Below, piece after piece: positions 1 to 47,960 of a stretch of DNA of 47,960 nt. Under the pieces are notes generated by a model. It had not been told where the DNA came from, searched no databases, and saw only the letters and a program-made list of their open reading frames with translations. The stretch is from NCBI GenBank assembly GCA_023663945.1, contig JAMPGL010000031.1, positions 1-47,960 of the forward strand. The letters run 5' to 3'. This DNA comes from Lachnospiraceae bacterium. GTDB lineage: Bacteria > Bacillota > Clostridia > Lachnospirales > Lachnospiraceae. Every line of letters begins with the position of its first letter. Within the stretch, counting starts at the first letter, position 1. Made by a program: the position numbers and the translations under genes.

Positions 1-52
1 CAGTCGTCAAGGTCATGCAAGCATGACTTTGACTCGTTGCTCGCGGGAATAA
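1..52 (-). repeat. Inverted, diverged copy of the recombinase 3'-end sequence found at the right edge of the window
   Basis: Read on the minus strand, bases 33-52 match 47780-47799 at 18 of 20 positions (TTATTCCCGCGAG, then YAAYGAG). Bases 14-25 carry CATGC-AA-GCATG, which pairs with CATGC-TT-GCATG at 47809-47820. At the right edge this sequence encodes the last residues of a large serine recombinase. Here only about 50 bases remain. It may be the tail of another recombinase or an element end (attachment-site relic). The element interpretation is inference. Confidence 0.45.
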
Positions 53-89
53 AAAAGGTAGCTGATTATCTGTTAAGATAATCGCTACC
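51..89 (-). terminator. Rho-independent terminator of the HAD/acetyltransferase operon
   Basis: GGTAGC at 57-62 pairs with GCTACC at 84-89, and GATTATCT at 64-71 pairs with AGATAATC at 76-83, around a short loop. On the minus strand the stem is followed directly by a run of six T (A-run at 51-56). This is a textbook intrinsic terminator for minus-strand genes ending at 186. Confidence 0.85.
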
Positions 90-185
90 AAATGGTAAAC
101 AATATTCAGTTTTTTGTTGTTCCGTCAAATAATTTCAATATTCTAATGCTTAATCCTATATCTTCCTTACAAGATAATATTTCTC

Positions 186-818
186 TTAATCAAGCAGGTA
201 TTGAGCCACTTCATTAACAGTGTAAAATAAAAAGTTCGGATTTTTTTTGCTTATATTCTTTTTATCTGCTGTTGTTCCCCATAACGCCGACAGGCAAATC
301 ACTCCCACTTGTTGCATTTCCTCAATATCAGATAATGTGTCCCCAATATATACGCACTCATCACTGGTGAAATTGTATTTTTTCATCAAAAGAGTGAGAG
401 AGTCTGCTTTAACATTTCCAGTTTCACTCCCTGTCAAAATATCATCAAAAAGATTTAACAAGCCAAACTGTTTTAATGTTATTTGACAACTCTTATCACC
501 CTTTCCTGTAATAAGGGCTGTTTTTGTTCCTTTATTCCGCAATTCCTGCAATAACTCCTTTATTCCGCTATATGGTGTTCTGCATTCTCTGTGCATTTCT
601 TCATAAATTTGGTAAAAGTCATTCAATGCCGCCTGCCAGTTATCAGATACAATTGCTTTGACCATACCCACTTCATTCATTCCAAAAGTTTCAATAATTT
701 CCCTATCAGTTAGAGAATGCCCTGCATAGAGAGATACAGACTTTCTAAATGCCTCTATGCACATTGGAATTGTTTCCCCTATTGTTCCGTCTAAATCAAA
801 GGCAGCTAACTTAATCAT
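186..818 (-). CDS. HAD-superfamily phosphatase (phosphoglycolate phosphatase-like)
   Basis: This is a cytoplasmic haloacid-dehalogenase-type phosphatase. The product has the nucleophile motif DLDGT near the N-terminus (Asp8 and Asp10 from the chosen start), a motif II Thr in ALITGKG, and the metal-binding motif IV GDTLSD near residue 165. A helical cap lies between motifs I and II, as in the PGP/Gph subfamily. The ATG at 818 was chosen because GAGGAAAAG lies just upstream; an in-frame ATG at 833 would add five residues. The start overlaps the stop of the upstream acetyltransferase by eight bases, so the two are translationally coupled. The substrate cannot be read from the sequence; small phosphorylated sugars or nucleotides are typical for the family. 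Confidence 0.85.
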   Translation of the reverse strand: MIKLAAFDLDGTIGETIPMCIEAFRKSVSLYAGHSLTDREIIETFGMNEVGMVKAIVSDNWQAALNDFYQIYEEMHRECRTPYSGIKELLQELRNKGTKTALITGKGDKSCQITLKQFGLLNLFDDILTGSETGNVKADSLTLLMKKYNFTSDECVYIGDTLSDIEEMQQVGVICLSALWGTTADKKNISKKNPNFLFYTVNEVAQYLLD

Positions 819-1419
819 ATCGCTTTTCCTCATTTATTTTCCTGATTACCCTGCATGGATTTCCTACTGCAAGGCAATTTTCGGGAATGTTTTTTGTAAC
901 AACACTCCCCGCACCTATTACAGTACCCTTGCCAATCGTTACACCCGGCAGAATAATCACTCCGCCGCCAATCCAACAGCCATCTTCTATGGTTACAGGC
1001 AGAGCATAAGTACGGCAGAAATACTCACCACTTTCTACATTCCAGTTAGGTGTTAATCGGTCGGCAAGCTCAACTGGATGTGTTGCCGTATAGATTTGAA
1101 CATTGGAAGCAATCAAAACATTATTCCCAATAGTAATTTTATTACAATCTACGAATGTGCAGTTCATATTTACAGATACATTATTGCCCATACTGATATT
1201 GCAGCCATAATCACAAATAAACGGCAAACCAACTGATACATTTTCCCCAATACTGCTAAACAGCTTTTTCAACACTTCAATTTTTTCTTTCTTTTGGTTA
1301 TATTCTAATGAATTATACTCCTTTAATAAACGTCTTGCCTTATCCTTGTATTCTAAAAATATTGGATTGTGACAGTCATACCACTCGCCTGCCAAACATT
1401 TTTCCAGTTCGTTTTTCAT
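811..1419 (-). CDS. Sugar O-acetyltransferase, maltose/galactoside acetyltransferase family
   Basis: About 202 residues, matching the usual length of the Maa/LacA/NodL family, which transfers acetyl from acetyl-CoA to a sugar hydroxyl. The N-terminal helical Mac segment (LAGEWYDCHNP) is followed by left-handed beta-helix hexapeptide repeats (for example IGNNVLIASNVQIYT and IGGGVIILPGVTIGKG). The family's catalytic His is in TATHP. The ATG at 1419 follows GAGGTGATAATT and is preferred over the upstream in-frame GTG at 1428. It is the first gene of a two-gene minus-strand operon with the HAD phosphatase. Such pairs often accompany mobile DNA, but the true substrate is not evident. Confidence 0.88.
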   Translation of the reverse strand: MKNELEKCLAGEWYDCHNPIFLEYKDKARRLLKEYNSLEYNQKKEKIEVLKKLFSSIGENVSVGLPFICDYGCNISMGNNVSVNMNCTFVDCNKITIGNNVLIASNVQIYTATHPVELADRLTPNWNVESGEYFCRTYALPVTIEDGCWIGGGVIILPGVTIGKGTVIGAGSVVTKNIPENCLAVGNPCRVIRKINEEKRYD

Positions 1420-1580
1420 AATTATCACCTCGTATTAAGTAACTGTTTTACACTGCACTTAAAAATAATCCTTGCGCTTAAACTGCTGTGTTTAATTTTT
1501 CTCCGCTAAAATTTGATTTATTGAATTGCTCAATATTAATATCTTACCACAAACGCACTCGCAATTCCATTAAATTTTAC

Positions 1581-1802
1581 TTAATCTTCATTTGCTTTGT
1601 TCCGTTCAATCATCATCTGCCTTGCCCGTTCCCTCTGCTCTGTGCTGACTGCCCTCGGCTTGCGGTAGCTGACATAGGATTTCGGAAAGGAATATGTCTT
1701 AGATACTTCGTCCTGCCCGATAAGGCTGTATGTGTCGGGGAAGTCGGCAGCAAGCGTGTCAAGTTTCCTCATAATCGCTTTATCTCTTGTATAAATGCTC
1801 AT
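1581..1802 (-). CDS. Small conserved mobile-element protein, function unknown
   Basis: The 73-residue product begins MSIYTRDKAIMRKL and ends in a charged helix (REQRERARQMM region). I recognise this type from conjugative elements of gut Firmicutes but cannot name a function. The open frame extends upstream to 1856, but the ATG at 1802 is where the recognisable sequence starts. No good Shine-Dalgarno precedes it, so the gene may have lost its natural 5' context. It lies beside the DnaA-box-like cluster and upstream of the divergent BlaI/BlaR1 pair, which suggests a remnant of a transfer element. Confidence 0.5.
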   Translation of the reverse strand: MSIYTRDKAIMRKLDTLAADFPDTYSLIGQDEVSKTYSFPKSYVSYRKPRAVSTEQRERARQMMIERNKANED

Positions 1803-1904
1803 GTACGGTAAAGAAGCAAGTAACCGAAAATAAGAGATAGACCGCCAGCACCACACTATTCCGAACCAAAGAAATCAAAGAACAAAAGACAAGCATTATG
1901 GAAA

Positions 1905-2039
1905 TGTGCATAACAGGCTATGGAATCATGGATAACTCTATTCACAGAACATGGAAAAGCTAAAGTGCAGCTTTCCCACATTCTGCAAACAGAGTTACCC
2001 ACAATTCCATAAAACAGCCAGTTATACACATTACGCACA
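1905..2039. other. Cluster of DnaA-box-like 9-mers (possible origin remnant)
   Basis: Four same-strand 9-mers resemble the DnaA box TTATNCACA: TTTCCCACA at 1972, TTACCCACA at 1995, TTATACACA at 2022 (exact match to the consensus) and TTACGCACA at 2031. A fifth, TTATGCACA, is exact on the minus strand at 1905-1913. The 1856-2182 stretch otherwise holds only the BlaI promoter. Origin function is inference from motif density. Confidence 0.4.
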
Positions 2040-2112
2040 ATGCCGACTACTACGGAATCCCCCTACTATCTTTCATATCTTCTTAAAAATTTTTAAATTT
2101 CTTTTAAGGTAT

Positions 2113-2167
2113 TGCATTATCACCTACAAAGTGTTAAGATGTATGTACACCTACAAAATGTTAAGAT
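2113..2167 (+). promoter_or_regulatory. blaI promoter with two direct-repeat operators
   Basis: TTGCAT at 2113-2118 and TAAGAT at 2135-2140 form a promoter with a 16-bp spacer. Two copies of the 20-mer CACCTACAAARTGTTAAGAT lie at 2121-2140 and 2148-2167, 27 bp apart. The first covers the -10 box and the second lies over the expected start of transcription. This arrangement fits autorepression by the BlaI-type protein encoded just downstream. Confidence 0.65.
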
Positions 2168-2182
2168 AAAAAGGAGGACAAC

Positions 2183-2557
2183 ATGGCACAGCAAATTTCT
2201 GAATCCGAATTGGTACTGATGAAAATCATTTGGAAGAACGGAGGGGCAGCGTTATACTCCCTCATCATGGAGGAACTGGAAAAAGACAAAAACGAATGGA
2301 AAAACAACACTGTACTTACTTTGCTTTCCCGGCTGGGAGAAAAAAAGTTTCTAAAGGTCAAGAAAATTGGCAGACGGAATGAATATGTGGCTACGGTAAC
2401 AGAAGCAGAATATCAGACCATGCAGACACACAGCTTTCTTGATAAAGTCTATGGCGGGAACGTGAAAAATTTAGTGTCAACCTTATTGCGGCAGGATATT
2501 CTTTCGGCAGACGAATTGAAAGAGATTGAATCATTTTGGAGAAAAGAAAATGAATGA
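2183..2557 (+). CDS. blaI: BlaI/MecI/CopY-family transcriptional repressor
   Basis: The 124-residue product matches the length and pattern of the penicillinase-repressor family. An N-terminal winged helix-turn-helix (ISESELVLMKIIW, then NTVLTLLSRLGEKKFL) is followed by a C-terminal dimerisation helix (DELKEIESF). Family members bind DNA as dimers and are inactivated by proteolysis triggered by a BlaR1 partner. The ATG follows AAGGAGG at 2171-2177. The stop overlaps the BlaR1 start by eight bases, so the two are a coupled operon. The direct repeats in the promoter are its likely operators. No beta-lactamase gene is nearby, so the regulated target is unknown. Confidence 0.9.
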   Translation: MAQQISESELVLMKIIWKNGGAALYSLIMEELEKDKNEWKNNTVLTLLSRLGEKKFLKVKKIGRRNEYVATVTEAEYQTMQTHSFLDKVYGGNVKNLVSTLLRQDILSADELKEIESFWRKENE

Positions 2558-4352
2558 GTTTATGAAAATACTATTGTCGTTGTCTGTTTCCGGCGCATTG
2601 TTATTACTTATCATTTGGGGATTGAAGCCATTATATAAAAACAAGTTCAGCAAGCGTTGGCAGTATTATATTTGGATAATTGTGGCGTTGCGTTTTCTGC
2701 TTCCTTTTACTCCCGATACTACGATTGTTGGGAGCTTGTTTGAAAAGTTCGATAACGCAGCGATTACGAATGAAATTCCTATAAGTCCAAACGTGCCTGT
2801 TTCCGTCAATGCGGATAACAGCAATGCAGAGCCGATACAGACAAACAGGCAAGTAACCGACACAGCAATGCGTGAGCCATTTAATATATATGTCTGCCTG
2901 TTTTGTATTTGGTCAACATTGGCACTGGTTTTGTTTGTCCATAAAGTAACAGTTTATCAAGGTTTTATTCAATTTATCAAAGTGGGCAATAAAGAGGTAT
3001 CGGATATAAAAATCTTGAATCTGCTATCTGATTGTGAAGAAAAACTGAATATCAAAACAAGGATTGAATTATCCTATAATTCGCTGATTGAATCCCCTAT
3101 CATGATCGGATTCTTTCGACCAAGAATTATTTTGCCTGTCCGTAAATTGGAAGATAAAGAGTTATCTTATATCTTTGTGCATGAGCTGATTCACTATAAG
3201 CAGAGGGATATGTTCTATAAATGGTTGATACAGATTGTAGTGTGCGCCCATTGGTTTAATCCTTTTGTATATCTGCTGGAAAAGGAAGTAAATAAATCCT
3301 GCGAACTGTCATGTGATGAAAAAGTCTTATCCGTACTTGATGATAAGGCAAGACGTGAGTATGGGGACACGCTTATTTCTTTTTTGAAGTCGAATAATCT
3401 CTATAAAAGCTCTTTGGCTTCCGTCACTTTAACGGAGGGAGCAGAACAATTAAAAGAAAGGTTAGGTGCCATTATGAAATTCAAGAAAATGTCAAAGGGA
3501 GCTATTGTTATTACCACTATTTTCACTGTTGCAGTATGTATTTGCTTTTTTGTAACAGGTGCATATGCTGCACCTTCGGCTGATAACAGAGAAAAAGTGT
3601 TAAACACTACTCCGAATACTGGAAGCAAAAGCAGCTATACGTTTGTTCAGCGAGGCTACTATTCCGATTCCTACATCATTGAAATGGGCTGGAATTTAAG
3701 CGATACATTAAGCAAAGAATATGCAAACAGCAGGGAAATAACCTTAGAAGATAATTCCACAATAAAAGTATTTTTTGACGAAAGCGCAGTAGATTATCTG
3801 AATGACAGTAACGCTATTTCTGCAATCGGCAAGTTGATTTATACCTTGAAAAATAAAGATATGCAAGATTATCCAATGATAGATATGCCGCTGATTACAA
3901 ATATTACTTATGTGAGCGAAAATGATTTGTCAACACTTGCAGAAAAATATTTTGAAAATGAAAATTTAACTGGATTTTCAGCAATTTTCACTGCATTAGA
4001 TACGGAACTGCAAAAGGAATATTGCCAAAAGATATATGATGATAATAAAATTGCTTTCTTTTCGTCAATCATACCGTACATGAATAGAGATCTAGTTATG
4101 ATGTATGCGGATAAATCAAGCCAAGACCAAAGAGTAAATTTCTTTTCTGTCATTATAGGCTATATAGGCAATACACAATCAGATGAACTGAATCAATATG
4201 CAGAAAAATGTTATGAAGAAAACAATATTTCATTCTTTACTGTTATTGTTCCTTATATGACAGAAAATGAAAAACAGGAATGGATAACAAAAGCTCAAGC
4301 AGATAATAAAAGTAACTTCTCTGCGGTCTTATCCAATAATCTGTCTAAATAA
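2550..4352 (+). CDS. blaR1: BlaR1/MecR1-type M56 membrane metalloprotease sensor with an unusual repeat sensor domain
   Basis: The 600-residue product starts with hydrophobic segments (LSVSGALLLLIIWGL, then WIIVALRFLLP). It has the M56 zinc-protease motif HELIH at residues 211-215 in a cytoplasmic loop, and a last membrane segment near residues 317-340. In classical BlaR1 a penicillin-binding domain follows. Here the roughly 260-residue extracytoplasmic part shows no such domain. From about residue 466 it contains four to five repeats of about 30 residues of the form D/E-N-x3-F-F/S-x-V/I-I-x-Y-M. The ATG at 2550 follows TGGAGAAAAG. By family logic the protein cleaves BlaI when its sensor binds a signal; the ligand is unknown. 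Confidence 0.85.
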   Translation: MNEFMKILLSLSVSGALLLLIIWGLKPLYKNKFSKRWQYYIWIIVALRFLLPFTPDTTIVGSLFEKFDNAAITNEIPISPNVPVSVNADNSNAEPIQTNRQVTDTAMREPFNIYVCLFCIWSTLALVLFVHKVTVYQGFIQFIKVGNKEVSDIKILNLLSDCEEKLNIKTRIELSYNSLIESPIMIGFFRPRIILPVRKLEDKELSYIFVHELIHYKQRDMFYKWLIQIVVCAHWFNPFVYLLEKEVNKSCELSCDEKVLSVLDDKARREYGDTLISFLKSNNLYKSSLASVTLTEGAEQLKERLGAIMKFKKMSKGAIVITTIFTVAVCICFFVTGAYAAPSADNREKVLNTTPNTGSKSSYTFVQRGYYSDSYIIEMGWNLSDTLSKEYANSREITLEDNSTIKVFFDESAVDYLNDSNAISAIGKLIYTLKNKDMQDYPMIDMPLITNITYVSENDLSTLAEKYFENENLTGFSAIFTALDTELQKEYCQKIYDDNKIAFFSSIIPYMNRDLVMMYADKSSQDQRVNFFSVIIGYIGNTQSDELNQYAEKCYEENNISFFTVIVPYMTENEKQEWITKAQADNKSNFSAVLSNNLSK

Positions 4353-4361
4353 AAAAGTTTC

Positions 4362-4396
4362 ACAAGGGGCAACAGCAAAACACAGTTGCCCCTTGT
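4362..4396. terminator. Hairpin downstream of blaR1
   Basis: ACAAGGGGCAAC at 4362-4373 pairs perfectly with GTTGCCCCTTGT at 4385-4396 across an 11-base loop. On the plus strand no T-run follows. On the minus strand the stem is followed by a T-rich stretch. It probably stops transcription at the end of the BlaI/BlaR1 operon. Confidence 0.6.
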
Positions 4397-4454
4397 AAAA
4401 TAAATGTTACTTTTCAACAGCATTTCCCCATGTGGGAGAAAGGGGGAATTTTTT

Positions 4455-5252
4455 ATGCCTTGCACAGAAGCATACAAGGAACACATCATGTACACGTTCC
4501 ACGGCTTTTGCAAAGTCGTTATCCATAATGCGGCTGTCACCGCATGGCGCGACCAGCAAAGGCAGCACAAAAGAGAAATATCCCTTGAATACCTCACAGA
4601 AGAAAAGTTTTTTCCTCTAAACACATCAGACAGGCATTCAGCCGTACAGTACGAAGAATACCCCGTTACAATCTGCGGTCAGACAGTCACCCTTACCAAC
4701 AGTGACCTTGCCGCCGCCCTGCTGTCCCTGCCGGAAAAGGAACAGGAGCTTATCTTCCTTTACTTTTTCGGGAGCTACACCCAGCAGGAAATCGGGAGAA
4801 TGCGCAAGAATGCAAAGAACGATGAGGCATACCGCGCAGGCAGGGGAGAGAAGGTTTATCAGAATGACGGGGAATGGATGTATATGGTACGCAAAGCCGA
4901 TAAGCTGTATCCGGTTATCACCCTGCTCACCTACTGGGGTGAAGAAGAGTGGGATGGTCCAAAGAGCCTTCGGGAAATGACGGATTTCGGGGAAAAGGAA
5001 TCCCCTCTGGGAAAGGAGTTTCGGGAAATGATTCCAGAATATCCGTTACATTTTCTTAACCTGACGGATTTTAAACACTTTGAATATTTTAAAACGGAAT
5101 TGAGACCGCTTCTGGAGCTTTATCAGAAGCGGAACTGCAAGGAAGAGTTTAAAGAGAATGCCCTATCCAGAAACAGGAAGGGCATTGTCGGCGGTGATGC
5201 AACAGCAGGAGAGAATCCTACTTTTTTTAAAAATATTTTTCCTATCAATTGA
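4455..5252 (+). pseudogene. Chimera: conjugative-element sigma factor N-terminus fused to an Rpn-type nuclease/transposase C-terminus
   Basis: The ATG at 4455 follows AGGGGGAATT. Residues 1 to about 115 match the small sigma-70-like factor of Tn1549-type elements: the TEAYKEHI start, AAVTAWRDQQRQ, ISLEYLTEEKFF and the region-4 start LPEKEQELIFLYFF...TQQEIGR. At about base 4800, in the middle of the region-4 helix-turn-helix, the frame runs into NAKNDEAYRAGRGEKVY, EWMYMVRKADKLYP and YPLHFLNLTDF, which are typical of Rpn-family (PD-(D/E)XK) recombination-promoting nucleases. The Rpn part lacks its own N-terminus and leaves its normal frame after KRNCKEEF. Neither protein is complete, so this is probably a deletion scar rather than a working fusion. 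Confidence 0.7.
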
Positions 5253-5277
5253 CAATCTGCGTGATATATTCTAAAGT
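5249..5277 (+). promoter_or_regulatory. Promoter of the first MATE gene
   Basis: TTGACA at 5249-5254 and TAAAGT at 5272-5277 are separated by 17 bp, about 50 bases before the MATE start. The -35 box is perfect and the -10 box is moderate. Confidence 0.5.
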
Positions 5278-5328
5278 AGTTCCTTGGGTCTTTAAGAAGG
5301 ATCAGATTATCTTGTTGGAGGAAAAGAA

Positions 5329-6747
5329 ATGGCAAAGGAAATGACGAAGGATACAACAAAGGATATGACCGTGGGTTCGCCCATGAAATTAATTTTGGGA
5401 TTTTCGATTCCCCTTTTGCTGGGTTTTTTGTTTCAGCAGTTTTATAGTGTTGTGGATACCGTGATTGTGGGGCGTTTTCTTGGTATGGAGGCGCTGGCAG
5501 GCGTAGGAGCTACCGGTTCGATTAATTTTATGATTGTAGGGTTTTGTATGGGAGTATGCAGCGGCTTTGCAATTCCGGTGGCGCACAAATTTGGGGCAAA
5601 GGATTATTCCGGGATGCGTCAGGTAATTGCGAACTGTATGTGGCTGGCTGTTTTGTTTGCATTAGTAATGACAGTGGCGGCGGCGCTGCTTTGCAGAAAT
5701 ATTTTGACATGGATGCACACGCCGGAGGACATCTTTCAGTATTCTTACAGCTACATATTAATTATTTTTATAGGAATACCGGCTACATATCTTTATAATA
5801 TTTTATCCGGCATTATCCGTTCCATGGGAGACAGTAAAACTCCGCTGGTATTTCTGACACTATCGTCATTTTTGAATATCGGGTTGGATCTTTTGTGCAT
5901 CATCGTGTTTCAGATGGGAGCAGCAGGTGCGGCTGTAGCAACGGTTGCCTCCCAGCTTGTGTCGGGACTGTTGTGTCTGCTTTATATGATAAAAAGGTTT
6001 GAAATCCTTCACATTTCTAAAGAGGAGTGGAAGATTAATACGGAGTATATGAAAATTCTTTGCAGTATGGGAATCCCTATGGGGCTTCAATATTCCATCA
6101 CGGCAGTCGGCTCCGTGATTTTGCAGACAGCGGTGAACGGTCTGGGGTCTCTTGCAGTGGCATCGGTGACTGCTGCAGGCAAGGTGAGCATGTTTTTTTG
6201 CTGTGCATTTGATGCAATGGGATCCACGATGGCAACCTACGGCGGGCAGAACGTGGGCGCAAAGAAGCTTGACCGGGTGGGAAAAGGGCTGAAAGACTGT
6301 ATTATGCTTGGAGCAGTTTATTCCATTGGCGCCTTTGTGATATTGTATTTATTTGGGGATAATCTGGCGTCATTGTTTGTGGATGAAGCACAGGAGCAGA
6401 TGCTTGCAAATGCAAAACTGTTCCTGATTATTAATTCTTCCTTTTATATCCCTTTGGCGTTGGTGAATATTGTCCGCTATTTGATACAGGGAATGGGATT
6501 TTCTACGTTTGCGATTTTGGCAGGCGTGTTTGAAATGGCGGCAAGGACGCTGGTGGGATTACTGCTTGTGCCTAGATTGGGATTCACCGGAGCGTGTCTT
6601 GCGAATCCCTTGGCATGGATAGCCGCCGATATTTTTTTGATACCGGCATATATTCATGTGAAGCATAAATTGCAAAAAATATTGGGAGAGGAGAGCACCG
6701 CGCAGAGTTGTCTTGGAGCTGATTGCTGTCGCTCTGCATGCTCATAA
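5329..6747 (+). CDS. MATE-family multidrug/Na+ antiporter
   Basis: A 472-residue polytopic membrane protein with about twelve hydrophobic helices. It has the MATE signature start (PMKLILGFSIPLLLGFLFQQ, then VVDTVIVGRFLG) repeated in the second half (SMGIPMGLQYS). Family members export cationic drugs or toxic metabolites across the cytoplasmic membrane using Na+ or H+ gradients. The ATG follows TTGGAGG with good spacing and a promoter lies at 5249. The last residues (CLGADCCRSACS) are cysteine-rich and unlike a MATE tail. They are encoded by the start of the duplicated repeat at 6725, so the C-terminus appears to have been rewritten by repeat insertion. Confidence 0.9.
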   Translation: MAKEMTKDTTKDMTVGSPMKLILGFSIPLLLGFLFQQFYSVVDTVIVGRFLGMEALAGVGATGSINFMIVGFCMGVCSGFAIPVAHKFGAKDYSGMRQVIANCMWLAVLFALVMTVAAALLCRNILTWMHTPEDIFQYSYSYILIIFIGIPATYLYNILSGIIRSMGDSKTPLVFLTLSSFLNIGLDLLCIIVFQMGAAGAAVATVASQLVSGLLCLLYMIKRFEILHISKEEWKINTEYMKILCSMGIPMGLQYSITAVGSVILQTAVNGLGSLAVASVTAAGKVSMFFCCAFDAMGSTMATYGGQNVGAKKLDRVGKGLKDCIMLGAVYSIGAFVILYLFGDNLASLFVDEAQEQMLANAKLFLIINSSFYIPLALVNIVRYLIQGMGFSTFAILAGVFEMAARTLVGLLLVPRLGFTGACLANPLAWIAADIFLIPAYIHVKHKLQKILGEESTAQSCLGADCCRSACS

Positions 6748-6795
6748 GGGCTTAGCCGTCAAATGTCGGCATACCGGCTTGTGCAAGCACAGCCG
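6725..6795. repeat. 71-bp direct repeat, copy 1
   Basis: Begins GCTGTCGCTCTGC and runs through GCATACCGGC to ACAGCCG. It matches 6887-6957 with only one difference that I can see (A/G at the fourteenth base). It overlaps the last codons and stop of the MATE gene. Confidence 0.85.
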
Positions 6796-6819
6796 TTGGG
6801 GAGATGTCTGCACTGCTAT

Positions 6820-6990
6820 ACTATCCTGAAAGCCGATTGCTCCGCACTGCGTGCTCCCGCAATCGCCGCCCATATTCGCACTCCGAGCTGTCGCTCTGCG
6901 TGCTCATAAGGGCTTAGCCGTCAAATGTCGGCATACCGGCTTGTGCAAGCACAGCCGGTATGCCGGCGCTTGACGGGCTTTCAGGATAGT
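6820..6990. repeat. Inverted repeat flanking the second repeat copy
   Basis: ACTATCCTGAAAGCC at 6820-6834 is the reverse complement of GGCTTTCAGGATAGT at 6976-6990. The right arm contains the stop codon of the GH2 gene. The pair encloses the second 71-bp repeat and its hairpin, giving a nested structure like a small non-autonomous mobile repeat. Confidence 0.7.
6887..6957. repeat. 71-bp direct repeat, copy 2
   Basis: This is the second copy of the sequence at 6725-6795. Unlike copy 1, its second half is continued as a palindrome: CGGCATACCGGCT at 6929-6941 pairs with AGCCGGTATGCCG at 6953-6965. Outside that, CCGTCAA at 6918-6924 pairs with TTGACGG at 6970-6976. The hairpin may also act as a bidirectional terminator between the convergent MATE and GH2 genes. 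Confidence 0.8.
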
Positions 6991-8831
6991 TTGTTGACTT
7001 TTCGGTCGTAGGTCAGAATGCCGTTAACCTCCTCTTCCACATCGGAAAGCTGTGTGTATACGGCACCGCTGAGTCCCTGTTTCTTTAGCGGAAGCAGGGA
7101 TTTTTGAATCAGTTCCTCATAAGCGGAGCGAAATTCTTCCACGGTTTCATAGCGTTTGTAGCCGAAAACCCGTTCTACGCTGGTATGCCCCTTGACCGCG
7201 CAGGCATATCCTCCGTATTCGGAGAGGAAAAAGGCGCGGTTTTCCCATTTTTTGACAGAAACGGAAAGAGGGCGGAAATAGTTATGCACGCTGACAAAAT
7301 CACCGCAGTTCTGGTCAAACCATCCGCTGGCGGAGTCGATGGGTCTGGAAGGGTCGAGCTTACGGATCATTTCCGTGATGCGCACGGTGTCGAACTGCCC
7401 CCAGCCCTCGTTAAAGGGCACCCAGACAGCAATGGAAGGGAAAAATTTCAGATATTGAATGGTATCTGCGCATTCTTTTTCCCAAAAATCTCTTGCCTCC
7501 TTATTTTTGCGGGACAGGAGGGAATAGTGTGAATCCTTCAAGTGGGCGGACAGGGAAGGGGACAAGGTGGGAAGATAGCTGATTACAGGCATGTGGTAGT
7601 GGCTGCCGCCGTTTACCATGTCCTGGCAGACAATCATTCCCAGACGGTCGCAATGGTAGTACCAGCGCGCGCTTTCCACCTTAATGTGCTTGCGCAGCAT
7701 ATTAAAGCCCAATGATTTCATGGTCTCAATGTCATAGAGAAGTGCCTCATCTGAGGGAGCGGTGTAGAGCCCGTCTGGCCAATAGCCCTGATCTAAAACT
7801 CCCATAAGGAAATAGGGCTGATGATTCAGGCAAAATACGGGTTTGCCGGAAAGCTCCCCCTCAGCCTGCTTTTCAACAGAAAAAATGCGCATGGCAAAAT
7901 AGCTGTCAACCCGGTCTTCGCCAAAACATAGCTTTGCGTCATATAAAAAGGGCGTTTCGGGGCTCCAGGGATGGAAGTCCTCCCCGGGGATAGTCAAAGC
8001 GAGGGAGGCGGACACCGTGCTGCGGCGGTCGCCGGATGATGCCGGGGAGCCGGGCTGCTTGGATTGTAATTCAATGGAACCGGAAGCGATTTCCCTGCCC
8101 TCCGCCAGAAGGGAGACCATAAGGGGAGGAACCGTGCCCTGCACGGAAGCGGTTATATGAACGGTGACCTTCTGCGCGTCATAATCCGTGTCAAACCATA
8201 GGGATTCTACATGAGATGCTGGAACCTGTTCCAGCCACACGGTCTGCCAGATTCCGCTCTGCGCCGTATAAAAAATTCCGCCCCGTTCCAAGGTCTGCTT
8301 TCCTTTGGCTTCGTCATTTTCGCCGGTGGAATCCTGAACTTTCAAAAGAAGCTCATTGTGCTCCGGCTGTAAAAAGTCTGTAATGTCCGCCGTGAAGGGA
8401 AGGTAACCGCCCTGATGGGAAGTCACAGCCTGTCCATTGATAAACAGCTTGGCATAATAGTCCACCGCTCCAAAGTGGAGCAGCAGACGATTATGAGAGG
8501 AAAAAGTATTTTGAATAATGGGAAGGCTTGTCCGATACCAGAGAAACTGGTGAGGGAGAAGCTGCCGGTTTACGCCTGAAAGCGAACTTTCAGGAGAAAA
8601 CGGCACCAAAATCTGACCATCGTAAGAAGAAGGCGGCGTGTCCGTGTCCGTGAATGCATAGTCCCACAGACCGTTCAAAACCGTATAGTCATTCCGGCGC
8701 ATCTGAGGACGGGGATATTCCGCCAGCAGATTGGCAGGGTCAAGGCGTTCGCCCCAGACAGTAGTAAGCGCTGTGAGCTTATCATCTTTGTGAGGACGGA
8801 TAATACTTTTAATGGCATCTGAAAGATTCAT
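6981..8831 (-). CDS. Glycoside hydrolase family 2 enzyme (beta-galactosidase/beta-glucuronidase-like)
   Basis: A 616-residue protein with GH2 order. The N-terminal sugar-binding jelly roll (LNGLWDYAFTDT, LLLHFGAVDYYAKLFINGQ) is followed by an immunoglobulin-like middle domain and a C-terminal TIM barrel. The acid/base Glu475 lies in VPFNEGWGQ and the likely nucleophile Glu538 in FLSEYGG, a separation typical of the family. FNMLRKHIKVESARWYYHCDRLGM is the standard barrel-entry motif. There is no signal peptide, so the enzyme is cytoplasmic. The ATG at 8831 follows AAGGAG; an in-frame ATG at 8852 lacks one. Which beta-linked sugar is cut cannot be decided. The stop codon lies inside the repeat arm at 6976-6990. 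Confidence 0.9.
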   Translation of the reverse strand: MNLSDAIKSIIRPHKDDKLTALTTVWGERLDPANLLAEYPRPQMRRNDYTVLNGLWDYAFTDTDTPPSSYDGQILVPFSPESSLSGVNRQLLPHQFLWYRTSLPIIQNTFSSHNRLLLHFGAVDYYAKLFINGQAVTSHQGGYLPFTADITDFLQPEHNELLLKVQDSTGENDEAKGKQTLERGGIFYTAQSGIWQTVWLEQVPASHVESLWFDTDYDAQKVTVHITASVQGTVPPLMVSLLAEGREIASGSIELQSKQPGSPASSGDRRSTVSASLALTIPGEDFHPWSPETPFLYDAKLCFGEDRVDSYFAMRIFSVEKQAEGELSGKPVFCLNHQPYFLMGVLDQGYWPDGLYTAPSDEALLYDIETMKSLGFNMLRKHIKVESARWYYHCDRLGMIVCQDMVNGGSHYHMPVISYLPTLSPSLSAHLKDSHYSLLSRKNKEARDFWEKECADTIQYLKFFPSIAVWVPFNEGWGQFDTVRITEMIRKLDPSRPIDSASGWFDQNCGDFVSVHNYFRPLSVSVKKWENRAFFLSEYGGYACAVKGHTSVERVFGYKRYETVEEFRSAYEELIQKSLLPLKKQGLSGAVYTQLSDVEEEVNGILTYDRKVNKLS

Positions 8832-8961
8832 AGTAATTCTCCTTATGTGCATAGATGCAAAAGTGAGCTTCTCAATTGTTATGTTGTTTACTATATCTTA
8901 TACAGTATACCATAGATTCAAAAATAGTAACAGTTCAAACAGACTATTGATAAAAATAGGG

Positions 8962-9150
8962 CTAAATATAGTTTAACTGCCAGAAATCAAAGCTTGTGTT
9001 TCTGCCCCTTTCATAGGAGAGAAGCTCGCTGAACGAGTCGTGAAGAGTGGAATATTCTTCCCAACAGTCCTCCCTGCTGTCTTTTGTCTGGCTCAGCCGG
9101 CTGTTTTCAGCCGGGGATAAATGCTTGTGATGATTGGATGATTTTAACAT
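8962..9150 (-). CDS. Small protein of unknown function (62 residues)
   Basis: A charged, hydrophilic 62-residue product (starts MLKSSNHHKHL, ends DFWQLNYI) with no membrane segment and no motif that I recognise. The ATG at 9150 was chosen because AGGAGAG precedes it with good spacing; the open frame extends to 9216. It sits alone upstream of the GH2 gene on the same strand, with about 110 bases between. The ribosome binding site is the main reason to believe it is real. Confidence 0.4.
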   Translation of the reverse strand: MLKSSNHHKHLSPAENSRLSQTKDSREDCWEEYSTLHDSFSELLSYERGRNTSFDFWQLNYI

Positions 9151-9374
9151 GTAATGCTCTCCTGTTCTTATTATGCTATTCATTATAAAAGGAAAATGTG
9201 ACGTGAAAATGTGCATTCCCTAAATTTAATCATATGATTCTTATAGATTTATTATTCATTTATTAAAAATAACTAAAGGCAAAATCCGGGTTATGTGATA
9301 TGATAGTAAATGATTTAACTACAGAAGACTGTTAAAATAATGTGGTTTCAGAATATTGTGAAATAGAGGAAGCA

Positions 9375-10145
9375 ATGGATACGGAAGAATTATTAAAAAA
9401 AAGATTTGCCGAGCTGGCGCAGAAGTGCTATCAGAAGAACCAATATACTTTTGCCGGTTTTTTGGGGCTGGCGGATGCAGCCTGCTTTTATGAGATGGAG
9501 CGTGAGCTGTCTTATGTTCCCTATACGCTATGGGGAGGCTATGAGGGAGCGGAGCGGGTGATGATTCGCTTTGGAAGCGCGGAAATGCTGGGGTATGAGG
9601 AGGCGTTTCCGATTGTATGCTTAAAAGTCTCTCCGCTGGCGGAAAAGTTTTCCGATGAACTGACTCATAGAGATTATCTGGGAGCATTGATGAATCTGGG
9701 GATAGAAAGGGAGATTTTGGGAGATATTCTCATTGAAGAGAAAACAGCGTGGATATTCTGCACGCAAAATATGGCGGAATTTATTTCAGAAAATATGGTA
9801 AAAGTGAAACATACTACGGTATTATGCGCAGAGTCGCAAGAAATACCGTCTTTCGGCTCTAGGGATATTCAGGAGCTGAAGCTTCAGCTTTCATCCGAAA
9901 GAATAGACGGCATGATTGCAAAGGCATATAAGCTGTCAAGAAGCGATTCCGCCGAATTGTTCCGGCAGAAGAAGGTTTTTGTGGAAGGAAGACTGTGCGA
10001 AAACAGCAGCCGTCTGCTCAAGGCAGGAGAAACGGTAAGCGTGAGAGGATATGGGAAATTTGAGTACCGGGGTGAAACGGGAATCAGCAGAAAAGGGAAA
10101 TTAAATGTGCTGATCGGCTGTTACGGGAAAATTAAAAATAGGTGA
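9375..10145 (+). CDS. YlmH-type S4-domain RNA-binding protein
   Basis: The 256-residue product matches the YlmH family in length and layout: an N-terminal domain with NQYTFAGFLGLADAACFYEM, a central domain with SPLAEKFSDELTHRDYLGALMNLGIEREILGDI, and a C-terminal S4 RNA-binding domain around residues 178-235 (SERIDGMIAKAYKLSRSDSAELFRQKKVFVEGR). S4 proteins of this type bind rRNA or peptidyl-tRNA-blocked 50S subunits. In most Firmicutes ylmH sits in the cell-division cluster; here it stands with a permease gene. The ATG at 9375 follows AGAGGAAGCA; an upstream in-frame GTG at 9342 is less likely. Confidence 0.88.
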   Translation: MDTEELLKKRFAELAQKCYQKNQYTFAGFLGLADAACFYEMERELSYVPYTLWGGYEGAERVMIRFGSAEMLGYEEAFPIVCLKVSPLAEKFSDELTHRDYLGALMNLGIEREILGDILIEEKTAWIFCTQNMAEFISENMVKVKHTTVLCAESQEIPSFGSRDIQELKLQLSSERIDGMIAKAYKLSRSDSAELFRQKKVFVEGRLCENSSRLLKAGETVSVRGYGKFEYRGETGISRKGKLNVLIGCYGKIKNR

Positions 10146-10157
10146 GGAGAAAATAAG

Positions 10158-11096
10158 ATGTTGCTTTTGGAACAAATGGCAGTGCTTTTTCTGCTGATGG
10201 GGATTGGATATTTGTGCAGCCTGAAAGGGATTATTACAGACGAGGTAAGTAAAAAGCTGTCGGCAATCGTGGTGAATGTGGCAAATCCGGCACTTGTCCT
10301 CAGCGGAGCTTTGGGGGAGGAGAAAATTCAGGGAGAGGAACTGCTGATGACGATTATCATCATAATAGTGGTTTATCTGGCACTGCTCTTGACAGCTCAG
10401 ATTCTTCCGGCGCTGCTTCGCGTTGAAAAAGGAAGCCGGGGGACTTATAAGGCAATGACTGTCTTTTCCAACATTGGATTTATGGGATTTCCGGTGGTCG
10501 CCGCCCTTTACGGTAACGGGGCAATCCTTTATGCCGCGCTGTTCACAATCCCTTATAATATTCTGATTTATACCTATGGAATTTCGTCCATGTCAGCCGG
10601 GGAGAAAGAGCAGACAGCAGGAGAGAGTGAAACGTCCGGCATGTCCTTTTTGCTGGGCAGAATTTTGAATGTGGGCGTGATTGCATGCATTGTGACCATG
10701 ATCATTTACTTTTTCCGGATACCGGTGCCCAAAGTGGCGGCGGATACTATTACTCATTTGAGCAACTTGACGGCTCCATTGAGCATGATGGTGATTGGCG
10801 CTTCTCTTGCATCGATTAATCTGAAAAAGTTATTTATGGACGTGAGACTGCTTCTGTTCTCCGCAATTAAACTGCTTTTGATTCCTATGGCGGGAATGCT
10901 GGTGATCCGGCAGTTTGTGAATAATGAGATTATCTGCGGAGTGTGCCTTGTGATGCTGGCAACGCCGGTAGGAAGCATGACCGCCATGCTGGCGCAGCAG
11001 TATGACGGAGATTATGAGATGGCGTCAAAGGGCGTGGCGCTGACCACGATTTTGTCGGTGGCGACGATTCCGCTGGTGTCGATGCTGGTGATGTGA
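10158..11096 (+). CDS. Auxin efflux carrier (AEC)-family permease
   Basis: A 312-residue integral membrane protein with about ten hydrophobic helices in two halves. The N-terminus (FLLMGIGYLCSLKGIITDEVSKKLSAIVVNVANPALVLSGAL) and the C-terminus (CLVMLATPVGSMTAMLAQQYDGDYEMASKGVALTTILS) carry the family's conserved helix-break motifs. Bacterial members transport organic acids such as malate or malonate; the substrate here is unknown. It starts 12 bases after the YlmH-like gene with GAGGAG before the ATG, so the two probably share a transcript. Confidence 0.88.
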   Translation: MLLLEQMAVLFLLMGIGYLCSLKGIITDEVSKKLSAIVVNVANPALVLSGALGEEKIQGEELLMTIIIIIVVYLALLLTAQILPALLRVEKGSRGTYKAMTVFSNIGFMGFPVVAALYGNGAILYAALFTIPYNILIYTYGISSMSAGEKEQTAGESETSGMSFLLGRILNVGVIACIVTMIIYFFRIPVPKVAADTITHLSNLTAPLSMMVIGASLASINLKKLFMDVRLLLFSAIKLLLIPMAGMLVIRQFVNNEIICGVCLVMLATPVGSMTAMLAQQYDGDYEMASKGVALTTILSVATIPLVSMLVM

Positions 11097-11367
11097 GGAG
11101 TTGCTTGTGCACTTTTTACAAATAATATCTTGCAGATTTTTGTGCAAAACAGCTTATGAAATTTCAGAGTAAGAGAGTTATAATTAGCTTGAACGTGTGG
11201 CAGAGAGCGTAAATCCGGTTACCTGCCGCGCGTTTTTTGTGTGATAGGAAATTCTTTCGAGAAGAGAAGATAATCGCGAAGCGACTTTCTCATGTAATAG
11301 GAAATTTTTTAGGGAGTGGAAGAGCTGAAGGTTCTTTCCAAGAAAAATTTGCGGAGGAGAATAAGTT
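11097..11367. other. Intergenic region with a short repeated motif
   Basis: The motif GTRATAGGAAATT occurs at 11241-11253 and again at 11294-11306. Between them lies the palindrome-like ATCGCGAAGCGACT. I see no open frame. The region supplies the leader of the second MATE gene, which has GGAGGAG just before its ATG. Confidence 0.4.
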
Positions 11368-12792
11368 ATGGAGACAAATAGCAATTCATTTTTAAGAGAA
11401 GAGCCGGTAGGAGGGCTGATGAGGAAATATGCCGTACCGTGTATTATTTCACTGCTCGTGGGAGCTTTGTATAATATTGTTGACCAGATTTTCATTGCAA
11501 ATGCATCGTATCTGGGTTCTTATGGAAATGCGGCAAATACGGTTGTATTCCCTCTGACGGTAATTGCACTGGCGATAGCCGTTATGGTGGGAGACGGATG
11601 CTGTGCATTTGTAAGTTTGAGTCTGGGCAGGGAGAAACCGGAGGATGCGGGGAAAAGCGTGGGAAATTCCATCGTGCTTACACTGGTTTTTGGCCTGATG
11701 CTGTGTGCAATTTATCTTGTGTTCAGTAACCGGATTATTGCAATGTTTGGAGGCACGGTGAACGAGGAAACATTCCGCCATTCAAAGGAATATTTCTTCT
11801 GGATTTCCATCGGGATTCCCTTTTATATGTTCGGGCAGGCGATGAACCCGGTGATTCGCGCGGACGGAAGCCCGAAATATGCTATGGCATCAACGCTTGC
11901 GGGCGCAGTGGTGAATATAATCCTTGACCCGCTTTTCATATTCGGGTTTCGATGGGGAATGATGGGAGCGGCAGTTGCAACAGTGATTGGTCAGGTTGTG
12001 ACGGCGGTTTTGGCAGCGTGGTATCTGACCCGCACAAAGATAATAAAGCTGTCCGGCGGGGACTTTAAGCTAAACGGCGGGATTACAGGGCGGACGCTGG
12101 TTCTCGGCATTTGCAGCTTTTTATCGCAAATATCGCTTGTGGCATCAATGGCGGCTATCAACAATATGATTAGAAAATACGGAGCGCTGGATGCGGTGTT
12201 CGGCCAGGAACAATATGCACAAATTCCAATGGCTGTGGTGGGAATCGTGATGAAGTTTTTTCAGATTGTAATATCCATTGTAGTCGGGATGGCGGCGGGA
12301 TGCATTCCGATTGTCGGGTACAATATGGGTGCAGGATTAAATGACCGGGTAAAAGAAATTTTCACAAAACTGCTGGCGGCGGAGACGGCTGTGGGCTTGC
12401 TGGCACTTCTGATTGTTGAATTTTGTCCTGCGGGGCTTATCGGCATTTTCGGCGCCGCCAACGAGAGCGCCTATTATACGGAATTTGCAATCCGTGCATT
12501 CCGCATCTATCTATGCATGGTGGTGTTTGCCTGCGTAAATAAAGCCGCATTTATCTTTTTACAGGCAATGGGAAAAGCAGTGGTGTCCACAATGCTTTCT
12601 ATGGTCAGGGAGATTGTGTTCGGCGTTGGCTTTGCGCTCCTTTTGCCGAGGTTTTACGGGCTTGACGGAGTTTTGTATTCCATGCCGGTATCCGATATAT
12701 TAACATTTATCATTTCAGCGGTTATTATTGTGCTCACTTATAAACAGTTGAATGCGTATGCCATTTCAGACACTAAAAATATGCCATTTTAG
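11368..12792 (+). CDS. MATE-family efflux transporter
   Basis: A 474-residue protein with the two-fold MATE repeat: MRKYAVPCIISLLVGALYNIVDQIFIAN in the first half and ICSFLSQISLVASMAAINNMI in the second. The Asp and Asn residues around NIVDQIF and the VVGIVMKFFQIVISI helix are typical of the DinF/NorM group. It exports drugs or metabolites across the inner membrane. GGAGGAG precedes the ATG. It is clearly paralogous to, but quite diverged from, the MATE gene at 5329. No linked regulator remains; the XRE gene downstream is broken. Confidence 0.9.
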   Translation: METNSNSFLREEPVGGLMRKYAVPCIISLLVGALYNIVDQIFIANASYLGSYGNAANTVVFPLTVIALAIAVMVGDGCCAFVSLSLGREKPEDAGKSVGNSIVLTLVFGLMLCAIYLVFSNRIIAMFGGTVNEETFRHSKEYFFWISIGIPFYMFGQAMNPVIRADGSPKYAMASTLAGAVVNIILDPLFIFGFRWGMMGAAVATVIGQVVTAVLAAWYLTRTKIIKLSGGDFKLNGGITGRTLVLGICSFLSQISLVASMAAINNMIRKYGALDAVFGQEQYAQIPMAVVGIVMKFFQIVISIVVGMAAGCIPIVGYNMGAGLNDRVKEIFTKLLAAETAVGLLALLIVEFCPAGLIGIFGAANESAYYTEFAIRAFRIYLCMVVFACVNKAAFIFLQAMGKAVVSTMLSMVREIVFGVGFALLLPRFYGLDGVLYSMPVSDILTFIISAVIIVLTYKQLNAYAISDTKNMPF

Positions 12793-12816
12793 ATAGTATT
12801 TTCATGAGGTGTTTAC

Positions 12817-13030
12817 ATGGCGGAAAGAATTAATCAGCATAAAAATCCTTTAGTAGGAAAAAACATTAAAATTACAGCTTAAGGGAATTTCTATAAATAT
12901 TGGCACTTATTCAAAAATAGAAAATGGGCGCAACAATCCAACTGTTGATTTGCTGATTGCCCTTACTGAAATTTTTTCCTGCGATTTTAACGCTTTTTTT
13001 GTCCAGCCGGATGAAAGCCGTTTTTTGTAA
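12817..13030 (+). pseudogene. XRE-family regulator with an internal deletion
   Basis: The ATG at 12817 starts MAERINQHKNPLVGKNIKI and stops after 21 codons. In another frame the sequence resumes with ISINIGTYSKIENGRNNPTVDLLIALTEIF and ends at the TAA at 13028-13030. The helix 1-2 segment of the HTH_3 fold is missing, and the recognition helix and dimer helices remain. This is a decayed repressor. It lies directly before the MntA/HepT operon. Confidence 0.7.
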
Positions 13031-13034
13031 ATAG

Positions 13035-13063
13035 TTGTAATTATTCAATCCTTGCGGTACAAT
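13035..13063 (+). promoter_or_regulatory. Promoter of the mntA/hepT pair
   Basis: TTGTAA at 13035-13040 and TACAAT at 13058-13063 are 17 bp apart and end 22 bases before the mntA start codon. AAGGG precedes the ATG. Confidence 0.55.
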
Positions 13064-13085
13064 AAAACAAAAAGGGCAAATCAGA

Positions 13086-13406
13086 ATGAAGTTAAACGAC
13101 ATTATTACAATATTAAAACAAGTTTATAGCAAATACGATAATATACGGCTGGGGATAGCAGGCTCTTACGCAAATAGCACTCAAAAACCGTCCAGTGATA
13201 TAGATATTGTCATAGAAGGGGATTCTATGAGAGTTGACATTATGGAATACATCAAGAGTTTATTTGATATAACAGTGGATGTATTATGGGTAGATTTAAT
13301 GAAAAAAGAAGACGATGAGTTAGACCGGTTTGCAATAGAAAATGGATTACCGATAAATAAGTATTCTGTATATAAAACAGTCATGCAGGAAGTCAGGTGG
13401 ATATGA
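13086..13406 (+). CDS. mntA: MntA-like minimal nucleotidyltransferase antitoxin
   Basis: The 106-residue product carries the nucleotidyltransferase signature GS(YAN)S at residues 26-27, followed by SSDIDIVI with the metal-binding Asp38 and Asp40. In type VII toxin-antitoxin systems such proteins AMPylate the HEPN toxin on a tyrosine and so neutralise it. The third conserved Asp is likely in TVDVLWVDLM. The stop codon TGA overlaps the ATG of hepT (ATGA), the usual arrangement of the pair. Function is inferred from motif and pairing. Confidence 0.85.
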   Translation: MKLNDIITILKQVYSKYDNIRLGIAGSYANSTQKPSSDIDIVIEGDSMRVDIMEYIKSLFDITVDVLWVDLMKKEDDELDRFAIENGLPINKYSVYKTVMQEVRWI

Positions 13407-13774
13407 CCAAATCATACAAAAAAGACATACAACTATTAATATCAATATTACAAAGACAAAATGACATCAAAGAAGTAATAAAGCGGTTTGAATGCAATCA
13501 AAATAATTTAGAGCAGGACAAAATGGCTTTTGATTTATGTGCTTTTTATATGGCACAAATAGGCGAAGCATCCAAAATGTTAACGGATGATACTCAAAAT
13601 TCTTTAATGTGTATCAATTCCAGTGTATTAAAGGCATTTAGAAATATGATAGACCACACTTATGAAAAAGTTAACAAGAAATATTTAAAAGCATATATTT
13701 TCAGTATGATAGAAGCAAAGGCGATAACAGAAGTAAAGAATCGGATAAATTATTGTAATGAAAATGCAGAGTAA
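13403..13774 (+). CDS. hepT: HepT-like HEPN ribonuclease toxin
   Basis: The 123-residue all-helical product belongs to the DUF86/HepT group. The HEPN active motif Rx4H followed by xY is present as RNMIDHTY near residue 80. The Arg and His cut RNA, and the Tyr is the residue AMPylated by MntA in studied systems. The ATG at 13403 overlaps the mntA stop; a GTG at 13397 is an alternative start. Together with mntA it forms a probable stabilisation or phage-defence module. Confidence 0.85.
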   Translation: MTKSYKKDIQLLISILQRQNDIKEVIKRFECNQNNLEQDKMAFDLCAFYMAQIGEASKMLTDDTQNSLMCINSSVLKAFRNMIDHTYEKVNKKYLKAYIFSMIEAKAITEVKNRINYCNENAE

Positions 13775-13839
13775 AATATCCATCTTGGGTATTACCTTTC
13801 AGCTTTTCATCATTCAGTCGGACTGATGTAACGTAAATT

Positions 13840-13867
13840 TTGCGTCCCTTGTTCTTTTGTCTATAAT
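13840..13867 (+). promoter_or_regulatory. Promoter reading into a structured non-coding stretch
   Basis: TTGCGT at 13840-13845 and a perfect TATAAT at 13862-13867 are separated by 16 bp. No open reading frame of useful size follows on this strand before 14281. Confidence 0.5.
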
Positions 13868-13869
13868 AT

Positions 13870-13976
13870 GCCTAGCGTCTAGGCTGTTACAAAGCACTTA
13901 GTGAGGTGGATTTTCAGTTGGATAAATTAGAATAGCCACTATGAGCAACTGAAAATCATAGTGAACTTAGTGCGAC
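13870..13976 (+). ncRNA. Candidate structured RNA of unknown class
   Basis: A hairpin GCCTAG-CGT-CTAGGC at 13870-13884 is followed by a long imperfect inverted repeat. GCACTTAG at 13894-13901 and GATTTTCAGTTG at 13909-13920 pair with CAACTGAAAATC at 13945-13956 and the ACTTAGTGC end near 13973. CACTATGA at 13937-13944 can instead pair with TCATAGTG at 13956-13963, so two folds exclude each other. A good promoter ends just upstream. It could be a regulatory RNA, a leader or an element end; I recognise no known class. Confidence 0.35.
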
Positions 13977-14046
13977 TGACTGGTACGGTTAGTTAAGGAA
14001 ATAAAAGTATATTTTAAGGATATATTTACTTGTATTTAATATTTCG

Positions 14047-14235
14047 TTATTTTTTTCGTTCACTCCGCCCGACCAAATAATCTATAGAGCATCCATAAAA
14101 ATCAGCTAATTTTATCAAAATATCAATCGGAAAATCTCGAACCCCACGCTCATACCGCGAATAAACATCTCTATGCAATCCTAATATGGAAGAAAGTTCT
14201 TTAATTGTAAGGTCATTATCAATTCTGAAATAAGA
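14047..14235 (-). pseudogene. XRE-family HTH regulator lacking its start
   Basis: On the minus strand an open frame reads NDLTIKELSSILGLHRDVYSRYERG, then DFPIDILIKLADFYGCSIDYLVGRS, and ends at the TAA at 14047-14049. This is most of an HTH_3 domain. An in-frame TAG lies just upstream of the first recognisable residues and no ATG, GTG or TTG start is present. The N-terminal ten or so residues are therefore lost. Confidence 0.6.
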
Positions 14236-14280
14236 CTATTTGGTCTTGCGACAAAAACAGATAAAAGAAAGGGTAGAAAA

Positions 14281-14511
14281 ATGGAAGAACTATATTCAAT
14301 CATGCGGGAACTTTTAGAAGTGAAATATAATCAAGAATCTCTATTATATTCCTTAAAAACAGTAGAAACTACATATACGGATGAACAGCAGACAGAAGCC
14401 AAATTGGTTGCCAACAATGCAAAGTATTATTTAAATGCATTACAAGAGGATTTAAAAACAATCATCAACCGATTAGACGGTTACATAGCAGAGTCTCCGA
14501 AAAAACAATAA
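14281..14511 (+). CDS. Small helical protein of unknown function (76 residues)
   Basis: The product is an acidic, probably all-alpha protein (starts MEELYSIMRELLEVKYNQ, ends YIAESPKKQ) with heptad-like leucines that could form a helical hairpin. AAAGGG precedes the ATG. A strong bidirectional terminator follows at 14514. I cannot assign a family. It lies between two XRE regulator genes, which is typical of accessory or element-borne islands. Confidence 0.55.
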   Translation: MEELYSIMRELLEVKYNQESLLYSLKTVETTYTDEQQTEAKLVANNAKYYLNALQEDLKTIINRLDGYIAESPKKQ

Positions 14512-14513
14512 CA

Positions 14514-14556
14514 AAATAGGCAGCAACATTATAAAAAATGTAACCGCCTATTTTTT
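14514..14556. terminator. Bidirectional terminator between convergent small genes
   Basis: AAAATAGGC near 14514 pairs with GCCTATTTT near 14546, and the inner ACATT and AATGT segments also pair. T-runs flank the stem on both strands. It ends the 14281 gene on the plus strand and the XRE gene on the minus strand, overlapping the last codons of the latter. Confidence 0.75.
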
Positions 14557-14772
14557 CGGGTATTCGGATTTGATATTACTGGCGCATGTAATATAATCCA
14601 TAGATACATTATAGAATTTAGCAAGGATCAGGAGACTGTCAACAGGGATTCTTGTCTTACCGCTTTCATAATCAGCGTAGGTTCTTTGCCCAACATGCAG
14701 TAAGTCAGCAACCTTCTGCTGTGTCAAAGAATTATCTTCTCTGATCTCTCTTATTCTTTCATTATATCGCAT
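14548..14772 (-). CDS. XRE-family (Cro/CI-like) transcriptional regulator
   Basis: The 74-residue product is one HTH_3 domain: RIREIREDNSLTQQKVADLLHVGQRTYADYESGKTRIPVDSLLILAKFYNVSMDYI, including the recognition helix GQRTYADYESG. The ATG at 14772 follows GAGGTGA at ideal distance. It is divergent from the gene at 14924. A perfect 7-3-7 palindrome in the intergenic promoter (14826-14842) is its likely operator. It probably controls itself and the envelope cassette downstream. Confidence 0.85.
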   Translation of the reverse strand: MRYNERIREIREDNSLTQQKVADLLHVGQRTYADYESGKTRIPVDSLLILAKFYNVSMDYITCASNIKSEYPKK

Positions 14773-14817
14773 GAATATTGTCACCTCAAAAATAGTATAA
14801 AGGAAAACAAAAATGTA

Positions 14818-14846
14818 TTGACTTTTAGAGTTATAAACTCTAGAAT
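14818..14846 (+). promoter_or_regulatory. Promoter with palindromic operator in the spacer
   Basis: TTGACT at 14818-14823 and TAGAAT at 14841-14846 are 17 bp apart. The palindrome TAGAGTT-ATA-AACTCTA at 14826-14842 fills the spacer. A further half-site TAGAGTT lies at 14883-14889. This is a classic site for a small Cro/CI-type repressor such as the divergent gene product. Confidence 0.7.
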
Positions 14847-14923
14847 GGTTATGTGATTGTAAAAATATTGTAGAGAAAAAGTTTAGAGTTAATTCACCAA
14901 ATTTTTACAGACAAGGAGGACAT

Positions 14924-15205
14924 ATGCTTACAAAGGATTTTAAAGAAAAAGAGATTCGAGAATTGCATAAGATTGGAAAGCAGCTGGAAAATGTTGATGT
15001 CAAAATTCCATCCATTGAAGAACAGGAAGAGGCAAAAAAAATCATTGAACAAATATTACCTCCAAAGGATAAGGGGTATGTGACAATGAACTATGTTCGG
15101 GATGTGCTAATCGGACTTGGATATGCGGAAAAGCATTTTCGTCATAGTTCCATGCTTGATGACATTAAAGAAAATACTCTGCATGATATTTCAGAGTACA
15201 AATAA
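14924..15205 (+). CDS. Hypothetical protein heading the envelope cassette (93 residues)
   Basis: A soluble, charged protein (starts MLTKDFKEKEIRELHKIGK, ends LHDISEYK). It has an N-terminal lysine/glutamate-rich helix and a more compact C-terminal part (GYVTMNYVRDVLIGLGYAEKHF). I recognise no domain. AAGGAGG precedes the ATG. The gene is the first under the operator-bearing promoter at 14818 and is followed 18 bases later by the LRR lipoprotein, so co-transcription is likely. Confidence 0.6.
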   Translation: MLTKDFKEKEIRELHKIGKQLENVDVKIPSIEEQEEAKKIIEQILPPKDKGYVTMNYVRDVLIGLGYAEKHFRHSSMLDDIKENTLHDISEYK

Positions 15206-15223
15206 TTTTAGGAGGCTGCTTTG

Positions 15224-16303
15224 ATGAAAAAGATTAAAAAATTAGGACTGCAGGTGCTCTCACTGGCGCTGATGATTTTTGTGCTGGCTGGCTGTGGAAA
15301 ATCTTCGGTAAGTTCATCATCTGAGGAAACGGATAAGGAAGGCAATGCTGAGGAATCTGAAGTAAGTTCATTTGACAAAAATGAACCTGATCTGGAGGAA
15401 ACTCCGGTGGAAAACTTTACGTACGAATATAGCGCGGCAATACAAGGGATAAAGATTAAAAAGTATACGGGGACTTCTATAAAGGTGCGGATACCTGACG
15501 AAATAGAAGGCGAACCCGTAACCGGTATTGGTAAGGAGGCTTTTAGAGGAGCCGGTATTTCAGATGTATATATTCCAAACACCGTAACAACAATCGGAAC
15601 ATCAGCTTTTGCCGATTGTGACGGACTTACTGAAATTACAATACCGGACAGTGTAACTGAGATAGGTCGAGAAGCTTTTTGGAATTGTTCAGGATTACGC
15701 AGTATTGAAATCCCTGACAATGTAACAGAATTGGGTCGTGCAAGCTTTCAATTTTGTGAAAATCTTGAAAGTGTTATGATTAAGAATGGTGTAACTAAAA
15801 TTGGAGAGGAGGCATTTTCTAGTTGTACAAGCCTAACAAGTGTAGAAATGCCAGATGGTGTAACTGAAATTGGAGATTTTACATTTGGTGGTTGTGACAG
15901 CCTGACGAGCATAGAAATACCAGATAGTGTAACTGAAATTGGAAGGGGTGCATTTTATGGATGTACAAGTCTGGCAAGTATACAAATATCAAGTAGTGTA
16001 ATTGAAATTGGGAATAATGCATTTTATGGTTGTGCAAGCCTGGCAAGTGTAGAAATATCAGATGGTGTAACTAAAATTGGAGAGGGTGTATTTGTTGGTT
16101 GTGCAAGCCTGACAGATATAGAAATACCAGATAGTGTAACTGAAATTGAGGATGCATTTGAGAATTGTACAAGCTTGACAGATATAGATATTCCGGATAG
16201 TGTAACTAAGATTGGAAGGTACGCTTTTTCGGGTTGTACAAATCTGACAGAAGCATCAAAACAGAGGATTCTTGAAATTAATCCAGAAGCATTTTTTGAT
16301 TAA
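15224..16303 (+). CDS. Leucine-rich-repeat (BspA/LRR_5) surface lipoprotein
   Basis: A 359-residue lipoprotein. A signal peptide ends in the lipobox VLAGC, so Cys24 would be lipidated and anchored to the outer face of the membrane. An acidic Ser/Glu linker follows. About ten to eleven repeats of 23 residues then run to the C-terminus (pattern IPDSVTEIGxxAFxxCxxLxxIE), the BspA-like LRR_5 type often involved in adhesion or ligand binding. AGGAGG at 15210 fits the ATG at 15224. The later repeats are very similar at the DNA level (tagtgtaactgaaattgg recurs), which indicates recent repeat expansion. Confidence 0.88.
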   Translation: MKKIKKLGLQVLSLALMIFVLAGCGKSSVSSSSEETDKEGNAEESEVSSFDKNEPDLEETPVENFTYEYSAAIQGIKIKKYTGTSIKVRIPDEIEGEPVTGIGKEAFRGAGISDVYIPNTVTTIGTSAFADCDGLTEITIPDSVTEIGREAFWNCSGLRSIEIPDNVTELGRASFQFCENLESVMIKNGVTKIGEEAFSSCTSLTSVEMPDGVTEIGDFTFGGCDSLTSIEIPDSVTEIGRGAFYGCTSLASIQISSSVIEIGNNAFYGCASLASVEISDGVTKIGEGVFVGCASLTDIEIPDSVTEIEDAFENCTSLTDIDIPDSVTKIGRYAFSGCTNLTEASKQRILEINPEAFFD

Positions 16304-16316
16304 TTAAGAGATAGGT

Positions 16317-16348
16317 GGATTCCCCGCCTTTTGGGGAATCCGTTTTGC
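16317..16348 (+). terminator. Terminator after the LRR lipoprotein gene
   Basis: GGATTCCCC at 16317-16325 pairs with GGGGAATCC at 16333-16341 across a short loop, followed by GTTTTGCTTT. Confidence 0.8.
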
Positions 16349-16410
16349 TTTGTGCAGAGTTTTTCATTGTACCTTGGTAGTCGTGGAAATATTTACAGGA
16401 GGGGGAAACC

Positions 16411-18819
16411 TTGGATAAAAAGAAGACAGGCATTTTGCTTCTGATAGCTTTAGTGGGTGTTGCAACCGGAATTATTATTTTTATCCTTTTTTTCAAAACA
16501 GGTGATGATTATGTGAAGAACGCTGATGAAGGTGGCATTACCCGCTGCGAATGGATGGAAATGTTATGTGAGCAGACAGGAATCATCGAATACCGGAATG
16601 AAACCCCATACTTTTCGGATATAGAAAAGGACAGTACATACTATCCATACTTACAGTCAGCAGTAGAGTGGGAAGTCCTTGATCCGGAGGACGATTTTAA
16701 TGGAGAAAACTTTGCGTCCGGAGAATTTGTTGCCATAACCGCAATGAAAACAATTGGTGAACGGAAATTGCAAATTTATCTTGGGACCGAGGATGGCTTA
16801 ACGGACGAAGATTATACAGAATTGGCAATCGGACACGGGCTTATCGAAGAACAGCAGCTTTCCGAGGGCATGTCTTCCGAAGAATGTGGACAGGTTTTAA
16901 ATACGCTGAAAAGCTTATACTTCAGTGAACTTCGGAAAGACGATTACTCCAATGTGGTGTATCAGGATGGTGTAGTTGAATTACTTTCAGGTGATGTGCT
17001 GCAGAGTAATGATGATTATACGGAAATTGTAGTGTCTGACAATATACGGGATTCTCTTAAAGAGGGAACGATTATTGTCTTTGAACAGCAAAATACACAG
17101 TTGAAGGCCGCCAAGGAAATAACGGAAATTGCATCAGATGGGACGTTGTCCTTGAAGCCTGTTGAATTAGAGCAGGCGGTGGAATCCTTTACGGTATCGG
17201 ATATTACGGAACTGACTTTTGCAGATATAGTAAATTACTATGGATTGGAAGAAAATGATGATGCCATAAATGCTTTAAACTATCGGCAGGGCGATGAACA
17301 ATTAATTGATACAAAAGTGTTCCCATTTGAAAAAGACAGTAAAGGATTTAAAATATCTCTTTCCACAACAGAGGAAGAGGAACAAAAATATCTGGAAATA
17401 CAGGTTACAGATAATGATACCGGATTGTCATATACCTTCCCCAAATATAAAACAGAAAAAGGCAGTGAATATGACATAGAGATAGATATCGATAAATTAT
17501 GTATCGGGGTACAGGCAGATTATTCCTCTTTGGGAGTTATCCCCAATTATGCGGAAATTGCGGTAGATGCCCATGCGGCATTTACCGGAACTATCAAGGA
17601 AGAAGATGCCGAAAAGAAAATCCCTTTGTTCAAAACGCCGGTTCCATTGGGAAGCGGAGTGGTAGGCGTTGATGTGCAGATAGCGCTGGTCATATCGGCG
17701 GAGGGCAGCATGTCCTTTGCTGCAGAACTGCCTGTGGAAGTGGACATGTGCTTTGAGCAAGGTAAGGGATTTAAAAATTACAAAAATGATGTTTCAATAG
17801 AAAATCCGGCAATTGAAATAAACTGTGAGGCAAGCACAATGTTTTGCCTGGAGCCAACGCTGACGGCATTTGGCATTGGCATAATTGACGGAGAGGTTGA
17901 GGCGGGCGTGACGGCAAACGCACAGACGGTTTTCCGTCCCAATCGGCAAACTTGTACAGATGTATCGATATCATTTCCTGTCATAACAGTTTCAGCATGT
18001 GGGGATGATAAAGCAGATACAGTAGTTGGAAACATGGGATTCTCGGGAGAATGGGAAATCCTGTCAGCGGAAAATGCGCCATTCCAAAAAAAATTACATT
18101 GGGAATTTTTCTCGGGTAAAATGCCACAGTTTGTAGAAACCTGCACGTATGAAGAGTCAGGACAGGATACGGAAACAGATAATCCGGACGAAGAAGAGAA
18201 CAGGGAAAACATATCTGTCAATACATACCACACCCGATATAGAGAGGTCAATCAGGACGACAGCCCGGTGTTTTCTTTTGACTATCCGGATAACTGGGAA
18301 ATAAGTAAAGAAGAAGTAAATGGTAATTCCATGGATCTTTTTTGGGAATATGCAAAAGAGGTTGTAGAACTTACCAATGAAAGGGGAGTAACGGTTACAT
18401 TCATTAAAATTGATGGTGAACTGTTTGAGCTAGCCAGAGGCGCAAGCGGGCATTTTTATACCGAATACAAGGCGGAAAAAATAACAGATGCCGTTCCTAT
18501 ATTATCAGAAGATTCCGCCAATTTTGTGGTGGCAAAGATGACATTGCTTGGTGAGATGTTTCCGGAAGTGGATCTTGATATTCAACCTGCAAGCAGTGAG
18601 CATGTTTCCTATGCTGTAATGCAGGAAAGCGTTGTCGATGAATACATCGACATGTATGATGGTATATTTGGAGGAATGGGAATGTATGCATATTATGAGG
18701 GCATTTCTTTTGAATATCCAGAGCCGTATGTCTTTTTTGCTGAAGCGCCCGAAGGGCAGTTCACAGAGGAGGAAGAAGAGGAAGTAATAGGGATTTTGAC
18801 AAGTTTCAGGGAAGAATAA
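16411..18819 (+). CDS. Large membrane-anchored extracellular protein with SLH-like N-terminal region
   Basis: An 802-residue protein with a TTG start placed right after ACAGGAGGGGG. Residues 7-30 form a membrane anchor (GILLLIALVGVATGIIIFILFF) with the rest outside. The segment TRCEWMEMLCEQTGI...PYFSDIEKDSTYYPYLQSAVEW resembles an S-layer homology motif, so wall attachment is possible. The remainder is rich in acidic residues and predicted beta-strands with few cysteines. An acidic linker near residues 585-605 separates a C-terminal domain of about 200 residues (FDYPDNWEISKEEV start). I do not recognise an enzyme motif. Its partners are the LRR lipoprotein upstream and the repeat lipoprotein 44 bases downstream. 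Confidence 0.75.
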   Translation: MDKKKTGILLLIALVGVATGIIIFILFFKTGDDYVKNADEGGITRCEWMEMLCEQTGIIEYRNETPYFSDIEKDSTYYPYLQSAVEWEVLDPEDDFNGENFASGEFVAITAMKTIGERKLQIYLGTEDGLTDEDYTELAIGHGLIEEQQLSEGMSSEECGQVLNTLKSLYFSELRKDDYSNVVYQDGVVELLSGDVLQSNDDYTEIVVSDNIRDSLKEGTIIVFEQQNTQLKAAKEITEIASDGTLSLKPVELEQAVESFTVSDITELTFADIVNYYGLEENDDAINALNYRQGDEQLIDTKVFPFEKDSKGFKISLSTTEEEEQKYLEIQVTDNDTGLSYTFPKYKTEKGSEYDIEIDIDKLCIGVQADYSSLGVIPNYAEIAVDAHAAFTGTIKEEDAEKKIPLFKTPVPLGSGVVGVDVQIALVISAEGSMSFAAELPVEVDMCFEQGKGFKNYKNDVSIENPAIEINCEASTMFCLEPTLTAFGIGIIDGEVEAGVTANAQTVFRPNRQTCTDVSISFPVITVSACGDDKADTVVGNMGFSGEWEILSAENAPFQKKLHWEFFSGKMPQFVETCTYEESGQDTETDNPDEEENRENISVNTYHTRYREVNQDDSPVFSFDYPDNWEISKEEVNGNSMDLFWEYAKEVVELTNERGVTVTFIKIDGELFELARGASGHFYTEYKAEKITDAVPILSEDSANFVVAKMTLLGEMFPEVDLDIQPASSEHVSYAVMQESVVDEYIDMYDGIFGGMGMYAYYEGISFEYPEPYVFFAEAPEGQFTEEEEEEVIGILTSFREE

Positions 18820-18863
18820 TTGAAAATAAAGGCATTAACATAGGAAGAAAGGAAAATCACCGA

Positions 18864-20153
18864 ATGAAAAAGATGTATTTACTTATAATGCTTATGGTCA
18901 TATTGTCGCTTACAGGGTGTGCAAAGGCAGCAGACGAAGAGCAAATGAGGCTGGATCTGGAAGCAGATGCCCAGTTTGGCGTTGCCAAAGAAGGAGAAGA
19001 AATTCAGGAAATTGTAATAGAGAAAAGGCAGACAGACAAAAAACAAAAGGAAGATACTGTCTGGTGTACCATCAAGACAGCAAAAGAAGGAATTTTATAC
19101 CAGAAACAAGTGATCCTTACATATGGACTTTATGACAAAGGCTGGATGCTGGATGACTTAATGGTCAACGATCCCAGTCAGTGGATTCTAACACCTTTAG
19201 AGGGGATAAACGAAGATAATGTTGCTGTTTCCTTATATGGAAAATCCGTTACGATAGATGGGGAAGAGTGGAATATCACAAATGGTCAGATTAAAAATAT
19301 ATCGGTCAGTAAGCATGAAACGGATCTTGCCAATGAAAAAGATGTTGTGACAGCTGAGGTAACCATTGAGGAAGAGGTAGAAGAAGCTAAGGGAGAACTG
19401 ACAATAGAATACCTTTTTGGCAGAGGGTGGATAATAAATTCCATATCGGTAAATAAAGATTTTGTCACTTCTATAAAACCGGAATCCGCACTGGATGTTA
19501 CGGATGAAGATTTAATCGCTCAGGTATCAGGACAAAGCTTCGTATTGAGGGAACCGGACACAAGTTATATTTGGACGCTTGAAGAAACTATGCATACGGT
19601 GACTATAAACAGTAATGAAATATCTTATTTTACAATTGATAATCAGGAATCACTATCGAAAGGCACAAAGCAGATATATCATTGCCAATGTTCTTTAATT
19701 AAGCCGCATGTTACCTTTAAGCTTGAAATAGAGATTCCATATCGGTATGATTCAGGGGAATGGGATTTACAGTCAATTACAATCACTCCTCAATGTGAGA
19801 AGCTGGATATTGTCGGTGAATGGACGGGAACGTACACGGATACTCCCTTTGGCGGAAAGGCAGTCTTAAACATTACCAGTGCTGATGAAAACGGTTTTAT
19901 AACGGCAGTCTATAGTTACTACCCGGAAGAAAGAGACAAATATACGGCTCCGGGAAGCTATAGTGTGTCAGGAACGATTAACATGTCAACATTAGATATG
20001 AACCTAATTGCAGGGGACTGGATTGAGGAGCCTTCGCGTATACGCATATGGAATGAAAAGCTTGATGTTGTGGCAACCTTATGTGTTGATGAGGCGGCAG
20101 TGAAAGGAACCGGGCAGGGGAGTAATCCGTTTGTTGTTTCGCTTGATAATTAG
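18864..20153 (+). CDS. Lipoprotein with three related beta domains and a C-terminal beta-barrel-like region
   Basis: A 429-residue lipoprotein with lipobox LTGC (Cys19). Three segments of about 100 residues have the same plan: a charged strand pair followed by G/E-W-x-L/I-x-S/D-I (DKGWMLDDLMV, GRGWIINSISV, SGEWDLQSITI). The C-terminal 110 residues begin VGEWTGTYTDTPFGGKAVLNIT, a strand pattern seen in lipocalin-like extracellular domains. The function is unknown. It is the last gene of the envelope cassette and is followed by a strong terminator. Confidence 0.75.
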   Translation: MKKMYLLIMLMVILSLTGCAKAADEEQMRLDLEADAQFGVAKEGEEIQEIVIEKRQTDKKQKEDTVWCTIKTAKEGILYQKQVILTYGLYDKGWMLDDLMVNDPSQWILTPLEGINEDNVAVSLYGKSVTIDGEEWNITNGQIKNISVSKHETDLANEKDVVTAEVTIEEEVEEAKGELTIEYLFGRGWIINSISVNKDFVTSIKPESALDVTDEDLIAQVSGQSFVLREPDTSYIWTLEETMHTVTINSNEISYFTIDNQESLSKGTKQIYHCQCSLIKPHVTFKLEIEIPYRYDSGEWDLQSITITPQCEKLDIVGEWTGTYTDTPFGGKAVLNITSADENGFITAVYSYYPEERDKYTAPGSYSVSGTINMSTLDMNLIAGDWIEEPSRIRIWNEKLDVVATLCVDEAAVKGTGQGSNPFVVSLDN

Positions 20154-20195
20154 AACTCATAATTGATTCAAGAAATATAAAGTATGTGACATGCT

Positions 20196-20238
20196 GTGCC
20201 CATCATACACTGTAAAAACAGTGATGACGGGTGCTTTT
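20196..20238 (+). terminator. Terminator of the envelope cassette
   Basis: GTGCCCATCATACACTGT pairs with ACAGTGATGACGGGTGC, with minor mismatches, around AAAA, followed by TTTTATT. It lies between the lipoprotein stop and the truncated deacetylase start. Confidence 0.75.
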
Positions 20239-20241
20239 ATT

Positions 20242-20673
20242 ATGAAAGAGTACATAAAAAAACTGCAGTTTGGATCAGGCAATAAAAATACCAGTAAAAA
20301 TAACCGAAAGAAAGTCAAAGAGCCTGCACAGCCTTTTTGGAAAAAAATATTTCCCGAACGGGAGGAGGGGCAGAGCCGGGATGCGTACATGCGTCAAAAT
20401 CTGACTCTTTCCGTAAAATACGGCGCATTGGTACTTGCTGCCCTTGCGGTAGTCAGGGGCGGTTATACGGTAATCAGTGAAAACGTAACCGTGTCAAGCA
20501 GTGTGAATGGAAGGGAGCTTCCCATTTACTGCGTGGAGACCGATGAAAAGAAGATTGCCCTTTCCTTTGATGCGGCGTGGGGGAATGAAGATACTGCAAA
20601 AATCTTGGAAATATTGGCAAAACAGGATGTAAAGGTGACCTTTTTTATGACAGGCGGATGGGTACTTGGATAG
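20242..20673 (+). pseudogene. Truncated polysaccharide deacetylase (PdaA/PdaB-like)
   Basis: The ATG at 20242 gives a basic cytoplasmic tail, a membrane anchor (VKYGALVLAALAVVRGGY) and the start of a NodB-type deacetylase domain (ELPIYCVETDEKKIALSFDAAWGNEDT...VTFFMTGGWV). The frame stops two codons after TGGWV, leaving only about 50 residues of the normally 190-residue catalytic domain, without the HxxxH metal motif. The rest is not found elsewhere in the window. The break point near 20665 probably marks the end of an inserted element. Full-length homologues remodel peptidoglycan during sporulation or growth. Confidence 0.75.
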
Positions 20674-20958
20674 GCATACATGAAAAAACTGAAATATGGC
20701 GGGAAATGCATGATTGCAGGGGGCAAGTCATAAGAAGCTCTTTGATGGGGATACGAAGATAAAAAAGGTTGACGGTGAAATCCCGTCGGTGTAAGATGAG
20801 ACTATAAAAACAGGGATGCCAAAGCATCCCCATTTTCTAAACTGCCACTTGAAAATGAAAAGTGGATAGTTTATAATCATCTTAGAAGCAATCATAGGAT
20901 ATTTGCCGTGTCCGATGGTTTGCACCGGGAACTAAATAAATTTATCTAGTGCAACACA
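20674..20958. other. Non-coding junction region downstream of the broken deacetylase
   Basis: It contains a short coding relic in one frame (KLFDGDTKIKKVDGEIPSV ending at about 20793) and a terminator-like hairpin (GGGATGC at 20813 with GCATCCC at 20824, then CATTTTCT). No complete gene is visible. Confidence 0.4.
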
Positions 20959-20989
20959 AGCTATCCCCTATTTGCCGTAGAGGATAGCT
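20959..20989. terminator. Terminator downstream of the holin-like toxin gene
   Basis: AGCTATCC at 20959-20966 pairs with GGATAGCT at 20982-20989; the inner CCTAT and GTAGAGG segments partly pair. It directly follows the toxin stop on the minus strand. On the plus strand GTTTTACTTTTT follows, so it may work in both directions. Confidence 0.65.
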
Positions 20990-20992
20990 GTT

Positions 20993-21079
20993 TTACTTTT
21001 TGCGGTTGCTTCTATTGTCTAAATATGTTAGGGCGGTAAACACCACTAACAGTAATGCAAGTACATTATCTAAACTCAT
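20993..21079 (-). CDS. Putative holin-like toxin (type I toxin-antitoxin peptide), 28 residues
   Basis: On the minus strand an ATG at 21079 encodes a 28-residue peptide: MSLDNVLALLLVVFTALTYL followed by DNRSNRKK. A single hydrophobic helix with a basic tail is the hallmark of the putative holin-like toxin family and of membrane type I toxins such as TxpA. AAAGGGGG lies seven bases before the ATG. That ribosome binding site is locked in a hairpin (21088-21109), as expected for a translationally restrained toxin mRNA. A terminator follows immediately. The antisense antitoxin RNA was not identified, although plus-strand transcription across the 3' end is possible. Confidence 0.65.
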   Translation of the reverse strand: MSLDNVLALLLVVFTALTYLDNRSNRKK

Positions 21080-21087
21080 AGCGTTCC

Positions 21088-21109
21088 CCCTTTCCGTTCC
21101 CGGAAAGGG
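21088..21109 (-). promoter_or_regulatory. Hairpin sequestering the toxin ribosome binding site
   Basis: CCCTTTCC at 21088-21095 pairs perfectly with GGAAAGGG at 21102-21109. On the minus-strand mRNA the second arm contains the Shine-Dalgarno sequence of the 28-residue toxin gene, so the stem would block translation. Confidence 0.6.
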
Positions 21110-21298
21110 CAACCGAGGAACTATCCCCATACTGTCTATACTGACTAAGGATATTTTATCACATTATGTCGTATATTGCCATATAATTATCTTTTTTTCC
21201 GTATATCAAAAATAGAAAGATTTGCAGATTTGCTATAATATCAATCATATTTATCTGAATATATTAGTAGTGATTCTTCTAAGAATGAGGAATTTTGC

Positions 21299-21430
21299 TT
21301 GAAAGAAGAACTGACAAATATTTCACCGGAAGATGAATCAATGGTTATCAAGTATTTATTAGATATTATGAGAGCGCATGATATAATTACAGAGGAAGAG
21401 TATCAGGCGGTTCTATACAAATACGGTTAA
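21299..21430 (+). CDS. Small SHOCT-like protein upstream of the recombinase (43 residues)
   Basis: A TTG start at 21299, eight bases after TGAGG, opens a 43-codon frame: MKEELTNISPEDESMVIKYL, then DIMRAHDIITEEEYQAVLYKYG. The end matches the helical Iteeey-x3-l-x-k-y pattern of SHOCT-like short domains, which commonly precede site-specific recombinase genes in Firmicute elements. It stops 12 bases before the recombinase start and is probably co-translated with it. Its role is unknown; an accessory to the recombinase is an inference from position. Confidence 0.6.
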   Translation: MKEELTNISPEDESMVIKYLLDIMRAHDIITEEEYQAVLYKYG

Positions 21431-21442
21431 GGGGTGTGTATT

Positions 21443-23035
21443 ATGGAAGAGAAGAAATTAAGAGCCGTATTTTATGCGAGAGTAAGCACAGAGGAAGAAG
21501 AACAGCTAAACGCAATCGAGAAGCAGATTGAAGAAAATATAGATGTCATCCGTGACAAAGGCTGGATTCTGGTTGACAGATATGTTGATAAAGGAATAAC
21601 AGGCACACAGGCAAAGAAGAGAAATGAATATATACGGATGCTGGGGGACATTAAGAAAGATAAATTTGATATTATCGTAGTAAAAGACCAGTCGCGTCTA
21701 CAGCGTAACACCATGGATTGGTACATATTCTTGAATGAAATTGTACAGAATCAAAAGAAATTATATCTATATTTGGAGAAAACATTCTTTGATCCGAAAG
21801 ATAAGTTCATGTTTGGCATTAAAGCAATGATGGCAGAGGAGTACAGCCGTGATTTGAGTAAGAAAGGCAATGCAGCCAAAAGGCGGAGACAGGAAAAGGG
21901 TAAGCCGATTATTACGAACCGCACATGGGGATTTCAAAATATCAACGGAGAAATCCTGATTGATGAAGAAGAAGCAAAACTTGTGATACGGATATATCAA
22001 TTGTTTGCTGATGGATTTGGCGGGCGTGTGGCTGCCAGAATATTGCGTGACGAAGGTATCAGAAACAGGAACGGCAAGACATTATCCGAAAATACCATTC
22101 GTGAAATCGTGAAGAATCCGCTGTACAAAGGCATTGCGGTGATGAATAAAGAACATTTTGACTTTGAATCAAAGAAGCTTATCAAGAATCCTGAAAGCGA
22201 ATGGATTTATAGAAAAGGGATTGTACCCCGGATTGTCAGTGATGATTTGTGGGAAAAGGCTAATGCACAGATAAACAGCAGGAAAACTGTGGACAGGACA
22301 CATAATGTAGGAATCAATAAGGGCAATACGCTATTATCGTCTAAAATCATATGCGGAGAATGTAATTCTAAGTATTGGAGAAACAAAAGGGTGCAAGGCG
22401 TTTACTGGTATTGTAGTGAGGGCGCACGTTCCGGGAAAGTCAGAGAAAAGACAGGAATGAAATGTGTGTCGCTTAATTTAAAGGAAGATGAAATATTATC
22501 TTTGATAGAGCGTTTGGGTAATCAGCTGATTGCGAAGGAAAAGAAAGAAGAAGCGCTGAGCAATGCCATCAGAAAAATATATGCCGGATTATCTGATTCC
22601 GGTAGCTGTGAAAGCATAGAAGATATCCAGTTACAAAAAGAGAAATTACATAAAAGAAAAGATGCTCTTATAGACTTACTGCTGGACAAAACAATTTCAA
22701 AAACTGACTATTATTTGAAAGCTGATGATATTTCTAAGCAGATAGCAACATTAAATGAAAAGGAAATTAGACTGAAAGAGAAGAAGGAAGAGAACGGTGA
22801 GTTGTTTGACCGTTTGAATCGTGTAAGAGCAATATTTGAAGATAAGACAGAAAAAGGAATCGAAGTGCCCCTGATGTGTTCCCATATTAACCAGATTAAG
22901 GTGTATGAAAAAAGAATTGATGTGTACCTTGATTTTTTGAAAGGCGCAGAATGTATGTCAATAAATTATGATAAAAATAGGCGAAAAAACATTTTAGATA
23001 TGCCTATTTGTGTGGGTGGAAAGTTATCCGGATGA
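21443..23035 (+). CDS. Large serine recombinase (site-specific integrase)
   Basis: A 530-residue recombinase. The resolvase domain spans residues 1-150 with catalytic Ser15 in FYARVST and the Arg-rich motif KDQSRLQRNTMDWY. The Recombinase domain follows, then a zinc ribbon (ICGEC...WYC...KC) and a coiled-coil near residues 410-465 rich in Lys/Glu. Proteins of this type insert and excise elements at att sites without a target preference for tRNAs. AAGGGG precedes the ATG at 21443; a GTG at 21434 is also in frame. Together with the broken deacetylase at 20673 it suggests that the left element boundary lies just upstream. Confidence 0.92.
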   Translation: MEEKKLRAVFYARVSTEEEEQLNAIEKQIEENIDVIRDKGWILVDRYVDKGITGTQAKKRNEYIRMLGDIKKDKFDIIVVKDQSRLQRNTMDWYIFLNEIVQNQKKLYLYLEKTFFDPKDKFMFGIKAMMAEEYSRDLSKKGNAAKRRRQEKGKPIITNRTWGFQNINGEILIDEEEAKLVIRIYQLFADGFGGRVAARILRDEGIRNRNGKTLSENTIREIVKNPLYKGIAVMNKEHFDFESKKLIKNPESEWIYRKGIVPRIVSDDLWEKANAQINSRKTVDRTHNVGINKGNTLLSSKIICGECNSKYWRNKRVQGVYWYCSEGARSGKVREKTGMKCVSLNLKEDEILSLIERLGNQLIAKEKKEEALSNAIRKIYAGLSDSGSCESIEDIQLQKEKLHKRKDALIDLLLDKTISKTDYYLKADDISKQIATLNEKEIRLKEKKEENGELFDRLNRVRAIFEDKTEKGIEVPLMCSHINQIKVYEKRIDVYLDFLKGAECMSINYDKNRRKNILDMPICVGGKLSG

Positions 23036-23269
23036 TGTAAAAGCCATCTTGGCAGCAGGTGATTGAGTTATAATAATGACAGAGGTAAAACCAACGGAAT
23101 TACCGGGGTTTTCACCTTTTGTCCTTATTACGAAAGGACGGGCCCGTACAAGTTCACAAAGGAGGGTTGAGGAAACCTACAATTAGCTAATTGTATAGTA
23201 AGGACTATTCAAGTGTATTTGGGTAGTCCTTTTATTGTTGTAAAAATCAGATGAAAAGGAGCAAAAAGC
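23036..23269. other. Leader region with several hairpins ahead of the parM remnant
   Basis: GGTAAAACC near 23093 pairs with GGTTTTCACC near 23108. GTCCTT at about 23121 pairs with AAGGAC at 23135. AAGGACTA at 23200-23207 pairs with TAGTCCTT at 23224-23231 and is followed by T-rich sequence, so the last one is a probable terminator or attenuator. AAGGAG precedes the ParM ATG. Confidence 0.5.
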
Positions 23270-23839
23270 ATGGAACAGATTTACAGGATTGGGATTGATC
23301 ATGGTTATGGTAACATCAAAACTGCGCACCACATTTTTGAATCCGGCGTTATCCAGAGGGAAAGGGCATCGGAACTGGCAGGGATGACCGTAGAGTACGA
23401 AGGGAAGCTGTACGAGATCGGCTCCACCCACAAAGAGTACCAGATGGACAAGGTATGGGACGAAGATTATTATATCCTGACGCTGGCGGCTCTGGCAAAG
23501 GAATTGAAGGGGAGGGGTTTATGCCATGCTTCCGTCATCCTTGCGGTTGGTCTTCCCATTAAGTGGATCGGGGAGCAGGGCGGGGATTTCTGGAAATATC
23601 TGATGCGGAATAAGGAAATATCCTTTCGGTGCAACGACACCCGATACCATGTGAAGATTGAGGACGTGGAGGTCTACCCACAGGGCTTTGCGGCGGTGGC
23701 GGCAGATTTATCCAGCTATCAGGGCTTTAACATTGTGGCGGATATCGGAAATGGGACAATGAACGTTATATGGAAAACCTGCTGGCGAAGTCGCTCTGCT
23801 ATTTCTCCAACATGCCTGTATCCTACGCGGTTCATGTGA
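23270..23839 (+). pseudogene. ParM/StbA-like segregation ATPase, truncated
   Basis: Residues 1 to about 167 match actin-like plasmid-segregation ATPases: phosphate-1 motif GIDHGYGNIKT, connector region AVGLPIKWIGEQ and phosphate-2 motif VADIGNGTMNV. At about base 23768 the frame leaves the family and continues with a basic, unrelated stretch to a stop at 23839. The C-terminal half of the actin fold, with the adenosine motif, is missing. The junction ATGAACG coincides with the start of another gene fragment, so a deletion joined the two. A working ParM polymerises to push plasmid copies apart; this one should not. Confidence 0.75.
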
Positions 23840-24894
23840 AAACGTCCGGCAGGGCAGACATAACCATTCTTGACAACCGCAGACTTGCAACGGAGATAAA
23901 GGAAAAGCAGGTAAAAGGGAAATACATCACCGTCAGATATGAGGACGGGACAATAGAGAAAGGGGCATTAAAAACTGAGAAGTTTATCAAGGGACCTTTC
24001 GGGGAGAAAGTCAGCACCGTACACTATGGCTGCGTGGCAGACGACCTCCTGCGACTCAGCCGGAAAGCCTACACCCTCTCCTATGAGGCAGTGAATGAGC
24101 GTTCTTTACCAGCGGCGGTAAGGGAAATCCACAGGAAAAAGGAGCGCGATATTCCAGCAAAAACGAAGAATTTTTTCCGGTCATGGATGGAAGACATAAA
24201 ACTGATCCCGGCAGTCCGGAAGAGCGGTTTCTTACAGAACAAGCCTGATGAAGAACGACTGACTAAATTTAAGGAACTGATGAAAGGGGAAGGATACATA
24301 CGGATAACGCAGGAGATGGCGGTGCAGGCAAAAAAGTTCAAGCTGCCCCGGTATTTTCTGGAAAACGATGGGACTGTCTGCTACGCCCATGAAAAGATGC
24401 CGGAGTTATGGAACCGGAAAGGCGTTTTGTTCCTGATGAAAAAGGAATGGGCGAAGATGCTGGACATTCTTGTAAATGAAAAGCCTGTGCAGTGTTCCAA
24501 AGAGCTTCTTGTGGCAATGAAGATGGAAGCGAAGAACGAGGCATCCAAGGCAGGAGATGAAAAAGATAAAGTTTTGTTTGCAGTTTTGGAAGGCAAGCTG
24601 ACCCACTTTCTGGAATTAACAGACCAATATAATCTGACGCACATTTTTAACGAGCGGGCAAAGGATTGGGAATTGCCGGATTTCATTTCAGAAGCGGAAA
24701 AAGAGAAACTGACCAAGATGTACCGTTTCCCGGAAAGGGAAGTATTTGGGGGAGGGAGAAAAAGCGTCAGGGTGCAGTCAAAACAGGAAAATTTAATCTC
24801 AACTGGCGTAAAAAATAAGCATTTTGGCGTAATAAATGAGGAAATTGACAGCCAAGTGCTGTCACGAAAAAAAGGAGAAATTTCACTGGCGTAA
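23770..24894 (+). pseudogene. Fragment of a conjugative-element protein of unknown function, 5'-truncated
   Basis: The open frame encodes 374 residues and is GC-richer than the cargo that follows. The first ATG (23770) lies inside the deletion junction with parM and has no ribosome binding site, so the natural N-terminus is probably lost. The sequence (SYAVHVKTSGRADITILDNRR, KYITVRYEDGTIEKG, then helical Lys/Glu-rich segments) gives no domain I can name. The last 35 or so codons run through the iteron array at 24804 and do not look like protein. It may be an element backbone gene lying beside the origin region. Confidence 0.45.
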
Positions 24895-24996
24895 ATTTCA
24901 TGCGGATTGGCGTCACTGAAAATAAACTGGCGTAAAAAATAACCGGATTGGCGTCACGAAGTAGCAAACTGGCGTCAAATATACAGATATTGGCGC
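24804..24996 (+). repeat. Iteron-like array with about 21-bp periodicity
   Basis: TGGCGT begins at 24804, 24825, 24887, 24908, 24928, 24949 and 24970, with a degenerate TGGCGC at 24991. Intervals are 21, 62, 21, 20, 21, 21 and 21 bp, that is, one to three times about two helical turns. The motif often extends to TGGCGTMA. Such phasing puts all copies on one face of the DNA and is typical of iterons bound by a Rep or partition/relaxosome protein. It lies just before the mob genes. Confidence 0.7.
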
Positions 24997-25023
24997 TATT
25001 ATAGAAAAATCAGCGGTAAAAAT

Positions 25024-25113
25024 TGGGGTTCGGGGTACTCCCCGACAAGATTTGCATTTCGTGCCCACGAAATGCGTATCTTGCGGCGTTCCATGGAACG
25101 CCCTCTCCCCAAA
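25024..25113 (+). other. oriT-like region with consecutive hairpins
   Basis: Three perfect or near-perfect inverted repeats follow one another: GGGGTTCGGGGTACTCCCC near 25026, GCATTTCGTG-CC-CACGAAATGC at about 25053-25074 and GGCGTTCCATGGAACGCC at about 25084-25101. They lie between the iterons and mobC, where the nic site of mobilizable elements is usually found. The nic position itself cannot be placed. Confidence 0.5.
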
Positions 25114-25129
25114 AAGAAAGGAGCGGCAC

Positions 25130-25477
25130 ATGGCAAGACCGAAAGGCGAAAATACGCTGCGGAAGCACTTCAAACTGACAGAAGAGACTGCAAGAATCTT
25201 AGCGGAGCGTTCCAAAGCGGAAAATATGAATGAATCAGAGTACATCCGCTATCTGCTCCTGAACCAGTCGGAGCATCCAAGAAGTAGGGAATTAGAGTTA
25301 GAGATAATGCGACTGCGGAATGAGATAAATAAGATTGGTGTAAATATCAATCAGATAGTAAAAAATAATAATTCCCATGTATATAGGGAAGGTGATAAAA
25401 TAAAGATGTTACATTTGATGAATGAAGTTAGGCTTGCTTTGATTGAATTCATGAAACACCTAAAAATTAATTATTGA
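25130..25477 (+). CDS. mobC: MobC-like relaxosome accessory protein
   Basis: A 115-residue protein. A basic N-terminal ribbon-helix-helix-type segment (FKLTEETARILAERSKAENMNESEYIRYLLL) is followed by the MobC family signature (LRNEINKIGVNINQIVKNNN) and a short helical tail. MobC binds oriT and helps the relaxase open the nic site. The ATG at 25130 follows AAAGGAG; the open frame upstream to 25052 runs through the oriT hairpins and is not coding. The gene should be followed by the relaxase, but a 5.4-kb cargo gene starts 20 bases after its stop. Confidence 0.85.
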   Translation: MARPKGENTLRKHFKLTEETARILAERSKAENMNESEYIRYLLLNQSEHPRSRELELEIMRLRNEINKIGVNINQIVKNNNSHVYREGDKIKMLHLMNEVRLALIEFMKHLKINY

Positions 25478-25497
25478 TGCACAGACGAGAGGTTATT

Positions 25498-28400
25498 ATG
25501 AAGAGAACAGATAACATTATTTTACACTTAAGTGATTTACATTTTTCAACAAAATTATTCGGAACAGATAAAGCAAATTCAGATGGTGTATTGAAAGAGT
25601 TAACGGAGATATTAAAAACTGTTGATTGGAAACCAACAATTATTTGCATTACGGGGGATATTGTAGATAAGTACGATATTGGAGGGTTTGCTCTAGCAAA
25701 AACATGGATAAAGAACTTGGCTGAAATACTTAGCGTGCCGATGGAAAGAGTTTTGATATGTCCAGGAAATCATGACTGTTCACGTGATATATCAATTTGC
25801 CCAGAAATAAATGTTACAGATTCGCAAAAGGCAGATCAAATACTATCATATCCGATACCAGACTATTTGTTGAAAAGATTTGGTCAATATAATGCCTTTT
25901 GTCAGGAATTAGGTATAGTTCCTTATAAGTTTATGGGGGAAGAATCATATTTAGTTGGTACGAGAATAATTGATAATATAAGTTTTTGGGGGTGTAACAG
26001 TGAGTGGTTTTCATTTCATGACAAATCGGAATTATGGCTGGGCAAAAATTATTTAGAGCAAATGAAGCAGCAGGATGGTCAAGAAAATAGTGATATTAGG
26101 ATCGCTATTATGCATCATGGAACAGAATCAGATTTTGCTGAGAAGGAAAAAGGATTTTATGAAGATAGAAGACCAGCGTTGAGATATTTATGGTCTCTTT
26201 GTAATATGCTTTTATTTGGGCATACGCATGAAGGATCAATTGGCAAACCAAGTTATATGGAAAGTAATTGTTGGAGTGTACGTGCAGGGGCAACTAATAT
26301 TAATGAAAAATATCCTAACAATGTGAATTTATTAAAGATACAAAGTGATGGGTTTGAATTAAGACATATTATTTTTTCACCAGCGCAATTAGGAAATCGC
26401 TGGACAATAGAACGGCCTGAGAAGAAAAACTTTTGGAAATTACAAACAGCAACTTTAGAGGAAGAATCTTGTTTTAGTACTGATAGAATCAGAAAATTAA
26501 TGAAAGATTATGCACAAGAGGTAATTGAAAACAAGATAAGAGAAATAAATTGTCCGCCCAATAGTTTAAAGCAGGAAAAATTAAAGGTAGGGCTTGAGCG
26601 TATTCGTAATGAATTGATTAATGGAAAAGAAGAAAGAAATAGTAAAAACGACTTAACATCTTTATATAATGTAATTGAAAATAATAAAAAAGTGCTGCTT
26701 TTTGGAGAATTAGGAATGGGAAAAAGCACATTGATGGCGCAAACTGTAATTGATATTTTGGAGAATGGAGAAGAGGCTATTCCGATTTTTGTACCAGCAA
26801 AATCTTTAACATTGACGGATGAAAATAATGCAATCGAATTGTGTGAAGAGATAGATCGTTTTTTAATAGGAAGCTTTTTATTCAAAAATTCTTTTCAGGA
26901 AATGATCTTGAATGTAAAGAAAGTATTTCTTTTTATTGATGGTTTGGATGAAATTAATATCATACATGTTAAAATATTATTGAGGCAGATTGAAAGGCTG
27001 ATGGGGGCTTATCGTAATCTGGCAGCGGTAGTTTCTACCAGAGTGGCTGAAATTGGTGGAGTTAATATTGCACAGTGGACAGTGTGCGAGATACCTCCAT
27101 TGGATATGGAACAAAGAAAAAGAATGTTATTGCATGAAGCGGAAGCTCACGGGAAAGTAGGACAGGAAAAAGATATATTTGTACAGAAGAGTATGGGAAT
27201 TATTAGAAGGAATCCTTCTATATATGGATTATCCAATACGCCTTTATCTATAAGATTATTATATAAATCTTTTGATTCGGATTTGGATATAGAGAAATTA
27301 ACAGTGGGTGATTTGTTATTTGATCTATTGAAAATGCGTGCAGCGGAGTGGAGTGAATTGGATTTAAAAGATAATACAGATAATAATTATTTAACAGCAT
27401 TTCCAACAGATGATGAGAAAATCTATCTGGTTGGCAGAGTAGCTTACGAGGCATTATCTAATGAAGTATTGTCCGTAAAAAGTGCAAAACTAATTGTAAA
27501 AAGTCTTATTCAGAATCCGATGTTTAATAACAATCTGGTTGCAGATGATGCTATAAAGACATTGATTTCTAATGGACTAATCAGTACAGGCAATAGAATC
27601 CTCTTTACCTACCAGCCATTAGCTCAGGTCGCGGCGGGATATTACATGGCAGAGGAAATTATTAATGAGAGACTGGATATAAATCAGATACCAACAGAAT
27701 TGTGGCGGGAAATTGCATTTGCAGGCAGTATATTAAGAAATTGGAAATTATTGACAAAGTACAAAGAGCTTTTCAAAAATTTTATCAAGAAGCTACCGTA
27801 TGGAAATAGTAGTATGGTATATATAATCAGTTATATATGTAATGAATTGATGGATGAGGATATTGCTGTTTGGTCTTTGGAATGTGTAAGTAAAGCAGGA
27901 TTTAGACCTCTTTGGTATTATGAAAGAGAGAGGAATTACTCTGTTACAGTTATTGCTAAAATGATTGTTTTGGCAGGTGACAAAGGGACAGACTGGCTTA
28001 TTGAGGAATACTTAAATCTGAGAATTCCTTTAATTAACAAGGGAAGTAGATTTTTACATGATTTTCTGGAACAATGGGTTGTATTAGTTGAAGGACGGTT
28101 AAGCAGTGAACAAAAGGAAAAACTGAAAAAGATAATTAGAGTCTTAAACTTTGGGAGCAGCATTGCCTATTTTTCTATTAGGGAAGTGTTGTGTTATTTG
28201 CTGCCTGAAGAGTTTGAAGTTGCAGACAGGCTGGACTGTGTTTTACAGTTGGCATGTAAAGAAGAATTTTATTATTGGGGGCAAAAGCAGTTCTGTCAGA
28301 TGGCATCAAATAATAAGGCTATATGTAATTTAGTTTTAGAAAACAGCGAGCATAGTATAAGTGCATTGTATTGGTTGGAAATTAATGATAATGAAATTCC

Positions 28401-30894
28401 ACCTGTGACAGTTATTAAGAATTTGTTACGGCACGTATATGCTGGAAAAGATAGAATTAGTGAGGATAGCAGAACTTTATTGGAAAAATGTATTGCTCGG
28501 ATTGGGCATAACAGATGGAAAATTATTTTAAGGAGAATTATTGCTGAGGGTGATAAAGCACAGGCAGCAGCGGCAGTAGAGTTAGTTAAATATGAGAATG
28601 AGAATTTGTTTTTTATTGCAAAAGCACTGGCAGATGGCATGGTTAACGCTCCGGCTCATTGCATTTATGAACAGACAATGGAATTAGTAGTGCATATGAT
28701 GCAGAAAGAAAATGTAGAATGGAGCGAAATTTTATTTGATAGGGCGCATTTTGTAGCTGGGGCAAGTTCAGGATGTTATAGGATTTTTTTAAAATATCTT
28801 TTGGATATGGAAGAGGTAAGAGTAGATTTATTTGTGGGATGTATTAAGCATATTGGTCCTTACACTTTGCCAAGGTATGCAGAAATCAGGGAACTGTTTG
28901 TTCAAATTTTGAAACGCGTAGAATATAGAAGTGCATTGATTAAAGCATTGGATTCTTATGATGGAAAGATACGAGAAGCAGCTAGTATGATTTTGGCGGT
29001 CTGTGATAAGAATGATAATGGAAATGCTCTGATAATGGCCATTCTTGGTATGCATGATGGCACTGAATATAATGAGTGGCATAAGTTTCTTGCTTCTCAA
29101 AAATATAATGACATAACATTAAAACATTTACTGTCAATGGTTGATTCGTTGATTGGAGAGCAAAGGATATTGGTGCTGGTAATACTGGCATATAATGGCG
29201 TTAAAATTACTGAATACAATAAAGAAGAAGTGGTTAATGCGAAGTTAAATTGGAAATATTTTTATATCAATGAAATTGATTTGAGTGATTTTGAGTTAAG
29301 TGACGAAAATGTCTTTAAAAAATTATATGAACAGGAAAAAGCGGACAATATAGAATATGATGTTGCAAAAACTTTATTATGGAAATACTATGATAAATTA
29401 TGTTTAGAGGAGAGGATAAAATGTATTCTTTCAGTGTGGGCGAATGGTTCGGTTCCTAATATTGAAGAAATAATTTTTAATGTGTCTCAACCTGAGATTG
29501 GAAATCTGTTTACTAAGTACAGAGAGAATTATTCGCAAAGCAAAAATTATAAAATATTAAGGTGCTTTAACTTTGAAGATGAATTGTGTATCGACTGGAA
29601 GGGTCTTGTATGGGAGATTTTTTGCAATGATATAGATTTAATTGGAATGGATAAAGATGAGATAGGATTACAGTGGTTATTGCTGGGAAGAAAAAATCCA
29701 GTCTATGGAAAAGCAATGGGCGAAGAGATAAGGAAGGTAATCGACGATGAAAGATTGCAGAAAGACAGATGGCTGGAAAAATATCAGTGGCTATTAATTT
29801 TGGTTGATGAGTTTACAGATTATGATAAAAAAATTTTAGCAGAGCATGTACATATGGATAGAAAAATTATGTATGAAACTTCCAGTTCGCTTATATGGAG
29901 ATTGGGAGAAGAATTATTAACTGGAAAAATAGAAATAACTGAAAAAGAAATAAAAAGGAGAGAGGAAATTGGAGATGTTGATTTAAAATTGTTAGAAACG
30001 ACAAAGGAATCAGAATTATTACAAAAAGATACTTTAGATATTGTGTTTGCAAAAGCTGAAAATGATGAAGTATTAGAAGACGATTTGTTGACAGATATTG
30101 AAGAGCAAGGGAAAAATGGCATATTAATTGGAGCAATGCTTCGATATATTTACGGAAGAAAAATGACTGTAGAAGCTGGCTTTGAATGCAATAAGATTTT
30201 CTTTACGATTGCCAGAGTTGAATCAAAAGAGTTTCAGAAAATACTGTCATGTGTTAGAACAGAATTTTCTTATAAAATTCGGTATGACTTAGAATTTAAA
30301 CGACAGTATAGTGAATTAATTATGAAAAAAATGCAAAATTGTAGGGATGATTTGCAAAAAGATTTTGTAATGTATGAATTTACTAAAATGAATAAAGAAG
30401 GGATGACAATAGCACAATTAGAGAATGTATTAATATACCTATTTGGATGTGATTCTATGAATATGTATGGAATGCACATTATGGAAAATATATTGCCTAT
30501 TATAAAAAGTGTGTCTAATATCGAGGAAAAAGAGAAAATTTCTGAAACGGTTTATAGATGTTTATTAAAGAATGAATATTCGTCTGATAATGAAAAAATA
30601 TTTAAGAGAAGCTCATTTTGTGATATGGCGTTAGTAGTTGTTTATTGGTGGCTGAAGGGTGATGTAACTGATTTTGGGATGAAATTATTTGCAAATGGCA
30701 TGACTAATTTTTTCTATGAAAAAGAGAGACGAGGATTAGAAGAGAAAGAGAAATCATTTATGGAGAAATATGAAGAGTTTATAAAATTAATTGAATTTCT
30801 CACAAATGATATGAAAGAAAAAATCTTGTTAAAATTGTATGATTATCCGCTGTTAGAAGCAAGAGTAATGGGGAAATTACTGAAAGGTATTTAG
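25498..30894 (+). CDS. Metallophosphoesterase-NACHT STAND ATPase with long helical C-terminus (candidate anti-phage defence protein)
   Basis: A 1,798-residue protein. Residues 1 to about 300 form a calcineurin-like metallophosphoesterase with all metal motifs visible: HLSDLHF (Asp13, His15), TGDIVD (Asp54), GNHD (90-93), MHHG (206-207) and GHTH (241-244). Residues 395-620 form a NACHT-type P-loop ATPase: Walker A GELGMGKST at 403-411, Walker B VFLFIDGLDE at 476-485 and VVSTR at 511-515. The remaining 1,150 residues are helical and repetitive, as in sensor arms of STAND proteins. By family logic, ligand binding at the C-terminus triggers ATP-driven oligomerisation and activates the effector. 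The ATG at 25498 follows GAGAGG. The gene is visibly more AT-rich than the flanking mobC and relaxase, so it is later cargo. Confidence 0.8.
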   Translation: MKRTDNIILHLSDLHFSTKLFGTDKANSDGVLKELTEILKTVDWKPTIICITGDIVDKYDIGGFALAKTWIKNLAEILSVPMERVLICPGNHDCSRDISICPEINVTDSQKADQILSYPIPDYLLKRFGQYNAFCQELGIVPYKFMGEESYLVGTRIIDNISFWGCNSEWFSFHDKSELWLGKNYLEQMKQQDGQENSDIRIAIMHHGTESDFAEKEKGFYEDRRPALRYLWSLCNMLLFGHTHEGSIGKPSYMESNCWSVRAGATNINEKYPNNVNLLKIQSDGFELRHIIFSPAQLGNRWTIERPEKKNFWKLQTATLEEESCFSTDRIRKLMKDYAQEVIENKIREINCPPNSLKQEKLKVGLERIRNELINGKEERNSKNDLTSLYNVIENNKKVLLFGELGMGKSTLMAQTVIDILENGEEAIPIFVPAKSLTLTDENNAIELCEEIDRFLIGSFLFKNSFQEMILNVKKVFLFIDGLDEINIIHVKILLRQIERLMGAYRNLAAVVSTRVAEIGGVNIAQWTVCEIPPLDMEQRKRMLLHEAEAHGKVGQEKDIFVQKSMGIIRRNPSIYGLSNTPLSIRLLYKSFDSDLDIEKLTVGDLLFDLLKMRAAEWSELDLKDNTDNNYLTAFPTDDEKIYLVGRVAYEALSNEVLSVKSAKLIVKSLIQNPMFNNNLVADDAIKTLISNGLISTGNRILFTYQPLAQVAAGYYMAEEIINERLDINQIPTELWREIAFAGSILRNWKLLTKYKELFKNFIKKLPYGNSSMVYIISYICNELMDEDIAVWSLECVSKAGFRPLWYYERERNYSVTVIAKMIVLAGDKGTDWLIEEYLNLRIPLINKGSRFLHDFLEQWVVLVEGRLSSEQKEKLKKIIRVLNFGSSIAYFSIREVLCYLLPEEFEVADRLDCVLQLACKEEFYYWGQKQFCQMASNNKAICNLVLENSEHSISALYWLEINDNEIPPVTVIKNLLRHVYAGKDRISEDSRTLLEKCIARIGHNRWKIILRRIIAEGDKAQAAAAVELVKYENENLFFIAKALADGMVNAPAHCIYEQTMELVVHMMQKENVEWSEILFDRAHFVAGASSGCYRIFLKYLLDMEEVRVDLFVGCIKHIGPYTLPRYAEIRELFVQILKRVEYRSALIKALDSYDGKIREAASMILAVCDKNDNGNALIMAILGMHDGTEYNEWHKFLASQKYNDITLKHLLSMVDSLIGEQRILVLVILAYNGVKITEYNKEEVVNAKLNWKYFYINEIDLSDFELSDENVFKKLYEQEKADNIEYDVAKTLLWKYYDKLCLEERIKCILSVWANGSVPNIEEIIFNVSQPEIGNLFTKYRENYSQSKNYKILRCFNFEDELCIDWKGLVWEIFCNDIDLIGMDKDEIGLQWLLLGRKNPVYGKAMGEEIRKVIDDERLQKDRWLEKYQWLLILVDEFTDYDKKILAEHVHMDRKIMYETSSSLIWRLGEELLTGKIEITEKEIKRREEIGDVDLKLLETTKESELLQKDTLDIVFAKAENDEVLEDDLLTDIEEQGKNGILIGAMLRYIYGRKMTVEAGFECNKIFFTIARVESKEFQKILSCVRTEFSYKIRYDLEFKRQYSELIMKKMQNCRDDLQKDFVMYEFTKMNKEGMTIAQLENVLIYLFGCDSMNMYGMHIMENILPIIKSVSNIEEKEKISETVYRCLLKNEYSSDNEKIFKRSSFCDMALVVVYWWLKGDVTDFGMKLFANGMTNFFYEKERRGLEEKEKSFMEKYEEFIKLIEFLTNDMKEKILLKLYDYPLLEARVMGKLLKGI

Positions 30895-30917
30895 AAAAGA
30901 GAGCAAGGAGGAGGGCT

Positions 30918-31589
30918 ATCGCAATTACAAAAATATCCTGCATCCACCAGACAGGAAAACGATACATGGCTATGCACCTTGCAAATGCCATTTCCTACAT
31001 TACGGACGGAGAGAAAACGCAGGGAGGCGTTCTGGTGGGAAGCCATAACTGCAGCGCAGATACCGCCTTACAGGAGATGCTTGCGACAAAGAGGAAGTTC
31101 GGGAAGCCGGATAAGCGGCAGGGATACCACTTTATCATATCCTTTAAAAAACAGGAAGTGAGACCGGAAACCGCTATGGAGATCACACAGAAGTTTGTGG
31201 AGAGGTATTTCGGTGACAGCTTCCAGTGTTTATATGCCACACACGATAATACGGAACACGTCCACAGCCACATTCTTTTCAACAGTGTTTCATGGCGCAC
31301 CGGAAGGAAATACCGCTATGAAAAGGGAGATTGGGCAAGGGAGATACAGCCTATTGTCAATGACCTCTGTAAAGAGTATGGTCTTTCTATACAGGATATT
31401 GAAATGGGGACGGAAGAAAAAAAGCCAAAGAAATGGGACAAAACAAAACAGGGAATTTTCAGATGGGATCGCCAGATCAGCCTTGATGTGGAGGATTCCA
31501 TTTCTTTTGCAAATGACTATGGAAATTTTCTGAAATTGATGGAGATAAAAGGCTATGAAATAAAGCAGGGAAATAAAGCAGGGAAATGA
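30918..31589 (+). pseudogene. MobP-type relaxase, N-terminal part, broken by a frameshift
   Basis: The frame reads AITKISCIHQTGKRYMAMH, then NAISYITDGEKT, with the likely catalytic Tyr in SYITDG, and the metal-binding motif THDNTEHVHSHILFN. This is a MOBP-type relaxase that should nick oriT and lead transfer. AAGGAGG at 30905 points to a start at 30918, but the codon there is ATC, not ATG; the next ATG is 30966. At 31558-31583 a 13-bp tandem duplication shifts the frame and creates a stop at 31589. The second half continues in the next frame from 31609. Transfer by this relaxase is therefore unlikely. Confidence 0.8.
31558..31583 (+). repeat. 13-bp tandem duplication disrupting the relaxase
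   Basis: AAATAAAGCAGGG occurs twice in a row (31558-31570 and 31571-31583). Removing one copy restores an uninterrupted frame reading GYEIKQGNEETYLKPMDEKR into the following open frame. Confidence 0.9.
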
Positions 31590-31608
31590 GGAAACTTATC
31601 TGAAGCCC

Positions 31609-32805
31609 ATGGATGAAAAGCGGTTTATCCGCTTGACAGATATTTCAGCCCATTACACAAAGGAAGCAATAGAAAGCCAGATTGAAAAAGGTATCCATGG
31701 AGAAGCCAGCAGGGAAGAAAACCGTACCCCAAGAATCATCAGGTGCAGGAAAAATTATAAAAAGTATATTCCGCTTTCCCCATACCAAAAGGCTTTCTAC
31801 GCAAAGATGTACCGCTCCGGTCAGCTAAAACGCAAGCCCTACAGCCAGATGTGGAGATATAAAGAGGAAGCTGCAAGGTTTGAAAAGTTGCAGTCGCAGT
31901 ACCTGTATCTGCACAAAAACAATATCCGCTCCGCAGAAGAATTGGAAGACCGGAAAAAGGATATCAGCATGGACGAACTGCATTTCGGGGAATTAGGGAC
32001 AGGGAAGAACAGCGACAGGAAAACGAAGACTGCCTTATTTATCGTCACGCCAGATTCTGATAAGTCCTACGCGTTTCTAATCGGGATGCTTTATGAGCAG
32101 TTGATGCAGGAATTATATTTTCAGGCGGATACGAAATACGGCGGCAGGCTCCCCATCCATGTGAGCATGTACCTTGATGAATTTTATAACACACCTTTAC
32201 CCGATTCCTACTTAAATTTCTTAAGCACCATGCGGAGCAGGGAGATTTCAAATGTTATCGTGGTGCAGAATATCGCACAGATAGTGGCGGAGAATGTGGA
32301 CGAAGTGGAAACTGTCATGGAGCAGGCACAGCAGGTACTTTCGGATATTTATGGTGATAACGTGGTGTTTACCATGTCTGATGCTGGAAGCAAGATGGAA
32401 GCGGCGTCAAAATCCAATGAAACTTTGACACTCCTTTTGATGGCAATGGCGACCATCGTATTTATTGTGGGAGGTATCGGCATTATGAATGTGCTTTTTG
32501 TGTCGGTAAAGGAGCGTACCAACGAGATTGGTATCCTCAAAGCAATCGGCTGTGACCAGAAAGATATTTTGGTAGAATTTCTACTGGAAGCAAGCTGCAT
32601 CAGTCTGGTAGGGGCTGTGCTGGGCGTTCTGGTATCCTTGGGGATTACACCGATCATAGAGAGCTTTTCGGTACGGGTAGAGCTTTCGGCTTGGGGCGCT
32701 GTCCTGTCCCTGCTGTTTGGTGTGCTGACGGGAACCATTTTTGGTTTTTATCCTGCGTTTAAAGCATCACGCCTGCTTCCTGTAGTGGCATTGAATAATG
32801 AATAG
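31609..32805 (+). pseudogene. Three-way chimera: relaxase C-terminus, VirD4 coupling-protein fragment, MacB-type permease C-terminus
   Basis: Three unrelated pieces share one 398-residue frame. Residues 1 to about 118 (RLTDISAHYTKEAIESQIEKG, YRSGQLKRKPYSQMWRYKEEAARF) are the C-terminal region of the relaxase. Residues about 122-225 (GDRKT-like NSDRKTKTALFIVTPDSDKSYAFL, LPIHVSMYLDEF, RSREISNVIVVQN) come from the ATPase core of a VirD4/TraG coupling protein, without its Walker A. From about residue 226 the sequence is the end of a MacB-type ABC permease (IVFIVGGIGIMNVLFVSVKERTNEIGILKAIGC, then three more membrane helices to ASRLLPVVALNNE). Junctions lie near 31970 and 32280. Only the permease tail could retain any role, alongside the ATPase gene downstream. 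Confidence 0.8.
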
Positions 32806-32890
32806 ATTTGCGAATAAATTCATGAATAACGGGAAAGAAGCCTGCAAAAAGGCAGGAATTTGTAACGCTTTGGAACGGAGGAAAAAATGA
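32798..32890 (+). CDS. Tiny coupled open reading frame (30 residues), doubtful
   Basis: An ATG at 32798 overlaps the permease stop, and its TGA at 32888 overlaps the ATG of the next gene (ATGA). The product is a basic 30-residue peptide (MNRFANKFMNNGKEACKKAG plus a short tail with a second Cys). It has no ribosome binding site of its own but could be translated by coupling. It may be chance or a small peptide linked to the exporter. Confidence 0.25.
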   Translation: MNRFANKFMNNGKEACKKAGICNALERRKK

Positions 32891-33564
32891 GTAAAAGCAG
32901 GATCATTGATATGAGGCAGATCAATAAAGGCTATATGCTGGGCATGGATAAGGTTCCGGTACTGAAGAATGTGGATTTTCTGGTGGAGAAGGGGGAATTT
33001 GTAGCGATACTTGAACCTTCCGGTTCGGGGAAGACCACCTTGATGAACATTATGGGATGCATGGATGTGGCGGATTCGGGGGAATATTATCTGGACGGGC
33101 AGCCTGTCCACAGCATGGCGGAAAAGGAACTGGGGGCAATCCGCAACCGGGAAATCGGTTTTATTTTCCAGAACTATCAGTTGATACCCACCTACAACAT
33201 CATGCAGAATATTATTATGCCTCTGGTGGTGCGCGGGATGACTACGAAAGAGGCGGAAGCAAAGTGCCTGCCTGTCATTAAAATGCTGGGGATCAGCCAC
33301 AGGCTGAAACATAAACCTTCGGAACTTTCAGGAGGGCAGAAGCAGAGGGTATCCATAGCAAGGGCGCTGGTGGGAGAGCCGGTATTGCTCCTGGCAGACG
33401 AGCCTACGGGCGCTTTGGATTCGTCCAGCGGAAAAGATGTGCTGGAGCTGTTCGAGCAGCTTCATGAGATGGGAAATACGATTGTAATGATCACACATGA
33501 TTTGAATGTGGCAAAGGCGGCGGAAAGGATTGTCCATATCGTAGATGGGTGTCTGGAGCAATAG
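32887..33564 (+). CDS. MacB/LolD-type ABC transporter ATP-binding protein
   Basis: The 225-residue product has the ABC signature LSGGQKQR, Walker B VLLLADEPTGALDS, Q-loop IFQNYQLIPTYN and H-loop MITHD, as in the antimicrobial-peptide and macrolide export group. The Walker A reads EPSGSGKTT: the first glycine of the GxxxxGK loop is Glu, one base change (GAA for GGA) from the norm. Activity may be reduced. CGGAGG precedes the ATG. Its permease partner upstream survives only as the C-terminal part of the chimera, so the transporter looks incomplete unless another permease serves it. Confidence 0.88.
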   Translation: MSKSRIIDMRQINKGYMLGMDKVPVLKNVDFLVEKGEFVAILEPSGSGKTTLMNIMGCMDVADSGEYYLDGQPVHSMAEKELGAIRNREIGFIFQNYQLIPTYNIMQNIIMPLVVRGMTTKEAEAKCLPVIKMLGISHRLKHKPSELSGGQKQRVSIARALVGEPVLLLADEPTGALDSSSGKDVLELFEQLHEMGNTIVMITHDLNVAKAAERIVHIVDGCLEQ

Positions 33565-33568
33565 TCAT

Positions 33569-34768
33569 CTATAGTTCAACTAAAAAGGTATTGATATTGT
33601 TCTTGCTTTCCACCCATATTTTACCTTTGTGCCTTGTAATGATGGTTTCCGCGATAGAGAGTCCAAGACCAAAGCTGCCGGTTCGGGTTCTTGCTTTATC
33701 GGCGCGGTAAAAGCGTTTAAAAAGATTCTTCAGATCATTTGCAGATATTTCCTCTCCTTCATCAGATACCGATAACAGGCAGTGTCCTTTACCATGCTTT
33801 TGTAAGGTTACCCATGTAGTTCCTTTTTCACGGGAATATTTTTGGGCATTATCCAACAGGATATCTATGACTTGGCGAAGCTGTCCGGCATCGCCATTTA
33901 CCCTTATGTTCTCTGAAATATCTGTATGCAGAGTAAGACCTTTTTCAAAAAATATAGGTTCAAACGGGAGGATTGCGTCAGAAACAAGCCCACTGAAATC
34001 TACGGAAGAAAAAACAGTTTTATTCTGTACATTGTCAGCTCTGGCAAGTTCCAGCATCTGCTCTACCAGATTACGCATCTGCTTTGACATGGTAAGAATG
34101 CTGGAAGCAAATGTGGAGCGGTTCAGATCATCATAATCCGGATTCTGCATCAGCTCTGCATTTGTCATAATTACAGTCAGAGGAGTCTTTAATTCATGGG
34201 AGGCGTCAGCAATAAACTGGCGCTGCTGTTCCCAGGCCTTATCAACAGGTTTTATGACCCAATTGGCAAGCAGAAGGCTGATACCAAGAAAAACGAGAAA
34301 GCAGGCGATACCGATCAGGATACAGTTCCGTATCAGATTACTCAGAGTTGCCAGTTCATTGGAAATATCAGCATAAACGATGATCTGGCTGATGGAAGTG
34401 CTTGTGCGGTAAAAACGGAGGTTATATGCATCAATCGTGCCGATACGGTCAGAAGAAGAAAAGGCAGCATCAATAAGGTCTTCCAAAAAATCCTCATCAG
34501 AAAGGTCATAATATCCGCCGCCTGTTGCGATCAAATCCCCCTGTATGTTTAACTCAAGGGCAAAATATGGCAGACGCACATCCTCCTGCATTTCACTGGG
34601 CAGATAAATCAGAAAAGGGTTGCTTGCGATATTCTGCATCATATTGATGCTATTATTTTCCAGATTTATTTTTGTAAAGAAATAAATCAGCGACATAATG
34701 ATACAGAGCATAATGGTCACGATGCTCATGGTGATCGCTATAAATTGGAAGCGGAGCTTTTTGGTCAT
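33569..34768 (-). CDS. Sensor histidine kinase (CiaH-like by context)
   Basis: A 399-residue membrane kinase. Two membrane helices (residues 10-32 and 148-170) flank an extracytoplasmic sensor of about 115 residues. A HisKA domain has phospho-acceptor His191 in ADASHELKTPLTVIM. The HATPase_c N, G1, F and G2 boxes are DNAQKYS, SDEGEEI, KRFYRADKARTRTGSFGLGLSI. It starts 19 bases after the response-regulator gene on the same strand, so the two form an operon. The signal is unknown; envelope stress is inferred from the shared boxes in front of htrA. The final residues (NNINTFLVEL) fit a normal end. Confidence 0.9.
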   Translation of the reverse strand: MTKKLRFQFIAITMSIVTIMLCIIMSLIYFFTKINLENNSINMMQNIASNPFLIYLPSEMQEDVRLPYFALELNIQGDLIATGGGYYDLSDEDFLEDLIDAAFSSSDRIGTIDAYNLRFYRTSTSISQIIVYADISNELATLSNLIRNCILIGIACFLVFLGISLLLANWVIKPVDKAWEQQRQFIADASHELKTPLTVIMTNAELMQNPDYDDLNRSTFASSILTMSKQMRNLVEQMLELARADNVQNKTVFSSVDFSGLVSDAILPFEPIFFEKGLTLHTDISENIRVNGDAGQLRQVIDILLDNAQKYSREKGTTWVTLQKHGKGHCLLSVSDEGEEISANDLKNLFKRFYRADKARTRTGSFGLGLSIAETIITRHKGKIWVESKNNINTFLVEL

Positions 34769-34787
34769 ATGTGTATTACCATCCTTT

Positions 34788-35462
34788 TTAATTATCTACT
34801 ACTTCTAAATGGTAGCCCATTCTGCGGATTGCCTCAATATGAATATTGGAGCCTATGCTCGCTAGTTTCTTGCGCAGAAAGCCCACATAAACTTCTACAT
34901 GGTTTTCCACTGCATCGGAATCATAGCCCCACACCCTTGCCAATATGACTTCCTTGGAGAGATTGCGGCTGCCCGATTGGAGAAGGAAGCGCATAATATC
35001 AAATTCTTTTGCAGAGAGCCGGACAGAGTTTGCCCCGCATACCAGCATACCGGAAGACAAGTCTAAGGATGTATTGCCATAAGCAACTTCATTTACCTGT
35101 GTCCCCTGCCGGCGCAGCAGTGCATTGATACATGCCAGAAGTTCTCTGGTGTCAAAGGGCTTGGTCAGATAATAATCGGCTCCGGCGTTCAATCCTGTAA
35201 TGCGGTCTTCCAGCCCTGATTTTGCTGTCAGCATCAGAATAGGGGTTCCGCATTTTTGGGAACGAACCTTTCTGGCAACTTCATAACCGTTCATTTTAGG
35301 CATCATCACATCCAGAATCAAAAGATCATAGATACCCAGCTCTGCATATTCTTCTCCGGTTTCACCGTCATAAGCAACTTCGACCTCAAATCCTTTATTT
35401 GACAATAGTGTCTGAATGGAATCTGCCAGAAGTTTTTCATCTTCAATTACAAGTATTTTCAT
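34788..35462 (-). CDS. OmpR-family response regulator (CiaR-like by context)
   Basis: The 224-residue product has a receiver domain with the acidic pocket (IEDE), phospho-acceptor Asp51 in LLILDVMMPKMNG, switch residue in MLTAKS and Lys in TKPFDTRE. A C-terminal winged helix follows (SLDLSSGMLV, VRLSAKEFDIMRFLL, VWGYDSDAVENHVEVYVGFLRKKL). It activates or represses target promoters by binding direct repeats as a dimer. The promoter upstream (35511-35528) carries TTTCAG-N5-TTTCAG, also present before 35647 and htrA, so autoregulation is likely. It is the first gene of the operon with the kinase. Confidence 0.92.
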   Translation of the reverse strand: MKILVIEDEKLLADSIQTLLSNKGFEVEVAYDGETGEEYAELGIYDLLILDVMMPKMNGYEVARKVRSQKCGTPILMLTAKSGLEDRITGLNAGADYYLTKPFDTRELLACINALLRRQGTQVNEVAYGNTSLDLSSGMLVCGANSVRLSAKEFDIMRFLLQSGSRNLSKEVILARVWGYDSDAVENHVEVYVGFLRKKLASIGSNIHIEAIRRMGYHLEVVDN

Positions 35463-35510
35463 AATGGTTTCTCCCGCATAATCCTTTTCTTATTATAGTA
35501 TATCCGAATG

Positions 35511-35528
35511 CTGAAATGAAACTGAAAA
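35511..35528 (-). promoter_or_regulatory. Response-regulator box in front of the two-component operon
   Basis: On the minus strand it reads TTTTCAGTTTCATTTCAG, that is, TTTCAG-N5-TTTCAG with an 11-bp period. The -10-like TATACT/TATAAT sequence lies just downstream on that strand. Confidence 0.65.
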
Positions 35529-35559
35529 AGAGAATACTGCCGCTGAAAATTTGTATGCT

Positions 35560-35577
35560 TTTCAGTATTGTTTCAGC
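35560..35577 (+). promoter_or_regulatory. Response-regulator box in front of the receiver/RelA chimera
   Basis: TTTCAG-TATTG-TTTCAGC with the same 11-bp period as the boxes at 35511 and 36090. TATGAT follows nine bases downstream as a -10 box. Confidence 0.65.
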
Positions 35578-35646
35578 GTCATATGCTATGATGACGTTTA
35601 AAGAAGCGTTTTTTGAATGAAATTATGTCAGGAAAGGAGTGGGCTT

Positions 35647-36054
35647 ATGAGATTATTATTGGCTGAGGATGAAGTGGCACTGTCAAGGGTGCTGGGAACT
35701 ATTTTGGAAAAGAATGATTATTCGGTGGAAGCTGTATATGACGGTATATCCGCGCTGGAGCATCTGGAAACAGAGATTTACGATGGCGCCATATTGGATA
35801 TTATGATGCCGGGGACGGACGGTATTACTGTCCTAAAAAAAATAAGGAAGAAAGGAAACAGGATGCCGGTCATACGCACGATGGCGATAGACTTCTGGGC
35901 AACGCTGGAACATGAACTGAAATATAAGAAGAAAATCCCATGTGAGGAATTGATCCGGAAAGAACTGAAAAGATGCGCGGATGAGATCTCCGCCACGGAT
36001 ATATCCATGCAGACAATCCGGGATATGCTGGAAAATGGATTTTGTGAGGGATAA
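35647..36054 (+). pseudogene. Chimera: response-regulator receiver fused to a RelA/SpoT-type synthetase C-terminus
   Basis: The ATG at 35647 follows AGGAAAGGAG. Residues 1 to about 76 are a receiver domain (LLAEDE, phospho-acceptor Asp in GAILDIMMPGTDG, ending at RMPVI). The expected TAK and KPF motifs and the DNA-binding domain are missing. From RTMAIDFWATLEHELKYKKKIP onward the sequence matches the C-terminal part of small alarmone synthetases/RelA-SpoT proteins, without the catalytic core. The junction is near 35875. Neither half should work alone. The promoter with its regulator box is intact, so the scar is probably transcribed. Confidence 0.7.
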
Positions 36055-36089
36055 GCAGGACACAGAAAGTTCATTTTTTTAGCCTGTAT

Positions 36090-36122
36090 TTTCAGTCTTA
36101 TTTCAGCAATGCAGATTATACT
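36090..36122 (+). promoter_or_regulatory. Regulator box and -10 element of the htrA operon
   Basis: TTTCAG-TCTTA-TTTCAGC begins at 36090, and TATACT at 36117-36122 follows nine bases after it. The spacing matches the box at 35560. Transcription would start near 36129, where the large inverted repeat begins. Confidence 0.65.
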
Positions 36123-36128
36123 GGCAAT

Positions 36129-36229
36129 ATAGTAAACAACATAACTAATTTCTGTTTCCGGTTCTTGCAAAACCCATATGCGTTAGCTTTTGCAAGTCCG
36201 AAAACGAAATTATTAATGTTGTTAACTAT
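36129..36229 (+). repeat. Long imperfect inverted repeat in the htrA leader
   Basis: The left arm (36129-36172) and right arm (36188-36229) are about 43 bases each and pair with few mismatches; the ends are ATAGTAAACAACAT and ATGTTGTTAACTAT, and the apex is CTTGCAAAA with TTTTGCAAG. It begins at the predicted transcription start and ends 30 bases before the start codon. It could be a MITE-like insertion or a structured 5' leader. Confidence 0.7.
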
Positions 36230-36258
36230 AGAAACACAAGGAGAAAGGAGACTTCGTT

Positions 36259-37611
36259 ATGGATAACAATTTATATGAAAACGTGTATGAAAATGTGTAT
36301 GAAAACAAAACAGACCCGGCAGAGGGAACAAAGGCAAAAAAGAATTGGAGCGGAAAGAAGGTTGCTGTGCTGGCCTTGTGCTGCATAGTTTTGGGAGGAG
36401 CCATAGCAGGCAGCGGAAGTTATTTTTACATGCACAGGCAGAACCAGGAAAGCGTAAAGAATGCAGAGAAACTGCCGGTATCTACCGTTATGGAGGGCGT
36501 CAGGGAAAAATCGGTGATTGATGTAACTCATATTGATACCAGCAAAGAGATGACACAGGCAGAGGTTTATGCTGCCAATGTCAATTCCACAGTGGGTATT
36601 ACCACATCAGTCACAACTAATTATTGGGGATTTCAGACCACATCCGCGGCAGCCGGTTCCGGGTTTATTATTACAGATGACGGATATATCGTAACCAACT
36701 ATCATGTGATCGAAAATTCGAATTCCATTAAGGTTTCCCTTTATGACGGCACCTCTTATGAGGCGGAGTTGATTGGTTATGACGGGAGCAATGATATTGC
36801 AGTGCTTAAGGTTGACGCGAAAGGGCTTACGCCGGTGGTGCTGGGTGATTCTGATAATCTGAATGTAGGTGACAGCGTAGTTGCCATTGGAAACCCATTG
36901 GGAGAATTGACGTTTTCCCTGACGTCCGGGGCAGTCAGCGCATTGAATCGGGAAGTTACTTTTTCCAACAACATGACAATGGATCTGATTCAGACAGACT
37001 GCGCCATCAATTCAGGGAATTCCGGCGGCGCCCTGTTTAACCTTTACGGGGAAGTGATCGGGGTTACGAACGGCAAGTATTCCAGTTCCGGAATGGGAAG
37101 CACCTCCATTGATAACATAGGTTTTGCGATACCGATCAGCCATGTGAAGGGGATTGTAGAGAGTATTATAGAAAATGGATATATTGCAAAGCCTTACATA
37201 GGTGTGACCGTCATGGATGTGAGTGAAGAAACGCAAAGTTATGGACTGCCCAAGGGCGCAGCCGTTAAGGAGATTACGGAGGATAGCCCGGCATCGAAGG
37301 CGGGACTTAAGGAAAATGATATTATCACGGAGGTCAACGGAAATGAGATAGACGGCAGCAGAGGGCTTGTAAATGCGATCGGGAATACTTCTGCAGGAGA
37401 TGAAGTGACGCTTACTGTTTATCGACAGGGGAAATCCGTTGAGATAAAAATTGTAGTCGAGGAAAAGGTACAGTCAGCTAAGGCAGATGAAGAAGCAAAG
37501 CAGCAGGCGGAACAACAGTCGCAGCAGCAGATAGAGCAGCAGCCGGAACCGCAGAATGGACAGGAAGGACAGATGTTTCTTCCATGGGGCAGTTGGTTCG
37601 GAAACTGGTAA
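36259..37611 (+). CDS. htrA: HtrA/DegP-like membrane-anchored serine protease
   Basis: A 450-residue protein: a cytoplasmic N-terminus with a YENV repeat, a membrane anchor at residues 34-58, a trypsin-like domain with His149 (NYHVIEN), Asp179 (SNDIAVLKV) and Ser255 (NSGNSGGAL), and one PDZ domain from about residue 310 (KPYIGVTVMD, SPASKAGLKENDIITEVNG). The tail is Gln-rich and ends in WGSWFGNW. The protease degrades misfolded exported proteins on the outer face of the membrane. AAAGGAG precedes the ATG. The upstream regulator box links it to the neighbouring two-component system, as in CiaRH-htrA of streptococci. Confidence 0.93.
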   Translation: MDNNLYENVYENVYENKTDPAEGTKAKKNWSGKKVAVLALCCIVLGGAIAGSGSYFYMHRQNQESVKNAEKLPVSTVMEGVREKSVIDVTHIDTSKEMTQAEVYAANVNSTVGITTSVTTNYWGFQTTSAAAGSGFIITDDGYIVTNYHVIENSNSIKVSLYDGTSYEAELIGYDGSNDIAVLKVDAKGLTPVVLGDSDNLNVGDSVVAIGNPLGELTFSLTSGAVSALNREVTFSNNMTMDLIQTDCAINSGNSGGALFNLYGEVIGVTNGKYSSSGMGSTSIDNIGFAIPISHVKGIVESIIENGYIAKPYIGVTVMDVSEETQSYGLPKGAAVKEITEDSPASKAGLKENDIITEVNGNEIDGSRGLVNAIGNTSAGDEVTLTVYRQGKSVEIKIVVEEKVQSAKADEEAKQQAEQQSQQQIEQQPEPQNGQEGQMFLPWGSWFGNW

Positions 37612-37682
37612 TTTTACAGCAGGAGGAAAGTTTGTACTTCGCGGTGCAGACTTTCAGGCTGAGAGAAAGGAAAGGATATAGC

Positions 37683-38771
37683 ATGATAACAGTTGAGCAT
37701 TTAACAAAACGGTATGGGGATTTTACAGCTGTCAGTGATTTGTCTTTTGAGATTGAGGAGGGGCATATATATGGCTTCTTAGGTCCTAATGGCGCAGGAA
37801 AATCCACCACAATGAATATTATGACGGGGTGTTTGTCGGCTACGGAAGGATGCGTGAAGATTGGCGGGCATGATATTTTCGAGGAGCCTGATAAGGCAAA
37901 GAGGCTGATTGGATATCTTCCGGAGCAGCCGCCTCTTTATATGAATGAAACGCCTGTAGAGTATTTGAAATTTGTCGGGGAAGCAAAAGGCATAAAAGGG
38001 CAGAAGCTGGTTGAACAGATAGAAAAGGTAATTGCGCAGACGAGACTGGAAGATGTAAAAAACCGCTTAATTTCAAAACTTTCAAAAGGATACAGGCAGA
38101 GGGTTGGAATCGCGCAGGCATTGCTTGGCAACCCCAAAGTTATTATTCTGGATGAGCCGACCGTAGGGCTTGACCCCATACAGATTATTGAAATCCGTGA
38201 CCTGATCGGACAGCTTGGTCAGGAGCATACGGTCATATTGAGTTCCCATATTCTTTCGGAAGTGCAGGCGATCTGTGAGAAAGTTCTTATCATCGCCAAA
38301 GGGAAACTGGTGGCGTTTGACGAGCCGGAGAATCTGGAAAAACTTCTGTTGGCAGCCAATTCTGTTTCTTTTACTGCAGAGGCAGAAACGGATGAGATTG
38401 ATGGGATTTTAACCGAAATGGAAGCTGTCGCCGACTGGCGGATGAAAAAGCTGGAAAACGGCGGTATCCATGTAGATGTGCAGATTGAATACGGAGAAGC
38501 ATCTGACGTCTGCCGCAGTATCTTTTTTGCCTTTGCGGACAAGGGAAAGGCGCTTTTGGAACTGACGAGCAAAAAAGCGAATCTGGAGGATGTATTTATT
38601 GAACTGACGGAAAGTGATGTGGCAGAAAATAATGCAATAGGAAGCGGCTCAGAAATGACAAGGACAGAAGAAAATGAAACAAGGGAGCAGAAAACAGGAG
38701 AGAAAATTATCATAAAAGAGGAAGATATTGAGATGAATGAAACCGAAGAAAGCGAGGTGGAAAATAAATGA
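37683..38771 (+). CDS. ABC transporter ATP-binding protein (GldA-like)
   Basis: A 362-residue ATPase with Walker A GPNGAGKST, signature LSKGYRQRVGIAQALLG, Walker B VIILDEPTVGLDP and H-loop LSSHIL, typical of the Gld/NatA group. An acidic C-terminal extension (about 45 residues, rich in Glu, Thr and Lys) is unusual. The ATG at 37683 follows GAAAGGA, 71 bases after the htrA stop. It overlaps the permease gene by four bases (ATGA). It powers the downstream permease pair; the substrate is unknown, and envelope-linked export is the usual guess for this group. Confidence 0.9.
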   Translation: MITVEHLTKRYGDFTAVSDLSFEIEEGHIYGFLGPNGAGKSTTMNIMTGCLSATEGCVKIGGHDIFEEPDKAKRLIGYLPEQPPLYMNETPVEYLKFVGEAKGIKGQKLVEQIEKVIAQTRLEDVKNRLISKLSKGYRQRVGIAQALLGNPKVIILDEPTVGLDPIQIIEIRDLIGQLGQEHTVILSSHILSEVQAICEKVLIIAKGKLVAFDEPENLEKLLLAANSVSFTAEAETDEIDGILTEMEAVADWRMKKLENGGIHVDVQIEYGEASDVCRSIFFAFADKGKALLELTSKKANLEDVFIELTESDVAENNAIGSGSEMTRTEENETREQKTGEKIIIKEEDIEMNETEESEVENK

Positions 38772-39631
38772 TTGCTGTATTAAAACATGAACTATCCAGT
38801 TATTTCCATTCCCTGACAGCTTATATTTTTGGGGCATTTCTATTAGCTTTTGTGGGAATAGGAGCCATGATATATAACATTCAGCAGGCAGTAGCGAATT
38901 TTGAATATGTGCTCAGGTTTGTCAGTCTTGTTTTTGTGGTGCTTATCCCGGTCCTGACAATGAAGGTAATCGCTGAGGAGCGGAAACAGAAGACAGACCA
39001 GCTTCTTTATTCACTGCCGCTTACAACCACACAGGTGGTAGCTGGAAAATATCTGGCATTGCTGGTCATTTATTTTATTCCATTGTGCCTTGTTTCCGTA
39101 TATCCGCTGATCTTTGCGCAGTTTGGGGAAGTATATCTGCTGACTTCCTATGGTTCCCTTGCGGCATTCTTCCTTATGGGGGCGGCGTTGATTGCCATCG
39201 GCACGTTTATCTCATCGCTGACAGAGAACCAGGGATTTGCGGCGGGCATTGCAATACCACTGCTGTTGTTCAATTATTACAGTGTCCGCCTGGCGGAGCA
39301 TGTTTCGTCAACGGCTTTGGGCTCTGCGCTGGCTTTGCTTGTCCTCAGCATTCTCCTGGGGGTAGTGATCCGTGTCCTGACAAAAAATGAGAATGTGGCA
39401 TATGCAGTATCCATTATTTTGATAGGGGCGATATGTATCACATACTTTATGGACAGTAAGGTGTTTGAGGGGCTGCTGCCCAAGATTATGACGAAACTGT
39501 CGCTTTTTGAACGGTTTTATACATTTGTATCCGGCGTTTTTGATATGACTGCGGTTGTCTACTATCTGACAGTGGTTGCCTTTTTCCTGTTTCTGTCGGT
39601 GCAGTCGCTGGAGAAGAGGAGGTATAACTGA
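38768..39631 (+). CDS. ABC-2-type permease (GldF-like)
   Basis: A 287-residue integral membrane protein with six hydrophobic helices. The start MIAVLKHELSSYFHSLTAYIFGAFLLAF and the segment MKVIAEERKQKTDQLLYSLPLTTTQVVAGKYLA are typical of the GldF/ABC-2 subfamily. The start overlaps the ATPase stop, and the stop overlaps the ATG of the GldG-like gene. It forms the membrane channel of the complex encoded by the neighbouring genes. Confidence 0.9.
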   Translation: MIAVLKHELSSYFHSLTAYIFGAFLLAFVGIGAMIYNIQQAVANFEYVLRFVSLVFVVLIPVLTMKVIAEERKQKTDQLLYSLPLTTTQVVAGKYLALLVIYFIPLCLVSVYPLIFAQFGEVYLLTSYGSLAAFFLMGAALIAIGTFISSLTENQGFAAGIAIPLLLFNYYSVRLAEHVSSTALGSALALLVLSILLGVVIRVLTKNENVAYAVSIILIGAICITYFMDSKVFEGLLPKIMTKLSLFERFYTFVSGVFDMTAVVYYLTVVAFFLFLSVQSLEKRRYN

Positions 39632-41055
39632 TGAAAGAAAAGAAACTCGGAAACCGCATCGCCATGCAGGGCGGTTCCTATTCGCTTATTATTACGGCAA
39701 TCGTGCTCGCCATATTGATTGCGGTGAACATTCTGGCGTCGGCGCTGCCGAAAACGCTGACACAATATGATATCAGTTCCAGCAAATTGTATTCTGTCAC
39801 CAGCAACACAAAGGTAGTGCTGAATGCCCTGGAGAAAGATGTAACGATTTATTGGATCGTGCAGTCCGATAAGGAAGATGATGTGATAGACAATTTATTA
39901 GCCAAGTATGAGAGCCTGTCGGAACATATCGAGGTAGTCAAAAAGAATCCGGATGTCTATCCGACTTTTGCGGAGCAGTACACTTCGGAAGAAATAGCGA
40001 ATAACAGCCTTGTTGTTGAGTGCGGGGAACGGAGCCGGTTCATTGGCTACAATGACATTTATCTTCAACAGCCAGATATGGTGTCCTATTCTTACAATGT
40101 TTCCTTTGACGGGGAGGGCGCGATCACATCCGCAATCGACTATGTGGTAAATGAGGATCAGCCTAAAGTGTATGTATTGGAAGGACATGGGGAGGAAGAA
40201 CTTTCCGCAGTGCTCAAGGAACAGATTGAAAAAGAGAATATAGAGCTGAGCAATTTCTCCCTGCTGACTGCGGATGAGATTCCGGAAGATGCCGATGGCA
40301 TTCTGATCTATGCTCCTGCCAGCGATATATCGGAGGAGGAAAAGAATCTGCTTGCAGAGTATGTTTCGGGCGGCGGAAAACTGATGGTGATGGCAGGACC
40401 GACGGAAGACGGCACATTGTCCAACCTTTACAGTATCCTGGCGGATTATGGCGTGGAGACGGTAGACGGGGTTGTGGTGGATACCGACCGGGGGCACTTC
40501 GCATTTCAGGCACCGTACATCCTTCTGCCGGATATTGCCAGCAGTGAGATCACTGATCCTCTGATTGAGGAAAATTATTATGCGATCATGCCGATTGCGC
40601 AGGGGCTTGTGGTGCAGGAGACAGGTTCAGAGGCGGTGACGCAGCTCCTTACCACGTCGGAATCTTCTTTCAGCAAGAGCGCCGGGTATGCATTGTCCTC
40701 CTATGAGAAGGAAGAGGGAGACACAGACGGTCCGTTTGCACTGGCGGTTTCGGTTGTGGCAGAGAACGAGGGCAGGATTGTATGGTTTGCCTCGTCACAC
40801 TTTATGGATGATATGTATAACGCCTATTCGTCCGGCGCAAATCTTGATATGGCAATGAATGCCATGTCCTCCATAATAGGGGAAAGTGAAGCGGTGGCTA
40901 TCCGCAGTAAATCGCTGAATTATAATTACCTTACCATCAGTGATTCCACTTCTTCTTTCTTAAAAACAATTATGATCGCGGTATTTCCTCTGGTGTATCT
41001 GGGAATTGGAATCTGTGTGACAGTGGGGAGGAGGAGAACAAATGAAGCGAAATAA
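39631..41055 (+). CDS. GldG-family ABC transport auxiliary protein
   Basis: A 474-residue protein with an N-terminal membrane helix (SLIITAIVLAILIAVNILASAL), a large extracytoplasmic domain of the ABC-transport auxiliary type (YDISSSKLYSVTSNTKVVLNAL, PKVYVLEGHGEEELS, DGILIYAPASDISEEEKNLLAEYVSGGGKLMVMAGP) and a C-terminal membrane helix before an RRR tail. GldG proteins pair with GldF in a transporter of unclear cargo. The start overlaps the permease stop by one base (TGATG) and the end overlaps the DUF4340 gene. Confidence 0.9.
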   Translation: MKEKKLGNRIAMQGGSYSLIITAIVLAILIAVNILASALPKTLTQYDISSSKLYSVTSNTKVVLNALEKDVTIYWIVQSDKEDDVIDNLLAKYESLSEHIEVVKKNPDVYPTFAEQYTSEEIANNSLVVECGERSRFIGYNDIYLQQPDMVSYSYNVSFDGEGAITSAIDYVVNEDQPKVYVLEGHGEEELSAVLKEQIEKENIELSNFSLLTADEIPEDADGILIYAPASDISEEEKNLLAEYVSGGGKLMVMAGPTEDGTLSNLYSILADYGVETVDGVVVDTDRGHFAFQAPYILLPDIASSEITDPLIEENYYAIMPIAQGLVVQETGSEAVTQLLTTSESSFSKSAGYALSSYEKEEGDTDGPFALAVSVVAENEGRIVWFASSHFMDDMYNAYSSGANLDMAMNAMSSIIGESEAVAIRSKSLNYNYLTISDSTSSFLKTIMIAVFPLVYLGIGICVTVGRRRTNEAK

Positions 41056-42529
41056 GAAGATCATTATATTACTGGCAGCACTCATATGTGTCAGTCTGGC
41101 AGCTTTCGGGGTGAGCAGGTATGAGGAAAAGAAGGAAATCATTAAGAACAGTGACGAGATCATTATGGAAGTGGCAAGTGAAGATGTAAACGTGCTTTCC
41201 TGGGAGTGCGATACGGGTTCCTATGCTTTCCATAGGGATGAAGATGGCGGTTGGCTTTATGATACAGATGAAGCATTCCCTGTGGACGGGGAAAAGATAG
41301 AGGGGCTGCTGGAACAGTTTCAGGAGTTTGGCGTTTCCTTTATCATAGAGGAGGTGGAGGATTTCGGGCAGTATGGTCTGGAAACGCCTGTCTGTACTAT
41401 CCATATGGAAACGGGATCGGACACTTACGAGATCCTGCTGGGGAATTACAGCGCCATGGATTCCGAGCGGTATGTGTCCATTGGAGACGGTAACGCTTAT
41501 CTTGTAAAGAATGACCCGTTAGGGCAGTTTGAGATAGAGATCAGTGATGTGATACTGCATGATGAAATCCCGTATATGGAGGATGTGACACAAGTACAGC
41601 TTTCGGGTGCAGAATCGGAAAAGATTGTCTATGAGGAGGACAGCAGGAATACCTATTATGCAGGGGACGTCTATTTCATGGAACAGGATGCTGCGAAAAT
41701 GCCCCTTGATACCACAAGGGTAAATGACTATCTGAGTACGGTTCAAAATCTGAACCTGAAGGATTATGTTACTTACAATGCGACTGAGGAAGAACTGCAG
41801 GCATATGGCATGGACGCGCCGGAACTGTCAATCGTGCTTGACTATACGGTAAGTGATGAAGAAACAGAGGGAAAAACAGCGGGAACATTCACCCTGCATG
41901 TAGGGCGTGATCCGGAAGAGAGGGAAAAGGAAGCGGCAGAAAATGCAGTGGATTCTGAATCAGAAGACTTAAACGGAGAAGAGTCAGAAAACATGGAAAC
42001 AGAACCAGAGAGCGCGGAAGACGGGGCAGAAGGAGAAAATGAAGTGACTGCTTATGCCAGAGTGGGGGATTCAAAGATCGTCTACCAGATCACCGCGGAG
42101 CAGTATGAGAAACTCATGGATATGTCCTATGATTCCCTGCGCCATCAGGAAATGTTCTGGGCTGATTTTGGGGATATGTACCAGCTTGATATCCTGCTGG
42201 AAGGGAAAAAATATACAATCACTTCTGAAATGGAGGATGATGAGAGGACGTATTACTATCAGGAGGAAGAGCAGGAAATGGCGGGAATCAGGGGCGCAAT
42301 AAGAGGGTTGACCGCGACAGATTTTACGGATGAGACGCCGACTGAAAAGGAAGAGATCAGTTTCACTGTATATCTGGATAATGAAAACTATCCGGAGGTT
42401 CATATCCAGCTATACCGCTATGATGGGAATAGCTGTATTGCAGTGGTTGACGGGGAATCTGTAGCGTTTGTGGAAAGGGCTAAAGTAATTGACCTAGTGG
42501 AAACAGTAAATTCGATTGTTTTGAAGTAA
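41042..42529 (+). CDS. DUF4340 domain-containing membrane-anchored protein
   Basis: A 495-residue protein with an N-terminal membrane helix (KIIILLAALICVSLAAFGV) and two DUF4340-type extracytoplasmic domains (DEAFPVDGEKIEGLLEQFQEF, YGLETPVCTIHMETG; and a second set near residues 225-290). An acidic Glu-rich linker of about 45 residues near residue 300-345 separates the second half. DUF4340 proteins usually follow GldG-like genes and are thought to be part of the same complex. It starts 14 bases inside the GldG gene and ends the operon. Confidence 0.88.
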   Translation: MKRNKKIIILLAALICVSLAAFGVSRYEEKKEIIKNSDEIIMEVASEDVNVLSWECDTGSYAFHRDEDGGWLYDTDEAFPVDGEKIEGLLEQFQEFGVSFIIEEVEDFGQYGLETPVCTIHMETGSDTYEILLGNYSAMDSERYVSIGDGNAYLVKNDPLGQFEIEISDVILHDEIPYMEDVTQVQLSGAESEKIVYEEDSRNTYYAGDVYFMEQDAAKMPLDTTRVNDYLSTVQNLNLKDYVTYNATEEELQAYGMDAPELSIVLDYTVSDEETEGKTAGTFTLHVGRDPEEREKEAAENAVDSESEDLNGEESENMETEPESAEDGAEGENEVTAYARVGDSKIVYQITAEQYEKLMDMSYDSLRHQEMFWADFGDMYQLDILLEGKKYTITSEMEDDERTYYYQEEEQEMAGIRGAIRGLTATDFTDETPTEKEEISFTVYLDNENYPEVHIQLYRYDGNSCIAVVDGESVAFVERAKVIDLVETVNSIVLK

Positions 42530-42557
42530 ATTGAAAGGAAAATATGGATTTGCAGCT

Positions 42558-42608
42558 GGCTATTCAATACATGGGATGCAAAAATACATAAACCGGTATT
42601 GAATAGCC
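42558..42608. terminator. Hairpin after the Gld-type operon
   Basis: GGCTATTCAATAC at 42558-42570 pairs perfectly with GTATTGAATAGCC at 42596-42608 across a 25-base loop. No T-run follows, so it may be a terminator or an element-end palindrome at the junction with the transfer-gene remnants. Confidence 0.5.
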
Positions 42609-42632
42609 ATTGAGAACAAATGAGGTGATATT

Positions 42633-43091
42633 ATCGGACGGATAGTGATAATGGAATTTGATGATACCGACATGAGCATTTTTGACGAACTAATGGAAGT
42701 AGTGAGAAAGCATCCCGATTTCAACAGATATGAGGTGAGGTTGAAATCTGCATTACAGCTTCCGGGACTTGAAATCTATCCTGACCGCAGAAAAATTTAC
42801 CGAGACCGCAGGGAAATCAGCCTGACAGCAAAGGAGTTTGATATTCTTTGTTTTCTTGCTGCAAACCAGGGAAAAGTAATGACTTATGCACAGATTTATG
42901 AGAAGGTATGGGGCGGCTATGGGCAGGATATTGAGAATAATACAATAGGTTATCATATCTGTCACTTGAAAGAAAAACTGTTTGCCGCTTCACCATGCTC
43001 TTCTTTTAACATACGATGCTTTCAGAGATGGAAGCGGATGCGGAACGCTATAAACAGGAGTATGAGGCGGAAATGCGGGAGAAAGGCATAG
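42633..43091 (+). pseudogene. Winged-helix DNA-binding protein, C-terminally truncated
   Basis: The product carries an OmpR-type winged helix (LEIYPDRRKIYRDRREISLTAKEFDILCFLAANQGKVMTYAQIYEKVW, then NNTIGYHICHLKEKL). There is no receiver domain, as in the small regulators of Tn1549-like elements. The expected end (beta-hairpin of the wing after FNIRC) is missing; at about 43015 the frame enters sortase DNA. GAGGTGA at 42622 points to a start at 42633 (IGRIVIMEFDD), where the codon is ATC; the GTG at 42645 or ATG at 42651 are possible alternatives. It is a fragment. Confidence 0.65.
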
Positions 43092-43665
43092 AGCCTTATG
43101 ACTGGGATGCCTTATGCAGTGAAAACGAGGATATAAGGGGCTGGCTGTACATACCGGACACCTTGATCAATTTCCCGTAGTGGGGACGGATGACAATGCC
43201 TTTTACCTCTCCCATGATTTCACAGGGGACAGGAGCAGGGCGGGATGCCCTTTCATGGATAAGGACACGGAAGTCTGGGATTTCAACCGCGTCATCTACG
43301 GTCACAACATGGGCGCTGGTTCGGATGCCATGTTCTCCACGCTCTTGGACTATGAGCAGGAAGAGTATTTCAAGGAGCATAATATTATCTATTTCACAGA
43401 TGCCTATGAGATTGCCAACACCTATCAGGTAATGGCAGTTGTCAAATATGACATAGCAGACCTTGGGGAGTGGGATTTCCGGACGAGAAACCATAGGGAC
43501 ATGGAAAGCTACAACGCATGGATGGAGCAGCTGCAGGGAAGGGCGTTATATTATGCCGAACCGGATGAAGCCCCAACCAGCATCATCACCCTTGCCACGT
43601 GTGACAGGCGCATACATGGGAAGGACGGGAGATTTCTTGTGGTTGCAGGAAAGACAGACGGATAG
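43016..43665 (+). pseudogene. Class B sortase, N-terminally truncated and frameshifted
   Basis: The first frame (from 43016) reads EMEADAERYKQEYEAEMREKG, then IRGWLYIPDTLINFP, and hits TAG at 43178-43180. A net minus-one shift continues with GTDDNAFYLSHDFTG to 43665. It includes the catalytic His in IYGHNMG, Cys in ITLATCDR and Arg in GKDGRFLVVAG. The N-terminal membrane anchor is missing because of the fusion with the winged-helix gene. Intact homologues in conjugative elements attach surface proteins to the wall. Two independent lesions make this copy inactive. Confidence 0.75.
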
Positions 43666-43774
43666 CATAGTTCAGAATGCATTGAGTGAGATTTTATTGT
43701 ATAAACAAGCCGGGAATACGGACAAACAGGGAGGGAATATACTGGTACAAACTATCTTTGGAGAGCGGAAAGCC

Positions 43775-44119
43775 ATGGAGAAAAGGGAGAATATCCGGGC
43801 GGCAAGGGGAAACGGCAGCCATAAACACAGGGCTGGCAGCACGGCAGGCTGCATAGGGCCGGAAGACCTTGCCAGAATGAAGGATATGGATATACGGGAG
43901 GCAGACGCAGGGGCATTGGCTGATATTCTGGAGATTGAAATAGACGGGGATTTAAGCGGAACCGAAAAAAAGAGGGAGTTCATTAGCCGGATCGGGAACC
44001 CATACCTTTACAGGCAGGGGGAGTATGTAGTCAAATTAAGCTTTGCGGATACGGATGCGACGCTGACAGACCGCCTTAAGGAGTACATAGAACACATGGC
44101 AGCAGCCGGGCTGCGGTAA
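43775..44119 (+). CDS. DUF6870-like small conjugative-element protein
   Basis: The 114-residue product ends in the block MDIREADAGALADILEIEID, then REFISRIGNPYLYRQGEYVVKLSFADTDATLTDRLKEYIE, which I recognise from small proteins of Tn1549-type elements (DUF6870-like). The function is unknown. The ATG at 43775 follows GGAGAGCGG; the open frame upstream runs through the sortase remnant. The N-terminal 40 residues are basic and low in complexity. It lies between the sortase remnant and the recombinase pair. Confidence 0.65.
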   Translation: MEKRENIRAARGNGSHKHRAGSTAGCIGPEDLARMKDMDIREADAGALADILEIEIDGDLSGTEKKREFISRIGNPYLYRQGEYVVKLSFADTDATLTDRLKEYIEHMAAAGLR

Positions 44120-44275
44120 ATTTTACAGAACACAGGAGGAAAAAGGAATGGAGAAATAGGAAAAGTTGTGGAAAAACGTGGATATTTTAGACGGATTATG
44201 ATATAATCATTGCAGGACAAAAGCGTGAAAGCCCCGGAATTCCATGACATTTAGTGGAAAGAAGGAGCTTTGGCA

Positions 44276-46021
44276 ATGGAAGAGATCACCAGACGCTGCC
44301 ACCCTTCGGGGGACAGCTTACTGATTAAAAAAGAAACTGAAAAGAAGGCCTATGCGGCGGCGGTATACCTGCGCCTTTCCAAAGAGGACGGGGATGTGTG
44401 CGACGACAGCCGCAAGGAGGAGAGCAACAGCATCACCAACCAGAAGCGGCTCATCCATGATTTTTTAAAGGGCAGGGAGGATATCCATGTCTTTAAGGAA
44501 TATGTGGATGACGGGTATACCGGTTCCGATTTCCTGCGCCCTTCCTTTCAGGAGATGATAAAGGATATGGAAGCGGGAAAGGTCAACCTCATCATTGTGA
44601 AGGATCTTTCCCGTTTTGGCAGGGAATACATTGAGGCAGGGAGATATTTACAGAAGATATTCCCGGCGGCAGGGGTGCGGTTTATAGCGGTCACAGACCA
44701 TTATGATTCCCTGACCGCAGACCTGACGGAGAAGAACATCGTCATACCGGTAAAGAATTTCGTCAATGACGCTTACAGCGCAGACCTGTCGGTCAAGATC
44801 AGGAGCCACCTTGCGAGCAAGCGGGGGAATGGGGAATATACAGGGGCTTACGTATCCTATGGCTTTATGAAGGATGGCAGCGACCATAATAAGCTGGTGG
44901 CTGACCCGGTGGCAGGGGAGAATGTGAAGCTTATTTTCCAGTGGAAACTGGATGGCATGAGCAACAGCGGGATAGCGGAGAGGCTGAACGCCCTTGGGAT
45001 CCCCGCCCCGGCGGATTATAAGCGGAGCCTTGGCATCCAGTACAGGAGTGGTTTCCAGAAGAACCTCTGCTCCAAATGGAGCCCGGTGGCGGTGGGAAGG
45101 ATACTGTCAAACCCCTTGTGCAAGGGGCTGGTGGTGCAGGGGAAGAAGGAGCGCATCAACCACAAGATTAAAAAGATGGTAGTAAAGCCGGAATCGGAAC
45201 AGAGCCGCTACAGGCAGGAGGATTTAGCCCTGATCGGGGAAAAGCAGTTTGAAACCATGCAGGAACTGCTGAAAAAGGACACAAGGACGAATCCGGGGCA
45301 GGAAGGGGCATACCTTTTCAGCGGTCTTCTTTTCTGCCCGGACTGCGGCAGGCAGATGATACGCCGCAAGACTGCCTATAAAGGGAGGCAGACTATCTTC
45401 TATATCTGCAAGACCTATAACGTGGAAAAGACATGCACGCGGCACAGTATCAAAGAACAGGAACTTATTTCCCTTGTGACGGAGGCAGTGAAGGCGCAGG
45501 CACAGATGGCGGCGGATGCGGAAGAAATCTTAAAAGCTGCGGAAGAGGCAGCGGAGGGGGTGCAGACAGTCGCTTTGACGGACACCCGTCTGCCGGAACT
45601 GGAAAAGGAACTTGCGGAAAACGCAGCCATGCTTTCCGGTCTTTATACGGACTGGATGGAGGGAATTCTTTCAGAAGAAGAGTACGGGGAAATGAAAGTC
45701 TTTTATTCCGGACGCTGCGGGGAACTGGAAGGGCAGATCAGGAAGCGGAAGGAAAGGGCAGACAGAGCAGGAGAAGCAGTCAGGGAAGCAAGGAAGTGGC
45801 TTGGCAGTTTTAGAGATACAGCCAGCCTGTTTTCCGGCACAGAAGGAGAGATCCGGCGCAGCCTCATCTGTTCCCTGTTTGAAAAGATATGGGTATATGA
45901 AGGGAAGCGCGTGGAGTTTTCTTTTCTCTATCAGGACAGGATGGAGGAAGTTTATTCCCTGTGCGGCATGTTTAGGGAGACCCTGCAGGATCAGCCTCTT
46001 TGTGAAAAGGGGGCGGTATAA
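44276..46021 (+). CDS. Large serine recombinase, first of a tandem pair
   Basis: A 581-residue protein. The resolvase domain has catalytic Ser35 in VYLRLSKEDGD and the motif VKDLSRFGREYIEAGRY. A Recombinase domain follows (GNGEYTGAYVSYGFMKDG, SPVAVGRILSNPLCKGLVVQG), then a zinc ribbon (FCPDCGRQMIRRKT...YICKTYNVEKTC) and an Ala/Glu-rich coiled-coil. GAAGGAG precedes the ATG at 44276; a TTG at 44270 is too close to it. The stop overlaps the start of the second recombinase (TAATG), so both are made together. Paired serine recombinases of this kind may act jointly in excision and integration. Confidence 0.92.
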   Translation: MEEITRRCHPSGDSLLIKKETEKKAYAAAVYLRLSKEDGDVCDDSRKEESNSITNQKRLIHDFLKGREDIHVFKEYVDDGYTGSDFLRPSFQEMIKDMEAGKVNLIIVKDLSRFGREYIEAGRYLQKIFPAAGVRFIAVTDHYDSLTADLTEKNIVIPVKNFVNDAYSADLSVKIRSHLASKRGNGEYTGAYVSYGFMKDGSDHNKLVADPVAGENVKLIFQWKLDGMSNSGIAERLNALGIPAPADYKRSLGIQYRSGFQKNLCSKWSPVAVGRILSNPLCKGLVVQGKKERINHKIKKMVVKPESEQSRYRQEDLALIGEKQFETMQELLKKDTRTNPGQEGAYLFSGLLFCPDCGRQMIRRKTAYKGRQTIFYICKTYNVEKTCTRHSIKEQELISLVTEAVKAQAQMAADAEEILKAAEEAAEGVQTVALTDTRLPELEKELAENAAMLSGLYTDWMEGILSEEEYGEMKVFYSGRCGELEGQIRKRKERADRAGEAVREARKWLGSFRDTASLFSGTEGEIRRSLICSLFEKIWVYEGKRVEFSFLYQDRMEEVYSLCGMFRETLQDQPLCEKGAV

Positions 46022-47829
46022 TGGCAAGGACTAAGGACAGGGCAAGGCAGGAGCCCCGGCAGGAAATTAAGGCTGGAAAAACCCCTGCAGGAACCTTGCT
46101 ATTCAGGACTGCCACTTATGCAAGGCTTTCCGTAGACAGTGCTGTTACGGAAAGCGATTCCATCACCAGCCAGCAGATGCTCATGCGCGACTACATAAAG
46201 GGCAGGGATGAATTTTTCCTTGTCCGGGAGTATAAGGATGACGGGATCAGCGGAACCCGGTTTGACCGTCAGGCATTCGACAGCCTGCTTGGGGAAGTGA
46301 GGAAAGGGAACATCAACTGCATCATCGTAAAGGATTTTTCAAGGTTTGGCAGGGATCACATCGAAGTGGGAAATTATCTGGAAAAGATATTCCCCTTCCT
46401 CGGGGTACGGTTCATTTCCGTAAATGACGGCTACGACAGCTTTGACAAAGAGTGCGCGGATAAAAAGCTGGCGGTCATCTTAAAGAACCTTGTCAACGAG
46501 TATATCGCAAAGGATACCTCCGTCAAGGTGGCTTCCAGTTATGTGGCAAAGCAGGAAAGCGGGGAATATGATGGAGGGCGTGCGCCCTATGGGTATGCTT
46601 TTGCTGACAAGCGCAAGACAAGGTTTCTCGTTGATGAAAGGCCGGCAGGGATCGTGAAGGATATTTTTGCATGGACGATGCAGGGGGATTCCGCCCTGGC
46701 GATTGTAAAGCGGCTGACGGAACGCAGCATTAACCCGCCGAAAGCCTATCAGGATACAGGAAAGTTTATCCGGCAGGAAAAAGGACGCTGCTACTGGAAT
46801 GAGTTTACGGTAAATGCCATCCTGCAGAATATGGCATACGTGGGGCATATGGCGCTCCATAAATGGAAGGAATCGAAAGCAGACGGGATCAGCCCTTATA
46901 TGCTGGATGAATCGGAGTGGAAGGTAACGAAAAACACTCATGAAGCCATCATTACGGAACAGGATTTCAATCTTGTACAGGAAATCCTGAGGGCAAGGAA
47001 GGAGCGGTATAAGAGCCGGAATGCCATGGATGAAGCTATTATCCGTCCGGAAAACCTGCTGAAAGGAAAAATATTCTGCGGTGACTGCCTTGTGCCCGCT
47101 TCCCGCATGGGGACGAATTACCAGAGGAAGGCTGGGAAAGTCCACGAACGTGTTCGTATTTACCGGTACCGGTGCAGGACTTACCGGGAAAAAGGAGCGC
47201 GGGAGTGTACCTCAAAATCCATTTCGGAAAAGGATCTGGAGGGGATTGTCTATCAGGCAGTCATGACATTTGTCCGGCAGGTGGAATGTCTGGACGGCAT
47301 GGTCTCCCGCTTCCATAATGAGTTCTTCCAGAAGATGCGAAGGAGCATGGAAAAAGAAAAGGGCATGGTGGAGAGGGCAGTCCGGCAGGGGAAGAATGAA
47401 AAGATACTTTTGTATAAAGAGTACACCGGCAGGGAACGCGGCATGAAGCATAACAGCATAGGGCAATCCGGTAAAGAAAAAAATCCAGACAGTAATAGGG
47501 AGTGGTATCTGAAAGAAAAACAGAAGAAAGAGGACGAGATACGTCATTATGAAGAGAGGAAAGCGCAGTTAGAAGAAAAGACAGATTTTATTAACCGGCT
47601 GCAGAAGGAGCAGGCAGGATGGATAAAGGAAATCTTGTCTTATAAAGAGACTGTCTTGGGTGAAGAAGGACTGACCGCACAGATGGCTGCCCTGTTTGTA
47701 GACAAGATTTTTCTGTATGATGGGAAGAGGGTGGAAGTCGTATTGAACTTTAGGGATGAATACCAAACGCTGTGCCAGCTTATTCCCGCGAGTAATGAGG
47801 AAAATAGCCATGCTTGCATGGATATTTGA
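46021..47829 (+). CDS. Large serine recombinase, second of a tandem pair
   Basis: A 602-residue protein with a basic N-terminal extension of about 30 residues. The resolvase domain has catalytic Ser37 in TYARLSVDS and the motif VKDFSRFGRDHIEVGNY. A Recombinase domain follows (SGEYDGGRAPYGYAF, NEFTVNAILQNMAYVGHM), then a zinc ribbon (IFCGDC...YRCRTY...ECTSKS) and a long Lys/Glu coiled-coil (residues 445-540). It is clearly paralogous to the upstream recombinase. Its last codons lie in the sequence that is repeated in inverted form at the left edge of the window and contain the palindrome CATGC-TT-GCATG, which suggests an att site overlapping the gene end. Confidence 0.92.
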   Translation: MARTKDRARQEPRQEIKAGKTPAGTLLFRTATYARLSVDSAVTESDSITSQQMLMRDYIKGRDEFFLVREYKDDGISGTRFDRQAFDSLLGEVRKGNINCIIVKDFSRFGRDHIEVGNYLEKIFPFLGVRFISVNDGYDSFDKECADKKLAVILKNLVNEYIAKDTSVKVASSYVAKQESGEYDGGRAPYGYAFADKRKTRFLVDERPAGIVKDIFAWTMQGDSALAIVKRLTERSINPPKAYQDTGKFIRQEKGRCYWNEFTVNAILQNMAYVGHMALHKWKESKADGISPYMLDESEWKVTKNTHEAIITEQDFNLVQEILRARKERYKSRNAMDEAIIRPENLLKGKIFCGDCLVPASRMGTNYQRKAGKVHERVRIYRYRCRTYREKGARECTSKSISEKDLEGIVYQAVMTFVRQVECLDGMVSRFHNEFFQKMRRSMEKEKGMVERAVRQGKNEKILLYKEYTGRERGMKHNSIGQSGKEKNPDSNREWYLKEKQKKEDEIRHYEERKAQLEEKTDFINRLQKEQAGWIKEILSYKETVLGEEGLTAQMAALFVDKIFLYDGKRVEVVLNFRDEYQTLCQLIPASNEENSHACMDI

Positions 47830-47846
47830 CGAATACCGCGAGGGTC

Positions 47847-47876
47847 AAAAACCCTGTTGCTTGCAGCAGGGTTTTT
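47847..47876 (+). terminator. Terminator of the recombinase pair
   Basis: AAAAACCCTGTTGC pairs with GCAGCAGGGTTTTT (one G-T wobble) around TT, ending in a T-run. It lies 17 bases after the stop codon. Confidence 0.85.
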
Positions 47877-47960
47877 GATTGATGAGAGCCCATATTCCCA
47901 TATGTGGCAGGATTGGGGAACACATAAGAAAGACTAGCCTGATAGTTGTGGGAATGTGGC
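47877..47960. other. Right-edge non-coding sequence
   Basis: No gene is visible. The palindrome CCCATATTCCCATATGTGG region near 47889 is the only structure noted. If the recombinase pair marks the element end, this is the start of flanking DNA. Confidence 0.3.

Follow-up and report, generated by a model that had tools for sequence, protein, structure and literature searches.

We describe a gene inside the mobilization operon of a decayed conjugative element whose product is probably a one-protein immune receptor. The window, that is, the whole stretch of DNA that was analysed, comprises 47,960 nucleotides from a Lachnospiraceae bacterium (GCA_023663945.1, contig JAMPGL010000031.1, positions 1 to 47,960, forward strand). 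The gene (25498..30894, + strand) encodes 1,798 amino acids in one unbroken frame, in the order metallophosphoesterase (MPE), NACHT/STAND ATPase and a giant C-terminal arm. We estimate a probability of about 0.67 that the product acts alone as a STAND immune receptor, that a conjugative element carries its gene as cargo, and that the MPE domain works by phosphodiester hydrolysis. The observations behind this reading are the domains, the metal and P-loop motifs, purifying selection, an alignment with the model of the anti-phage protein DS-8, and the location. The MPE–NACHT architecture itself is not new, since it has already been published and validated as DS-8; what sets the gene apart is its orphan arm and its insertion at the junction of mobC and the relaxase gene.

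Results

Domain organization of the protein

A GAGAGG stretch that resembles a Shine-Dalgarno sequence (read by eye) lies directly 5' of the ATG. The MPE domain occupies about aa 1-308 (25498..26421, + strand), as judged from motif positions, fold matches and a Pfam Metallophos match (aa 8-245, E = 2.6e-10, 41.5 bits against a cut-off of 21.5). This head is a member of the calcineurin-like metallophosphoesterase superfamily (PF00149), of which all five metal-binding motifs are present. Its eight metal-site residues, D13, H15, D54, N91, H92, H207, H242 and H244, are invariant in all seven rows of alignment A1 and all eight rows of alignment A2.

The NACHT/STAND ATPase region spans about aa 386-620 (26653..27357, + strand), according to profile, relative and fold matches. 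By motif position it contains a Walker A sequence, GELGMGKS (aa 403-410, with the lysine K409; 26704..26727, + strand), a Walker B sequence, LFIDGLDE (aa 478-485; 26929..26952, + strand), and VVSTR (aa 511-515; 27028..27042, + strand), which we take to be the NACHT sensor-like motif. K409 is invariant in the seven rows of A1 but not in the eight rows of A2, where two viral-contig proteins (L116 and L117) carry GR in place of the GK of Walker A. The Pfam NACHT match (aa 399-547, E = 9.2e-5) scored 22.8 bits, under the gathering score of 26.7. The other lines agree with one another: Walker A, an acidic Walker B, the sensor-like motif and the NACHT fold were all found, and the stretch aa 395-543 is matched by L087 and L052, both of which score above the Pfam NACHT cut-off in their own right. 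Because the Pfam score is under its cut-off and the other lines agree, we call the ATPase NACHT-type and not a Pfam NACHT. PHROG 18297 matched aa 391-593 at E = 6.6e-12, better than Pfam NACHT did, but as a family of unknown function it is not counted as evidence for NACHT.

The original prediction, made before any database search, had placed complete metal motifs, a complete Walker A and Walker B and VVSTR at these positions, within one uninterrupted frame. All of this was confirmed, and the profile searches that it proposed returned significant matches for both domains, with Pfam NACHT alone under its cut-off.

Genomic position of the gene

The gene lies between an intact gene for a mobC/NikA-like relaxosome accessory protein of 115 aa (25130..25477, + strand; Pfam) and a frame-broken, truncated gene for a MobA/VirD2-type relaxase of 207 aa (30966..31589, + strand; Pfam Relaxase, E = 2.2e-38). 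A longer mobC frame, 25052-25477, matched Pfam NikA-like at 2.4e-9 and MobC at 2.8e-5. The mobC stop is 20 nt from the start of the MPE–NACHT gene, whose own stop is 71 nt from the first relaxase ATG, and a search of 24700-31100 gave no terminator-like site against 2.6 expected. Because the gaps are short and this interval holds no terminator-like site, co-transcription with the transfer genes is plausible. The GC content of the gene (0.326) is lower than that of the mobC frame (0.404) and of the relaxase gene (0.444), which suggests that it is acquired cargo. Its exact placement between the two genes and its higher AT content had both been read correctly beforehand.

An intact relaxase was available from L002, a Lachnospiraceae metagenome contig, and when used as query it found a match in 114 of 250 family genomes. 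The junction was compared in the best 20 places outside the window's own genome, which come from 15 genomes and show 34-47% identity over the aligned part. A mobC relative stood directly upstream of the relaxase gene in every one of the 20, and none had a large insert between the two. The aligned mobC and relaxase stretches were 59-98 nt apart in 19 places and 461 nt apart in one (L101). A candidate relaxase start, mostly TTG, overlapped the mobC end in 15 of the 20 and did not in L098, L101 and L107, L103 and L106 being left unread in this count. The close spacing in these relatives indicates that the window gene occupies a normally tight junction, although the empty site is not that of a near relative, since the 20 relatives are not close.

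The position inside a mobilization operon would also suit a STAND ATPase that serves the element in a housekeeping or regulatory way, such as by controlling relaxosome assembly, and has no role in defence. The Pfam scan of the neighbours, which recognised no defence gene beside the MPE–NACHT gene, is in keeping with such a role, as is the MPE tree described below, which is compatible with kinship to stand-alone MPEs. However, all 20 relaxase-operon relatives lack the gene, its AT content exceeds that of its neighbours, and the DS-8 model aligns with both its head and its switch. We therefore regard a housekeeping role as very unlikely.

Several other loci were recognised in the window. Just upstream of mobC, an actin-like frame (ALP_N, ParM-type) is followed by an overlapping frame that had no Pfam match (23270-24894 together), and the two are possibly a split gene. 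A large serine recombinase gene (21434-23035) lies upstream of the mob operon, and two more are found in tandem at 44270-47829 with a 1-nt overlap. A BspA-type leucine-rich repeat protein is encoded at 15221-16303. In the region 36259-42529, the gene for an HtrA-like trypsin–PDZ protease precedes those of an ABC transporter that comes with ABC_transp_aux and DUF4340 proteins, a cluster that resembles Gld-type ABC systems.

Decay of the element and selection on the gene

L002 carries the same gene at the same length and in the same place, with 91% identity. Downstream of it follow genes for a 511-aa relaxase, a DUF3801 protein, a 608-aa TraG/VirD4 protein and a PrgI protein. The L002 stretch spans 15.9 kb, starting with the contig end only 96 nt upstream of mobC, and no integrase is seen in it. 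Compared with L002, about 4.1 kb between the relaxase and TraG genes is absent from the window, where what is left of them continues into an FtsX gene. The resulting chimeric frame of 398 aa (31609..32805, + strand) joins remnants of a relaxase and of the TraG/TraD C-terminus to an FtsX C-terminal domain; Pfam TraG-D_C, T4SS-DNA_transf and FtsX all matched it, and positions 31971-32282 match L002 10991-11302. This frame marks the edge of the decayed element. An ABC ATPase gene (32887-33564) is situated directly downstream of it. The original description of the surrounding transfer genes as decayed thus applies to the window, and not to L002, where they are intact.

No indel separates the window and L002 copies of the MPE–NACHT gene over 5,397 nt. 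The NG86 dN/dS of the pair over 1,798 codons was 0.134 overall and, by part, 0.050 (MPE), 0.364 (linker), 0.124 (NACHT) and 0.158 (arm); these values come from one pair covering both lineages and cannot time the constraint relative to the breakage of the relaxase gene in the window. The gene has been kept by purifying selection over the window–L002 divergence, in line with the earlier proposal that the intact frame reflects selection. With the relaxase and TraG genes of the window broken or deleted, the MPE–NACHT gene could be viewed as decaying cargo that has no present function. The low dN/dS across the whole gene, the lack of indels and the preserved catalytic residues speak against this view, and we consider it highly improbable.

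Another reading keeps the receptor but changes its target: if expressed together with the mob genes, the receptor would exclude competing conjugative elements or plasmids at or after transfer. The short gaps to mobC and the relaxase gene, the terminator-free interval and the absence of a large insert from the junctions of the 20 relatives would all suit this reading. Against it, co-transcription with the mob genes is plausible only, the gene copy is intact beside broken transfer genes, and DS-8 and bNACHT proteins act on phages according to the reports on them. A receptor aimed at rival elements is, in our estimation, rather unlikely.

The C-terminal arm

The arm (aa 621-1798, about 1,180 residues; 27358..30891, + strand) has a relative in L002 only. 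It gave no match in the NCBIfam models, in a PDB profile search, in viral contigs or in plasmids. No Pfam family matched aa 521-1798 at E 0.05, in a scan that does find SNaCT domains in L052 and L087. One of 295 order genomes matched the arm, namely its own, and this genome was also the only one with the arm in the full-protein scans of 397 family and 391 class genomes, which are overlapping sets.

Relatives of the full protein were equally scarce. L002 was the sole confirmed full-length relative among 17 pattern-matched GTDB contig stretches, in a scan that finds close relatives only and from which the window's own genome may be missing. One viral-contig stretch matched the pattern and was not confirmed, two phage records matched through the NACHT part alone, and none of 43 plasmid records spanned 80% of the query. 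A match was found in 19 of the 397 family genomes and in 10 of the 391 class genomes, each count including the window's own genome; the remaining 18 and 9 were partial. Taken together, these data suggest that the arm is an orphan and likely a sensor, a role presumed from its position by comparison with STAND proteins in general.

Relation to DS-8 and placement of the MPE head

The comparison with DS-8 was made through the NCBIfam model NF053861 (DS8_antiphage, 994 positions) and not through DS-8's own sequence. Residues 1-620 of the window protein matched this model at 112 bits (E = 1.8e-32), with aa 10-515 on model positions 1-483 of 994; the whole protein had no DS-8 match in the NCBIfam scan at E 0.1, and only the aa 1-620 piece matched. 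A six-frame search of the genome with the model gave 110 bits at the window gene. The equivalog cut-off stands at 790 bits against the 112 scored, so the NCBI rule does not class the window protein as DS-8.

Among 150 family genomes, the DS-8 model exceeded 190 bits in two (L022/L108 and L023) and passed its cut-off in none; any match at all was found in 70, own genome included, mostly to lone MPE or ATPase parts. DS-8-like MPE proteins of 1,036-1,081 aa do occur in the window's own family (L022, L023, L024, L026 and L027). Of nine proteins that we labelled DS-8-like, L022, L023 and L042 were assigned by the DS-8 model, and the other six labels rest on a PDC-S60 or tblastn match together with architecture. 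The Klebsiella grimontii DS-8-like gene, used as a DNA query, had no match in E. coli genomes. In one locus (L133) a DS-8-like gene lies 299 nt from an LmuA homologue.

For the MPE tree, 62 sequences were gathered and 10 duplicates or partial copies dropped, leaving 52 rows. The stand-alone MPEs, 16 rows with open frames of 371-418 aa, formed a clade that excludes the pair of window and L002 at 100/100. The pair joined these 16 rows and not the 34 others at 62/85, a placement that is unsupported and carries a long-branch warning. Given the lack of support and the risk that such long branches are joined in error, the tree is no evidence that the head descends from an effector MPE. Topologies that unite the pair with the DS-8-like rows and L032 (p-AU 0.21) or with the SAVED-containing group (p-AU 0.35) were not rejected. 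Group profiles scored the window MPE at 75.6 bits (DS-8-like), 73.2 (GASH), 65.8 (SAVED), 54.9 (N-extended) and 54.7 (stand-alone), and the NCBIfam scores were 112 bits for DS-8 (with NACHT), 56.7 for DS-9 and 21.4 for SbcD. On balance, the window head looks nearer to the effector kinds as judged from these comparisons.

In an NTPase tree of 17 rows, which leaves out L138 (no usable frame), the window was separated from the DS-8-like proteins at 95/98. Holding them together cost 0.07 log-likelihood (p-AU 0.48). The NTPase tree by itself suggests an independent origin of the window fusion, a reading that we do not adopt because a common clade with the DS-8-like proteins passes the AU tests unrejected.

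Discussion

Our results are best accommodated by a STAND receptor with an MPE effector. In the resting state the NACHT switch would keep the protein inactive. The C-terminal arm would recognise a component or an effect of an invader, either a phage or a rival element; nucleotide exchange would then let the NACHT domains oligomerise, and oligomerisation would cluster the N-terminal metallophosphoesterases. The clustered MPE domains would stop the infection by hydrolysing phosphodiester bonds in the infected cell's nucleic acid or nucleotides. Activation through oligomerisation and the anti-phage role are inferred from the DS-8 and bNACHT precedents. A bolder extension, in which the receptor is produced along with the transfer machinery and protects the element, or the new host, from phages or rivals during transfer, seems to us doubtful.

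As to the substrate, we put the chance that it is nucleic acid, with the MPE acting as a nuclease, at close to even. A free or cyclic nucleotide is a possibility to be taken seriously, if short of an even chance. The same receptor would in that case hydrolyse a cyclic or signalling nucleotide and defend the cell through an altered signal or through nucleotide depletion, an alternative that we hold only tentatively. SMPDL3A and Rv0805, the latter presumably a cyclic-nucleotide phosphodiesterase, are among the top fold matches of the window MPE. SMPDL3A cleaves cGAMP, and it is from SMPDL3A that the authors of DS-8 suggest nucleotide hydrolysis, the degraded nucleotide still to be identified (PMC13092281). 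Calcineurin-superfamily phosphodiesterases are listed both as cleavers of cyclic nucleotides and as predicted nucleotidyl phosphodiesterases by Kaur et al. (PMC7159879). A related MPE is used downstream of a CBASS-type cyclase, which argues that an immune cyclic nucleotide is not the substrate.

Of the refuting outcomes named in the original prediction, none that sequence analysis could reveal was observed. One of them was that homologues would occur mainly in housekeeping contexts. The DS-8 match, the CBASS-type operons, the GASH genes and the single LmuA neighbour speak against it; many of the weak matches, on the other hand, are short stand-alone MPE genes. Overall, the interpretation of the protein as a defence receptor is supported. 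No published MPE–NACHT protein with a comparable arm or within a mobilization operon was found in a search that excluded preprints outside PMC and most subscription papers.

Among known systems, the bNACHT proteins resemble the window protein in their NACHT stretches (NACHT–SNaCT11 in L087, NACHT–SNaCT14 in L052). They differ in that no MPE was found in them and in having a short SNaCT C-terminus, not a giant arm; the Pfam scan of aa 521-1798 found no such short NACHT-associated domain in the window protein. The L087 protein (5734-7524) is annotated as bNACHT01-like and is encoded by a small Vibrio phage of 14.8 kb with a PM2-type capsid annotation. In the comparison with bNACHT and Avs that had been proposed, the NACHT stretch matched the former, and PADLOC 2.0.0 had no significant match to Avs or any other system over the body of the protein. 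At E 1 it returned only PDC-S60, a candidate system (aa 8-248, 8.1e-30) that also matches the NACHT stretch, and a weak mad8 match (4.3e-4).

A viral-contig protein of 1,185 aa (L115, 5845-9402) has an MPE–NACHT–FGE-sulfatase order. It is similar to DGR-diversified sensors, through a link between FGE and CLec parts. PMC10907252 describes one such sensor, in which a phosphodiesterase domain is combined with NACHT, vWA and CLec. Both share with the window protein an MPE or phosphodiesterase and a NACHT domain in one chain, and both differ from it in having an FGE-sulfatase or CLec C-terminal part where the window protein has its arm.

The first protein of DS-9 (NF053862) has a related MPE head (56.7 bits, window aa 4-96). 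Of seven plasmid MPE loci, five had a GASH-annotated gene downstream, one was the K. grimontii DS-8-like gene and one was of SUMF1 type. The GASH genes fit the account of Kaur et al. (PMC7159879), in which one subsystem built around a GTPase has the calcineurin-superfamily phosphoesterase as its commonest effector domain. Unlike the window protein, DS-9 and the GASH-associated MPEs belong to multi-gene systems, and no NACHT is reported or annotated in the MPE protein.

MPE heads are also fused to SAVED, which Pfam found in three of 15 other MPE proteins scanned (L048, L049 and L036). The fusions lie at L130 3422-5110, at L131 2500-4203 and in L036. Two of the three were checked for neighbours, and both lie in type II CBASS-like operons whose other genes match PADLOC cyclase, E1-E2 and JAB models. 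PADLOC lists the MPE–SAVED fusion (PDLC00736) as a CBASS 'Endonuclease' effector, a term that is a label only, and the literature searched yielded no published description of metallophosphoesterase, SAVED and CBASS together. What these fusions share with the window protein is the use of a related MPE head as effector. In the class scan of 391 genomes, the best match outside the own genome fell on the MPE of L048, at 30% identity. The difference is a SAVED sensor with cyclase, E1-E2 and JAB genes and no NACHT. Pfam found no SAVED in the window protein and recognised no CBASS cyclase among 30 window proteins scanned, the sole nucleotidyltransferase domain being that of a 106-aa MNT-type protein 12 kb away (13086-13406). 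Together with a HepT-like partner, this protein forms a HEPN–MNT toxin–antitoxin-type module (13086-13774).

DS-8, introduced in the DefensePredictor study (Science 2026), is a validated anti-phage system in which one protein combines a metallophosphatase with NACHT; defence is lost when a NACHT residue or either one of two residues in the metallophosphatase is mutated (PMC13092281). The window protein likewise has the MPE followed by NACHT in one chain and keeps the catalytic residues, and it differs in being 804 residues longer than the model NF053861. MPE heads thus occur joined to or beside different sensing or partner parts, namely NACHT, SAVED, GASH and FGE, and their use downstream of a CBASS-type cyclase makes the destruction of nucleic acid or nucleotides directly testable. 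To these systems the window protein adds a giant arm that is poor in relatives and an operon position that could tie defence to conjugation.
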